64,000 nt of DNA, from assembly GCF_964204645.1 (NCBI RefSeq), contig NC_134028.1, positions 1,798,001-1,862,000 on the forward strand. The letters are read 5' to 3'. This DNA is from Tubulanus polymorphus (Eukaryota > Nemertea > Palaeonemertea > Tubulaniformes > Tubulanidae). Shown here piece after piece: positions 1-64,000 of the stretch. The stretch's first letter is position 1; every line of letters begins with the position of its first letter. The notes under the pieces are model-generated. The model did not search any database. It saw nothing but the letters and a program-made list of their open reading frames with translations, and was not told where the DNA came from. The position numbers and the translations under genes were made by a program.

Positions 1-242
1 CATTAACTCCATTTTAAATCAACGGGATTCCAGCACACACCAGATGGCGCAACAATATACTCAGTGATACATACTGAAAATGAGTTAATTTTCAATGAAC
101 TTTGAACTGGATTTTGACCGATGGGAAAAGTTGATTAGAAGTTAATTGAAATGTAGAAGTAAATGAAGCGCGGTAACCAAGTAACGTAACCACTAGCAAA
201 CGTGACGGATCATACCTGTCATACATGGAATCCTCAATTGCC
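1..242. other. non-coding DNA, nothing recognised
   Basis: AT-rich sequence. The minus-strand open frame here runs straight through the tandem repeat that follows and resembles no protein I know. Confidence 0.5.
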
Positions 243-322
243 ACAGGTAGCATGCGGGTACACTTTCGTGTAGGGTACACAGGTAGCATGCGGGTACACT
301 TTCGTGTAGGGTACACAGGTAG
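243..322. repeat. 36-bp tandem repeat, about 2.2 copies
   Basis: The unit beginning acaggtagcatgcgggtaca is repeated head to tail at 243 and 279, and a third partial copy starts at 315. The two full copies look identical, which suggests a young duplication or slippage event. Confidence 0.9.
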
Positions 323-1449
323 ACACCCCTTAAGTAAAATTTTCCGTGAGGAAAATTTTAACGTTATGGATAGATGGCGAATCTGATTTACAATATGGAC
401 TTGACTGCGATTCAATAAAGATTTATTGCTCCAGCGTACAGAGCGTTTCTGGAATTGAAACCAGCCCGCGATGCTATTAGTCTGTTAGTCCGCCTATGCG
501 TGAATCTTCAGCACGATAAATCAATTTAATACAGATTTTATTGTTTCAAAGATGGCAGAATCATTAACGCAGAAAACCCGTTATCGCTGACACGGGGGGA
601 GATATCTAGTGTATTTTGCCATTTTTCACGATCATATCAGTTTATGAAAGTCATTTCATCCTCCACTGTTATTTAAAATTTCATCAGTGCTCGATCAGTT
701 TGTCAGTTTATTGCTTTTAGACTTCGATCGATGTATTATTTGACAGTAGACTCAAATTAGTGAATTATCACATTCAGTGCTTACGTAATTCTTGACTTCA
801 TACAAGTGATGAGTGATAAGTCCAATTCCCCTCAAAATATTCAACCCTCAATTTCTCATGTTACGTACGTTTTCTCTTGCTCATACAGATGGACAATTTG
901 ATGGCTAAAAACTGCTCCACATATAAAAATTCATCTTTAGTGCCACCTATATATAGTTACTGAACTATGGTCATGAACCAAACCAGGGACATAAAACTGA
1001 CTTACCATTAATGAGGGCCATGAGCCAAATTTATTCTCATGTTATCAAACCAAAGCCATGTGCTATATTTCCCCTGCGTGGTCACCAAATCAGAACCATA
1101 GACCAAACTTTAACTCTTTGGTCACCAAAACAGGGCCATGAATGAAAAGTTATTTCTGTTGTCTTCACAACTCTGTATTTGAGAATGAAATGATTTATGT
1201 GGAACTAATGACCTACTTAATGAAAGATTCATCTGTATCAGCGTTGTTGCTGCTGGTGCTGCTGGTGCTGGTGCTGGTGTAACTTACACAACTTTTTGCT
1301 GTTTGTCTCTAAAAGAGTTAACTTGATCCCAGTCGGAACTGATGAGAGTTCTAGTGAGACGACAAATAATGAAAAGCCATATGAAAAGAAAAAAAGTAAA
1401 GCGAACGCGTGAGCTTCTAAGCACAAAATAAAACAGCATGAAATGCTGA
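323..1449. other. non-coding, AT-rich; loose internal repetition
   Basis: No convincing exon. Between about 970 and 1150 a loosely repeated phrase (ccaaa, a short spacer, gggccatga) recurs at irregular spacing and looks like a decayed satellite. A GCTGCTGGTGCTG-type low-complexity run lies at 1246-1280. Confidence 0.5.
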
Positions 1450-1640
1450 TATAAAGAGTGGGGTCCGAGAGCAATTCGAAGGTCTAGTGTCCTGCACGCT
1501 TAGAGGGCGGGCAGGGGTCTATTCCTACCTCGACTCAAAAAAAGATGAAATATAAAGAGAAGGGTCCGAGAGCAATTTGAAGGTTTAGTGTCCTGCACGC
1601 TTAGAGGGCGGGCAGGGGCCTATTCCTACCTCGACTCAAG
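1450..1640. repeat. tandem duplication of a ~101-bp unit
   Basis: A block starting tataaagag and ending cctacctcgactcaa occurs at 1450-1538 and again at 1551-1640 with only a few differences. It includes the GC-rich phrase gcttagagggcgggcagggg. No coding potential is seen. Confidence 0.85.
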
Positions 1641-2204
1641 CGCTAAAAGTAGAGAAAAGAGTAAAAACGAAAAAATGGCAAATGAAGGAAAATGGCTGGA
1701 GTTCGATTTGTTCCACTGGGTTCGAGTGTTAACTTGAAAAGACAATCAAATTACAGTCAAACGGATCATTTATGACATATATTTTGTAAACATCAGCAGT
1801 TCATCAGAGTGACAACGTTGAATTCTTAAAGCAATATAAAAAAATTTAATTGATTAATTTTGATCTCAGCCATCATTCTTGTCCTTGGTTTGTGTTTGGC
1901 CTTCTCACAACATTTTGTGAGTGTTGAGGTTTGGTTAGGAATAATCTGAATGATTCGATGAAAATTGATAAAGAAATCATCTGTAAAATTCAAGCCATGT
2001 GATATTCAAGTCCACACTAGGCATATGGTCATTTAAATGCCTCCAAAATTGTAGAAAAGTAGCTGTGAGTCCCGTCAATGATGCAATTGATTAAGGATTT
2101 CAATTTATATATGAAATTGATATAATCGTGAAAAATGGCATATCGTTTTGTAGTTATTGTACAGATGAGCGGTGTCTGAGGAGACAAGAGAGTTGAGGAG
2201 ACAT

Positions 2205-2715
2205 GGTGGGAGGGCATTGAGGGAGGGCTAGGTGGGAGGGCATTGAGGGAGGGCATTGAGGGAGGGCTAGGTGGGAGGGCATTGAGGGATGGGGTGTGGG
2301 AGGGCATTAAGGGAAGGGGTATGGGAGGGCGGGAGGGAAGGGGTGAGGGAGGGCGGGAGTGAAGGGGTGAGGGAGGGCGGGAGGGAAGGGGTGAGGAAGG
2401 GAAAGGGTGAGGGAGGCGGGAGAGGGAAAGGGTGAGGGAGGGCGGGAGGGAAGGGGTGAGGGAGGGCGGGAGGGAAGGGGTGAGGGAGGGCGGGAGGGAA
2501 GGGGTGAGGGAGGGCGGGAGGGAAGGGGTGAGGGAGGCGGGAGAGGGAAAGGGTGAGGGAGGGCGGGAGGGAAGGGGTGAGGGAGGGCGGGAGGGAAGGG
2601 GTGAGGGAGGGCGGGAGGGAAGGGGTGAGGGAGGGCGGGAGGGAAGGGGTGAGGGAGGGCGGGAGGGATGGGGTCTGGGAGGGTCGGGAGGGATGGGGTC
2701 TGGGAGGGTCGGGTC
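2205..2715. repeat. G-rich minisatellite
   Basis: About 500 bp built from GGGAGGG, GAAGGGG and TGAGGGAGG words in roughly 24-25-bp units, at least 15 copies, with extreme purine strand asymmetry. The GREGGREG-like open frames on both strands are translation artefacts of the repeat. Runs of three or more G at short spacing make the plus strand a strong G-quadruplex candidate. Upstream (2205-2290) the unit degrades into a gggagggcattgagggag variant. Confidence 0.9.
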
Positions 2716-3169
2716 GGGAGGTTAGGTGAGTTGAAATGTTCTGATGTTTTAGTTAGACGGATGGGAATCTAGTGAAGATGAGAGAACATTAAATCACTGT
2801 TCAATCACAGGATGAAGTAATGCAGTGATCTGTTCTCTGTATCTGTACACAATGTTACATGTATCTGTAACTGTTCACTCAGTATGAAATAAGTACAGCA
2901 GTTTAATCCACAGAAATCCTGTACTGTTTCTGTCTGATTGATTGATAATTTGAGATGTTACATTCTGCTCTATTGTCACTGATTATTGTTCCTTTTTTCT
3001 TTTCAGAATGAAATAAATGCAATAGAATTTACTATTTAAACAGGCTCTTGTAAAAGTTAAGTACAAAATTAAACTGGTAATGAATTTCTCTACAGAATTC
3101 TTCCCAGTTTCTGTTATTATTGTTTTACCCTCATTTACAGGATGAGACACACACTGCAGCACCAGTTTA

Positions 3170-3278
<109 letters not shown>

Positions 3279-3985
3279 GCGGAGGCAGCGGCAGCAGCAG
3301 CAGGTAAAACCTGTTAGGAATTTTTCTATTTTTTCAGAGAACTGTCCTGTATAAATTATTTTCAATCATTAAGACACATTTATGTCCTGAAATAAAGTTG
3401 GAATTATCAAGATATTTATGTTTTCCATACATATTTTCAGTGAACAGAGCTATGGAGGTTTTGGTACCCAACAGTCTATCTCAAATACCGTTGGCTTAAA
3501 AACATTGATGAAAACGGTAAGTTTTGATTTGGTGTGAAACTGCTCTTATTTCATAACAACTTAACTGACAATTTCTAACATTTGTTTTTAGGAGCTGAAA
3601 TAAGTGGAACCCTTGAAAAAATCTGTGAACAGTAAACATTGGGAATTCACTTCACATTTGTTAAAGATGGACATCACTTTAGATCCTCAAAACAAAAACA
3701 GTACCGGTAATTATCTCTACAGATTCTAGTCTCTGTTTGACTGTAGATTTATAAACTCATTTCCTGGTTAGAAGCTACATTAATCAGTGAAGGCGAATTT
3801 TCAATCACTTCTATCCTGGTCAAAGTTCAAATCATCAAAATTATACAACTTATGTATTCAAGGGCCCGAAATGAAGCTGAACTTGCAGTTAACATTGCGC
3901 TCTACAAATCAAATACAAGTCAGAAGTGGTGAGTTTTATATCGATTTATTGCAGTAATTTGTGGTGATCTTCAAATCAAGTCCAG

Positions 3986-4114
3986 GGTCCAGTTTCACGA
4001 AAAAGTTTAAGCCTAAAACGGTTAAGTTTGAATTGTTGTCCTCATTGAAAACATGAAGTAACCAATGGCAATTACACCAAAAATTTGAGTTTAACTTTTT
4101 CGTGAAACCGGGCC
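3986..4114. mobile_element. 129-bp MITE (GGTCCAGTTTCAC family) with an empty site in the neighbouring duplicate
   Basis: The ends are inverted repeats: ggtccagtttcacgaaaaag at the left and ctttttcgtgaaaccgggcc at the right. It is flanked by CAG on both sides (3983-3985 and 4115-4117). The nearby duplicate at 4635-4650 reads aagtccagaaaatgatg with no insertion, so it preserves the pre-insertion site. A sequence-related copy lies at 17321-17450, and elements with similar ends at 33445-33558. Confidence 0.75.
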
Positions 4115-5510
4115 CAGAAAATGATGTGTTTTTGATCGTTCAATGTTGGCAGGTATCAACGCTTTACTAGAGGACGCAGTTCAACGCTACGATCAAACAC
4201 CTTAGACATCTGCATACACTCAACACATTGTGATAAACTACTCATTAACCTGGTAGGTTTTCTGTCAATCGAACACAAACAAATTGCAGTTTCTATTTAT
4301 TTCATTAACCATTTTCTGGCATAATTTTTTCCTTCCAGAAATCCTGTACTGTTTCTGTCTGATTGATTGATTACTTTGAGATGTTACATTCTGCTCTATT
4401 GTCACTGATTATTGTTTCTTTTTCAATCATTGAAAGTCATTTATGTCCTGATCAAAGTTGGAATTATCAAGGTCTTTATTTTTTCCATACATATTTTCAG
4501 TGAACAGACCTATGGAGGTCAAATACCGCTGGCTTGAACATTGCAGTAAACATTGCGCTCTACAAATCAAACACAAGTCAGAAGCGGTGAGTTTTATATC
4601 GATTTATTGCAGTAATTTGTGGTGATCTTCAAATCAAGTCCAGAAAATGATGTGTTTTTGATCGTTCAATGTTGGCAGGTATCAACGCTTTACTAGAGGA
4701 CGCATTTCAACGCTACGATCAAACACCTTAGACATCTGCATATACTCAACACATTGTGATAAACTACTCATTAACCCGGTAGGTTTTCTGTCAATCGAAC
4801 ACAAACAAATTGCAGTTTCTAATTTATTTCATTAACCATTTTCTGGCATTATTTTCTCCTTCCAGAATGCAATACACACAACACTAATTGGAGCTGGAGA
4901 AATTAAGAATATTTATCTTCAAAGAGTGAAGAAGCTCTGGTTGTTACTGAAGCTGCTATTCTTTTAAGAAACTAAGTAATTGTCTCTATACCTGGTTCTA
5001 GCTTGTTATAAAACTTAACAGTTCAATTATTTACCGGTATATATGTTTATTTTCTCAGAAAATCATCAGTTCTCTAAACCTCACGACATTATGACTGTTG
5101 GAAGTGAAATCCTGCTTGATGGCACTGAGCTTATCCGATACAAGTTTAGAAATGGTGAGTTTTTCATCACTCCACTGTGCTCTAATTTGTAATATATTCG
5201 AACAATCAATTATTCTGTACATAATTTTCATGTGATTCTCCAGAAAGAAGTGCGGCTGCTGCTGATGCTGATGCTGAATCCTCAATCAATTGCTAATTCT
5301 TTTCATAGTATAATGATTTATTGCAGCATGAAATTTATCTGATAGAACAATTTGAAAACTGATCAAAGATTGAATAATGGTGTTGAATTATCTAGAATTA
5401 TAAGGTAATTATAAATTCTTGTTTCTGAAATATTTCATGAAAACAAGTTCCCACGCAAGTTTCCTCTCTTATTCTAGGACGAAGTGGGGACCAATATGCC
5501 ATTTGACAGG

Positions 5511-7150
5511 GACAAGGACTAGCCATCTACCTCGAGATTGATATGCTGCCACTTATTTCCAAGATCTGCAATTTTTAAGTCAAATATATTACCGGTATTA
5601 TATCGTGCTGGCCAGCACGGGCAGGCGACTGTTGTTCTGTTTGTGATGGTTTCATGGACTGCGTATCTCATATCCATAAAAACGGAGTTATCCCCTGATT
5701 TGTCTCTCAAAGCTGTAACGTAATTTTTGCTAATAAATAGCCTGACTCGGGCATAGAATAAGGATTTAAACCCCCGCTATATGCAAATTTAAAAGATTGA
5801 AGTGGTAATTTATTTATCAAGAATCAGAATCAAAATAATAAAAGTAAATGAAGAAATAACTGGAACAACCTATGCACAAAATAACAAAACCTTCAACCTA
5901 AGCACTTAACAACCTCTAGCTTTACTTTTCCCAATTAACTTGTTTTTCCCTCTCTATTTTTCCCTATTTTAGTTATTTCTTCAGACTTGACGATGGTCTT
6001 TTGAGAGACTCATAAATGTTGTCTTCTAATCCTTTTGAATTTGTGTAAAGTGGGTTTTAATTTTTACTGAAAAATAATTACATGAAGTAATTACATGTAC
6101 ATTTTAGATTGAATATAGCTGCAAAGCAGCGATAATAGGTTTCCTGCCTCGCCAAGCTAATCTCAATTGAGGGAATTCGAGAAATGATGGGCTTTCTGAG
6201 ATGGATCAAGGGCATGAGATAATTTACACACTCCATGTAACTGCATTAGTTTGTACTTATTTGTACCTCGGAACCCGGTTTCGTTGGTCTGGTTTTGTAC
6301 TACCAGTAGATTTGTATGATACACATGTATGATGTAAATGGACATTATTTTGTTAAATGGACATATTTTGTATGACTGTAATGTCCCACAATCAATGAAA
6401 CCAAAAAGTTGAAATGTCGACTAGTTTTCTTTATTATGGGACAATAATATTTTGTGCGAACTTGTGTTACTGTTTTATTAGAAATAAAGATGAATTTTCT
6501 GTGTTGTTTTAGTTATGATTACAGACGCCAGCAGTTTCACACACTCAGTGCGTCACATCCCACTGGTTCAATTTCATAGAAATAATTTACTCAAAAAGTA
6601 TTGATTCCTCGAGTCGGTAAATTCGAATTGAGTAGTTTTTAAGAAATTGAACTGAAGGTCCAGTTTTACAAACCACGTTCAAACATTATGTTATAAAAAA
6701 AGTCTGAATCAAAGTGAAGTTTTATGAAATTTAGCCGAGGGTCCATTCGACATGGAATTGTCGAATTGCAGTTGACCCTATGTACCGGTTATGTGAAACG
6801 CATAACGGTTTCATGAACATAGTTTAACTAAAATTGATTCATCCTTTCTTCGTGAAACTGGACTCGAACTGAATTAAATACCGTACTCGCTGTTTAGTGT
6901 GCGAAACTGCAGCATCTAAAACTGATTGAAACCCTTTCGCATTAAAAAACCAAATCCTACTTGGGGTACGGTTTCACGATATGATTAACTTAAAAAGAAC
7001 AACAAAAAGCAACAGTTAAAGAAATTGATCTATTTGGCCCTTTGTGCGAAGTTCAGTTAAAAAGTTGATCATGTTTGTGAAACTACGGCCCCGACACATG
7101 AAAGTTGTGATTGTTACCCTGGCATGCGAGGGTTTCAATTCAGTGCTTTA
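5511..7150. other. non-coding intergenic DNA
   Basis: No exon chain is recognisable. Phrases such as ggtccagttttacaaacca (about 6658) and gtgaaactggactcg (about 6853), and a further gtttcacga/gtgaaac pair at 6970-7090, look like eroded members of the GGTCCAGTTTCAC fold-back family. A microRNA or short RNA would not be visible to me here. Confidence 0.5.
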
Positions 7151-7519
7151 GGGAGCGTTTACAAATTACGTACCTCAAAATCTCCCGTTTTTCTGACTCC
7201 CTTTCCCTTGTACCACCTCTGTACCAAATTCACTGACCCCCTCTTAGGTACGTACCATCACACCCATGACAAACCCCCAATTATATTGATGCAAAGAATT
7301 GAGCAAGTATTGTTGTTTATTGATTTTATATACCCGGTACTAAAAGCCCAACACCAACGGCTATTTGAGTTTGGTACATAAAGTACGTACCAAGATTGAC
7401 TAATACCCCCCTCCCTCAAAGTACGTACCTTTTTTGCTGACCCCTCTCCATGTACCACTTTGTACCAAAATTCAGTAACCCCTCCCCCCAATGGAGGTAC
7501 GTAATTTATGAACGCTCCC
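7151..7519. mobile_element. 369-bp PIF/Harbinger-like MITE
   Basis: Terminal inverted repeats gggagcgtttacaaattacg and the reverse complement of cgtaatttatgaacgctccc bound the element. It is flanked on both sides by TTA (7148-7150 and 7520-7522), the 3-bp TWA target duplication typical of PIF/Harbinger transposons. There is no transposase reading frame inside, so it is non-autonomous. Short GTACGTACC and TTGTACCA words recur inside. Confidence 0.8.
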
Positions 7520-7674
7520 TTACTAGACTGGAGACCGCTCTCTATCTTCAATTACCACGCGGTACGTTAACAGACAATAAAAGCATTTTATGACGATTAA
7601 GGTACGTTTAAGATTTAAATGTCGCCGTCTTGTGTGCGTTATTTAAACATTTTTTTTTCTCGAAAAACCAGCCA

Positions 7675-7760
7675 GATCGAAACCAGGGCACCCCTGTTCA
7701 TCCTCCATTCAGCATCAGAACCACTCTGAAATCAGAAGCAGTAATTTCTGGATTCGAATC
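7675..7760. repeat. B-box-containing repeat monomer, diverged
   Basis: This carries the phrases cacccctgttcatcctccattcagcatcag and aatttctggattcgaatcctggg, a diverged monomer of the repeat clustered at 39960-40880. A second diverged copy lies at about 7978-8130. The ggttcgaa-type core resembles the internal B box of RNA polymerase III promoters. Confidence 0.65.
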
Positions 7761-7793
7761 CTGGGCATTCGCTTCGTTTATCAATGATGCTAT

Positions 7794-7946
7794 GATCGCC
7801 ATCTATTGGAATTTTGCTGAACCGACTAGTCAGCTCTTACTTGTCTCGCTGACTCTTCTTTAATCCGTTCAGCACATCGAAGAAGAGTCAGTGAGACAAA
7901 TAAGAGCTGACTAGTCGGTTCAGCAAAATTCCAATAGATGGCGATC
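7794..7946. repeat. long near-perfect hairpin (67-bp arms)
   Basis: The left arm at 7794-7860 is the reverse complement of 7880-7946 with about two mismatches, separated by a 19-nt spacer. The outer ends read gatcgccatctattgg. It may be a fold-back MITE or the product of an inverted duplication. As RNA it would form a very stable 67-bp duplex. Confidence 0.85.
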
Positions 7947-8167
7947 ACGTTCGAAATCTTGAAATATCCCTTCCGTCGGGCACCCCTCTATAGGCCTATC
8001 TTCTAGTCAGCATCACTACAGGGTCATTGAATCAGTATCGGTAATTACTAGGTTCGAACCCACGACGCTTTTGGCTTTAGGATGAATCAGCAGCAGTAAT
8101 TACTGGGTTCGAACCCGGGAAATCCGTCGTAATTCGTAAAACGTAGTCGTATTACAGTGCCAACCAC

Positions 8168-8300
8168 ACTCAAACGTGGTGAACGAATAGTAAGATAAAC
8201 CCACTTATCATATTCTACAGATTAAGAGAATTTAAAAACAAGAATTTATTTATTCAATCTAAAATATCACGACGTTTCGATCTCACCGTCAGGTGGGAAG
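8168..8300 (-). mobile_element. Penelope-like terminal fragment
   Basis: The sequence from aaccacactcaaacgtggtg to gacgtttcgatctcaccgtc matches the left half of the element at 33582-33850. Read on the minus strand it contains ctgacggtgagatcgaaacg, the CTGA...GAAAC arrangement of Penelope-like element ends, with a shortened middle. Classification is by motif only. Confidence 0.5.
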
Positions 8301-8320
8301 TCGTATGACCCTAGTTATTG

Positions 8321-9279
8321 AAGGATATCCAAAAAGTCTTCACTGAAAGGGGTTCCATGATTTGAAAGTTTAACAATATGTTTCCATTCCTAGGCATGGA
8401 AACATATTGAACAGAAACTATTTATCTCGTTTTGTAAATATGTACTTAATGTAACACGTCGAGCAACAAACATGGCTGTAATTGGTGAACTCGGTAAATA
8501 CCCACTCTATATAGCTGCTTGTGAGACTCCTGAAATTCTGGCATGCTGTGCACCAGAATCAGGACAGATTGGTGTACCACGCCATGCAAGAGTCAATCTT
8601 GTTGAACTCTAATTTTAAATCTTTTACCCGAGCTAAACATACACTACAAGAGATATAAATTTTTTTTGGCACAAATGGATATCAAATTCCCCAAAACTAG
8701 ACTGCTACAAAAATCTAAATCCTGAATTTACCATGACGCCATTCTTAATGGATCCTATACTACCAAAACTGTTTAGAACCAACATTTGTAAATTTAGGAT
8801 AAGTAATCATCGTCTTCTGACCAATTTACCAAGAGAGAGACTGTGCCAACACTGTAATGTCATTGAAGATGAGTTTAATTTTATAATAGAATGCTCTCGA
8901 CTAAATGAAATAAGATATAACCTAAACAGAGCAGTGAGCTGTATATACCCAGATGCCCCAAAGTGGGAGGACCAGACCAAATTCAAAAAACTTCTCACAG
9001 ATAAGAAACTACATGGTCCTATTGGGGAATACATCTCGAAATCCTAGACTCTGATAATAATTAACACGAAACTGCTTTTATTCTTGTTATATTAATGTAA
9101 AATGTTTATGTTTTGTAAATACTATTTGTAAATATCACTCTGTGCATCTCGACCCGAAAGGGTGTAAGCAGTACAATAAAGAGTTTATTGAATTGAATAT
9201 TGTTAAACTTTCAAATCATGGAGTCACTTCTCTTCATTTAACCCCTTTCAGTGAAGACTTTTGGATATCCTTCAATACA
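8321..9279. repeat. inverted-repeat pair enclosing a LINE fragment
   Basis: 8321-8385 (attgaaggatatccaaaaag and onward) is the reverse complement of about 9196-9279, apart from a 15-bp indel. Between the arms lies the LINE-like fragment. The arms may be ends of a DNA transposon into which the retroelement inserted, or a fold-back structure. Confidence 0.7.
8430..9046 (+). mobile_element. non-LTR retrotransposon (LINE) 3' coding fragment, degenerate
   Basis: Two frames of one broken ORF are visible. The first reads FCKYVLNV, then NMAVIGELGKYPLYI, a phrase typical of the region after the reverse transcriptase in LINE ORF2 proteins of marine invertebrates. The second (8733-9046) reads KFRISNHRLL, then LCQHC and FIIECSRL, the C-terminal cysteine/histidine zinc-knuckle-like tail. 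The catalytic RT motifs and the endonuclease are absent, and the frame is interrupted around 8612, so this is a dead fragment. The clade cannot be assigned from this tail alone. Confidence 0.75.
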
Positions 9280-9557
9280 GTTTCAAATGGATTAAAAAAT
9301 GATGATTTAGGTCGACTGCTTCTCCTTTCGGGTCCTATCAAGACATTTATCAGGTATGTACTACCAAAAATGAGCCGAGCTAGGCCACCCGGAATGCTCT
9401 CAAGTCAGGTTGAAATAGACTGTATAATAATAGTATGACCCTTGAGGAATTCCATATAACGTAATAAAAAAATAAGATTCGTTATCCGGATTCCGACTGA
9501 TATGTCGGTTTATTGATCAGACAAGGCATTTTTGCTCTTAATTTTGTTTTTTTTTTG

Positions 9558-9602
9558 TTACCGGTCTCAATCTTCAATTAAGGGGACAGGCAACCAGTCT
9601 AT
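9558..9602 (-). repeat. dispersed repeat, second copy near the window end
   Basis: The reverse complement of this stretch (agactggttgcctgtcccc, then gaagattgagaccggta) matches 63416-63466 closely. The copies are in opposite orientation. It is probably an end of a transposon family. Confidence 0.6.
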
Positions 9603-9846
9603 TTTACTCTGGGCTGCGAATGATAAGTTAGTTCACGAATTACCCGTCATCTATGAGTATAGCGGCAGCACTTGACGGTTAAGAATTAGCTAAGTTTGTT
9701 TTGACATTTGTTGGTGACATTTCGGGTGATTTATCGCCAGTTTTATCAGTATATTAACCACGAACGCTCGGGGCTATTTTGCTTGCGACAATTGACATCG
9801 TTCGTCCTCGGATCGTGGTTGACACAAGAGTCAGAGTGAAGAAAAA

Positions 9847-10851
9847 ATGGAATCATTTCTGAGCTATGTCCCCGATGAAAATGACGATTATTATCGAATC
9901 ATTGGATGCGACGAACTGTCAAGCGTAAGTTGATTCATTTAATTTAGTCAGTAACCTGACTGTGGTTTAGTTTCACGATCGGATATTTTCACAAACCACA
10001 GCTTGGTATAAGCTCATCCGATTATAAAAAGCTTACCACCAACGATTAGGTAACTAACTACATTTAATTAGGCTATTAATGCTTTGATTTTGAAAAGCCC
10101 CTTTTTGAATTTCAGAAAAATGAAGCTTCTATGGAAAAATCGTTTGTAAAACTTGTTGAAGAAAATTGAGTTAATAATTTAGATCCATATTTCCATTATT
10201 AGGTTGAGCAAATACTTACTGAATACAAGATAAAAGCTCTACAACTTCACCCAGATAAAAATCCCAATGATTTAACTGCAGGTATTTATTATCAAGTTGT
10301 AAAAATTCATCAGAGAATCATCGGTGAGGTTTATCGGTTTTCTTATTTTCTAGCAAAGCGATTTGCACTCTTACAACAAGCTAAAGAGGTTTTATGTGAC
10401 CCGGAATCCCGTGAGAAATATGACAAATGGAAACGTAGCGGAATACCGATGTCTTATAATCAGTGGTGCGCTATGAGTAACTCTGTTCATGTTGTAAGTG
10501 CAACTTTCTCTATTCCATATAGATATGAGATTTTAATTTAGATTATTCAAGCTCCATTCCTTTTGGACGTGTCAATTGATTTATATTACCATGAATTTCT
10601 AATAACTTTTAACTTTAGTCAATGCATTGGTCTTGTAAAAAGAAAGAAGCAATGATTGCTGATACGCCATTTTCCGCTTCAAAAGGTAATAATTAGTTCT
10701 CGTACTTAAAATTTGAAGAAAAAAATTTAAAGCAGAATTTGTTTAAGTTTTTTCTTTTTCTATCGTAGACAACGGGACGTCTGTGAAATGGTGGAAATCT
10801 GATCTACATTCAAACGATCGTCTTCGCAAATTCCGCAATTATGAAATCTAA
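9847..10851 (+). CDS. DNAJC12: DnaJ homolog subfamily C member 12 (J-domain co-chaperone)
   Basis: Five exons join in frame: 9847-9924, 10203-10281, 10354-10493, 10619-10685 and 10769-10851, giving 148 aa. The start follows gaaaaaATGG and gives the expected N-terminus. The J domain occupies about residues 14-80, with the CDELSSVEQIL phrase of DNAJC12 at helix I/II and the HPD motif at 42-44 that stimulates Hsp70 ATPase. The protein ends RKFRNYEI, the highly conserved DNAJC12 C-terminus. Vertebrate DNAJC12 is a cytosolic Hsp70 co-chaperone for the aromatic amino acid hydroxylases (phenylalanine, tyrosine, tryptophan), and a similar role is inferred here. At 148 aa it is shorter than the roughly 198-aa human protein because the linker between J domain and tail is compact. 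All introns are GT-AG and under 300 bp. Confidence 0.95.
9960..10062. repeat. dispersed repeat in DNAJC12 intron 1
   Basis: 9960-10001 has inverted ends ctgtggttt and aaaccacag. Its middle is shared, in reverse, with about 23315-23352 inside a P4HA intron. The following part, atccgattataaaaagctta and onward to 10062, recurs almost unchanged at 63927-63974. It is a small non-coding transposon family. Confidence 0.65.
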
Positions 10852-12847
10852 ATTTGTTGTAACGAGTTCAGAGACTCGTTTGTGCAGTGTAAATCAGTGA
10901 ATAAGTGTAGTAGCTATATATACATCTATGTTGTCTACATTAGAGTTTAGATCCAGGTTGAATCCTGTCTGATCTGAGTTGAATGTTTTGGGTTTTGAAT
11001 CCAAGTGTCAATGAACCGCCTGATCATATTGTGTCTTACCTCGGGAAGCGAAGGATTATACTTGAAATATACTGTACATCAGGTGGTTTTTTAAAACCCC
11101 AGTAAGTTTAAAGAAATTGATGTTTCTGTCTCTGATTGGTATTATGTGTGTAATTTGGTTTTAGAATGAACCATAAATGTGTGTTGCAATGCGATGAATG
11201 TACCGAAAATACAGATTTGGGGACAAATATTCAGTATGCCAAAAATACATTAATACATTATACTGAAATCATGTACAATACCAGTAGATATAGGCATGGA
11301 CGTATAAACTAGTTTATACGTCCATGATATAGGCAACTGAATGTGAAATGTAGTGTTTGCAGTCTCAGAAGGTTGTAGTACAGTTTGGAGTACAATTTCT
11401 GATTAATGTATATTCTCCTAAATTGATTGCTATGTCAATAGATTTTAGGATTAAAACTGTGATTAAAACTAGGACGTTGTGCTGTGATTTAGCCAGGTGT
11501 TTTTGTGCTCAGCTAGGTGATTATTTTGAGCTGATATGTTCAGTTAGGCTTTGGTAGTTGTGAGGATGACCAATTTGTGTAAGATGTGTCACATTTTAGG
11601 TCAGTCCTACTGAAATACCTTGAGTCTTGCCAGAGACATCTGTGCAGGTTTTCTCATACTGTAATGTAGCAGCTTGTGACTTGTGTGGGTTAGAAACTGA
11701 TTTGTTTCGTGACACGTGTTTGGTTGAAATGATTATTACCTTGTGTAGGGTAATCTGCAAATATATACGTAACTGTGTTTCGCAGATTTTTTGGTTTAGC
11801 TGGATAAGGTCAGAGATCATTGAAAGAGAGTTAAATAAAGTAACGGTGAAAAAATAGAGAAAAAAATTATTAAAATTCGACTCTCAAGTTGAACCTAATA
11901 AACACAGGATGAGGAAATACGAAGAATTTGTTCTATGAAATTCGTAGAATATAATTTTGAAAAGATTTGTACATGAGATTGTATTCCATGTAAGCGATGA
12001 TACTGTTTGGGAATAAATGATGATATCCTTGTGTCAAAAAACGAGCTTGTTTGTTGAATTTTTTTCTCATATGTCGTCTTACAACATAATGACTCGTCAG
12101 ACATCGATATAACGGAATCTTTGAAGTTCCAAAAAGAGCATATACTCAAATTGTATCCAGAAGGAACACCAAAAAAGCCCTTTAGCGTATTAGCCCAATC
12201 ATGTTGAAACTGGACCCCTGTTTTCTCGGGTAAACTTAGTTCCGGATGATGAATATTGGGATGTAGCTGAAAATAAATAATTGTGGCAACTAAAAGGAAA
12301 CCTTTACGACTATTTTTCATTGCAAGTCAGAGATTTTCTTTATTGTTGTTTACAACGCGGACAAAGTTTCATCAATTCTAACAATGAGAAAAGGTCACGC
12401 AGTAGATACATTAACTATCGGCAATTCCTCGGTTTGATTATATCGGTTGAATATCCAGAGATTGGCTGATGTAATCGCAGTTGTGAGGTTCCATTTAGAG
12501 AAAAATATGGCTTTTTCATTCAATAACCATTAAAATCTGCCAGTGGAAGCTAGAATCGCTCTAAAAATCCTGAGACAGTGCAACAGCTTTTGAAAATCGA
12601 ACCATTTAAATTCCGGAGCGAACATGAATAAAACCAATAAAATGACACAAATATCCAGTGTTTTTTGATTTACAATCTTGAGAAAATTTTATCTCTGCAT
12701 TTTACACGACCAGGTGTTTTTATGTACATTGTACATGTATACATACAAAGCTCAGATGAATACAATTAGCAAATTTTACGATAATTCTCCTAAGCCAGCC
12801 ATTGTCTAAACAATTTCATACCGGTAATACAGTAGACTCTCCCTTAA
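10852..12847. other. DNAJC12 3' flank and intergenic DNA
   Basis: No exon chain is seen. An open frame of 141 codons on the minus strand at 11895-12320 begins with a moderately hydrophobic stretch but matches no family I know and has no supporting splice context. It is not annotated as a gene. The first several hundred bases are probably DNAJC12 3' UTR. Confidence 0.45.
11295..11326. repeat. 32-bp perfect palindrome flanked by 7-bp direct repeats
   Basis: catggacgtataaact is followed directly by its exact reverse complement, with no spacer. The motif atatagg occurs immediately on each side (11288-11294 and 11327-11333), as a target-site duplication would. No larger element is present. Confidence 0.9.
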
Positions 12848-13203
12848 GCCTAGCGCACATCGACACTGCGATTGGAGACAACTAGTTGCAAGGCAGTTTT
12901 CGGCGCATGAGAGGAACTGGCTGGATACGATCAGTTGCTTGAATTTGTCGATGTGAGCGAGCTTACGATTGGTAAGCGTCGATCTATCTCCAGTTCCAGC
13001 CAGTTGCCCATGTTCTACTTTTGAGCAACTAGTTGTACTCAATCGCAGTCATATCCGTCGATGTGCGCGCTCTGGATCTCGTCGATCGACACGCGCCATG
13101 CAGTTGCTGCAACTGACCGGTTATAACTAGATTTCGATGTGCGCGGGGTAATCGTTCGGTAGCAACTAGTTGTCTCCAATCGCAGTGTTGATGTGCACTA
13201 GGC
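12848..13203. mobile_element. ~356-bp TIR element (non-autonomous DNA transposon)
   Basis: Terminal inverted repeats of about 42 bp are nearly perfect: gcctagcgcacatcgacact at the left end and agtgttgatgtgcactaggc at the right. Short sub-repeats (caactagttg, gatgtgcgcg) recur inside. There is no transposase frame. Outside it, acagtagactctccc (about 12830) and its near inverse gagtctactgta (13267-13278) form a second, outer inverted pair resembling pogo/Tigger ends, so this may be one element nested in another. Confidence 0.75.
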
Positions 13204-16200
13204 TTTACGTCCTTACTTGACGTGATAATCAGGGAGAATGAACTACAGCCGGAATCTGACATGAAGGAGTCTACTGTATCTCCATATTTCAACAGGTTAT
13301 CGACCAATTGTTGAGGCCAAAAAGGACACCTCCCTGTAAACAGTATGTAAATGCATTACTTATCTCGGTTTCTCCTCAAGAGAATTCATAATTAAAACAC
13401 ACAAAAGCCACTTCGTAATACTTTAATATTTAAGCTTCGTTAAAAGTGATTTTGTGACAATGAATTTTGGATTTCAACATTCTACGTGTAGTGCGTATTT
13501 ATCTATATACAGTGAATTAAGGATATCCTGATCAAGCAAAACAACGACTGAAATCTGCGGACCGTTTTACACTGAGATCATACTTATGGGAAAATATAAC
13601 AGAGTTTTAATTAAAATTTTCATTACTATCACAAGTAGGATCCAGCTATATTATCCATGACATTGAAATAAGGCATATCCAGCTTCAGACTTTTGGATTG
13701 ATTCCAATTTTAACAGTCTGGTTTGATCTTGGATTTAATGTGCTTTTTCGCGCACATGTTGAATAATATAACTGTTTTCTACAAATATTTGCAACATCTG
13801 AAGAATATTGCAGACATTTCTTAAGCTCCCATAAACTGACGAGTCTAATACTTGCAGATTAAAGAATTTAAATTTGATCTACAAAACATTTAAACGTACT
13901 GGAATTTTAACTATTTTCAAGACAGGACAAAGAAAATCCTTCTTTTTCTTCATTGCCTTCATTAAAACCTTCAATATTTGTTTAGAAAACATAGTTTTAT
14001 TGATTATTGATACTGAATACTTGAGATCAATGATTTCCAGCAGCTATTTACTGGGATGATGAAATAAGGATAATATTTGGAGGAAATAAACAAACATGTT
14101 TCTTTGACATACCAGTTTTTTCTGAGTGAAATTACTTAACCATTTCAGTATTGATAGCTTCATAAAATAGACGCAAATTGTCGTAACTGCAGGTTTGGTT
14201 TAATAGGAAACCAGTTTGTAATATAACATCAACAGTTTAGCCACAATCAGCATTGTCTCCTATCTATCTATAAACTACAATTCACAGCTCAAATATTACA
14301 AACCTTGTATTCATCATTTAAAATTCAAAGCGAAGAAAGATAAACTAAAAGTTAAAAGCCCACAGCAACAGAGACTTGAAAATTCAACATTCCACCCACT
14401 AAAAACTTCATAAAAGTGTTGCACAGTACCAATTCTGGAGTGAATTTCTATTTCGTGGAGAATTTGTTGGAGCCAGAAAAAATGTTTACTGTACCCTTAA
14501 AGTGAATATTCACTCCAGGCCTGTGTTCTGAAAAAGCATGCACCCATTATTTTTTGGATTACGAAATCATTTTACTTGAGTGAACATCAAAGTCAAACTT
14601 AGCAATCATTATTGAGATTATAAACGCTATACCATATTGTATGTTTGTAACAGAAAATTAGAATCCTGTTAAATGAAGATAAAGAGCTTTCATACACATC
14701 ATAAGTTGCACACTTGCGTTAATTACTAAATATACAAATTTTTCTATTTACAAAATAATTTATAGTACGCCATGTATGTAATAAATAACAGAATCATTTT
14801 TATCTCAAATTCAAGGGAGCAACATAAAACAATGCCTTTTATAGAAATTAATTATCAACATTACCTGGGTGTTGGCCTATTTTCATGATGTTTTTGTCAT
14901 TTTGAACTGCGGTTACACCACTTAAGGAGTGAATACCAAAAATACCACCTCAAAAAACACCATCAAATCGTCGACACGGCCAAATTACTGAAGCACATTT
15001 CATGATATATGGAATGATAGAATTTGTATCTTTTGCACGCAACAAAACTTTGTAGTTCGAATAATATTTGTCAACATAAAACCTTACTATACAAGAAAAT
15101 CAACTGCCTTCAAACAAGAAAAACTCTGACAAACTTCAATCATCTTTAAATCAACACAAATCACTTGGCAATATTCGGATACAACACATTAACCACGAGA
15201 CATAGCATCAATTTTCATCAACCAAGGTTTATTCTAACATTGAGGGTCCCAAAAACACATTTCAGATCTTGTACTTGGAAATTGGTCCCTACAAGATTGC
15301 ATCACTACCATAACTAATAATCCTTCAAGCATTAAAACCATCAACACATTCACATACGAAGGAAGTTCACGAAAATATGTAAAGAATATCATTAAATTTT
15401 TCTAGAGGAGACAAACAGTGAAGTATCTAAATGATATGATTCTTCGCTACGTTTAACTTCAAAGCAACATTCAGAACTTTTTATTCTATAGCAGTTTGAC
15501 TGATTACTGATGAGCTTATCAATCAGTAATTTAAAGCATAGTTCATTTGAGTAAAGAATGAAATCGACGAATAAAATAACTTCATTGTTCGTTTTGAAAT
15601 TGGTATTTTACTCTCTTGACATACGTTTTAACCTACTTTTGACTTTTAGCGACTCAAGAAAATGCACTTCACTGTCGGATACTAGAATACATACAAAGCA
15701 GTCGATCAATTTTGAAAAAATTTTCGCCAATTTTCAAAGAACAAAGAAACGAACATAGTTCTGTTCCATACCAGCCAAATATTCAGCACATTTTAACATT
15801 TGATTTTAATCCCTGCATGATTAAAGCTTTTAGCTCTCTTTATCTCTTATCAACTGGCCGGATTTATGAGACGCATCAACAGTCCTTTCACTTAACAGTT
15901 AAACGAAATGAAACAAATAATCGTACACATATTCGATACATGTAGTATTCATTAGTATTGACCACTATACGACAACGATTCAGCATCTAATTTTTCGAAT
16001 GTTTTTGAGAAAAATAAAAATTTCTTCCGATTATATTTCTTTTCACGTATATGAGATCCGCTGAAAAGCTTGCAACTGATTTTTCATACCCTACACAAGT
16101 ATTAAAAGCATCGGCAAAAAGTCGTCGCATCATTACAACTTTGACCACAACGCCGCCGCCACGCGACGGTCAACTCGGCTTTCATCCTCATCGCTCGCAA

Positions 16201-16207
16201 AATCTAA
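13204..16207. other. AT-rich non-coding DNA downstream of MOB1
   Basis: About 3 kb with no supported exon on either strand. The open frames are short and compositionally biased. Because MOB1 is transcribed toward this region and its relatives have long 3' UTRs, part of it is probably MOB1 3' UTR. I could not place the polyadenylation site. A short inverted pair around ggagtgaat/attcactcc lies at 14437-14517. Confidence 0.5.
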
Positions 16208-17971
16208 TCATCGTTCTTTGCTCGTTAGACGTTCAATTAGTTCTGATAGCGGAGCCAGCTCTTTTTTCTCGATCAAATTGAACTCTTGAACGAAGAATAT
16301 GAAATGTTTAAACGATGTGTTTAGATGCGGCTCCTCGCTCAATGACACAACCTCGCTGAAGTGTTGATGATATATATGTGCGTACACGCGGAACAAACGT
16401 TTCAATATTGTCTTCGCGATTGACAGGAAATTTTTCGGAAATGGAACGCCTGGAAAAGTTAATAATCAATACTCAGTTAACTAAACCTGTTTAATCCAAA
16501 TAATTTTGATCCAAATTTTAGATGGAAATTACCGTATTCACCTAAACGTATACAAGAAAACCCCCTTAATTCAGATCATTTGAGACAAACAAATTAAAGT
16601 TATTTTACATACATCAAAGGACCTAAATTCATCTGGATTCTGATCAAAATCCTGATTAAACTGATCACGATTTGACTAAGTGGGTTTCATTGTTTGACTT
16701 TTCAACAGGTACCGGTATCTTTGCATAAATTGGATTGGTCCAATATAAAAGTCATTCAGGGTTTAATACTATATTTTCACCTGCTAAAGGGGAACAACAG
16801 CTGAAATGTTTACAATCTCACTCACCAATTTTAGAAGGAAATATAGTTTCATCATCTAGTTGATTTTGGACCCAAGTCATTAGATAATCGATATATTTTG
16901 GTGCCGAACACTTGATCGGTTTTTTCACAGTCTGTCCATCTGCCCAATGGTATTCATATTTTGGCCCCGCTGACATAACCGGACATTTTTCTTCCATACA
17001 AAATTCCGTTATTGTTCCGTACAGCATGTTTATCTGATTGAAAAAATCCACAGCTGAAACGAGAAGAAAATGTACCTTAACATCAGGTAAGATTTTCATT
17101 CATCTCAAATCAAATAAATCCTGAAATTCTAAGATTAGGGCCACAGAGTTGAACAGGTGTTTAACGCCCCTCTGATGCAAGTGGTATCGTAATTTTGACT
17201 CCCGAAATTCTTAAATTCGTCTATTTTTTGACTATATACATTCTTCCTGGAAAAACTGTTCAACAGTTGCAGGTTACAAATATGACCCTTCTTAGTTTTA
17301 GGAATCATTTTTGGGGCAGGGTGCCGGGTTCGGGTTCATGAAAAAATTCAAGCTTAAAACTTCCAAGTTTGACTATAGTTCTGATCTAAAACATGGAAGT
17401 AACCGATAGCAATTCGAGTTTAACATTTTAGTGATATCGGGAGCAGGACTTTAAGAACTTACTATTAACAGCCACCCATTCATTGAGATCTTCACCCTCC
17501 GGAAGCATCACTGCTAATCTTAAATTACCACTACCCAGCGTCGCCGCAGCATGTTTCATTAAATCATACTGATGCGTTCCTTCAGGAATGTTCTTCTTCG
17601 GCTTGAATGTTTTGTTATTTCGGCTTCCACTGAAACGAACAGATTAAATATTTCCGTCATAGGAAACTGACGACAGGAACCTCACAATGAATCACTGAGT
17701 ATTGGTTGAGGTGCTTTGTGTATTTATCATTCAACCACCAGTTACACTGTCACCATCGACGGCTGTCTGAAGTCGATGAGTAGAGGAGGGCCGTAGAGGA
17801 GGTCGAGTTAGGAAATGGATTAGGGGTTATAGGCCTGAATTTAATACTATTCTTCAGTAGGTCACTGATCGAATTGATCCATCAGTTTTTAGTGTAAAAC
17901 AAGGGAGCTGTCAAACATTCCGAACCGGAAACGTCAAAATATACGAAGAATACTCACAATAAGAAGCTCAT
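16208..17971 (-). CDS. MOB1: MOB kinase activator 1 (Hippo/NDR kinase co-activator)
   Basis: Four exons on the minus strand join in frame: 17971-17958, 17629-17463, 17053-16826 and 16449-16208, giving exactly 216 aa, the usual MOB1 length. The first exon is only 14 bp (MSFL plus part of F). The zinc-binding pair C79 and C84 sits in EFCMEEKCPVMSAGP, and the histidine pair in AHIYHQHF. CSAPKYIDYLMTWVQ, DDETIFPSKIG and LNTSFKHFIFFVQEFNLI are MOB1 signatures and differ clearly from MOB2, MOB3 and MOB4. MOB1 binds phosphorylated MST/Hippo and activates LATS and NDR kinases in growth control and mitotic exit. The protein looks intact. A GGTCCAGTTTCAC-family MITE lies in intron 2. Confidence 0.97.
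17321..17450. mobile_element. MITE in MOB1 intron, relative of 3986-4114
   Basis: The middle phrase (ttcaagcttaaaacttccaa, later acatggaagtaaccgatagc and cgagtttaac) parallels the 3986-4114 element word for word with substitutions. The terminal repeats are more eroded. It has no coding content. Confidence 0.65.
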
Positions 17972-18152
17972 TTTCTCGCCTTTTTCGGCCACCGTCGGAA
18001 AATTATTACCCCCGAAAGATCGATTATATTCCGCAATCGCCGGTTGTCGAAGGACGGGATTTTCGGTCGACCGATGGGTTCACATTTAAACGATTATAAA
18101 ATATAGACGACGACAAGTTTTGGGTTCAAGTTGCAAGTATTTCCGGGTCAGT

Positions 18153-18308
18153 GGGTCGGGGATATTTCACAGACCACTTTCTGCATAATGAGGATTTCCC
18201 GATGACGTAAGATACCTATTTGATGAGTGTGAAAGCACTACGTGACGTCATACGAAATTCCTCGATTTGCCAAGGTGGTCTCCTCCTCTATGTGAAATAA
18301 CCCCGACC
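18153..18308. mobile_element. ~156-bp TIR fold-back element
   Basis: The left end ggtcggggatatttcacaga and the right end tctatgtgaaataaccccgacc are imperfect inverted repeats. Inside lies a second pair (accactt/aaggtggt) and tgacgtaag/tgacgtcat words. It lies just upstream of MOB1, so it may have been recruited near the promoter. Confidence 0.65.
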
Positions 18309-20546
18309 GAGTCGGTGGTCTGGGTGACAATCTCTCGTCGCACTTGCGAGATTGCGCCTTTTTCATTTCTTACGCCCTTCTTATTCCGTAGACAAAAGCT
18401 ACAAGAGATCAAATACTTCCATATTTAAGCTAGTTTTTATCCGTTAATTCTATTCGACTAATTTATTAACTCGACGTTTCGACAAGTGGTTTTCGTGTTA
18501 TGTGTGCTAAAACCCGGAAGTATTTTTTGCGCAAGATCTCCAAAGTTCTTCAAATCAAAATATAAGACGGAATTGCTTGGATTGTTACTTCTGTTGGCCA
18601 TCGATAACGCATTGATAAAAAGAGGATTGGTCAGAATCAAAGGGCCAGGTAAATAGTATAGTTTTATGTCTTTCCTCCGACTTTCGCCGGTTCAAGACCT
18701 GCAAAAATTAAGTAAGAAAGACTCCAAGTCAAGAGTCAAGACAATATTCGCGAGAAAAAAAGAGAAAGCTGCTGCCTGCGTAATGATGGGAACTGTGGAG
18801 CATAACGCTGAGTGATAGTTAATCCCTTAAGTCAGCTATGCTACATATACAGCTGGAATAGTTTAACCGAAGGCAAAAAAGTTGTCCTTGCCCCGCCTGT
18901 AAATAATTTCAAAAACAGATTCCACAAAATTTGGGAAGTCAGACAAAGCGTCCATCAGTCTCGACCAAATTGAACTTGAACTGAATAGTTGGACACATGT
19001 CTTCCTCTTTTTAGATACTCGGTAGACGGTCTTTCTTTAGACGTTTTTCACCGAGGCAACTAATTAAGATAGTATCTCGGTCTAACTGCAGTTTAGGTCA
19101 CCTTCCAGCAGAGTTGTGCCTTATTAGTACCAGTCATTCAACTACAGCTACATACCGGTACATACCGGTACTAGACTTCCATAATATGGACACTTAAACT
19201 GCGATCGTTCTGCATGAAAATTCAAGAAAGCATCAGAGAAATTTAAAAAGTCGGCATTTGAACCCACCACCTCCGGCTAAGCGCAATGTTCAACCTTGAA
19301 GTGCTCCAATGTTCAACCACCCCATTCTATCTATTTACTTATAGCGCCCTAAAGCCCATCATCAGATCTAACTCTGACAGAGTCAAATGTTTATCTCAAC
19401 CTTAAACTTTACCTTATCCTTAAATCTGGCCCTACATATCGAGTTACCCTTCAACCTTTTTGGACCCGAATTCTAAAGACCAAATTTTAACTGGGTTGCC
19501 CAAATATCACATTAGAATGATGCCATATTGGCAAAATATCCTCTTTTATTGCTGCAAACAGAGGCTAGCAGAAAAGGTGGCGTGACAAAAAAACATGATT
19601 CTGGAGTAAATCCAAGGTCCTACCTCCAACGTGGGAGGAATTTGGAAAGTTCAGGGGAGTTCACAACAGCAAAGCCTACTGATTTTACTTCCTAGATTAG
19701 AATCATATTGAAAATTATTTCATTCTCAGTTTAAGGTTCAGTCAACAAATCAATGTCATGTTCAAAATTCTGTGTTGGAAATGAATTTTTTCTTCATTTT
19801 TGCAATAGGCCTGATCTTGTTTGTACAATTTTTACAATATCATAGGCTATATCCTCCTGTGTGTGGTACAAGGCTGTTGTTATGTTTCTCAATGCATATG
19901 TGACTTGTCTCATGTAGTACTGATAGATAGTATTCTAACCACATGTTTTAGTGTTTAGCCGCGTATCGGTGCGTTCTACTTACAGCCTCACTTATGGGGT
20001 ACAAGGTGTTTACTCGGTAAATTACTAAATTAGGGAGAAATCAAGCCTTGCATAAAGCGTTGAATCAAATACGATTAAAAGAACGCTAATTAATTCACTG
20101 TATGACATTTGTATTAATAATGATGATTTATTGTAATGATAATTGACCCAGTATCAGAACTGTGTCGCTGTTATCTTTGCATCCCTTCATGAGCCTCATT
20201 GTGTAGATGTGGCACTTTGACGTGCCATGGTTTCGTTTTCTTTTTTTGAGGGGGTCGTATTACGAGTTGTTCGGTCTCACAGACTCCACTGACAGCCAGT
20301 TAAATAGGTTGGAACGTCATTTATGAAATAGCAAATATTTTAGAAGAAAATCATACCAAAATCCCATCATATATTTCCTAAGTTTTTTCTATTTAGTTCG
20401 GTGGTATTTTCTTAGGAACTTTGATTTAGAAATGAAGAACTTTTTTGACGTGGCACCTGTGAGATTTGTAACTGGTCCCTCTATCTTTCATTACAGTGTC
20501 TATATGAATTACTAGTCTATTCAGCAGTAGCTGCAGCAGTGTGAAA
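18309..20546. other. intergenic DNA between MOB1 and the P4H alpha gene
   Basis: The two genes point away from each other, so this stretch together with 17972-18308 should hold both promoters. I see no clear TATA box near either start and no exon. A repeated taccggta word occurs at 19154-19171. Confidence 0.5.
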
Positions 20547-23500
20547 ATGATGCATGCTGTGCCGATATTCACATTAATAATCATCGTCCAGTGTCACCGA
20601 GTCGTCGAGGGCAGCGGTGAGAAGTTCACCGCCATCATTGAACTGAAGAAAGTTTTACACGCCGAACGTGATATCGCTAATGAAATCGATGATTATATCA
20701 AAGCTGAAGAGGACCGTTTATCGAAACTGCGCAGGTCAGTATATACTTACTTAGCCTACTAATGTCTGTTTGACAAACCTGATTGGTCTGGCGCCTCCTT
20801 TTTCCAATCAGTTGTTGTTGAAAAATATATTGGGAAAATGTTAGTATTCGTTTTTTGAAAATAATGATTTTATAAGCAGGAATCAATTTTCTTATGCCGC
20901 TCGATGGGACTCAACGACAATAAATTTCTTGTTATTCAGCGTTTTGCCCCTTTCAAATTTGTTTAAAAAAAATGAGATTTACCAGTCTATAGGATAATAC
21001 ATTTCTTAAAAAGATTCGGTCCGTTTTGGATTTGTTTCTACTGAAGCCTGTGGTTTTTATTCTACATGAGCCTGTTTTCTATTGTCACTGTGATGAATAC
21101 AATAAAACCTGTGTTAGGAAGCATAGATATTCAGGCTACAGTTCTCAGTATTTCTTCGTTATGTGATGTGGTCTATAACCCGCATGAGCCTCTGGCAAAC
21201 TGAGAAATAAATGGTTTATTGAGAGCAATTGTTTATTTTCAGGATCTCTGCTGACTATAAGAAACACAGTCACGATGCTCTCCTCGACACTGAGAGATAT
21301 TTAGGCAATCCTGTCAATGCTTATTTGCTGGTGAAAAGATTTACTATCGACTGGAACAACATCGTTCAATCATTCATTAGTAATAGTACTATTCAAGGTA
21401 ATCAAGTCTGTATCTAGTGATGCATACTTCTTGGTGCTTACAAGTATTCAGGGTGGCCAATTACTGGAGATCAGGCAAGATTCGGGGAATTTTTTTTTCT
21501 TTTGAAAAGTCAGGTAATAGTCATGGAATTTTGTTTAAAAAAAGATTAGAATCAGAGAAGTCGGGGAAATTTGTTGAGATAGTCAGATAGTATTTGATTT
21601 TGAGGGTAGTCTCGGAAAATTCCAGGATAAAGCAAATCAAATGAAGGTGGCCACCCTGTTTTGTGAAAAATGATTTTATTCACAACAGAATCAACGATTA
21701 AATCGAAAAAAATCTTCGAGAAAGTTTTTAGATTTCTTTTTTTTTCTAAACAGAATTAGTGAATAAAATCAACACTCGTCAGGACGACTTCCCGGACGGC
21801 GATGACTTATCTGGCGTTATCACCGCGTTGCTGCGATTACAGGATACGTACCAAATACCAGCCTCAAAAATCGCGAAAGGAGAAATTGCCGGCGTCGATG
21901 GAGATAAGACCCCGGAACTTAGTGGTTAGTTTTGCGATGAGGTTTTCTGTTTAAATGTTCTCTTGAAGACAGTAATTTAACTCTTGATTATGATGAGATT
22001 TCATACTAACTATTCGTTGAAAACTAAACATCTATGATTGACAGTTAAAATATAGATGATTTTTTTTAGAAGATTCTGTTGATTCTTCTAAAAGTTTATC
22101 TAGATTTAGTATATTACTAATTGCTATTTTGCACCGGTCATCAATATGCTATCGTGCTATTTTGCACGTGAACTGGTCATCAATTGCAAGTTTGAAATAT
22201 ACCCTGATATGTGTGCATGGCTTCGTTATAGACAAATGCCTATATTCTCTGACAAATTTGACTACCATATCCCCCAAAATCCTTTAATATAGTTGTTATA
22301 GATTGAATGATTAATCAATAATGAGCTTATTTAAGTTGTCATTTCATAAAAGGTATTTATGATTACAGAGTAATATCAGTGGTAAGTGTTCACCTGTTAA
22401 AAGTGTCGCTTCAGTTATCTGCTCGCATACCGAGGGTAGTCATTTTTGAAAAATTATTAAGATTAGAATTGTTGACATTTTGACTTTTAAAAAAAGGTGA
22501 TGAAATGATGATTCCTGACAATGTTAGCGGATAATTGAACATAAAACGTGGTCTGGAGGTATTTTAGAAATTCTGGATTAAGTTTTAAATCTGGGGCGTC
22601 TGGTGTAGGAAAATGGAAAAGGATGAATCTACTTTGTCATTTCAGTTCATAAATGAATAAATGTGATACAAATTTTGTCTGAAAATTAGGCATGCTGCCT
22701 TCCTAGAATACAGTAGAACTCAGCTCTGAGATGCACAGTTGCGAAGTCTTAATGGTCAAATATGGCTATGGAACCACAATGAGCTGTATACAGATCATAT
22801 GTGTAAAGTCTTCACTGTGCAACGCGGACCCTGATCAGTAAAATTCAGGTTTATAGCATGAATATGCATGTACTATATTTGTATTATAGCTGCTGATTGT
22901 TTTGAACTGGGACGAGCGTCATATAATGTCGGAGACTATTACCACGCGATACCTTGGATGCAAGAGACATTGGATAGAATTACTCTACTCTCTGACCGTA
23001 CCGTCAACAAGGTTACAGTTCTCGATTACTTAGCATTCTCTATTTATAAGGTCAGTGCTCTTGTCAGACTCTAAAACGAAGAGTGTATCATTTTCGAGTC
23101 CATGTTCAGCCTGAATGTGAAGCCATCTTCAGTGAATGTAAATTAAGTAAGAATATAGATGTCTCTACCGGTGTCCTTAATTTCAATTCGAGTTTTCAAC
23201 GTAAAGGTGAGTAATTTGGGAAAATTTCCTGGCAGTCGATGACATAGTTACAAACATCTTCATTCTTCATGTAAGTAGTACTGCTATTTAGCTTTGTAGA
23301 TAGATCATTACCTAGTTTGTGAAAATATCCGATTGTTAAACTAAACCACAGACAAGCTACTAACTACTTCGTAGAGTGATATTACGTAAGAACGTTAATT
23401 AGAAAACCTTGCTTCACTTGTATATATAGACATAGATGCATGATGTACAATGCTTTCTCCATCCCTTTATTAGATTCACTAACGTATTATTTACTAACAA

Positions 23501-26500
23501 TATACCTCTAGTATTGATTATCATTGATGTTGAAAATGTTATAGGGGGCTGATTTGTTTTTTATGCCGGTACTGTTGGACTGGTCTTGTACTTCATTTGT
23601 ATTTGTTTTGCTAACATGTTTAGTAGTGTTAACCCTGTTGTATGTAGTCGTGATTGAGTTGTTAAATGCAGTTTTTGAGTTGTGTTTGTGGATCATTTTG
23701 TTTTTGCAGCCGCTGACAGTTTTTCTCTGGGTAGGTACGCGTATACGGAGGATGATTTCTATCATACGTTTATCTGGATGAGGCAGGCGTTAGACCAGGT
23801 AAACGCCGGTGATAGCTCTAAGGACTGGTCGACTATTGTCGACCATCTTGCTTTTGCTGCGATGCAAGTAAGTTAAAGTGAAATATCTTTTTAATTTTAA
23901 GAAAATCGCCAGCAACCTGGACCCACCCCTTAAGACATTTGTCACCAGTTTCAAAGTTTTTATTCATTTCAAGATGGCTTCACTTTCATTTCGTAGTACC
24001 ATCAAATCCTTGTTATCATTAGATTTATTTTGTCAGTTTTCAGTTTTTTTTTGGTCCAGAAAGTTCAGTCCAGAAAATCATTCCTTTCCTAATGTTTTCA
24101 TTTTCTAGCAAGGAAATATCAAGTATGCTTTAGACCTGACGAATCAGCTATTGGAAATTGGTAAAGATTTTGATAAATGTCTTCAAATATTTGAATAGAA
24201 CTCCGACCAACATAACTAACTGATGAAGCAATTTAAAAATAATGAATTTTCTTACTTTCAGATCAGTCTCAAGAGCGTTTATTCAACAACAAAAAACACT
24301 ACGAAGAACTTCTGGAAGCTAAAGCGATGAATGGTGAACCGATCTCGGATTCAATTAGGAACGAGCAACCGTCAAATCAGTATCAACAAGGCAGTGAATT
24401 CATTGTCTATGAGAAACTCTGTCGCGGTGAAGATACACATGTAAGGTTTGCCTTTATACGAAGACTTGTATTTAAATGCAGCCGTCTTCATTCAGCCGCT
24501 GAAGGATATTTGAATATGTACTATTTGTATGTAGTGTGAATGTGAAGTTATTTCTATTTCAGCCACAACCTCCGGCACGTGTTCTAGTGTGTAGTTATGA
24601 GGATTTTGGTCGACCCTGGTTGAAATACGGTCCTATTAAACAGGAAGTTGTTTACGATAAACCGAGGATTATCATTTTTCACGAAATTATGACCAACTCG
24701 GAAATGGATCGAATTAAAGAGCTTGCCGGACCGCGAGTACGTACTCTGATATACGTTAATAGAATTTGTTGGTCATTTCATTGAGAAAAGTTCTGCAAAT
24801 ATTTACGTAAATTTTTCAGTTGAACCGAGCGACTATACAGAACTCATTGACTGGAAAATTAGAATTCGCAAACTACAGAATTAGTAAAAGGTATGATGAA
24901 TATGTGGTATTGAATATATGCGGTATCTCGTTAGCTTTTCTGGGACTGGTTTTCATTCAAGATTTGCATCGTTATGATTGTTTGAACTCCCTCTTTTAGT
25001 GCCTGGTTAAAGGATGAACTGGATCCAGTTTGTAATAAAATTAATAGAAGAATCCGCCAAATTACTGGACTATCAGTAGATACAGCTGAGGATTTACAGG
25101 TAAATGCAAGAAAGTCTCTTCGGAGCATTGAAGATCCGTGCGCACAAATGTAGTTATTTTGTAGTTATTTTTTACGGTTGTGTTTTTGTTTTCAGGTTGT
25201 AAATTACGGAATAGGAGGTCACTACGAACCACATTTTGATTTTGCACGAGTAAGTTTTCGATGATTACTGGAGTGATCAAATCTCTATTTCAACATTGAA
25301 TAAATGTATCATAATTAGAGAAATAGATCTATTTAAATACCATTAAGAAATTTCATGAGTTTCAAAATAAGATCTATTCAATTTCAGGCTCTTACTTCAT
25401 TAATTTATCTTACAAATTTCAGTAAAATAAAATGCCACTTGTTTACTGTAAACCGGTACATAATAATGAACTGTATAATCTTATCATATATCAGAACTAT
25501 TTAGATATTTCAGAAGCACCTTCTTATTATATTATCATTCAAAAGCTAATGCTTGTATTGAGGAAATCAGTTTGTAAACTATCGGTCCTTCGTGAGATCA
25601 TGATCCACAATACGATCATGTTAGAAATTAGAATAGAAATAAATCTTCATTATTTATCAATTCAATGGCATCTTGCAAATAAAACTAAAAACTCACTGAA
25701 CTGTAGATATTTAGCACTTTTCAGGCCTAGCCAGCTTAAGATGACAATTTCTAAAATAATGAAATGTTCAAAATCATTGAATAATGCATTTAAAGATTAT
25801 TTAATTGCGACATTTCAGGAATCTGATAATGAAGTTACGTAGATTTACCGATTAAGATCAAATTCCTCATTTCATCTTGATGACTTCATAATTTTCTGAC
25901 AATTAACGTATACTACTGTACTTCTTTTTTTCTTTGATTCGAATCGAGCAATTGAATTCCAGTTAAAGCTATTTAATGTGGATGAAGAGTTTCGTTTCGT
26001 CCTCACGATCCGCATTAAATAGATTTATCTGTACTCGCTTCATCAGCATTCTAATATGAACTTGTTTGAAATACAGCGCAGAGAACCAAACGGTTTTGAG
26101 AAGCGCATGGGAAACCGTGTAGCAACTTGGCTTACATATGTGAGTCCTAGTTATACAAACCAAGCTTTATTACATTATTAGCACTATAGAGCACATATAT
26201 ATATGTAATTCATTTATATGAAGTGGATACAGTCCTTCAATCTAATACTAGGTGAAATTATGTCATCTTCGATGGATTGTGCAGCAATGCTTTGACCATA
26301 CTCTAGATTTCCCTAAAACAGACTGTATCCACTTCTGTTCAGTGCAAGTTATTTGTAGCTCCTTAAACCTTAGCCAGAATAGAATATATAATTGTGAATA
26401 GATTGTGGTATGTCAATGTGGCACAATGTCCTGTCATCGTCATCACGGTTGTGCTGAAAAGGTAATCAACTCCTGAATTTTAGGTAGTGTTGTAGTACTA

Positions 26501-29500
26501 CTATATTCATTTGAACAAATGTTTGGAATTACTAGTTAAAGCTATGAATTTTCTGGTACCAAAACCAGTAGCAAATCACAAAACATTGTTACAGATCACA
26601 AAAGCTGGTTGAAAACATCCTCCCCCGGCAGGGATTCGAACCTGATGGCATCGAGATTGCCATGGCACGAAACCCTGCCATAATCGACCGTGTGCGCAGA
26701 TACATGCGCAGTTCAGATGATGTGATTTTTAGCCAATCAGAAATCCCATTTTATTTTATCCCGGGTTTTCCCATTTATAGTTCTTCCTTGAAATTTGCCT
26801 CAACGATTATACAACGAGCAATCTGATTGGTGCCGCCAGTTTTCGTTCGGAAAGCTGCGCATGTACCTGCGCACCCGGTCTACTGATGCAGGGGTTCGTG
26901 CCGTGGCTGAGTGTAGCGATGCCATCAGGTTCGAGTCCCTGTAGAGGGAGGATGGTTGAAAATAGATGCGCTAGTTCTGACTGGGGTTTAGGGAGTTTAG
27001 AGCATTTTTGAACAGCCAATGAATAATCGATTCTAAGCTGCAAAAATGTTTCTAATCCTTACTATTATTTCGTATTACAGCTTAGAAGCACTTAACCCTC
27101 CACCCCTCATAGCATGTCATTGCTTACTGATCCTACATCAGCATTTTGTGTGTTCCTGCCATATGTTATTTGTTCACTCTATTTTTCTTCAGAAAGAAGA
27201 AAAAAATGCATTCAAATCATTGGGAACTGGTAATAGGATAGCTACCCTAATTTATTATGTAAGTTACCAGTTTAATGCAAGGCACACGAAGCTCAACTCG
27301 GAGATGGAACACTGAGCTCGACTCAAATGTCAACTTTCGGTTCAAACAGAAATTCACTTTAACTTCTTCATTGATAAGGCTTAACTATGTATTTTGTATG
27401 AAAATAAGAAGGGCTGACCTGAAGAAGTAAAGCTGAATACCTGAAAGAAAAATGATTTTAGGTATTTTTCAGTTTGAACAGAAAGGGGACACGAGCAGGA
27501 TGGTAGTTAAAAGTGGTAAAATTCTAAAGCATGTTGACCACAATTTATTTAAACTTACATTATATTTCTGCAACAGTTCAATACCTGGGAAGAAGCGATT
27601 TATCAGAAGATTTAATCATGAATGAATTCATATAGGAATTTTCATACAGCTTTTCCCTATCCTCCTAGACTGCCCCTTCATATGTACAAATTGAAAAATA
27701 GATTTCTAACTACAAAGATTTAATAGTTATACCATTATGGATAACAAAATGAGCTCTCTCTCTCTCTCTGTCTCTTAATCTTTAATCACCCGCCAGTTCC
27801 TGAAATGATATTGAATCTTAGAAATTGGATTCATCTGTCAAAACCCATTTCATAATTGTTAGACATAGCTGCACTTAAGTTGTTAATATGTCTTCTGGTA
27901 ATGTGTCCTATATGTTCATTATGTAAATGTTAGTACGTATATACTCATGGATCTATGGCTATAAGGGCTTTTTGACCAAAATCTTTCCCCTTAGTCCAGC
28001 ATTTCACTTTTTCACAAGGTTTTATGATAAGATCTTAGCTTACCTCATCATTAGTGTAAATAAACCTCTGTCTAGTTACAAAGTCATGAATGTACATGTA
28101 TTATCTATGTATTTATTTGTGTACGTAAATGTGCTTAACCAGAATTGGAAGATATTTGATATGTAGCCTTCTACATAAGAATGATTAAATTGTATATGAT
28201 TTCCATACCTCTGGAAAACATTTAAACTGATCCTTAAGACATGATTTTATTTGATAAAGATCAAGTAATGATACATTCTAGAATTTATATTCCGAGCGTA
28301 TTGATGTTTTTTTGGACAAATTTTTGGTAAATAGATTTGTAATATTTTTGTTTTTAGATGTCTGATGTGCAGGCTGGAGGTGCCACCGTTTTTCCATATA
28401 TCGGCCTTAAACTTTGGCCAGTAAAGGTACAGTTTCTGAGTTTGTGTTATGATCGTTTGGGACCAACAAAATTCATCCGGTTTAAGGGTGATACGGATTA
28501 AAACTCATTTTCAATTGTATTTCTATGAAGCCGATCTGTATTAAGCTGGTTTGACTGTATTTGGGTACAGGCAGCATTGGGAATTTTTGGATATTTTGCA
28601 TACCACTACATTGCGATCCTGTTAGGACCAAGTTTTTCAATTAAACAAGACTTGTATCTATGGCATGTATTAATTGTAGGGAGCAGCGGCTTTCTGGTTT
28701 AATTTACACGCTAGTGGAGAAGGAGATTATTTAACTCGTCACGCAGCATGTCCTGTGCTTGCCGGCTCAAAATGGGGTAAGTTAACGAATCAGTGATACC
28801 TTACATGTATTGAGTTATCGTATTCGATTACTTGAAATTGGAATATTTTCGATAAAAACAAACATTTGTTGTTTTGTAGAATTTTATAGTTATTTATACT
28901 TTTCAGTGTGTAATAAATGGTTCCATGAACGTGGCCAGGAATTTCTACGACCGTGCAAGTTACGACCAGATCATCCTGAACCAAATGAAGAATATTTGGT
29001 GGCTACAAAAGGCAGATTTGTAAACAGCGAATAGAGAAATGTATTTCGGACCCTCGTGCATTTTGCAATCGTAAATTTTCTCGTTACCAAAACAAATGGT
29101 CTGATTAAAGATAGAATTCAGATCATATCAAACAAGTTGAGAAATCTCAATAAGTCGGCAAAATGTTTTTTGAAACTACATGTATTAGAAAATAGTCTGC
29201 AATGTATATTTGTTTTTACATCACATTTATTAACAAAACTTCATCAAATCTTCTTTGTTATTTGTAAAAAAAAAATTGAAGAAATAAAAATACTTTGTAC
29301 GTTTTATTACATTTTTGTGATAAAATAAAATCATGATTATTAATTCTTTGTTATTATATATTCCGTTGAATTTTAATATCTTTAGAAGAGGAGGACAATC
29401 CAATGGACCAAAGGTGGATCTAGGGGTCTAAATTCTGTGCCCAATTATTTGGGTTGACAATCTACATGCTGCCTTACTATACCATAAGGTGCTGCCGCTA

Positions 29501-32283
29501 TGCTCATCGTTGGCGGAATTTTCTAACACTAATATCAACTGACCCTGGCAATCAACGTACTGTCTCAATGCACCGTAAAGTGCTGCCGCTTGGGATTTTA
29601 CGGCACATCGATTGCCAGAGTAAGTTCATCATAGTGTATGAAAATTCCGCTAACGACGAGCATAGCGGCAGCACCTCATAATTTAGTGAGATTTCTAACT
29701 ACGTGTACATGTACAAAGATTTACAACGTCATGAATGTACATGTATTATCTATGTATTTATGTGTGTACGTAAATGTACTTAACCAGAATTGGAAGATAT
29801 ATGATATGTAGCCTTCTACATAAGAATGATTGAAATGATTTCCATACCTCTGGAAAACATTTAAACTGATCCTTAAGACATGAATTGATTTGATAAAGAT
29901 CAAGTAATGATACATTCTAGAATTCATATTCCGAGCTAATTGATGTTTTTTGGAACAATTTTTGGTAAATTGATTTGTAATATTTTTGTTTTCAGATGTC
30001 TGATGTGCAGGCTGGAGGTGCCACCGTTTTTCCATATATCGGCCTTAAACTTTGGCCAGTAAAGGTACAGTTTCTGAGTTCGTGTTATGATCATTTGGGA
30101 CCAACAAAATTCATCCGGTTTAAGGGTGATACGGATTAAAACTCATTTTCAATTGTATTTCTATGAAGCCGATCTGTATTAAGCTGGTTTGACTGTATTT
30201 GGGTACAGGCAGATATTTTGCATACCAGTACATTGCGATCCTGTTAGGACCAAGTTTTTCAATTAAACAAGACTTGTATCTATGGTATGTATTAATTGTA
30301 GGGAGCAGCGGCGTTCTGGTTTAATTTACACGCTAGTGGAGAAGGAGATTATTAAACTCGTCACGCAGCATGTCCTGTGCTTGCCGGCTCAAAATGGGGT
30401 AAGTTAATGAATCAATGATACCTTACATGTATTGATTAATCGTATTCGATTTCTTGAAATTGGAATATTTTCGATAAAAACAAACATTTGTTGTTTTGTA
30501 GAATTTCATAGTTGTTTATACTTTTCAGTGTGTAATAAATGGTTCCATGAACGTGGCCAGGAATTTCTACGACCGTGCAAGTTACGACCAGATCATCCTG
30601 AACCAAATGAAGAATATTTGGTGGCTACAAAAGGCAGATTTGTAAACAGCGAATAGAGAAATGTATTTCGGACCCTCGTGCATTTTGCAATCGTAAATTT
30701 TCTCGTTACCAGAACAAATGGTCTGATTAAAGATAGAATTCAGATCATGTCAAACAAGTTGAGAAATCTCAATAAGTCGGCAAAATGTTTTTTGAAACTA
30801 CATGTTATTAGAAAATAGTCTACAATGCATATTTGTTTTTACATCACATTTATTAACAAAACTTCATCAAATCTTCTTTGTTATTTGTAAAAAAAAAATC
30901 GAGAAATAAAAATACTTTGTACGTTTTATTACATTTTTGTGATAAAATAAAATCATGATTATTAATTCTTTGTTATTATATATTCCATTGAATTTTAATA
31001 TCTTTAGAAGAGGAGGACAATCCAATGGACCAAAGGTGGAAATAGGGGTCTAAATTCTGTGCCCAATTATTTGGGTTGACAATCAACATGCTGCCTTACT
31101 ATACCATAAGGTGCTGCCGCTATGCTCATCGTTGGCGGAATTTTCTAACACTAATATCAACTGACCCTGGCAATCAACGTACTGTCTCAATGCACCGTAA
31201 AGTGCTGCCGCTTGGGATTTTACGGCACATCGATTGCCAGAGTAAGTTCATCATAGTGTATGAAAATTCCGCTAACGACGAGCATAGCGGCAGCACCTCA
31301 TGGTTTAGTGAGATTTCTAACTACATGTACAACGATTTACAACGTCATGAATGTACATGTATTATCTATGTATTTATTTGTGTACGTAAATGTACTTAAC
31401 CAGAATTGGAAGATATTTGATATGTAGCCTTCTAAGAATAATTAAAATGATTTCCATACCTCTGAAAAACATTTAAACTGATCCTTAGGACATGAATTGA
31501 GATAAAGATCAAGTAATGATACATTCTAGAATTCATATTCTGAGCTAATTGATGTTTTTTTTGGACAAATTTTTGGTAAATTGATTTGTAATATTTTTGT
31601 TTTCAGATGTCTGATGTGCAGGCTGGAGGTGCCACCGTTTTTCCATATATCGGCCTTAAACTTTGGCCAGTAAAGGTACAGTTTCTGAGTTCGTGTTATG
31701 ATCATTTGGGACCAACAAAATTCATCCGGTTTAAGGGTGATACGGATTAAAAGTCATTTTCAATTGTATTTCTATGAAGCCGATCTGTATTAAGCTGGTT
31801 TGACTGTATTTGGGTACAGGCAGCATTGGGAATTATTGGATATTTTGCATACCAGTACATTGCGATCCTGTTATGACCATGTTTTTCAATTAAACAAGAC
31901 TTGTATCTATGGTATGTATTAATTGTAGGGAGCAGCGGCGTTCTGGTTTAATTTACACGCTAGTGGAGAAGGAGATTATTTAACTCGTCACGCAGCATGT
32001 CCTGTGCTTGCCGGCTCAAAATGGGGTAAGTTAATGAATCAGTGATACCTTACATGTATTGAGTTATCGTATTCGATTTCTTGAAATTGGAATATTTTCG
32101 ATAAAAACAAACATTTGTTGTTTTGTAGAATTTTATATTTGTTTATACTTTTCAGTGTGTAATAAATGGTTCCATGAACGTGGCCAGGAATTTCTACGAC
32201 CGTGCAAGTTACGACCAGATCATCCTGAACCAAATGAAGAATATTTGGTGGCTACAAAAGGCAGATTTGTAAACAGCGAATAG
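20547..32283 (+). CDS. P4HA: prolyl 4-hydroxylase alpha subunit (collagen P4H)
   Basis: Exons: 20547-20734, 21243-21397, 21754-21924, 4A 22890-23050 or 4B 23710-23867, 24109-24160, 24262-24440, 24563-24736, 24820-24890, 25000-25099, 25196-25249, 11A 26077-26139 or 11B 27193-27258, then one of three three-exon terminal cassettes. With 4A, 11A and one cassette it gives 553 aa, near the family's ~530. A signal peptide (residues 1 to about 23) precedes the P4HA N-terminal domain (IKAEEDRLSKL), the TPR-like peptide-substrate-binding domain (about 140-245) and the C-terminal 2-oxoglutarate dioxygenase domain. Iron ligands are H430 and D432 (YEPHFDFAR) and H500 (TRHAACPVL); K510 binds 2-oxoglutarate. 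The enzyme forms a tetramer with protein disulfide isomerase in the ER and hydroxylates X-Pro-Gly prolines of procollagen. The exon architecture is unusual (see separate entries). Confidence 0.93.
22890..23050 (+). CDS. P4HA: P4HA exon 4A (substrate-binding domain, alternative)
   Basis: A 161-bp exon with acceptor tattatag and donor aag|gtcagt. It encodes AADCFELGRASYNVGDYYHA and continues to VTVLDYLAFSIYK. It starts in phase 1 and ends in phase 0. It keeps the tyrosine-rich DYY and DYL..xxY pattern of the canonical P4HA peptide-binding groove, so it is probably the constitutive version. Confidence 0.88.
23710..23867 (+). CDS. P4HA: P4HA exon 4B (substrate-binding domain, alternative)
   Basis: A 158-bp exon homologous to 4A, with acceptor tttttgcag and donor caa|gtaagt. 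It encodes AADSFSLGRYAYTEDDFYHT and continues to STIVDHLAFAAMQ. It has the same phases as 4A, and both give a smooth join to exon 5 (QGNIKYALDL). Because each exon is 3n+2 long, including both or skipping both shifts the frame. Several groove tyrosines of 4A are replaced (DYL to DHL, SIYK to AAMQ), so this version should bind a different proline-rich peptide, or bind more weakly. Confidence 0.85.
26077..26139 (+). CDS. P4HA: P4HA exon 11A (catalytic domain, alternative)
   Basis: A 63-bp phase 0-0 exon with acceptor aaatacag and donor tat|gtgagt, encoding RREPNGFEKRMGNRVATWLTY. It follows the exon with the HxD iron ligands and precedes MSDVQAGGATVFP. It is homologous to 11B about 1.1 kb downstream. 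It was hidden because the intronic frames on either side are short. Confidence 0.85.
26607..26960. mobile_element. inverted-repeat element with tRNA-like ends, between exons 11A and 11B
   Basis: The left end (ggttgaaaacatcctccccc and onward to gatggcatcg) and the right end (cgatgccatcaggttcgagt to ggaggatggtt) are inverted repeats, and the pairing continues inward (tgcgcag/ctgcgca, cacgaaaccctg/caggggttcgtg). Each end, read outward, carries ggttcgaatcc/ggttcgagtcc, an RNA polymerase III B box. The right end also has tggctgagtg, an A-box match, about 28 bp before it. It looks like two tRNA-derived SINE-like sequences head to head, or a MITE with tRNA-like termini. Confidence 0.7.
27193..27258 (+). 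CDS. P4HA: P4HA exon 11B (catalytic domain, alternative)
   Basis: A 66-bp phase 0-0 exon with acceptor tttttcttcag and donor tat|gtaagt, encoding KEEKNAFKSLGTGNRIATLIYY. Its KSLGTGNRIAT pattern is the canonical version in vertebrate P4HA1 and P4HA2, which also have an alternative exon at this same place. Inclusion of both 11A and 11B would keep the frame, so exclusivity is expected from homology rather than forced by phase. Confidence 0.88.
28358..29034 (+). CDS. P4HA: P4HA terminal cassette 1 (exons 12-14)
   Basis: Exons 28358-28426, 28680-28776 and 28907-29034. They encode MSDVQAGGATVFPY and onward, then GAAAFWFN...SGEGDYLTRHAACPVLAGSKW, then VCNKWFHERGQEFLRPC and an acidic and basic tail ending RFVNSE. 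The cassette supplies the distal iron ligand H500 and the 2-oxoglutarate lysine K510, so every functional transcript needs one intact cassette. All splice sites are GT-AG. Being nearest to exon 11, it is the default candidate. Confidence 0.9.
29488..29675. mobile_element. 188-bp fold-back MITE (GGTGCTGCCGC family), copy in P4HA cassette 1
   Basis: The ends ggtgctgccgctatgctcat and atgctcgtcgttagcggaat (read inward from each side) are inverted repeats. A second inverted pair, gcaccgtaaa/ttttacggcac, lies in the middle. It sits at the downstream end of each triplicated unit. Family members with different middles lie at 40074 and 40574. Confidence 0.85.
29996..30656 (+). pseudogene. P4HA: P4HA terminal cassette 2, broken by a nonsense codon
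   Basis: Exons 29996-30064, 30302-30398 and 30529-30656 have intact splice sites and are nearly identical to cassettes 1 and 3. In exon 13 the codon for L497 is TAA (30353-30355) where the other two copies have TTA. A transcript ending here would stop three residues before H500, lacking the distal iron ligand and the 2-oxoglutarate lysine, so the product could not be an active hydroxylase. It could be a dead cassette or a way to make inactive or decayed transcripts. Confidence 0.85.
31110..31297. mobile_element. 188-bp fold-back MITE, copy in P4HA cassette 2
   Basis: Same structure and nearly the same sequence as 29488-29675, at the same position in the second duplicated unit. It moved by duplication of the unit, not by independent insertion. 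Confidence 0.85.
31607..32283 (+). CDS. P4HA: P4HA terminal cassette 3 (exons 12-14)
   Basis: Exons 31607-31675, 31929-32025 and 32156-32283. It encodes the same peptide as cassette 1, including the TTA leucine codon and the H500 and K510 equivalents. Exon 13 shares a synonymous gcg with cassette 2, where cassette 1 has gct. Use would require splicing over cassettes 1 and 2, including their stop codons and polyadenylation signals. Confidence 0.85.
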
Positions 32284-32723
32284 AGAAATGTATTTCGAAC
32301 CCTCGTGCATTTTGCAATCGTAAATTTTCTCGTTACCAAAACAAATGGTCTGATTAAAGATAGAATTCAGATCATGTCAAACAAGTTGAGAAATCTCAAT
32401 AAGTCGGCAAAATGTTTTTTGAAACTACATGTATTAGAAAATAGTCTACAATGTATATTTGTTTTTACATCACATTTATAAACAAAACTTCATCAAATCT
32501 TCTTTGTTATTTGTAAAAAAAATCGAAGAAATAAAAATACTTTGTACGTTTTATTACATTTTTGTGATAAAATAAAATCATGATTATTAATTCTTTGTTA
32601 TTATATATTCCGTTAAATTTTAATCTCTTTAGAAGAGGAGGAAAATCCAATGGACCAAAGGTGGATCAAGGGGTCTTGATTATTTGGGTTTGACAATCTA
32701 CATGCTGCTTCACTATACCATAA

Positions 32724-32911
32724 GGTGCCGCCGCTATGCTCATCGTTAGCGGTACTTTAGAACACTAATATCAACTGACCCTGGCAATCAACGTACTGTC
32801 TCAATGCACCGTAAAGTGCTGCCGCTTGGGATTTTACGGCACATCGATTGCCAGTGTAAGTTCATCATAGTGTATGAAAATTCCGCTAACGACGAGCATA
32901 GCGGCAGCACC
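32724..32911. mobile_element. 188-bp fold-back MITE, copy in P4HA cassette 3
   Basis: Third copy in the triplicated array, slightly more diverged at the left end (ggtgccgccgc). Homology between the three units stops just after it, so the element marks the array boundary. Confidence 0.82.
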
Positions 32912-33047
32912 TTATGGTGTAGGGAGACATCGCACCCCAAAGTTCCGCCTCTAAACTCAACAACCGTTGATTAGATGTTACCAAAATCATATGTATTACA
33001 TTTCGACACTTGAACTTTCAATGAATTCCTAATATTTCGAATGGTAT

Positions 33048-35190
33048 TCAGTTTTTCACGGTAGCGGCTGGCATGGACGACGGTCGGCGTAGCGATGCGA
33101 TTAAGTCGCACACGAACGTCGGTAGGATATTCAGGATGGCGAATTTCAGTTCGATTTTCCAGTTGGGGACGTAATGAAAACGAGGTTCGCTACGGCGCAC
33201 CGCTTCCTCGATACAGTCTATCACTTCACACACATTAGCCGAACACAGAGTATCCAACAACTTGCGGATCAGATCCAAATATGAGTTGAAATAAGCGTCT
33301 CCGTACGCTCGCTTACATTCGTCGGCGGCTGATGCCCAGAACTCGACGTTTCTGTCAATTTGACGTTGCACTTGAACCATTGGTGTTCTTTGAAAAAAAA
33401 CACAAATTGACATATTATACCGGTACCTTAGAGTGGCTGAACATCTGGACCCAGTTCCACATTTGTGAGTTAGAGTTAACTCTGAGTTAAAATTAGTTCA
33501 TTTTCAATGAGTTAACTCAGGGTCAAATCTTAACTCCGAACTGTGGAACTGGACCCTGGACAATTATTTAGGCAGAACTATAACCACACTCAAACGTGGT
33601 GAACGGATAATAAGATAAAATCCCACTATTTACAAATTAAAATAATTTAAAAACCAGAAATTTATTTATTCAATCTAAAATATATAAAAGACACGACGTT
33701 TCGATCTCACCCTAGAGATCATCACCTGACGATGATCTCTAGGGTGAGATCGAAATGTCGTGTCTTTTTGACTATTTTAGATTGAATAAATAAATTTCTG
33801 GATTTTTAATTCTTTTAATCTGTAAATAGTGGGATTTTATCTTATTATATAGGCAGATTTCTAGACCCCTGGTTTAGTTCTGCAGATCTGAGTTAAGATT
33901 TCACTCATAGTTAAAACATTGAAAATTAAATGATTGTAACTCAGATTTGTAGAATTCAAACTCACAACTGTGGAACTGGATCCTGTTGTTTTGCCAATTC
34001 ATCTTTATCTCACCATAATACTACGATTACTTACTTGTAGAATCCCGGTTCGATAGTGACGACTTTGACTCCGAAAGATTTCATTTCCCTTCGTAAACTG
34101 TCCGAAAAAGCGATACAGGCTGTTTTGGACATACAATAGGCAGAAAATCCTGGGATAGCGAACCTTCCTGTAAAAAGACACAACTTTTCAACTGATCATC
34201 GTTCATGATAATTTCGTACTCGTGGCCAATTCGGGCAATAATAAAAATAAGTGTCATTTATATTTCAACGAATTGGTGCATTAAAAATTCTTTAATCAAT
34301 CAGTACGGATTCACGGTGCGAACGTTTGTTGAAAATGAATTACCAGCGAGACTCGCTACATTTACGATGCGGCCTTTTCGTTGGCGAATCAATGGAAGGA
34401 ATGCTTTCGTCATACGGACCACGCCCAATGCATTTACGTCTAACGTCTGTTGATATAGTGAAATAGGACACCATTCACTTTCGGCACATTGTGCCACACC
34501 GGCATTATTCACTAATGCCCATAATCCTGCAAAAACGCGTATTTTCGTATTCTAAAATCATTATAAATCCCACACATACAAATAGCTCCGTAAAACCTCA
34601 TTATTTACGTAATCATGCTCTTAACGAACTATTCGGAAAAATTTGCTTACCTTTGCCTTCGACAAAACCTTTTACGTATTCAACCGCTCGCGTAACGTCA
34701 TCGCCGTCAGTAACGTCGAGTTTCAGAATTTCTACGTCGGGATGTTCGATTTTCAAATTGCTGGCGCCGTCTGCGTCCGGAAACATGCACGCAGCGAATA
34801 CTTTAAAACCATTTCTAGTCAACCGGCGTGCTAATGCATTTCCGAAACCACTATCGCAACCTTAGAAAATATATACATCAATTTCACATACATGCATCAA
34901 TATAACATATTCGGTTCTTTACGGAGCTGATGGATTATAATAACTTTAGTATGAAATTAGTTTCACGTCGAAATCTAGTGAGATTCAAAAATAACCGCCG
35001 CCCCCTACTTACCGGTGACGAGAACGGCTTCCTTTCCGGAATCTCCCGAAATTAAGTCTCCATTCGGTAATCTCCGGTAATAGAAAGATACTCCAAACAA
35101 TACAATCAACGACGTTATAAATGTGAGAATTCCTGGCCAGACGTAAAGTACTCCAGTAATTAAAACAACTGTTCCGAATAATTCCTTCAT
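33048..35190 (-). CDS. short-chain dehydrogenase/reductase, SDR9C-like (RDH/17-beta-HSD6/BDH1 type)
   Basis: Five exons on the minus strand join in frame: 35190-35013, 34860-34651, 34526-34344, 34167-34035 and 33387-33048, giving 347 aa. A hydrophobic N-terminus (residues 6-36) suggests a membrane anchor. The Rossmann cofactor motif TGCDSGFG lies at 59-66, NNAG at 136-139, and the catalytic Ser188, Tyr201 and Lys205 (YCMSK) are in place, followed by EPGFYKTPM. TGCDSGFG with this layout is typical of retinol dehydrogenases, hydroxysteroid dehydrogenases of the HSD17B6/DHRS9 group and 3-hydroxybutyrate dehydrogenase. The substrate (retinoid, steroid or hydroxy acid) cannot be fixed from sequence. 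The C-terminal 100 residues are variable in the family. Intron 4 holds several fold-back elements. The start is the only ATG ahead of the hydrophobic segment. Confidence 0.9.
33445..33558. mobile_element. fold-back element in SDR intron 4
   Basis: ctggacccagttccacattt at the left pairs with gaactgtggaactggaccctgg at the right, and gagttaactc words pair inside. The ends resemble the GGTCCAGTTTCAC family. A related, more eroded copy with ctagacccctggttta and gtggaactggatcc ends lies at about 33860-33983. Confidence 0.7.
33582..33850. mobile_element. palindromic Penelope-like terminal element with hammerhead-like core
   Basis: 33605-33715 is repeated as an inverted copy ending near 33848, so the two arms face each other around 33720. 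At 33726 the plus strand reads CTGACGA, then a stem gatctc...gagatc closed by a 6-nt loop, then GAAA (33752-33755) and tgtcgtgtc. CTGANGA, stem II and GAAA form the conserved core of hammerhead ribozymes, known in the terminal repeats of Penelope-like retroelements. The opposite arm carries the more usual GAAACGTCG but has GTGATGA for CTGANGA. A single-arm relative lies at 8168-8300. No RT or GIY-YIG frame is present. Confidence 0.6.
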
Positions 35191-36784
35191 TGTCTACACT
35201 ATTAACTCCTAACTCGATGTTGTTTTGAGTCAGAACAAGTTACTGAAATTTGAACGTTAATTACAGAATATTTGAAATACTTTCGGTACGATACACACTA
35301 AACCGATGCACACTATACCAATAGTGGTAAAAAGAAAATGTATGAAAATGTAAGAATGGTATTAAACGTAGCCGCAAATTGATAATATCAACCAAAAATA
35401 AAAAAGACTTTGAATAATCTTAGTTCAATATGCATGTTAAGATAGTTGATAGAGAGCTCGCGTTTCAATTTGCATGTTAAAATAGTTGATAGAGAGCTTG
35501 CGTTTCAATTTGCATGTTAAAATAGTTGATAGATACGTGGACTCGGCCTCTACAATTCGTATGCAAGCAATAGTCACATTCTACATATGCATCGAAAGAC
35601 TCCATGGAAATTATGACCAAAACATCATCGTCACATTTTGCTTGCAAAGGCTCTGTTTGATACATGTATTTATTTATATGATACTCGATAGCTTACCCTG
35701 GTAGCATGCGTACCTAGACCGCTCTATAAATGTAGATATCACACTGTCTATCAAATCAAACGTACGCAACGCTTATCAAAGAATCAATAGATAATATTCA
35801 ATATCTAAGACGACGACCTCGATATTCCTAGGTCCGATTCACTAATCTTTACTTTCTCCGATCCACTTGGGTTGTAAATGCTCTAGCAGAACGAGCGCCA
35901 CAAGCAACGTTTCTTCAGGTATCTACACGCGTAAATTTGTTATAATCCCGCTACGCAATGTTTATGGTGGTTGGCGATTTTCACTTATAAACACTGGTTT
36001 CTTATATACGCGTAATATCTGCTATTTCTAGATTTATGCATTAGTCTTTCATGAGAGTAAGGGTAACGTGCTCCAGTTCAAAAGAAAAAAAAACAACAAA
36101 AGAACCACTTGCAAGTTGGGATTTTAATTATCGAAAAATAATCGGAAATCTATGAGCTAATTTTGGATTCTAAATCAAATTCACATTTGCAAAAGCGAGT
36201 TCTGGTTCAATTGTTCTGTCAGGCTACACTATTTGGTGCGTGACGGACGAAAATTAAAAAGTCGTAAAACGAGCCTTTACCATTTCTCTCATGACATTCA
36301 CCTATTTATGATTTAGACTGTGTATATGAATGATATATTTTTACTTATCCAAAATGGATGAAAAAATCTACGTACCATATATCATACCCTACTTCCATAT
36401 TGCGCATAATTATGAATGTAATTCAATCAGCCGAATTGATTATAAATCAGCTGTTTAATATTGTACAATGAAATCAAATCCTTCTCTCTCAGCCCTACAG
36501 CGATCGATTTAAATAGAAGAAACCTATTGTTTGGTATTCAAATCAATGTTCATTAAAAGGTGAAAATTAAGCGTGAGTCAGTCCATTTATCGTACGCTTG
36601 ATTTACAGCCCCGAAATTTCATGTCGTGTTTACTATTCTTAGTATGAATTAAATTTTTTGGTCAATGTCTCAATGCATTTATCATGATCATTTTGTCTTT
36701 AAAGAATTATTTCTTAAATAATTGATTGTAGAGTTCACTTTTTCGCTTACTTTTTCCAGGTTGTTTAAATGATATCTTGCTGAG
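35191..36784. other. intergenic DNA between divergent SDR and acetyltransferase genes
   Basis: The genes point away from each other, so both promoters should be here. I see no exon and no unambiguous TATA element. The one repeat is listed separately. Confidence 0.5.
35426..35533. repeat. 40-bp tandem repeat, 2.7 copies
   Basis: The unit begins caattTGCATGTTAA (first copy caatat) and continues through atagttgatagagagc. Copies start at 35426, 35466 and 35506. It contains an octamer-like atttgcat word in copies 2 and 3. It lies about 240 bp upstream of the SDR start. Confidence 0.9.
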
Positions 36785-38258
36785 ATGGAGGCTGACAAAA
36801 TGATATTAAGAAAGGCAGTGCCATCTGATAGAGTTGCCATATTGAATATAGTTAAGGATAATTACAATGGATTAGATTATTTGCATCAAGATATTGAACA
36901 ACATCTAAACAGTGAAGAAACTGTACTGCCGTATGTTGCCCAAATTGATGATCAGGTGACTACATCAACGCACAAAACCTCAATGCCAAAGTGAAAAATT
37001 GTTTCCTTGTAGAATTGTTTGTTTGGCATTTGTAGCCAAAATTAGAAGCAAGAATTATTTTTCTTCTTGATACCACACCAATCGTTATAGCATGAGAGAA
37101 CCATTCCTTGTGTAAATTGATATCCCCACCTCAATTTTCAGGTGATAAGCTACCTCGCATTATCTTTAAAAGATAGAAAAACTGCATTTCACTACATCGC
37201 TGCGCGGACCAATAAAAAGTACCAAGGTCAAGGTATCCAATCGCGTCTGCTGTATTTTGCTACAAAAGATGCCAGGCTGCGTCATCCGACGGTTATGAGT
37301 AGGATGTCCGTGGTTGCGCATGCGCCATATGCAAATCTGAAATATTCGATGGAACACGGAGAAAACGTTTTAATGATAAGGGTATGTCCATGGGTATGTC
37401 TCGTGGTTTACATCAGGTTATACCACATTGCAGATAGTTGAATAAAATCGTATCTTAAGATTCTTATTCGAATGGTAGAGCCCTAGTAACGGCTTATTTT
37501 CTAATCAGAATGATGACCGAAAAGTCAGATGCTCTTGCGGTTTGAATTCGTGATCGCGGTCAGTACAAACCCTCCTTTATTGAAGCTGATTGAATAATGC
37601 GGAATGAGGAGGGCTAAATGGAATTCCGATATTTTGAAATCAAATGAAAGTTTTCTATTTCCTATTTTAGAGAACAACAGCATTCAAAGGTGTGCAGAAT
37701 AAATGGCTCCAGTTGGCGGCTGCTGAAACGATTTCCAGACCAGAATTCCAACATTTATCATCGCGTGCATTTAAACCACAACCAAACCAAGTATCGTCAT
37801 TTTTACTCGATTCTGGAGTTAAATCGAAATTATTTCCAAACTCGGTGGCTATTTGCAATTACGTTCCTTACAAATTGCAATCGGAATATCTACTCGAAGC
37901 GGACCCAAAATTTCAGGAATTCACGATACTTCTCGGAGATTCTCGCGAACCACCCGCTATTTCAAGCCTCAGTTTAAGCGAAACGACGCCGCTGTATAAG
38001 GGTCAAGGTTACCGTTTCGATATTGATATCTACTCGAAGAATTCTGAAGAAGCGTTCATTCATTTTCTCCACCAAATTCGTCTGCGAGATCAGTTCAAAG
38101 ACGATGATGAAATTATGATGTTAATCCAGTTAGAAAACGATAAGAAAATTCAGACACAGTTTGAGCAATTGACACTTAAGTATCTCGAATTGAAAGTCGT
38201 TGCTTTTAGAGAATATTCGATTACTCTTGAGCATTCATTTCAAGATGTTTTGGCGTAA
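36785..38258 (+). CDS. GNAT acetyltransferase, NAT16/histidine N-acetyltransferase-like, copy 1
   Basis: Three exons: 36785-36955, 37142-37381 and 37671-38258, giving 332 aa. Residues 7-137 form a GNAT domain. It opens with the NGLDYL phrase seen in NAT16/HISAT proteins, and motif A is the acetyl-CoA phosphate-binding QGQGI at 85-89. The C-terminal ~190 residues (exon 3) are the second half of the NAT16-type architecture and resemble no other domain I know. NAT16 relatives in fish acetylate histidine to N-acetylhistidine. Substrate here is unproven, since invertebrates often have expanded, diverged paralogs. The start ATG directly precedes the GNAT beta-1 strand. No signal peptide is seen, so it is probably cytosolic. 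The next gene is its tandem paralog. Confidence 0.85.
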
Positions 38259-38929
38259 AGAAGCCTTGATCCAAAGATTGAAAATCCACAAATTTTGAGC
38301 TTTTACAAGATAAGAATTAGTTATTCTTTAATATACCTTTGGAGAAAAATGTCCCGTATTGATTGGTGCTAAAATCACTACTAATATTTGTGATTGTATA
38401 GAGTTTTACTTGTCATTTTGTCTTACTTTGATTACTATAATTTTGATACAGATGATGATATATACATGTTTTTGTTTCGTTTGATAATTTCTATTCCGTA
38501 TGCTTACTAAAATGTGTTAGATAAAAGACAGCATATCTGTTATATGAATATGTCAGACAATGATCTTTTCGTTTAAGCACAGATTGAGATAATGCGGTCT
38601 ATTACTTTATACTTGTCAATTATAACTCATGGCCATAATTTCTAGGGGTTATATAATTCATGAGCGATAGTTTTAAGTTATTCTGATTGACATACATAAA
38701 GAGATTTATTACTTAGGCAAACAATAGGCAGACATGTTCTTCGCTCGAACTGGTTTTGGCAGATAGCAAAATGTGATTCTTAATTAAGGTAGTACACATA
38801 CAATGTGTATAGTACTTATTTTGGATTGAAACGTTCAGATATATATATATTTGAATTGACTAGTCCGAATTGGTTCCTTAAATCTTTCTCTCTAATAAGA
38901 TCGCTGTATTGCCTTCGGAAACACGCGAA
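38259..38929. other. spacer between the tandem acetyltransferase genes
   Basis: AT-rich. It should contain the 3' UTR of copy 1 and the promoter of copy 2. An atatatatat run at 38839-38849, about 85 bp before the copy-2 start, may act as a TATA-like element. Confidence 0.45.
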
Positions 38930-41475
38930 ATGGCTGTAAATCGAGTTCTTTATAGGATTGCCAAACCCAATGATAAAGAAGACATACTGAACATCATTAG
39001 CTTCGACAACGACGATAGATTCGATCGTTTACATGAAGATATTGACCAACATTTGAACAGCGAAGGAACTGTTCTACCGTATGTCGCCTTGGTTAATAAA
39101 CAGGTAAGTGATTTTACTAGTGTCAGGGTCGAGACAAAGATAAGATGTATACTTTAGATTAAAGCCCGGATTTAACTAGTTCCAAACGAACTCAAGATAT
39201 GGACCCGTTTGCGGACATAATCACGCAGAAAACGATGAGAAGGCGCAACATTTTTGAGCGCCTGTGGGATATTTTCCAATTTTGATTTCGCAGGCTGTGG
39301 GGCAGGTTTAGGAATCAAATACATATAACTGAAATTTGTTGTTTATAAATAATCTATAAATCGTTCATTCTCGCCATTTATTTCGTTTGGTATTACAAAT
39401 ACGTATCTGCAGGGGTATGTCTTTGGGTCATAATAACACGCCCGAAACAACTGATCCGATCTATCCATTCAGTAAATGAATGATTTTTCCTAATCTTCAG
39501 GTGATAGGTTACCTAGCTTTCGTTTTGAAAGATATGGATGAATCATTTCACTACATCGCTGCGCGAACCAACAAAAAGTATCAAGGTCAAGGTATCCAAA
39601 CGCGTCTGCTCTATTTTGCTACTAGTGACGCTAGGCGCCGACATCCGAGCGTTATGAGTAGAATGTCCGTGGTCACTCATACACCTTTTACAGATGAAAA
39701 ATATGCCCTGGCACATGGAGAAAAGGTTTTAATGATAAGGGTAAGTCCACGAATATTCTAATCAACTCATCATCATCACCAAGTTCTACCTCATCAGTAG
39801 CAATGCATCCTGGGTAGTATACAGTATACTGCCTTTCCAATCATTTTGTATTCAAGTTTTATCATCTTTTAGCTCTGAAAGAATTTATCTATGAAAGTGA
39901 ATAGTCATAACCTGGGACTGTTCGTTTCTCTTCCATTAATTTAAGTGCCGATGAATGAAAATATAGTCAGTAATTACTGGGTTCGAACCCGGGACACCCC
40001 TGTACATTCAGCATCAGGACCACTCTAACCAATCAGTAATTACTTTTGTTAAGATATCAACATTTAACCGCATGGTGCTGCCTCTATGCTCATCGTTAGT
40101 GGGATTTTCATACACTAACGTTAGTCAACTCTGGCAAGCTAGGACAGCACGTCGATTGCCAGAGTTGACTTTAGTTAGTGTATGAAAACCCCGCTAACGA
40201 TGAGCATAGCGGCAGCACCGTACGGTCTGGACACCCCAGTACAACCTCTATTCAGCATCAGGACAACTCTGAATCAGTATCAGTAATTACTGGGTTCGAA
40301 CCCGGGACACCCCCGTTCATTCTCTATTCAGCATCAGGATCATTCTGAATCAGTATCAGTAATTACTGGATTCGAACCCGGGATAATTACTGGTTCTCGA
40401 ACCCGGGACACACCCCTGTGCATCCTCTATTCAGCATCAGGAACACTCTGAATCAGTATCAGTAATTACTGGGTTCGAACCCGGGACACCTCTGTACATC
40501 ATCTATTCGGCATCAGGATCACTCTAAACCAATCAGTAATTACAATTGTTAAGATATCAACATTTTACCGTACGGTGCTGCCTTTATGCTCATCGTTAGT
40601 GGGATTTTCACACACTAACGTTAGTCAACTCTGGCAAGCTAGGGTTACGGAGTATAACTGGACAGCACGTCGATTGCCAGAGTTGACTTTAGTTAGTGTA
40701 TGAAAACCCCGCTAACGATGAGCATAGCGGCAGCACCGTACGGTCTGGACACCCCAGTACAACCTCTATTCAGCATCAGGACAACTCTGAATCAGTATCA
40801 GTAATTACTAGGTTCGAACCCGGGACACCCCTGTACATCCTCTATTCAGCATCAGGAACACTCTGAATCCGGTGTTTTTATTTTCAGAGAACTACTTCAT
40901 TTAAGAGTGTGGACATTAAGTCTTTACAATTGGCGGCTGCTGAAACGATTTCGAGACCAGAATTCCGACATTTATCATCGCGTGCATTTAAACCGCAACC
41001 AAACCAAGTATCGTCATTTTTACTCGATTCTGGAGTTAAATCTAAATTATTTCCAAACTCGGTGGCTATTTGCAATTACGTTCCTTACAAATTGCAATCG
41101 GAATATCTACTCGAAGCGGATCCAAAATTTCAGGAATTCACGATAGTTCTCGGAGATTCTCGCGCACCACCCGCTATTTCAAGCCTCAGTTTAAGCGAAA
41201 CGACGCCGCTGTATAAGTGTCAAGGTTACCGTTTAGATATTGATATCTACTCGAAGAATTCGGAAGAAGCGTTCATTCATTTTCTCCACCAAATTCGTCT
41301 CCACAGTCGGTTTAAAGATGACGGTGAAATTCTGATGATACTCCAGTTAGAAAACGACAAAAAGATTCAGACACAATTTGAGAGAATGGCCGAGAATTAT
41401 CTCAATTTAGAAGTCAAAACCACCCGCGAATATTCGATTGTACTCGAGCATTCCTTCCATCATGTTCTAGCGTGA
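38930..41475 (+). CDS. GNAT acetyltransferase, NAT16/histidine N-acetyltransferase-like, copy 2
   Basis: Three exons: 38930-39103, 39501-39740 and 40888-41475, giving 333 aa, with the same intron phases as copy 1. Motif A (YQGQGIQTRLL) is intact. Exon 1 is clearly diverged from copy 1 (GLDYL has become RFDRL), whereas the first two-thirds of exon 3 is almost identical at DNA level, and divergence returns toward the C-terminus (from LRDQFKDD against LHSRFKDD). Intron 2 is about 1.1 kb because of a cluster of B-box repeats and two MITEs. The change at GLDYL and neighbouring residues suggests a different acceptor amino acid. Both copies look functional. Confidence 0.85.
40074..40219. mobile_element. 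fold-back MITE (GGTGCTGCC family)
   Basis: Inverted ends ggtgctgcctctatgctcat and the reverse complement of gatgagcatagcggcagcacc, and an inner pair gttagtcaactctggcaa/ttgccagagttgactttagt. It shares its ends with the elements at the P4HA triplication. Confidence 0.82.
40574..40737. mobile_element. fold-back MITE (GGTGCTGCC family), second copy in the intron
   Basis: Almost the same as 40074-40219, with an added ggttacggagtataac segment in the loop. The terminal repeat can be extended outward as accgtac on both sides, so the full element may be 40567-40744. Confidence 0.82.
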
Positions 41476-44400
41476 AGAATTTTTACTTCCAATGGTAATT
41501 GGTGCTACTATAATAAACCAAAAAGTATATTGTATACACTTGCGTTTTATTTCTTTTAAGAATAAGATTAATGTTCCGTTAAGATTAAGTTCGAAAATCC
41601 TCGATATATTTTAAAATTATTAGGACTGGTCTTATAACGGATGCGTTACCTAGACAAAACTAAAACTAAACATTTTCGATGATTTATCGACGCTTAACAT
41701 GTGTGGTCAGCTGCCTTTATCACCTGAAAGATGGCGCCTTACACTGCAATAATCTCGGTATCCCCTCCGTACGATACAAATCCAACCGAATCCATTACGG
41801 AGTAATGTACACTTTACAGAAAAGAAAAATCAGTATCACTGGAACTGACATGCCGTTATTCAAACTTTGAACGATTGTTGAATAGCGTATTTCATGGAAC
41901 GAATCTTGGGTTAATATCAATCATAAATGGGTAATCGGAAATGGGGCCATGAATCGAGGGATATCCGGCCCGGGATGAATCGTCTCCGTGCGATCGCGGC
42001 TATGAACAAGGACTTCACCAAGAACGTTCCTGATGAGGTAGGATCGGTAATGCGACGGATATCGCTGTCGATACAACCACTTCCAGAACTGTGTCAGGCC
42101 TACGAGCAATCATCCGAGACGACTGATCGTATGGGCAGGCCCAGTTTCTGAGATCGTGGACATACGTCTACCGTACAAGCAAAGATATTTAAACGAAATT
42201 TCGATAGACCAATTAAAAGTGTATTGTGCTTTATGATACATGACCAACACGGACAAGATTAAACATATGTAAAAGATGTCAACCGAATAACATTGAATAC
42301 AAAAAACTAATGAACTTATACACAAAATCCTGATATCATAGCTACGTAATTCAATTACATCAGTTAGTTAGTCATCAGTTCATCATCAATGAATATTTTT
42401 CCGTACCGTACCCGAAAAACTTCAAGCACGTTAGAACGCGTCGAGAGTTGTTAAAATTCTTTTATTTGTCAAAATATTATGTAAAATAATTTTGGACTAA
42501 TCTTATATTTTACTCGTCACAGGAGATTTTTCTCTTATCGTATGTACAAACATAAACCCGTCACATACGGACTCAAACGATTCGTTTTTACGGTTCATGA
42601 TTTGTTGAATTTTGACGAAATGAAAAGAAGTGCATTGATTGATTGTTTTGCATGTTTCGTATATTATTCGGTTTCAAAGAAACATCTCGCCATGACATCC
42701 GCCAAATCTATTTTTCCACGTGATTTTAATAAACGGCCAATTGCGCAGTACGAATCAATGGCGATGTATTTATATATTTGAAATAATGACGATTTCTAGT
42801 CGCCGATGTTTACACGATATATTATCATCTGCGCTCGTGTCTGGCCATACGGACAAAATAACCGATGTAAGCTTATTCCACCTACACTAAGATCGCACCT
42901 TTTGTAAACACGGGGAGGATGGATCGGGTGAAAGAGTTTAACGGATCGCTGCTATATTTAGCAACACTTCGCACGACAAAGTTCTACTTCCGTTTACAAT
43001 CCTCGTTTGACGATGAGATGAAATTCATTTTGGGGGTTGACACGTTTAACCGGACTGCTTGTTCCTCGGGCTGTGTGTAATGCGTAACATCCCCCGGCAT
43101 GGAAATTACGTATCTGAGCATGTTAGGATCGACTTCATTCATGATCGTATCAACAGTTCAACAATAATCACATCTTCGTTTGTCGTCTTGAATTAGTTAC
43201 GGAACATACTTATAAATAAATAAGCTTTTGGTCATATGTATCAACGCCATGAAAAACGATTGAGATAAAAGTTTTTCTTTTTAGAAACAATGTTTTATTC
43301 CGTACAAGGATTTTTATTCACAAATGTACATACCGTTCAACATTAAACACACATATAATTTTCTCCTTACATGCATTATAACTGAAGGTTATATACACCT
43401 ATTATACTGCGGTACCTGAAAAGTAACACTTCGAAAGTCCAAGCAACTCTCAACAAAAAACGGTCCGATTCAAATACACGTTTTTAACATAGATTCAAAT
43501 CCCATGACATTATAGCAATGATTCTAGCAATCTCTCTAACGCATACTTTGTTGGAATGATTTTTAAGTGATTAGAAAATGATAAAGCCGGCCCTAGTCCA
43601 GGGTCGTGTTTTTCAAAGAAGCGTTAGATTATCCAAATCATTATACCGTACAGCAGTACAAAAATACTCGGGAGCTTCACGATCTGGTTAACAAAACAGT
43701 ATTCATTAACAAATAATAATTTCACTTTTTAAGAAGGAATTCAATTGATGCCGATATTTGTATTCGGAAATTCATCGGGAAAAGCCGTTGAACATTTCAT
43801 TTGAAAATATACAATTACCCAAGGCGTTATTTCTTAAGAAATCATACATACATGTTTGGAACAGAGCTTTCTGGTATATATTACACACAATATTAGAATC
43901 ATGTTTAGAAATATATGTATATGTATATATAACTAGCCCTTATTTCATAGACTCGTAGAAACTACCGGGTATCTATTGCTGCAAACCTTACAGAATTTTT
44001 GAAATTCAATTCTCTAAAAGGATATAGCACAACGAAAGCAAACATTACCTTAATACCATTTTTCAATTTCAGTACAGAAATTTGACTCGAGAGAAATAAT
44101 ACATTACCTTTTTTGTTTTATTCACAAATTATGACTAGAAAATATGAATGAATATTTCGATTCAAGACACTGGTGAATAAAGTTTTCGATTCTAAAGTGA
44201 GTATGATGACAAAATACTTATACTTATGAATTAATACATTTAGATTCCAAAACGGATTGCGCAAGTGATCAAACATAACCAATAAGTCGAGTTACAAAGT
44301 TAAACTTAGAACATATAATCAATAGAAACTTAAACATAAGTCACGGGATATATAAAAACCCACAATATTGACGTAATGATGATTAGAAAATCTGTTTTCC

Positions 44401-44924
44401 AGATGTTTTGCAGGATTTCTTCACTCCATCTTCAGGTATTTATTTCAGGTATTTAAATGTTTCTGAATAAATCTCTGAAGATGGAAAGAAGAAATATTTC
44501 CTAACCATCAGGAAAATGGATTTTACATCGATACTGTGGTTTTTTTAAATATGTACTACATCATAGATTGCGATTTTGATAAGTCGAGGTGTCTGAAATA
44601 TAACAGTCTTTCATTGACTTCTATACAAAACAGTGAACCTCTATATCCACTATTAACACATGAATAGCCTCTAAACGTGGAATGCGAAAGTTTTGAATTC
44701 TCTATCATCTATTTCTAATCGAACGAAAGACTTGAAGAAAGGATCCTTATACGATGTATTTATCGCATAAATACATACATCGATCAACTCTGCAGCACAT
44801 GTGACACCGATTTCAAAAAAAATATAATATATATCATCACATATTCGGAAAAACACGGCCATTATTTACAATCCAGTCTTTCACAACAAAATATGGCGGC
44901 GCTGGAAAGAACTAGCAACGAACT
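41476..44924. other. intergenic DNA, acetyltransferase 3' flank and RUFY 3' flank
   Basis: No exon chain is supported. A phrase at about 41965-42003 (ggcccgggatgaatcgtctc, then cgtg.gatcgcggct) recurs at about 46370-46412 inside a RUFY intron, so it is a dispersed repeat. The proximal 1-1.5 kb before 44924 is AT-rich and probably RUFY 3' UTR. Two open frames of 74-79 codons (41927 and 42542) resemble nothing known. Confidence 0.45.
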
Positions 44925-46929
44925 TCATTTAGCGGAATAACGTTGAAGCAGTTCTGTATTGCAATCGTCACAAACACGAACCGGTTTAGCCGATGATGGA
45001 AGCGCCATCTTGTTGTCCGAGCACTCGTTACAGTATATTCCTCCACAATGTCGGCAATGATGCTTAAACGAATAAGAGAACATTTCTTATTCATGATACG
45101 GAATATGATATGTTTGAGTGATCACTTTGTTGTATGAAGGATGCTCTATGAAAATAGAAAGACCTAATTTATACAAAATAAGAATTGTTTTTCGGCCTCG
45201 CCCCATAAGATAATACACAACTAGCTCCAATAATAAGTGTGAGTGAACAAGCGATTCTGATGAAAATCTTATAAACAGACTGAATTCATGCAAAATAAAA
45301 ACATGCAAAAAACTAACCTTTCGTCGCGCTACACTGAATGGTTTTGTACATGATTGACAATTTGTTACTTCACGATCATCAGCCCATTGGGCGTCTTGCC
45401 TCTGTAACTGAGCTTCTTTTAAATCATCCATTTTCAACTTTGATCTATAATGATTAAAGAAGAAATATCACTCTGCTGCAGATTTCAGCTTATTTTCCTC
45501 ATATTTCTTGAAATTGAAAAACAAACGCGATGATGAACTCTGACAACATGAATAACATACGTACTCGCTGAGATGCGAGCCGAGTTCTGCTAGAGCTTTT
45601 TCTTGCTCTTCGCATCTCTGCTTTAAATGAAGATGGCTTCCTTTTAATTTCATATGTTCCTTAAAGACAGGGCGAACAAACATAATTAATTTCATCAATC
45701 ACCGAAATTCAGGTAAAACATGCATATGTATCGCATACATGGTTCATTTCTCTGAGCTGTTGTACTTCTACATTCAATTGACTAACTATCTCTTTTTCTT
45801 GTTCCAAGCTTTTCTGCAAACTGGTTCTCCACTCGCGTTCTATTTTCATGTCAGTCTCTGCAGCCGAACTGAAAAGACATATACCCGTATTATAAATTTC
45901 CTGTATCTCCGGATAAATCTAATCCAACTTCAGAGAAGAACCGCCACAAATCCCACCGATAATTCCCTGAAATATCAAAAAGTATTCGAACATTTTTTTT
46001 CTGGATCCTCTTAACATTTTCTATAAAATGATAAACTCTCCGAATGGTAATTTTCCACCTCAAATGAAAAATCCAATACATTAAAGCATTAGCATTTTCC
46101 TCGGAGAGCTGCTTAGAGAATTACAACATTTACATAGAGATATCATAAAAACTTCTACATATAAACGTTCTTTCCGGAATAATACAGAATTTTTCAATAA
46201 AGTAAAATTTTAGACTTCTAGCAAAATATAGCCGCGGTTTGAATTGCAACTGGCACCGGAAATGATCCACTTTGCTTTGTTTGAGCATTGTTTAGTATCG
46301 AGTGAATGATTTGCGTGTGAACGCGCTCTCTTATTAGGCACGGGCCAAATTCGGCCCGAGCCTGGTGATCCGTGCCAATTTGGCCCGGGCAAAATCGTCT
46401 CCGTGTGATCGCGGCTTATATCTATTAGGCGATGGATTGAACGTACGATTTGTATAAAATCAAGGGATGATTCACGTGAAATTCCCAATTGCACAATTAT
46501 GATCACCTGATCGTCGAACGCTACTTAAATTCATTCTCGATGAATTGAAAATTTCATTGCAGTTCATTCTCGCCGGTCGGATTCATTATACCGATTTGAC
46601 GACGGTTACGCGACGATCTGAAGAACACTCGTGAATGATTCGAATTATCAAATCATCGCTATCGATTTGTCGGGGACCGTCGCGAGGAAAATATAGCCAA
46701 CATTCCGTCAAGGATGACAATATCAGGCGGAAATCAGGGAATAGTCAGTGAATTTTGTAAAAAAAAAGCTAAAGATTATGAAAAAGTCAGGGAAATTTGT
46801 TGAGATTGCTAGATCGCGTCTAAAATCAAACAGTTTCTCTCTATGTCTTGTGAATATTTAAAACTAAAGTTACACATGCAGCCGTAACTTAGACCCATGT
46901 CGTACAAAGTCTGCGGGATCAGACTCGAA

Positions 46930-46962
<33 letters not shown>

Positions 46963-49900
46963 ACAGTCCCCCGGTAAGAACATATAGTCTTGACCGTATA
47001 CTCGTCATATGCGAGATATTCACTATTAATCAATTGTGTGGGGGAGTTATAATAGGAGCTACTCTCAACAACCTAACGACGAATATTGTATGAGGGGTGT
47101 GTTGAGCATATGATCAAAATCAGTAAGAACTGAAATCAGAATCAGATACTTTGAGTTAATATCAACGAACCAAGAAAATCGAAATACACCATTGCAAGAT
47201 TTGAATATTCTCACCAGGCACCCAAAAACTTTTTATAGAAAATAATTGAAGCATTATTTAATGTAAATGGTTACAATTAGTATTTATGCATAAAAACCGA
47301 GATAAGTTTGAATGTAACATATTTTGTAAAGCTATTTTCATGATACATTACGAACTCTGGATTCATCATTATAAACGACAACTCTCAAATTTGAATTAAC
47401 GACGATTCTGAGTTTATTATGTGCACACAAAAAACAACCAACGACCAACAAATAAATAGTGAAATAATGAAAATGTAAATAATCTTTGCCAAAAATCAAA
47501 AGAAGCTTGCTTACCGTCTGGCGTCTTTATCTGCCAACATCTGACCCAGTTTACGAGCGGTCTCCTCGGCAGCAAGCTTATCCGATTCATACTGTTTTAC
47601 TCTAAACACAACATGCAAAAGAATGAAATAAAAAAACCACAGTTAACTTTGCATAAGCTTTATTTAAATGATAACATAATGATATTCAGTACATATAGTA
47701 AATATCAATAGTCGAAGACTGTTTTCAAAAGAAACAATCATCAGAAAATTAAATTCGGTGTTGATTCCAATGAAAAAACGTATGCGAATGTAGGATGACT
47801 GTGAAGATCATTAGGGCTCGAGGCCTAAACCACGGCACAGAAAGCGTTTAACAATTATGTAAGAACAAAAAGTAAGCCAAAATACACAGCCATGTGCTAC
47901 AACTATCTTCATTCGTAATAACAGAACTGTAAATCAACATAATTTTTTGGTAAGCCAATTTCCATGTATCTCAATCTGAAATCTAGATATTCAAGATTTA
48001 TTTTAAACCGGTATCTAGAAAGATTAAGGAGATATATGTATTCGTTTGAAAAGTGCTTCCTACAAGAATCTCAAATCAAACATTGCCTCAGAGAGGTTTT
48101 GTTTGCTGGTTTAATATCACCCATTAGGGCTATCCATTAATAGTCATTCTTCAAACCGACGCCGAATATAATGGATTCCATCAAGTTTGTGATGAGACTT
48201 AAGACATTTTATAACTGTCATTAAACAGGATATCAAATAATCAGAGAACTTCTAATAACAACGTAAATGTATACAACAGTGTACACCTGTGACTCACAGC
48301 CTTCACAAGAGACATTAAGGTCTAGTTTATGTCAGGCTAAGATGCAATGGATACCCACGCAACTAGGAAGAGAACCCAACCACGTTCACGCAACATTATT
48401 TAGGTTATTCTAAACTCAGTTCATTCCAATTAAATTGAGAACGGACCAAGTATTTTTACACCAGTGAGAAAACTGGTTCATTCATGGCCTACCGACATCA
48501 AAGAAGGCCTTGTGAACCTTCAGGCAATTCAATTTATTAAGCCATTAGTTTAAAAATAAAGAATTAAGTGATAAAACAAACCAAACAAACTGAATTAACA
48601 TTTAGGAGATAAGAAAATACATTTACAAGTAATGATAATTCAGGTCAGATGGAGACTAGTTGTCTTCAAGTTGCTGATATCCCAGCCGTGTCCATCGCAA
48701 CCCGACATTAGTTAGCCTTAAAAGACTTCCATTCAAGGTGCTAGTCTGACAAAAGTCCTTGTATATTTCATAACTAATCGTAGTCCAGAACTTCAGAAGA
48801 TTTTGTAAAACTAACTTCAGAGGCATGTATCAAAATTCACCGCATTTCACGTATGCTTTTTGATAGACATGAATTCTCTATTATCTTCAAAACTTACTTT
48901 CCTTCCAAATTTTTCATCACAGAATCCATTTGGTTTATTTTCTCTTCCAGTTTCGTCACTAATTGTGACTTGTGTTGTAAAGAGCTATCAGTCGCCTGAA
49001 AGAATTTAGAAAAATTTATCATTCCCATCATCTCGAAAATATAGCAGAGTCTGTCCTTGTTATTCTAAGACGAGTAAATATACCAATAAAATATCGTAGA
49101 ATTTTCCTGACAGTAAATGCTACAAATGGGGAACTTTTGCTGTAAACGAACATTTTTGTAAGTTTTGGGTTTGTATTGTGGTAATTATTGAGGCACAGAA
49201 TGCGTGAGTAAGACAGGTGTGTGAACCAGTTACAAAAAGGTGCCAAACGGAATTTGCAATTACTAGCACGAATGACAAGTAATTAGTATACAGGTCCAAC
49301 ACACACCTCAATTTCACACCAGCCAGTCAACAAAATGGCTACTATCCATCAGTTTCATCAGTTAACATCAACCGATAGGTAAACAGTGGTAACAGAATAC
49401 TCTACATTTGGTTGTCTTAAAATCAATTCACTCGGATTTCAGAACGGATAAAATATACATATCTATGAATATTGATATATCTTGCTCAGAAATCTCAGCA
49501 AGATTTCAGGCAAAAACAAAAAAACTGCTGTCAAATAAGAACAATGACGTGTGAGGAGGTAACGTAGAGAAATGATTGAAATAAAAGCTGCGCTAATAAA
49601 TCAGTAGAGTGCGATGTCAGGTCCAGGCAACCGGTAGTCCGATTGGATAAATACCCCTTTGAGACGTTAACAAGGATTTATGAAATCCCATTGATACGTT
49701 AAAAACACACGACGGACAATGCTAAAGTGGTCAGTTTTGACGCTGCGGTTGAAGGGTGTTTGAAACTTCAAAAAAAGTTCAGAATTTATCAAATTCCTCC
49801 TGACAATCTATAAACAGATGAAGTAACTTCTTCCATACAATTAATCAAACAACCAGTAAACTATATGATAAGCCGACTGAATGGAATATTAATCCCACTT

Positions 49901-52900
49901 TAATTAGATAATAACTTTTCATTAACGATGAAGGTTTCATCACCGCACAAATTTACAGCGAGCGTCTTGATATGCATTTTAATTCGCAATAAAATGTGAG
50001 TAAAATTTCTTTATTCTATTACTGTTGTAATACATTACTATGTAATGAACAACTCAATTTGTAACGGCCGTAAAGACTTCAAAGTTCAGATCAAAACTTT
50101 CTTAGTCCCGTTGTTATCACCCCACCAATAGGGAAAAGTAACTTCTGGTTTGTCGAAGGGTTATGAAAAATTTCAAATCACATCCATTGAACTTGGTCTC
50201 AATCGGACTAATTGATTCAGCGACGCATTGCATTCGAAAAAACAGTGTTTATGAAAGGTGATTACGAGCTCATATTTCATCTGAAGAATCTCACAGTTTA
50301 GGTTACAGTTATAACAAGTGTTATTAGGCCCGGCTGTAGGTTGATTTAACAAGCGCTTAACGCAAAGGTCCCTTAGTCACTTAGAGAGTACAGTGGTGAC
50401 AGTGTAGCGTAATTCCGTCAGAGCAATAGAAAATGATACAACCATAAATCCAATGCGGCATGAATAAACACGCCCCTAGCAAGCACACCTGATTAACTCC
50501 TTAACACGATTTTTATTCCATGCCAAAAACTAAACCGATCTATGAGTAAGACTTCTTTGCTAATGACTATTTCATATTCAGTACAGCCCTCTCTCCGACT
50601 CAAATCTCATGACTTTGTACAAATAAACCTCCGAACCTAACAATAAGCTTTTTACATCGTCAACATCTTCAACTTAGAATTCAGTGTATAGCGTTCCATA
50701 GCTTTAATCCTAGGTGTTTATTGGACGATGAGGAAGGGAAAGACAAGTTGCAGCTTGAAAGTGAAAAACTGATAGAATTTCACTAACTCTTCACATAACT
50801 ATAATAACTTGTATAACTATCGGATGAACTGTTTGAAACAGAGATTTCTTTTAAAGTTCAGCTGAAAATCTTTCTTGGAAATAGAAGTACAGGATGTTCA
50901 CGGATAATCTGATACCGATCCTATCAGACCACACATATATCTCTGCCTGCGGATGGGTAACACTGTGAGGTTTAAACACTGACCCCACCAGCGCGAATAT
51001 GACAGGCCCACCTGCGACGGATTATCAGTGCCCACTCTTATACCCCGATATGAGTATGACACCCATAAAACACCTGTTGGCAATGATCGAATATTTATCA
51101 CATATCAGAAAAAGGGCTTGAATATCTATCCCCTAAAAATGTCGAAATACCGTTGTCAGACTATTCCAAGCCCATATACCAGACTGTCAAATCAGGGCCC
51201 ACGAACCAAAATAAACTCAACCTAATCTTGACTGATGAACCATCACTCTAGCCACAAAATAATAGTGATCTCAAGTTGATGAGAGGATTAAGTGTAAAAA
51301 AAACTTAGGAGTAACTTCTTCTAGAAAACCTACACTACTCAAGAGATCTATGTGTTTTAGTATCCGTTAGATTTAGTTAGAAATTGAGAAAGTTGGTAGC
51401 AATGAACCTGAATCAGACCTGAATCAGGTTGATGGTAAAGTCCTGCTCGATTTAAAATCGATGTTACAAAAACTGCCTAAAAACACATTGGAAGACGAAA
51501 TATTAATGTCTGGTTGTTCATTGTCGAACGTTGTAGATGATTTCTGGACTATTCTTGAATGTGAAAATTGTTACCGCGTTGATTGTTCCGACTGAGTCGA
51601 CGTAATACACACACCCACTCGCAGTAACAAACGGGGAAATCAACGACAGACCCGTGAGACTCGCGAATTGACTGAGAAATCAAGCTCTAACGTACCGGGC
51701 TACGCAACAAACCTTATGATTGAGTCCGATCAACTGTATTCATTCTAATACCATTCATAACACCAAATACAGAGACTTGGAAATAATACTTCAATGAACC
51801 AGCATCTTAATCTTACTGATGACTACTTACAACTGTAACCTCTAAAGTCTAGTTTTTATGAAACCTAGAGACATAGTACTTAACTACTTTTATTTAAGAG
51901 ATTTTGCTAGTATATAGCAGCTTCATCTACTCTATATCAGCAGCGAAACCTCAAAAATAAAACAAAACCAATAAAATACGATCGACTTCTCTGTTTTACT
52001 GATTCGTCTACAACTAGTCTCAAGACTCGCGCAAAAATTACTTAAGGTTAGAAATGAGGATAAACTTTCAGTGACTGGACCAAACTCTATAAACAAGATT
52101 TAGAGAATGACATAAGTGAACCACTTAGTCAGTTGTATAACCTGGTGACCGGCATTTATTACATAAATACGAAAACCTCTACTTAAACCTGACATGTACA
52201 TAACTGAATATCAAATGAAGTTCGTTTGAAATATTAATTGGTTTCTTCCCTTTCAACTGCAATATGAATTGGCACTTCAATAAGACTAATAGATGTAGAC
52301 ATTTGCGTAAAATTAAACCTTATTTGGTTCTGGTAAATTATATCAGCTATTGAACAGTTTGCAGATTTACATCAAAAACCGATCACAGAAAACACTTCGA
52401 GACATCTTCGTCGTTTCAGAAAAAAATCATTTTTAGAAATGAAAATAAATTTGACCATGAATTTATCTGTGGCTTCTCTTAAACACTTCTCTGATGATTA
52501 TCAAAACGATGACCATTTACCGCAACATGAAAAGCATCGGTTAATGTAAATGGAAGCAATGATGTCGACGGTTCATGTGACGTAACGCTCGAGACTAACC
52601 AACCAGTCACAGGCTAGATCTTAATCACCCACCCACCCCGACCAAACATATATAATCACTTTAACTATTCTACGGTCTTTCACTCTGTCACTGTCGATGC
52701 ACTTTGCTTCTCTCACTTCCAACAACAGGATCTAACTACAATCGCAGGTAGGAACAACAGATAAGTCTATTTTTATAGAGATCTTACTAATAGTTCTTTG
52801 GTTTTGATAACAGTTACTGCAATATCATCGTATCAAGAAGATGAAATTTCTTCGTTTTTTTTTTCAACGGGGAAGCATTCTATACAGTAAATAAAAAGCT

Positions 52901-55900
52901 ACCTGGTAATCATCTTTTCAAATTTTTCTATGCATATTTATAATAAACTTTTGATGGCAAATATATTTTGCATTGGCAAAGATGAAATTATTTCAATAAA
53001 ATACTGAAATCTCAGACGCTAATTTTGGTCCTAACAGACAACATTTATAAACTTTTGGTCTCATAAATTTACTGAAAAAGTTCAAGATAAGTTGTTTCTA
53101 CACAGTGGATCTTATTCACATCAGGGGACAGTTGCGCAGTCGTGACTTAAGTCCAAAAGTGGTCTTAAATCTTAAGACTGGTCATAACTTGTTAGATTGG
53201 CTATAGAACTAAGTTGGTCTTAGACTGGTCTTAAGTATAAGCCATGACTATGCAACCGGCCCCTGAATAATAAATACGTTCAATTACAAATTTACTGAAA
53301 AAACCAACATGAAAATGAGCTTCTTTTCAATAACTGTCGGACCGGACGAGGAGCATTTCATCGCATTAGTTTCAAATAAGCTTGAAATGATAAACAAACA
53401 GCAGTGACAATATCGACCAATATTCGTGGACATAAAACGTTCATTTCTACCGTTGTTTGAAGTTATTCCATCGGGTATTTTCGATGTATTTGCTGTAAAA
53501 ATGCGATAACTCGAACGCCGGTCATTAGAGAGGATTATTATTTTAGACGGCAATCTACAAAGGTTTAAGCTATAAAAATCATTTTGAATTTCATCCATTC
53601 GTTGTTGGGTCAAATACAATTTTAGGAAGTAATAGTTGACTAAAACAGATCATAATGAATAAAGTTTAATTTGTCCATGAAACCAGCACCTGGTCGTGGG
53701 TTAAAATAAGGCAGTAATTCTAATCATCAAACAACAACAGAACTGACTCCAGTGCAAGGATTCTATCATCATAACCATCGATAAAACACTATATTCGTGT
53801 TGTGACGATAATATGTAGAGAATCACACAATAATAACGAGAAATAAGTCCAAAAATGTTTCCTTGATCTCGTAGTTTATTCAATGTTTCTAATAGAAATC
53901 TTCAGGAATAAGGTTAGTATTCCTGAAGGAAACATTTTCAAACTTATAATCATATCTACAAAAAGATCACTAAACTTCTTTCATTAGATGAAAATTTAGA
54001 TGAAAAAGTCGAGTAAAATCTCAAAATCAATTATTTAACCGCTTTCTTAAATTGCAGCCTCACTATGATTTACCGATTGTTAATGCTCGGCGTCGCCATT
54101 GTTGCCATATTTAACGAAGCAGTCGACGCGCAAGGTTTCCACTTCAGTCGCGGAGACTGGAGGCCATCCGGTAAACGATCGGTGGTCGGTTTCCCGGACG
54201 ATGTCAGCTCAACGGCGACTGGAGCCAACAAACTCGGATTACTGGAAGCATTAATTAACGGTGATACAAAATCGGGACAATGTATCATAAACAAAGATGC
54301 AGCACAAATTATGCTCAACATGATCGAAGTAAGTTGAATTCTTGGTTCGAGATCAATTTAAAAGACTATTCAATAAGAACAGGTTAAACCTGATATCTCT
54401 AATTTTAGTAGTTTTCACAAAAAATGAGGATAATTTTACTTTAAAAAAATAATTAGTTGTTTCATTGATAGCGAACAAGAAGTCATTATGATTTTGATAT
54501 TTTTAATAGTTGAGGTCTTAAAAGAGTAGAAACTAGTCTCAAATAGTTGTTGTAGTTGAAGTATGTCAAAGATGGTGATTTAAAATATAGGAAAAATGAA
54601 AATTTCAAAGATCCTTTTTTCATATCGAGTAGAGTATGAAGAAAAAATCATTACAAAATATCATTACACTTTATAAAGTTTATCTACTCAAAATAATTTT
54701 AGTAAATGAAAATAGATTCATCTCATAAATGACATCACTCTGATTGCGCGCAATAGTTTTTGAAAAGTCTAACCGAAGGCTATCGGACCAGAATATGACT
54801 GTGATTAAGAGACAAACAGAAAAGCAGGTGTATGTAATGTTTGGATAAAGGGCAGACTGACATTTACGCGGCGGGGCAACCACTGCGATATTAGCGCAAG
54901 AAAAGACGATATTGTTCGTAAAAAAGGATAAGAAATTCCACAAAAATTCGTGGATGTTCTTTTAATTACGTCATCACAAAATTCATGTGAAATGGATACG
55001 GCATATATCTCATGAATATTATATATTTGGTATACATACATATGAATACCAAATATATGAAATTTCAGAAATGCTAATTTTCTTGCTTTCAGATATTCAA
55101 ATATATATAAATATGTTCTCAATTTTCTGAAATGAAACCTAAAATATTCATAAAAATCTATGCATATCATTTGAAAGTATATATCCGAATTTGTTAATTT
55201 AAGACCTCATCTAAAAATCCGTCGATTAAAATAAGATTTTTTCATTTCATGTTTTTAAGGAGGAATTAAGTCATAGACACCACATATGTAAATCAGATGC
55301 AATCATAATCGCCATGCTCAACAAGGTAATTATTCAGAAGTCACCCAGCAGAATCTGCTGGTTTCAATAGTTGTCAAATTAGGATCTGAGTTTATCGAAT
55401 GGAAATTAAACCTATTTCAAATCATCAAAAATGATGGATTAATTTGTTCTAGATATTCTTGTCTGTCTCGTAGATGAATTTAGTCGGAGGGATCGATTGC
55501 CCTCGGCCGAAACCAATTATCATTAAGAAAAATGTTTATTCGTTTATCTTTTTTAGATCAAGGCAGAGAGCTAGAATAAAAATAGCGACATGACGGAGGT
55601 GCTGAACCGAATCAGTCAAACAAATACTGCATTATTCGTACTGTACACCGATAGGATGAAGAAACCCAGTAGATTTATTCGCTTTACTTTATTTCGTTTA
55701 TGAAACATTGACCGGCGATATTAACTATGAAACACTTTGCGTATTATTTTCGATTGTTCGTCAAACAGTGATTGGACGCGGCCTACTTGAATATGACTTT
55801 CAAATTTCGTGCTCGGCGAATGAATGAGATACGATGAGAAGTGATTTCGTTCTCAGATTCCTCTCTTAAAACTAAACTGTATGTATCCGGTGAACAGAAG

Positions 55901-58900
55901 ACAATTGACATTCGAGTTGTTTAAGCGGAACTCAAGGAGAAATCGATGCTTTAAAATGTTCCGTAAGCATTTGCGTTGTTTTTGTGGGGTTTAACTTCAC
56001 GTTTAATATTCAATTTATGTAGTTTTTACGCTTAATGAAACAAACTCGATTGTACTGAAATATTCTAACTCTCAGAAAACGCGAGGTAAAATTTCAGAAA
56101 AACTTCATTTTAGCCAGAGTTATTTTGCAAGCTACACGTAGCTAGACGGACAGATTTCAAAAAGAGAATTTCCCGACTACATTTTCATATTGTTGCTGAA
56201 TCATCTTCGCAACTTAAAGAAATGTTAACATTTTTGAGCGCAGTAAATTATCGTTGAAAATAACTCTGTTCTATGATTACGGTGTTACAGGGTTTTATTG
56301 ATCCAGTAATCGATCAAACTGTCTTTAAATGTTTTAAATTTTACACTCATCTCATCAAAATGTAATAAATATTTTAAAAAATCATACCTAGTTTTTCGAA
56401 TTTTTGCAGAAGTTTTTGTTTGAAGTCAGTCCTCAGTTGAAATAAAAAAGAATATTTCCACTAATGTATCACAAAAATGACCTCATTTATAAATCATTTG
56501 TGACTCATACAATGTAGGAGTTAGCAGGTAATTGAAGGATATGAAACGATAAAAGAAATGCAGGGTTATCGGTATTTGAAGTGAATTAATTACACGGTAA
56601 GGAGGTTGAGGCATTCTCTGACAAGTACCGGTATATTAGAATAATACTGAATCCCAGAAATGAAATATATAACATAAATGCTATAAAATCAGATTTTTTG
56701 TTTGTTTGCTTACAATTTCTGCAAGTCTGTGAATAGCAAAATTTCAAAAAGGAATTTCTATGGCTTTTTACTTATAAGGTTTTAAACGAGTCCGTTGAAA
56801 TAATTCACGTGCAGCCTATGGATTTGATTTTACCTTTTTGTCATGATCGAACGCAGTGACAGTTGAGTATACATTTCAAAATAACGACTCAATAAACTTT
56901 ATGAAACAAATAACTGAAATACTAAACAGCGAAAAGCAAAACCCTCACAATATATTCCCAGTACACTGAAGAGTAAAACAGTATTCATTAATATAAATAC
57001 AGAGACGGTAATTCTACTTATTGAATAGAAGTCAATGTTAGTTCAATGAAGCAGATAAATTCGAGCCTGATTGCTGTAGACTTTTTCTTGTTTATGATAA
57101 TACAACGCAAAGCAGAAAATGTAAATCGGTCCAGAGTTCCACGAATATACCTGCAACTATTCAAATTTACACCAGGAATGTAAGACAGAAAGAACTAAGG
57201 CAAAACGATGCATACAATTTTTCAAACAGAGACAATTCATGGCTACGAGTAACAATATTTTTGTTGTATGCGTAATGCTCGCGCACCTAACGACCTCCCT
57301 GAGGCCTTGTGGATTATTTCTAGCATAATCCCAGTCAAAGATTCTGTTGATGACAACCGAGCTAATAGCAGATATTTCCACAGATTAATCCAGAGTTTTT
57401 ATATTTCGAAACAAACAATTGACAGCTCCATGTTATAAATTGAATACACTTTTCAGACTTGGCAAAATACTGCAAACATCATTACAAAAAAGATTTTATA
57501 CTACTTCAGAAACTGAAAACTAGACCTACAGTTGATAGCGGAATGAAGATTTTTAAGATTCCATGTACGGACCGAGTTAATTTCCATCGCATCTTTTGAG
57601 TCCACCATGAAATGCTGCGCACTGACATTTCTAAAAGCCGGCAAATGATGCAAGAACACTTACGTTCCATCTTCTACAATTTTTGCTTATGAAACTCCCA
57701 CTAAAGTAGGACGGAATCTATACCGAGAAAGGTCATTTGAAAATAAAAATATTCCAGCAGACAATGCCATTATCCACGAAAGCGAAAAGGTGTTTAGAAT
57801 TCAGAATGCACAATACAGCCAAACGGTCGAGAAATTGAAAAGAAATTCGAAAGGCTGGCTACATTGTGAACCGACCAGGAGAAGAAACATGATCTAGATA
57901 TCACATAGGCTATATCGCAAAACAAAATCAGCGTGGCTGAAGACTGAAGCAGTCTGAACCCAATTCAACCAATAACACCATTTATTATTCTTCGACAATA
58001 AAGATATATAACTATTAATAATACATAGCTATATCGAATGTATGACTAATAATATCACCTAGCGCAGAAACTGTGGTCAGTATCATTCGAGATTTTGTAA
58101 ACACCATTAAAACTAATAGAACAGGAGGCCAGTGGGACTTATCACAGAACAGGAGGCCAGTGGGACTTATTATATATCAATTAGAGAGCGACGAATTTGA
58201 ATCGAAATATGTATCGTAAACCAGTATGTTTCAGTTCTTTCGAGATTTGTCGAGATACAATTGATGAATTCCGAGATGAAAGATCAAATACAACTGCTCC
58301 ATCTATACACAATTCAGTGAAGTAATGTTCGTAGTAGTCCGATGTAAGCCGGAGATCTTACGTGTTTCCTACCTGTAGCTTGTTATACATTTCGAGATTA
58401 ATAGTTTTAATCTCTTCTAATTGTTGCCGTAGCGACACAACGGTGTCTTGTTTTTCGTGGATGTCTTTCTCGAGCAGACGTAAAGCCATTTCGACTTCTT
58501 GTTTCATTCCTATCTGTAGTTCTAACTCTTTTTCTATATCCTACAACAATAATCCATCAAATCATTACATTTTTAACAACTCATCGCATATAAGTTCATT
58601 ATAGTCTTATTATGCTCAACGATCAATCCTTTGGTTCAAAAGTCTCAAAACTAGCAGTCTCATTCTTGCAATTCTACCAATACCCCTGATACAAATTTTG
58701 ATTTGACGCTGATTTCCTCATAGTTTTTACGGCTGTATCACTTGAAATCGCAATATCCACGATGTATTAACAGATGAAACAATTATAATTGAACTGAAAC
58801 ATTTATGGAAAGTACATTTTAGACTGAATAAGGGTGGTAGTAACCACCTGGAATATTTCAACTTCGAATGAACGTTTTTAGTTAAATTACAATAGTGGGA

Positions 58901-59266
58901 TAAGGAGAGTAATGAGATATGTGGGTTAACTTACCACGCGTAAATGCGCTTCATCGTTCAGTTTTTTCTGTGCCTCAGCGTACATACTGTCTAAACCAGC
59001 ACGAGATGTCTGATACGTATCACGTTCTACTTCTAAATCCTGTTTTGCTACCTTTAATAAAACGAGTAATAAATACGATAATAATTTGCGACCAACAACT
59101 TCCAAATAACTTAATTCAGTTTTGAAATTTTTTTCAGATTTGCGATCATTTCATTCTAACTGATCCAACAAACACTCAATGCCCATCATTAAGATCGGTC
59201 TCAATGCCCATCATTAAGATCGGTAAGGCGCAAAGTTGCAGAACAGTGGCTACTCGCTGAAAGCTC

Positions 59267-59304
<38 letters not shown>

Positions 59305-62300
59305 AAAATGTTCATCTGTACGCACCTCAAGTTTACGTTCTTGATCGTGATATAACTGATTTTGTCGTTCCTTCAATTGAATGTTCTCTTCTTGTAATGT
59401 TAATATGCTGTTTTTGGAAATTGCGAGATCTTCTTTCATTAAAGCATTCGTCGTTTGCAGCGTTTCCAGTTTTTGTTGCAGATTTGTAACCGTCGCGCTA
59501 GAAAATAACCAGAAATTCTCGATCATTTCAATCATACTCAATCAAAAGGATTTTGAGATTCAACGAATTGCTCATTAAATCATTCTTTAAACGCTTACTT
59601 TAAATGCCTGTTTAATTCTTCTAAATAGTTTTTCTGGTCTAAAATCGCCGCCATCTTGGCATTTCCTTCAACGCAACTGGAAGAAACATTTCAAATTCAA
59701 GAAAATAAATATTTCGGGAAACGGTTTCTCGTTGAAAATTCTTGCGTAAAGAATACTCACTTTTCTTCCTCCGGACTACGCATATCCGTTAAATTACTGT
59801 CTTTCAAATATAAACTAAAATCTATCACACCCATCTAGAGAAAAAGAAAACAAGTTGAGACAAGTTACAGCCTAAGTTATCTCCCTAATTTAATTCAATA
59901 TAGTTCAGCGTATAGATGTACGATGCTTACTGGTTGTTCCAAATCATCCTCTTTATCTTTGATACATATATTACAGTCTATCACATTCAAACCAACTAAC
60001 AAGCCACCGATCACCATTCCTTCTTCTTCCAGCATTATAGCACCAGGTTCATAGAACTCGCTGAAAAATGTAACCGAAAAATTTAGTTCTTCCACGTATT
60101 TCGCAAAAGCCAACGTTGATTCCAACAAGTTGAATTCAGGAAAAAATCCTGTGAAAATCTATGAAAAACTTCAGTTTAAATTGCATCGAGCAGTCTTACT
60201 AATTCACTTACTATAACAGGGTTTCTTTTCTATCAATCAAAAGTCGAAAATAGTCAGCCAATTTCTTCTGCATCAGAGCTAACCTAACCCATGCGCGTGC
60301 ACGACCAAGAGCCGTCCTAAAAGAGTAACAATAACAACATACATAACCATACATAATCTATCTAAAACTTGTTTTAAGCTACATATGTTTCATTCGTTAT
60401 GAAAACTGATTGTGATGACGCAATTTAAAGATCTTTAAGTTACGTAGCTAATATATCGATAACAATAGCTTACTTTAGATTTGGCATATCTCTGACACTG
60501 GTTGTAATCTCTTGAGCTTCGGGGACTAATTTTTCAATCTGCTCCAGAACGCACCAAAACTCCTTCTTATCGCGGAGAATGCCCTTCTTAGCTGGAAAAG
60601 CCCAAACAAATTATAAATTGGAATTCATCCTCCGTGACCCAAAAGATAAAACTTGGTACTGGAATGCGAATAAAATTTCCAAAAATTTCACCAATTTCTA
60701 TAATTTGCCCCTTTCTTCTACTATTTTTTTTCGCAGAAATTTCATCACTCCTAAAACTCAAGTGCATACTTACGTTTTAACCTGTGTATAAGAACATGTT
60801 CTAGAACGACGAAGAACTGTTGAAGAGGTACGTGGTCATCATCTAACATACGTCCATGAGATAACGAGGAATCAATTAACTCCTTTATAATTAGTTTTGT
60901 CATGTTCAGCAAATTTGCTCGTTCTATCGTTATAGGATCACGTCCTGAAAATAGAGCAGTTTGAAATTATTTTTTTTGGTCTTTTTCTGTGAGTCTAAGA
61001 ATGAATGCAGAAGGAAATATAGAATGCACTTTAAATGGACACAAACGAGTACAGCTGAATAATGGGATCGATTGTCAAAATAAAAGGACTTTTACTCGAC
61101 TATTACAGCTTCCAGTGCATTTATTCAACCGATGAAAAAAACCTACTCCAAATAAGGCTACGAGTGCAGTTGATTGTTGACATACTAAATATGACAGCAT
61201 CGCGCGAGCTTAGGCTGAGAAATACTGTATCTTAAAAACAATAGCTACAACTAAAAATACGACAAAATTGACGTAATACACACCATCCTCAGGGGTAGGT
61301 GGAGGGGGTAGGTCTAACTGCACGTCAGTAAGTTCCCTTAGACACAACCATTCCCCATCAACCGATACACGGAAATTACACAGGTAGATAGTCTCCTCCG
61401 CCATATTGGCTGAGCTAGCTGTAGCTCTACTGATACACTGCTGTATTACTGCACCAGCATCAGCATAATCTATGAGTTCACTCCCAATCAATATTGTCTG
61501 CTACTGGACGTATACGAGTTGATACCGGGGAAAATCTAGCTGCAGAAATTCTTCGCAAGCATCAATTCAAACATTCTTTTCTTTATTTGCTATGAAATGT
61601 GTTATTCAATGCTTTAATATCTCGATTACTGCGCGGCACTAATAACAGTAATCTTCTACGGTATTTCAGGAATTATATACATAACGCGTACATTCACGAG
61701 AACGAACACGTTCAGTTCAAATCATTAGATCGATCGTTTATCTCAATCTATTCGGCTTAAAAACTAACGACTGAAAAACTAAAATCGAAATTCATTTCAA
61801 TCTAGCTAATTATAAATATTGTCAATTGTTTTAACGGAAGCAATAGTTCGATACAAATAGTGCAATCAGTTGTTCAGAGTTAAGAATAACTAGTTCGTTC
61901 ATAACTGATATATCTGGTAGGCCTAAGTGCATATTTTCTCTAAATACACTCCCCAGGTTAAGACAACCAAAAAATAACTACTACATTTACTTTTATCAGT
62001 TATTGGTAATGCCAATTGTATCTATTCAAAAACATTCGATCTTTTTATCAGTTGAGCACTGCATAAGAGGAGAAAATAAACTCTGCCCTTTAAGACCGAA
62101 AAAATGTTTCTAATCACAACCCGTTAGCATTAATGAGGGCAAGAGGTATTTATTTCAAAGGAGCTAAAAAAGTTAAAACAAATTCATCTCTTGCACAAGC
62201 GCCTTTAACCTGCAGGAGGTGTCTTTTTAACTTTAGTTGCTATCTATTAACTCACTGTATAATCAGCAGCCACCGGTTACTGGTACTAATCCGGACAGAT

Positions 62301-63316
62301 ATCAACACAAGAAAATCATACACTCATAATCTGTCTAGATATTCCAGTAATTAATAACAAGACAACTCACAATATGGGAATAAAATGACCTCATTTGCAG
62401 CGCAGGGTGTTACATTCAATGTTAAAGTATCATTCGTTGAAAAAAAAAGAGACAATAGGCTTGTTTATGATAAAAACATTGACAATTTCTAGGCGCTATG
62501 TTTGACCGAGAACAAGGAGGGATGATCGCACACCTGTAGCCTACTCACAAAAATAGATAATCATTATCAATACACAGTTCGTTCTAGGATTATGAGGAAT
62601 TGTACACAAAGTCCAGGCCCATTACAAAACAGCCACTGCAGTTTTAGGCTACAAACGATGCTAGTTACGTTGTCTACCATCGAAAAAACAACCACTTCAT
62701 AAGAGGTTTGACTAAGACCAAGGAGGGATGATTTTACACCGGCACCCTCTCGACCCAGTTCGTTTCAAACTTTATGGTGAACTCAGTGTTTTCAATAATA
62801 GCCAGGTCCTAGACCCGTCTGTTGTTTGTTAAGGACCCGCCTGTTTTTTCAAACCAGCCTTCGTTTCAGGGACTGTGACGTATTCTCATTGAAAACACTG
62901 GAACTGAACATAGATTAAGTTAAGTACACCCGGTGAGCCTCAACCACAGTGACTGCAGTTTTAAGCCACATTTCTGCTATGAGCGATGGATTGTATATCC
63001 CTTTGAGACGCCTAAGCCAAACCAATGGATACAGAAAATCACATGACGAATGTAGTCGATTACAGTATATCAATATAAACAATGAAGTAATTAGGAAATA
63101 TTGTATGTAGTATGTAGGTCACTTACGTATCCTTTTCGGGTGAGGTTTCCGCTGTGGCGATAAAAGGTCAGCTTGTTTTTTAGATGCATACACCGGAGCT
63201 GGCCACTCATCTTGCGTCTGGGATACAGCAGGAGTATTTGCAGCACAGGGATTAGGGTTGTCAGTTGAATTGTTTGTAATTTCTAGTTGAACGTCGTTTT
63301 CCCTGGAGGCGGCCAT
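44925..63316 (-). CDS. RUFY: RUN and FYVE domain-containing protein (RUFY1/2/3 pro-ortholog)
   Basis: Sixteen minus-strand exons join in frame (665 aa): 63316-63127, 60944-60774, 60591-60474, 60316-60212, 60060-59931, 59834-59761, 59676-59599, 59497-59326, 59051-58935, 58540-58373, 48995-48898, 47601-47515, 45868-45739, 45659-45565, 45444-45318, 45062-44925. After a short N-terminus, a RUN domain spans about residues 65-240 ([38 protein letters not shown]). Coiled coil follows ([41 protein letters not shown]). The FYVE finger is complete: W598..D601, zinc ligands C607, C610, C623, C626, C631, C634, C651 and C654, and the PI3P-binding RRKHHCR. RUFY proteins bind small GTPases through RUN and endosomal PI3P through FYVE, acting in endosome and lysosome positioning. 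Intron 10 is 9.4 kb and holds a nested gene. Confidence 0.95.
46933..46962. repeat. GAT microsatellite, 10 units
   Basis: Ten uninterrupted GAT units inside a RUFY intron. The serine run in the minus-strand frame here is only a translation of it. Confidence 0.95.
52640..52747 (+). promoter_or_regulatory. putative promoter and 5' UTR exon of the neuropeptide gene
   Basis: A TATATAA box lies at 52649-52655 in a locally C-rich stretch. About 25-35 bp downstream begins a plausible non-coding exon (cactctgtcactgtcgatgc) ending at 52747 in atcgcag|gtagga. It would splice to the acceptor at 54057 (aaattgcag), 7 bp before the ATG. This two-exon start, with the intron before the coding exon, is inferred from signals only. 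Confidence 0.5.
53122..53265. mobile_element. fold-back element in the neuropeptide gene intron
   Basis: caggggacagttgcgcagtc at the left pairs with gactatgcaaccggcccctg at the right, and cttaagtcc/cttaagtata and gtggtctta/tagactggtcttaag pair inside. It is a non-autonomous element with no coding content. Confidence 0.75.
54065..55574 (+). CDS. GnRH/AKH-superfamily neuropeptide precursor, nested in the RUFY intron
   Basis: Three coding exons: 54065-54328, 55260-55325 and 55557-55574, giving 115 aa. Residues 1-22 are a signal peptide ending AVDA. It is followed directly by [16 protein letters not shown] (23-38): N-terminal Gln for pyroglutamate, Gly as amide donor, and a dibasic cleavage site, so a 13-residue amidated peptide is predicted. 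The His-Phe-Ser core, a following Gly and Trp, and Pro near the end resemble lophotrochozoan GnRH-type peptides, with an extra Asp between Gly and Trp. The remaining associated peptide has two cysteines, C73 and C98, 24 residues apart, the spacing I recall for insect AKH precursors. The last splice (aag|gtaatt to ttttttag|atcaag) is less certain than the first. Its receptor would be a GnRH/AKH/corazonin-type GPCR. Confidence 0.85.
55575..58117. other. non-coding part of RUFY intron 10, neuropeptide 3' flank
   Basis: AT-rich, no exon seen. A possible polyadenylation signal for the neuropeptide gene is aaataaaaaag near 56441, but nearer candidates (agaataaaaatag at 55573) also exist. Confidence 0.4.
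58118..58172. repeat. 28-bp tandem duplication
   Basis: agaacaggaggccagtggga occurs at 58118 and 58146 in direct tandem, about 200 bp from RUFY exon 10. Confidence 0.9.
59269..59304. repeat. GAT microsatellite, 12 units
   Basis: Twelve GAT units just downstream, in RUFY orientation, of the exon 8 donor. Preceded by a short duplicated phrase, tcaatgcccatcattaagat, at 59176 and 59201. Confidence 0.95.
61284..61404 (-). CDS. RUFY: RUFY alternative first coding exon, RUFY3/Singar type
   Basis: This exon runs from an ATG at 61404 to a donor at gatg|gtgtgt (61284) and encodes [20 protein letters not shown], then [20 protein letters not shown]. It ends in phase 1, exactly like the upstream first exon, so both splice in frame to exon 2 ([14 protein letters not shown]). 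The [20 protein letters not shown] string is the N-terminus of vertebrate RUFY3, whereas the 63316 start gives a different N-terminus. A second in-frame ATG at 61491 could extend it by 29 residues. It implies a separate promoter inside intron 1. Confidence 0.88.
61492..63126. other. RUFY intron 1, probable internal promoter region
   Basis: No exon other than the alternative first exon. Two loosely repeated blocks (aaggagggatgat...cacacc and ggagggatgattttacaccg at about 62513 and 62721, each followed by actgcagttttaggct-like sequence) suggest an old duplication. Confidence 0.45.
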
Positions 63317-64000
63317 GATGTTTACGGAAGTATAATCAACGGAATTAGGTCAATTCATGCGATTTTAATTGAATTGATTAGTCCACAACCTTGAGATATT
63401 TTACGATTTCCGCTAGACTGGTTGCCTGTCCCATTATTGAAGATATAGACCGGTAACCAGTCTATATTTACAAGAACCTGTTTAGACGGGTTACTTGTCC
63501 AGACCGGTAACCAGTCTAGGCTCTGTTAGATTCAATTCAATTCAATACTTTATTACAACTTAAAAGTTTTACAGTAAAACATACAAGTATATAATGCAAT
63601 AAAGGAGAAAAAGGACAATTAATTTTACAGAGTAGAAAATTACAATTTAAAATAGACAGGATAACACATTTGCGGAACAAGCATGATAGATATAGAAGTT
63701 AGATCAAACCGTTCAGTGCTGCCTCAATGAATAACGATAGCGGAATTCCTGCGAACTAAAATAGTAGCACTACCAAGTTCAAGTTTAAACGTTGACAAAA
63801 CTTCCAATTTTTTTCCCTGTCGCCCTCTTCCTATAACAGAAATAGAAATACCCCGATATAGATTTACTCTTAAAACTATCAACACAGTGCTTCATTATGG
63901 ACTTTCGCTTTAGCGAAGTATAAGCCCATCCGATTATAAAAAGCTTACCACCAACGATTAGGTAACTAACTAGGGAAAACACCGACACTACCATCTCGTG
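63317..64000. other. RUFY 5' flank with dispersed repeats
   Basis: Contains accggtaaccagtcta twice (63451 and 63504) in the repeat shared with 9558-9602, and at 63927-63974 the atccgattataaaaagctta repeat shared with DNAJC12 intron 1. A ttcaattcaattcaat microrepeat lies at 63530. No exon is supported. Confidence 0.55.

Follow-up and report, generated by a model that had tools for sequence, protein, structure and literature searches.

Related arrangements, in Drosophila pip and in hydra, are already in print, and the event described here is of a known kind. In pip, tandem homologous 3' cassettes stand behind a common 5' part, as they do in the P4HA gene analyzed here, and in hydra, gene-end cassettes are likewise repeated, each copy being bordered on one side by a short repeat element. 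Partial gene duplication, which yields incomplete gene copies, is reviewed in PMC3449122, and the P4HA tails are also incomplete gene copies. For P4HA1 itself, PMC11868403 states that either exon 9a or exon 9b is included, in a mutually exclusive manner. Among the papers listed by the literature searches, no title or start of an abstract described a P4HA 3' triplication, the searches for lola/mod(mdg4) cassettes and for tandem duplications with the last exon and an intact copy returned nothing, and the main text of PMC9741552 does not mention P4HA.

We found that the alpha subunit of collagen prolyl 4-hydroxylase (P4HA) is encoded on the + strand, at 20547-32283 of the window (the whole 64-kb stretch of DNA that was analyzed), and that its GT/AG-joined exons, when they end in the first of three tail units, give a 553-aa enzyme. 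The Pfam domains P4Ha_N, TPR_P4H, and 2OG-FeII_Oxy_3 are present in this order, all above their cut-offs, which places the gene in the P4HA family, and the best solved structure matches are P4HA2 (7zsc) and P4HA1 (4bta). The exon borders were drawn from splice sites, reading frame, and homology, and the exons upstream of the tail units are as follows:

20547-20734, + strand: exon E1
21243-21397, + strand: exon E2
21754-21924, + strand: exon E3
22890-23050, + strand: exon E4a
23710-23867, + strand: exon E4b
24109-24160, + strand: exon E5
24262-24440, + strand: exon E6
24563-24736, + strand: exon E7
24820-24890, + strand: exon E8
25000-25099, + strand: exon E9
25196-25249, + strand: exon E10
26077-26139, + strand: exon E11a, phase 0, homologous to E11b, upstream of the triplication
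27193-27258, + strand: exon E11b, phase 0

The likeness within the E4 and E11 exon pairs exists at the protein level only. E11b, identical to E11a at 9 of 22 aligned positions, is likely its alternative partner; the pair sits in the catalytic domain, and the inclusion of both keeps the frame (576 codons with the stop). E4a and E4b are homologous, with 20 of 53 aligned positions identical, and both match Pfam TPR_P4H, covering in each case the first half of the TPR domain that binds the peptide; given that together they shift the frame, the pair looks mutually exclusive, which would give two substrate-binding variants.

Around this gene, the Pfam scan of neighbouring genes covered three pieces, namely a DnaJ domain piece (10203-10538, + strand), a Mob1/phocein piece (16821-17099, - strand), and, downstream on the opposite strand and facing the triplicated gene end, a short-chain dehydrogenase piece (34303-34551, - strand). 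The window also holds a G-rich minisatellite at 2208-2713, with periods of 24 and 48 nt among others, and 44 CAG units at 3172-3303, which a 93-codon open frame of the + strand would read as polyglutamine; no Rfam match at the gathering score and no tRNA were found in the 64 kb.

The preliminary description of this DNA had held that the last three exons, with the stop codon, 3' UTR, and poly(A) region, are present three times in tandem, the rest of the gene being single copy, and both parts were confirmed. The direct copies, spaced 1609-1645 nt in the repeat search, the splice sites, and the AATAAA signals establish the former, and a self-comparison of 20000-28084 (word 11, E 1e-4) the latter, since nothing else in the window matched the upstream coding exons at the DNA level and the remaining matches were intronic. 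What we have here is a 3'-end partial tandem duplication, in which the gene end alone was copied side by side into three units of about 1.62 kb. Each unit contains the coding exons A (69 nt), B (97 nt), and C (128 nt including the stop), a 3' UTR, and a hairpin-forming, MITE-like repeat; this last element and a premature stop in exon B of unit 2 are additional to the preliminary description. All acceptors end in AG (TAG before A1, CAG before A2 and A3), the donors after A and B start with GT, C closes with the stop, and two AATAAA and one ATTAAA are present per unit in matching relative positions. From the repeat search and the splice sites, the units and their parts are:

28076-29690, + strand: unit 1
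28358-28426, + strand: exon A1
28680-28776, + strand: exon B1
28907-29034, + strand: exon C1, with the stop at 29032-29034
29283 and 29324, + strand: AATAAA signals of unit 1
29473-29690, + strand: MITE-like element of unit 1
29721-31312, + strand: unit 2
29996-30064, + strand: exon A2
30302-30398, + strand: exon B2, with a premature TAA at 30353-30355
30529-30656, + strand: exon C2
30905 and 30946, + strand: AATAAA signals of unit 2
31095-31312, + strand: MITE-like element of unit 2
31337-32925, + strand: unit 3
31607-31675, + strand: exon A3
31929-32025, + strand: exon B3
32156-32283, + strand: exon C3
32530 and 32571, + strand: AATAAA signals of unit 3
about 32710-32925, + strand: MITE-like element of unit 3

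Within the A-B intron, a dispersed short repeat lies at 28451-28529, with genome copies that are 76-91% identical. The MITE-like element of unit 1 (218 nt), an inverted repeat, folds into one long hairpin of -113.7 kcal/mol, with shuffled sequences giving a mean of -51.1 kcal/mol (z -13.4, 0 of 200 as low). In the genome, at least 133 stretches match it, those at this locus included, with 40 of 564 candidates scored; its relatives in the window are found at about 40.1, 40.6, and 9.65 kb, and the two stretches resembling it at 40074-40744 adjoin tandem repeats of 76-103 nt.

When the unit without its element (28085-29470) was searched against the 267.8-Mb, 77-contig assembly, three full-length matches, all at this locus, and no fourth unit were found among the 40 of 176 candidates scored; the other 37 of these 40 matches, considered as extra copies elsewhere, were rejected as small fragments of the A-B intron (query 359-477). 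At the protein level, 30 matches came from the genome-wide search, in which 34 of 34 candidates were scored, and outside this gene the tail exons (query about 450-524) matched at 8 separate places in seven 10-kb loci. Apart from two adjacent genes in locus L049 on contig C1, each having its own N-terminal matches, none of these 8 outside matches showed a tail repeated beside itself. The closer look at the seven 10-kb stretches is weak taken alone, as they extend just about 0.6-2 kb past the tails, the first gene of L049 excepted. Exon C alone went undetected in L048, L050, L052, and L053, with L048 giving a read-through match only, and in the paralogs the A and B parts form one continuous match, so that the A-B intron may be absent there.

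The site patterns of the three units switch between 29365 and 29368 (LLR 10.8, 2 of 2000 permutations as high): before the switch, 19 sites single out unit 1, 13 unit 2, and 10 unit 3, and after it 20 of 25 sites single out unit 3. On the left, the noncoding distances are 21/899 between units 2 and 3, 29/899 between units 1 and 2, and 28/899 between units 1 and 3, and on the right they are 6/365 between units 1 and 2, 22/365 between units 1 and 3, and 24/365 between units 2 and 3. As judged from these patterns, unit 2 is a hybrid, its left part unit 3-like and its right part unit 1-like, and it was probably made by unequal crossover after one duplication. The inner junctions bear on where that duplication started:

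29682-29743, + strand: junction of units 1 and 2, with the join TTTAGTGAGATTTCTAACTAC
31304-31359, + strand: junction of units 2 and 3, homologous to the former but diverged

In the window, TTTAGTGAGATTTCTAACTAC is present at 29682 and 31304 only, and AGATTTCTAACTAC, which is part of it, is also found at 27700, so that the first duplication probably began near 27700, with about 350 nt presumably lost at the junction. In this first step, a segment starting in the intron that follows E11b and ending shortly beyond a MITE-like element downstream of the poly(A) signals would have been duplicated in tandem, leaving a complete gene followed by a second 3' end that lacks a promoter. In the second step, to which the mosaic points, the two diverged units would have mispaired, and an unequal crossover would have created the middle unit, with its left from the downstream copy and its right from the upstream copy. 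The two distances that date this second step, between units 2 and 3 on the left and between units 1 and 2 on the right, agree with each other (P 0.52). The distance between units 1 and 3 is lower on the left than on the right (P 0.025), whereas a simple two-step history predicts equality, and therefore the left and middle of the units would have been constrained, converted, or otherwise slowed. Since every unit carries a stop and poly(A) signals of its own, the protein would survive the duplication intact; the upstream exons would join unit 1, which the polymerase reaches first, whereas the other two units would be redundant, unit 2 later acquiring its nonsense codon. We consider it reasonably probable, from the genomic sequence, that this was a recent two-step partial tandem duplication of this kind, with the upstream exons spliced to unit 1, units 2 and 3 redundant, and the copies partly selected.

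The evidence for selection comes from the divergence of the copies, which amounts to 1.6-6.6% in noncoding and at most 0.7% in coding sequence. It had been proposed that the exons are nearly unchanged next to introns with indels, through selection or gene conversion, and the exon versus intron comparison supports the contrast and, of the two causes, selection. Variable gap-free columns number 2/294 in coding and 66/1268 in noncoding sequence (one-sided Fisher test, 7.5e-5), or 65/1264 in the latter when cut at 29686, counts that exclude columns gapped in any copy and columns after 29686 or of the 'junction' class. When three exon-length blocks were placed at random on the noncoding columns, two or fewer variable sites were obtained in 8 of 100000 placements. 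The coding deficit persists against the upstream intron, inner introns, and UTR together (39/899, P 0.0008), against the inner introns and UTR (22/640, P 0.0075), and against the inner introns (15/367, P 0.004), and it is suggestive only against the 3' UTR alone (7/273, one-sided P 0.071). Noncoding GC sites are more variable (30/406) than AT sites (35/858), and therefore composition does not account for the deficit; after base-class adjustment, 16.5 variable coding sites are expected and 2 are seen. These two are GCT/GCG at 28691, synonymous by inspection, and the B2 stop. Left of 29310, no coding change private to unit 3 was seen with 3.3 expected (uncorrected P 0.038), and one private to unit 2 with 3.6 expected (uncorrected P 0.126), these expectations being those of units 2 and 3 simply unused; one change sets unit 1 apart from the others with 5.9 expected (uncorrected P 0.019). 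Because of this deficit in units 2 and 3, pure redundancy fits badly, and selection appears to be the best account of the coding conservation. The copies may have been selected during at least part of their history, which would have kept the coding exons nearly unchanged, whether because unit 3 was used to some extent or because crossovers shifted copies into the first, working slot. Some gene conversion within the unit middle is also possible, given that the inner introns and UTR are less variable than the outer unit parts (44/628, P 0.005), a difference that speaks against a constraint on coding sequence alone.

The nonsense codon of unit 2 is the TAA at 30353-30355 in exon B, where units 1 and 3 have TTA (28732 in unit 1). 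A path through B2 stops at 496 aa, so that the final 57 residues, which start with LTRHAACPVL, are lost. We equate the His of this segment with the second histidine that binds iron in the human enzyme, and the Lys of SKW with the 2-oxoglutarate lysine of that enzyme; the H-x-x-C-P...K-W motif is present in 8 of 8 paralog tails (7 loci). As the nonsense codon precedes this catalytic His/Lys segment, the enzyme is not obtainable from unit 2 alone. Nonsense-mediated decay usually needs 50-55 nt from the stop to the exon end, and with 43 nt the B2 stop falls inside this limit, so the B2 mRNAs might escape it. Among the four serial paths tried, A1-B1-A2-B2-C2 and A1-B1-A3-B3-C3 both stop at 513 aa, A1-B1-B3-C3 ends at 518 aa, and A1-A3-B3-C3 remains in frame with 576 aa; therefore, the units would need to act whole, as alternatives.

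The best placed alternative, unlikely in our opinion, is that units 1 and 3, together with individual unit 2 exons, serve as alternative terminal cassettes in the manner of Drosophila pip; the protein would then be the same whichever tail is chosen, the UTRs would differ slightly, and damage to one copy would be buffered. All three units have, as a pip-type array of mutually exclusive terminal exons should, an acceptor, a final stop, and AATAAA signals, the downstream copies have too few coding changes, and 6 of the 10 ordered A-B-C paths give the identical 553-aa protein. On the other hand, the remaining 4 paths run through the nonsense exon B2 and are shortened, so that the earlier proposal of alternative terminal cassettes for one mRNA stands for the 6 paths and fails for the 4, and, unlike a pip-type array in which every cassette completes the protein, here only units 1 and 3 do so. 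Besides, the proteins are identical and the 3' UTR copies are 97-98% alike (4-5 substitutions and 2-4 gap columns in 271-272), a poor footing for UTR switching, which weakens the suggestion of different 3' UTRs on the same protein and leaves little to gain from a choice; moreover, the unit 1 poly(A) signals precede those of the other units. This order, the damage in unit 2, and the similarity of the UTRs speak against a regulated choice of tail, and the coding-change deficit of the downstream copies speaks for some use of them. More doubtful still is that selection maintains an array of gene tails able to stand in for one another, all of them used in turn or mixed, in which nonsense in one would be tolerated and repeated unequal crossover would renew the catalytic end.

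Less probable again is an assembly artefact in which the two haplotypes of a locus with one or two copies were joined in tandem. The 1.6-6.6% divergence of the units may fall within what alleles show in some marine invertebrates, of which this animal would need to be one; alleles would likewise show a mosaic and coding conservation, and the mis-join of two haplotypes with two units each would give the same mosaic. Against this, TTTAGTGAGATTTCTAACTAC is confined, within the window, to the two inner junctions, which differ from each other, so that at least one true tandem junction must have existed long enough to mutate, and being homologous yet diverged, these junctions make an assembly error less likely. 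In addition, the window contains no N, the longest contig seen has 32 Mb, and no other full-length copy was found among the 40 of 176 candidates scored, this last argument being weak since purged assemblies lose such copies. Very improbable, finally, is gene conversion homogenising the middle of otherwise free copies, which would explain the near-identical exons, the less variable inner introns and UTR, the lower distance between units 1 and 3 on the left, and the no more than suggestive contrast of coding sequence with the UTR alone, but is disfavoured as the whole cause by variable sites 3 to 17 nt from all six exon edges (the right edge of C being the coding end), which would require tracts to end at exon borders three times, and by the variable 3' UTR, which conversion via spliced cDNA should have homogenised too.

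Under the two-step duplication, unit 1 most likely serves as the functional gene end, with unit 3 as an undamaged reserve and unit 2 in decay, a division of roles read from the sequence and to which the A1 acceptor, TAG versus CAG at A2 and A3, lends no preference for unit 1. It looks like an interesting but ordinary young local duplication, and not a proven new switch. Its interest is that the locus would represent an early and still readable stage in a possible origin of tandem terminal cassettes: its history probably took two steps, every unit ends in a hairpin resembling a transposon, one copy is already broken, and the coding exons are still conserved. If unit 3 is used, the locus would be a recent natural experiment on whether arrays of this kind begin as neutral redundancy or are selected from the outset.

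Compared with the known systems, the E11a/E11b pair seemingly is the counterpart of the P4HA1 exons 9a/9b of PMC11868403, which are diverged and internal, unlike the 3' triplication. In contrast to the partial duplications reviewed in PMC3449122, the P4HA copies stay in line with their parent gene, so splicing into them is possible. Hydra repeats first exons, whereas the P4HA locus repeats last exons with poly(A) signals, and, unlike in Drosophila pip, the putative P4HA cassettes encode the same residues, with one of them broken.
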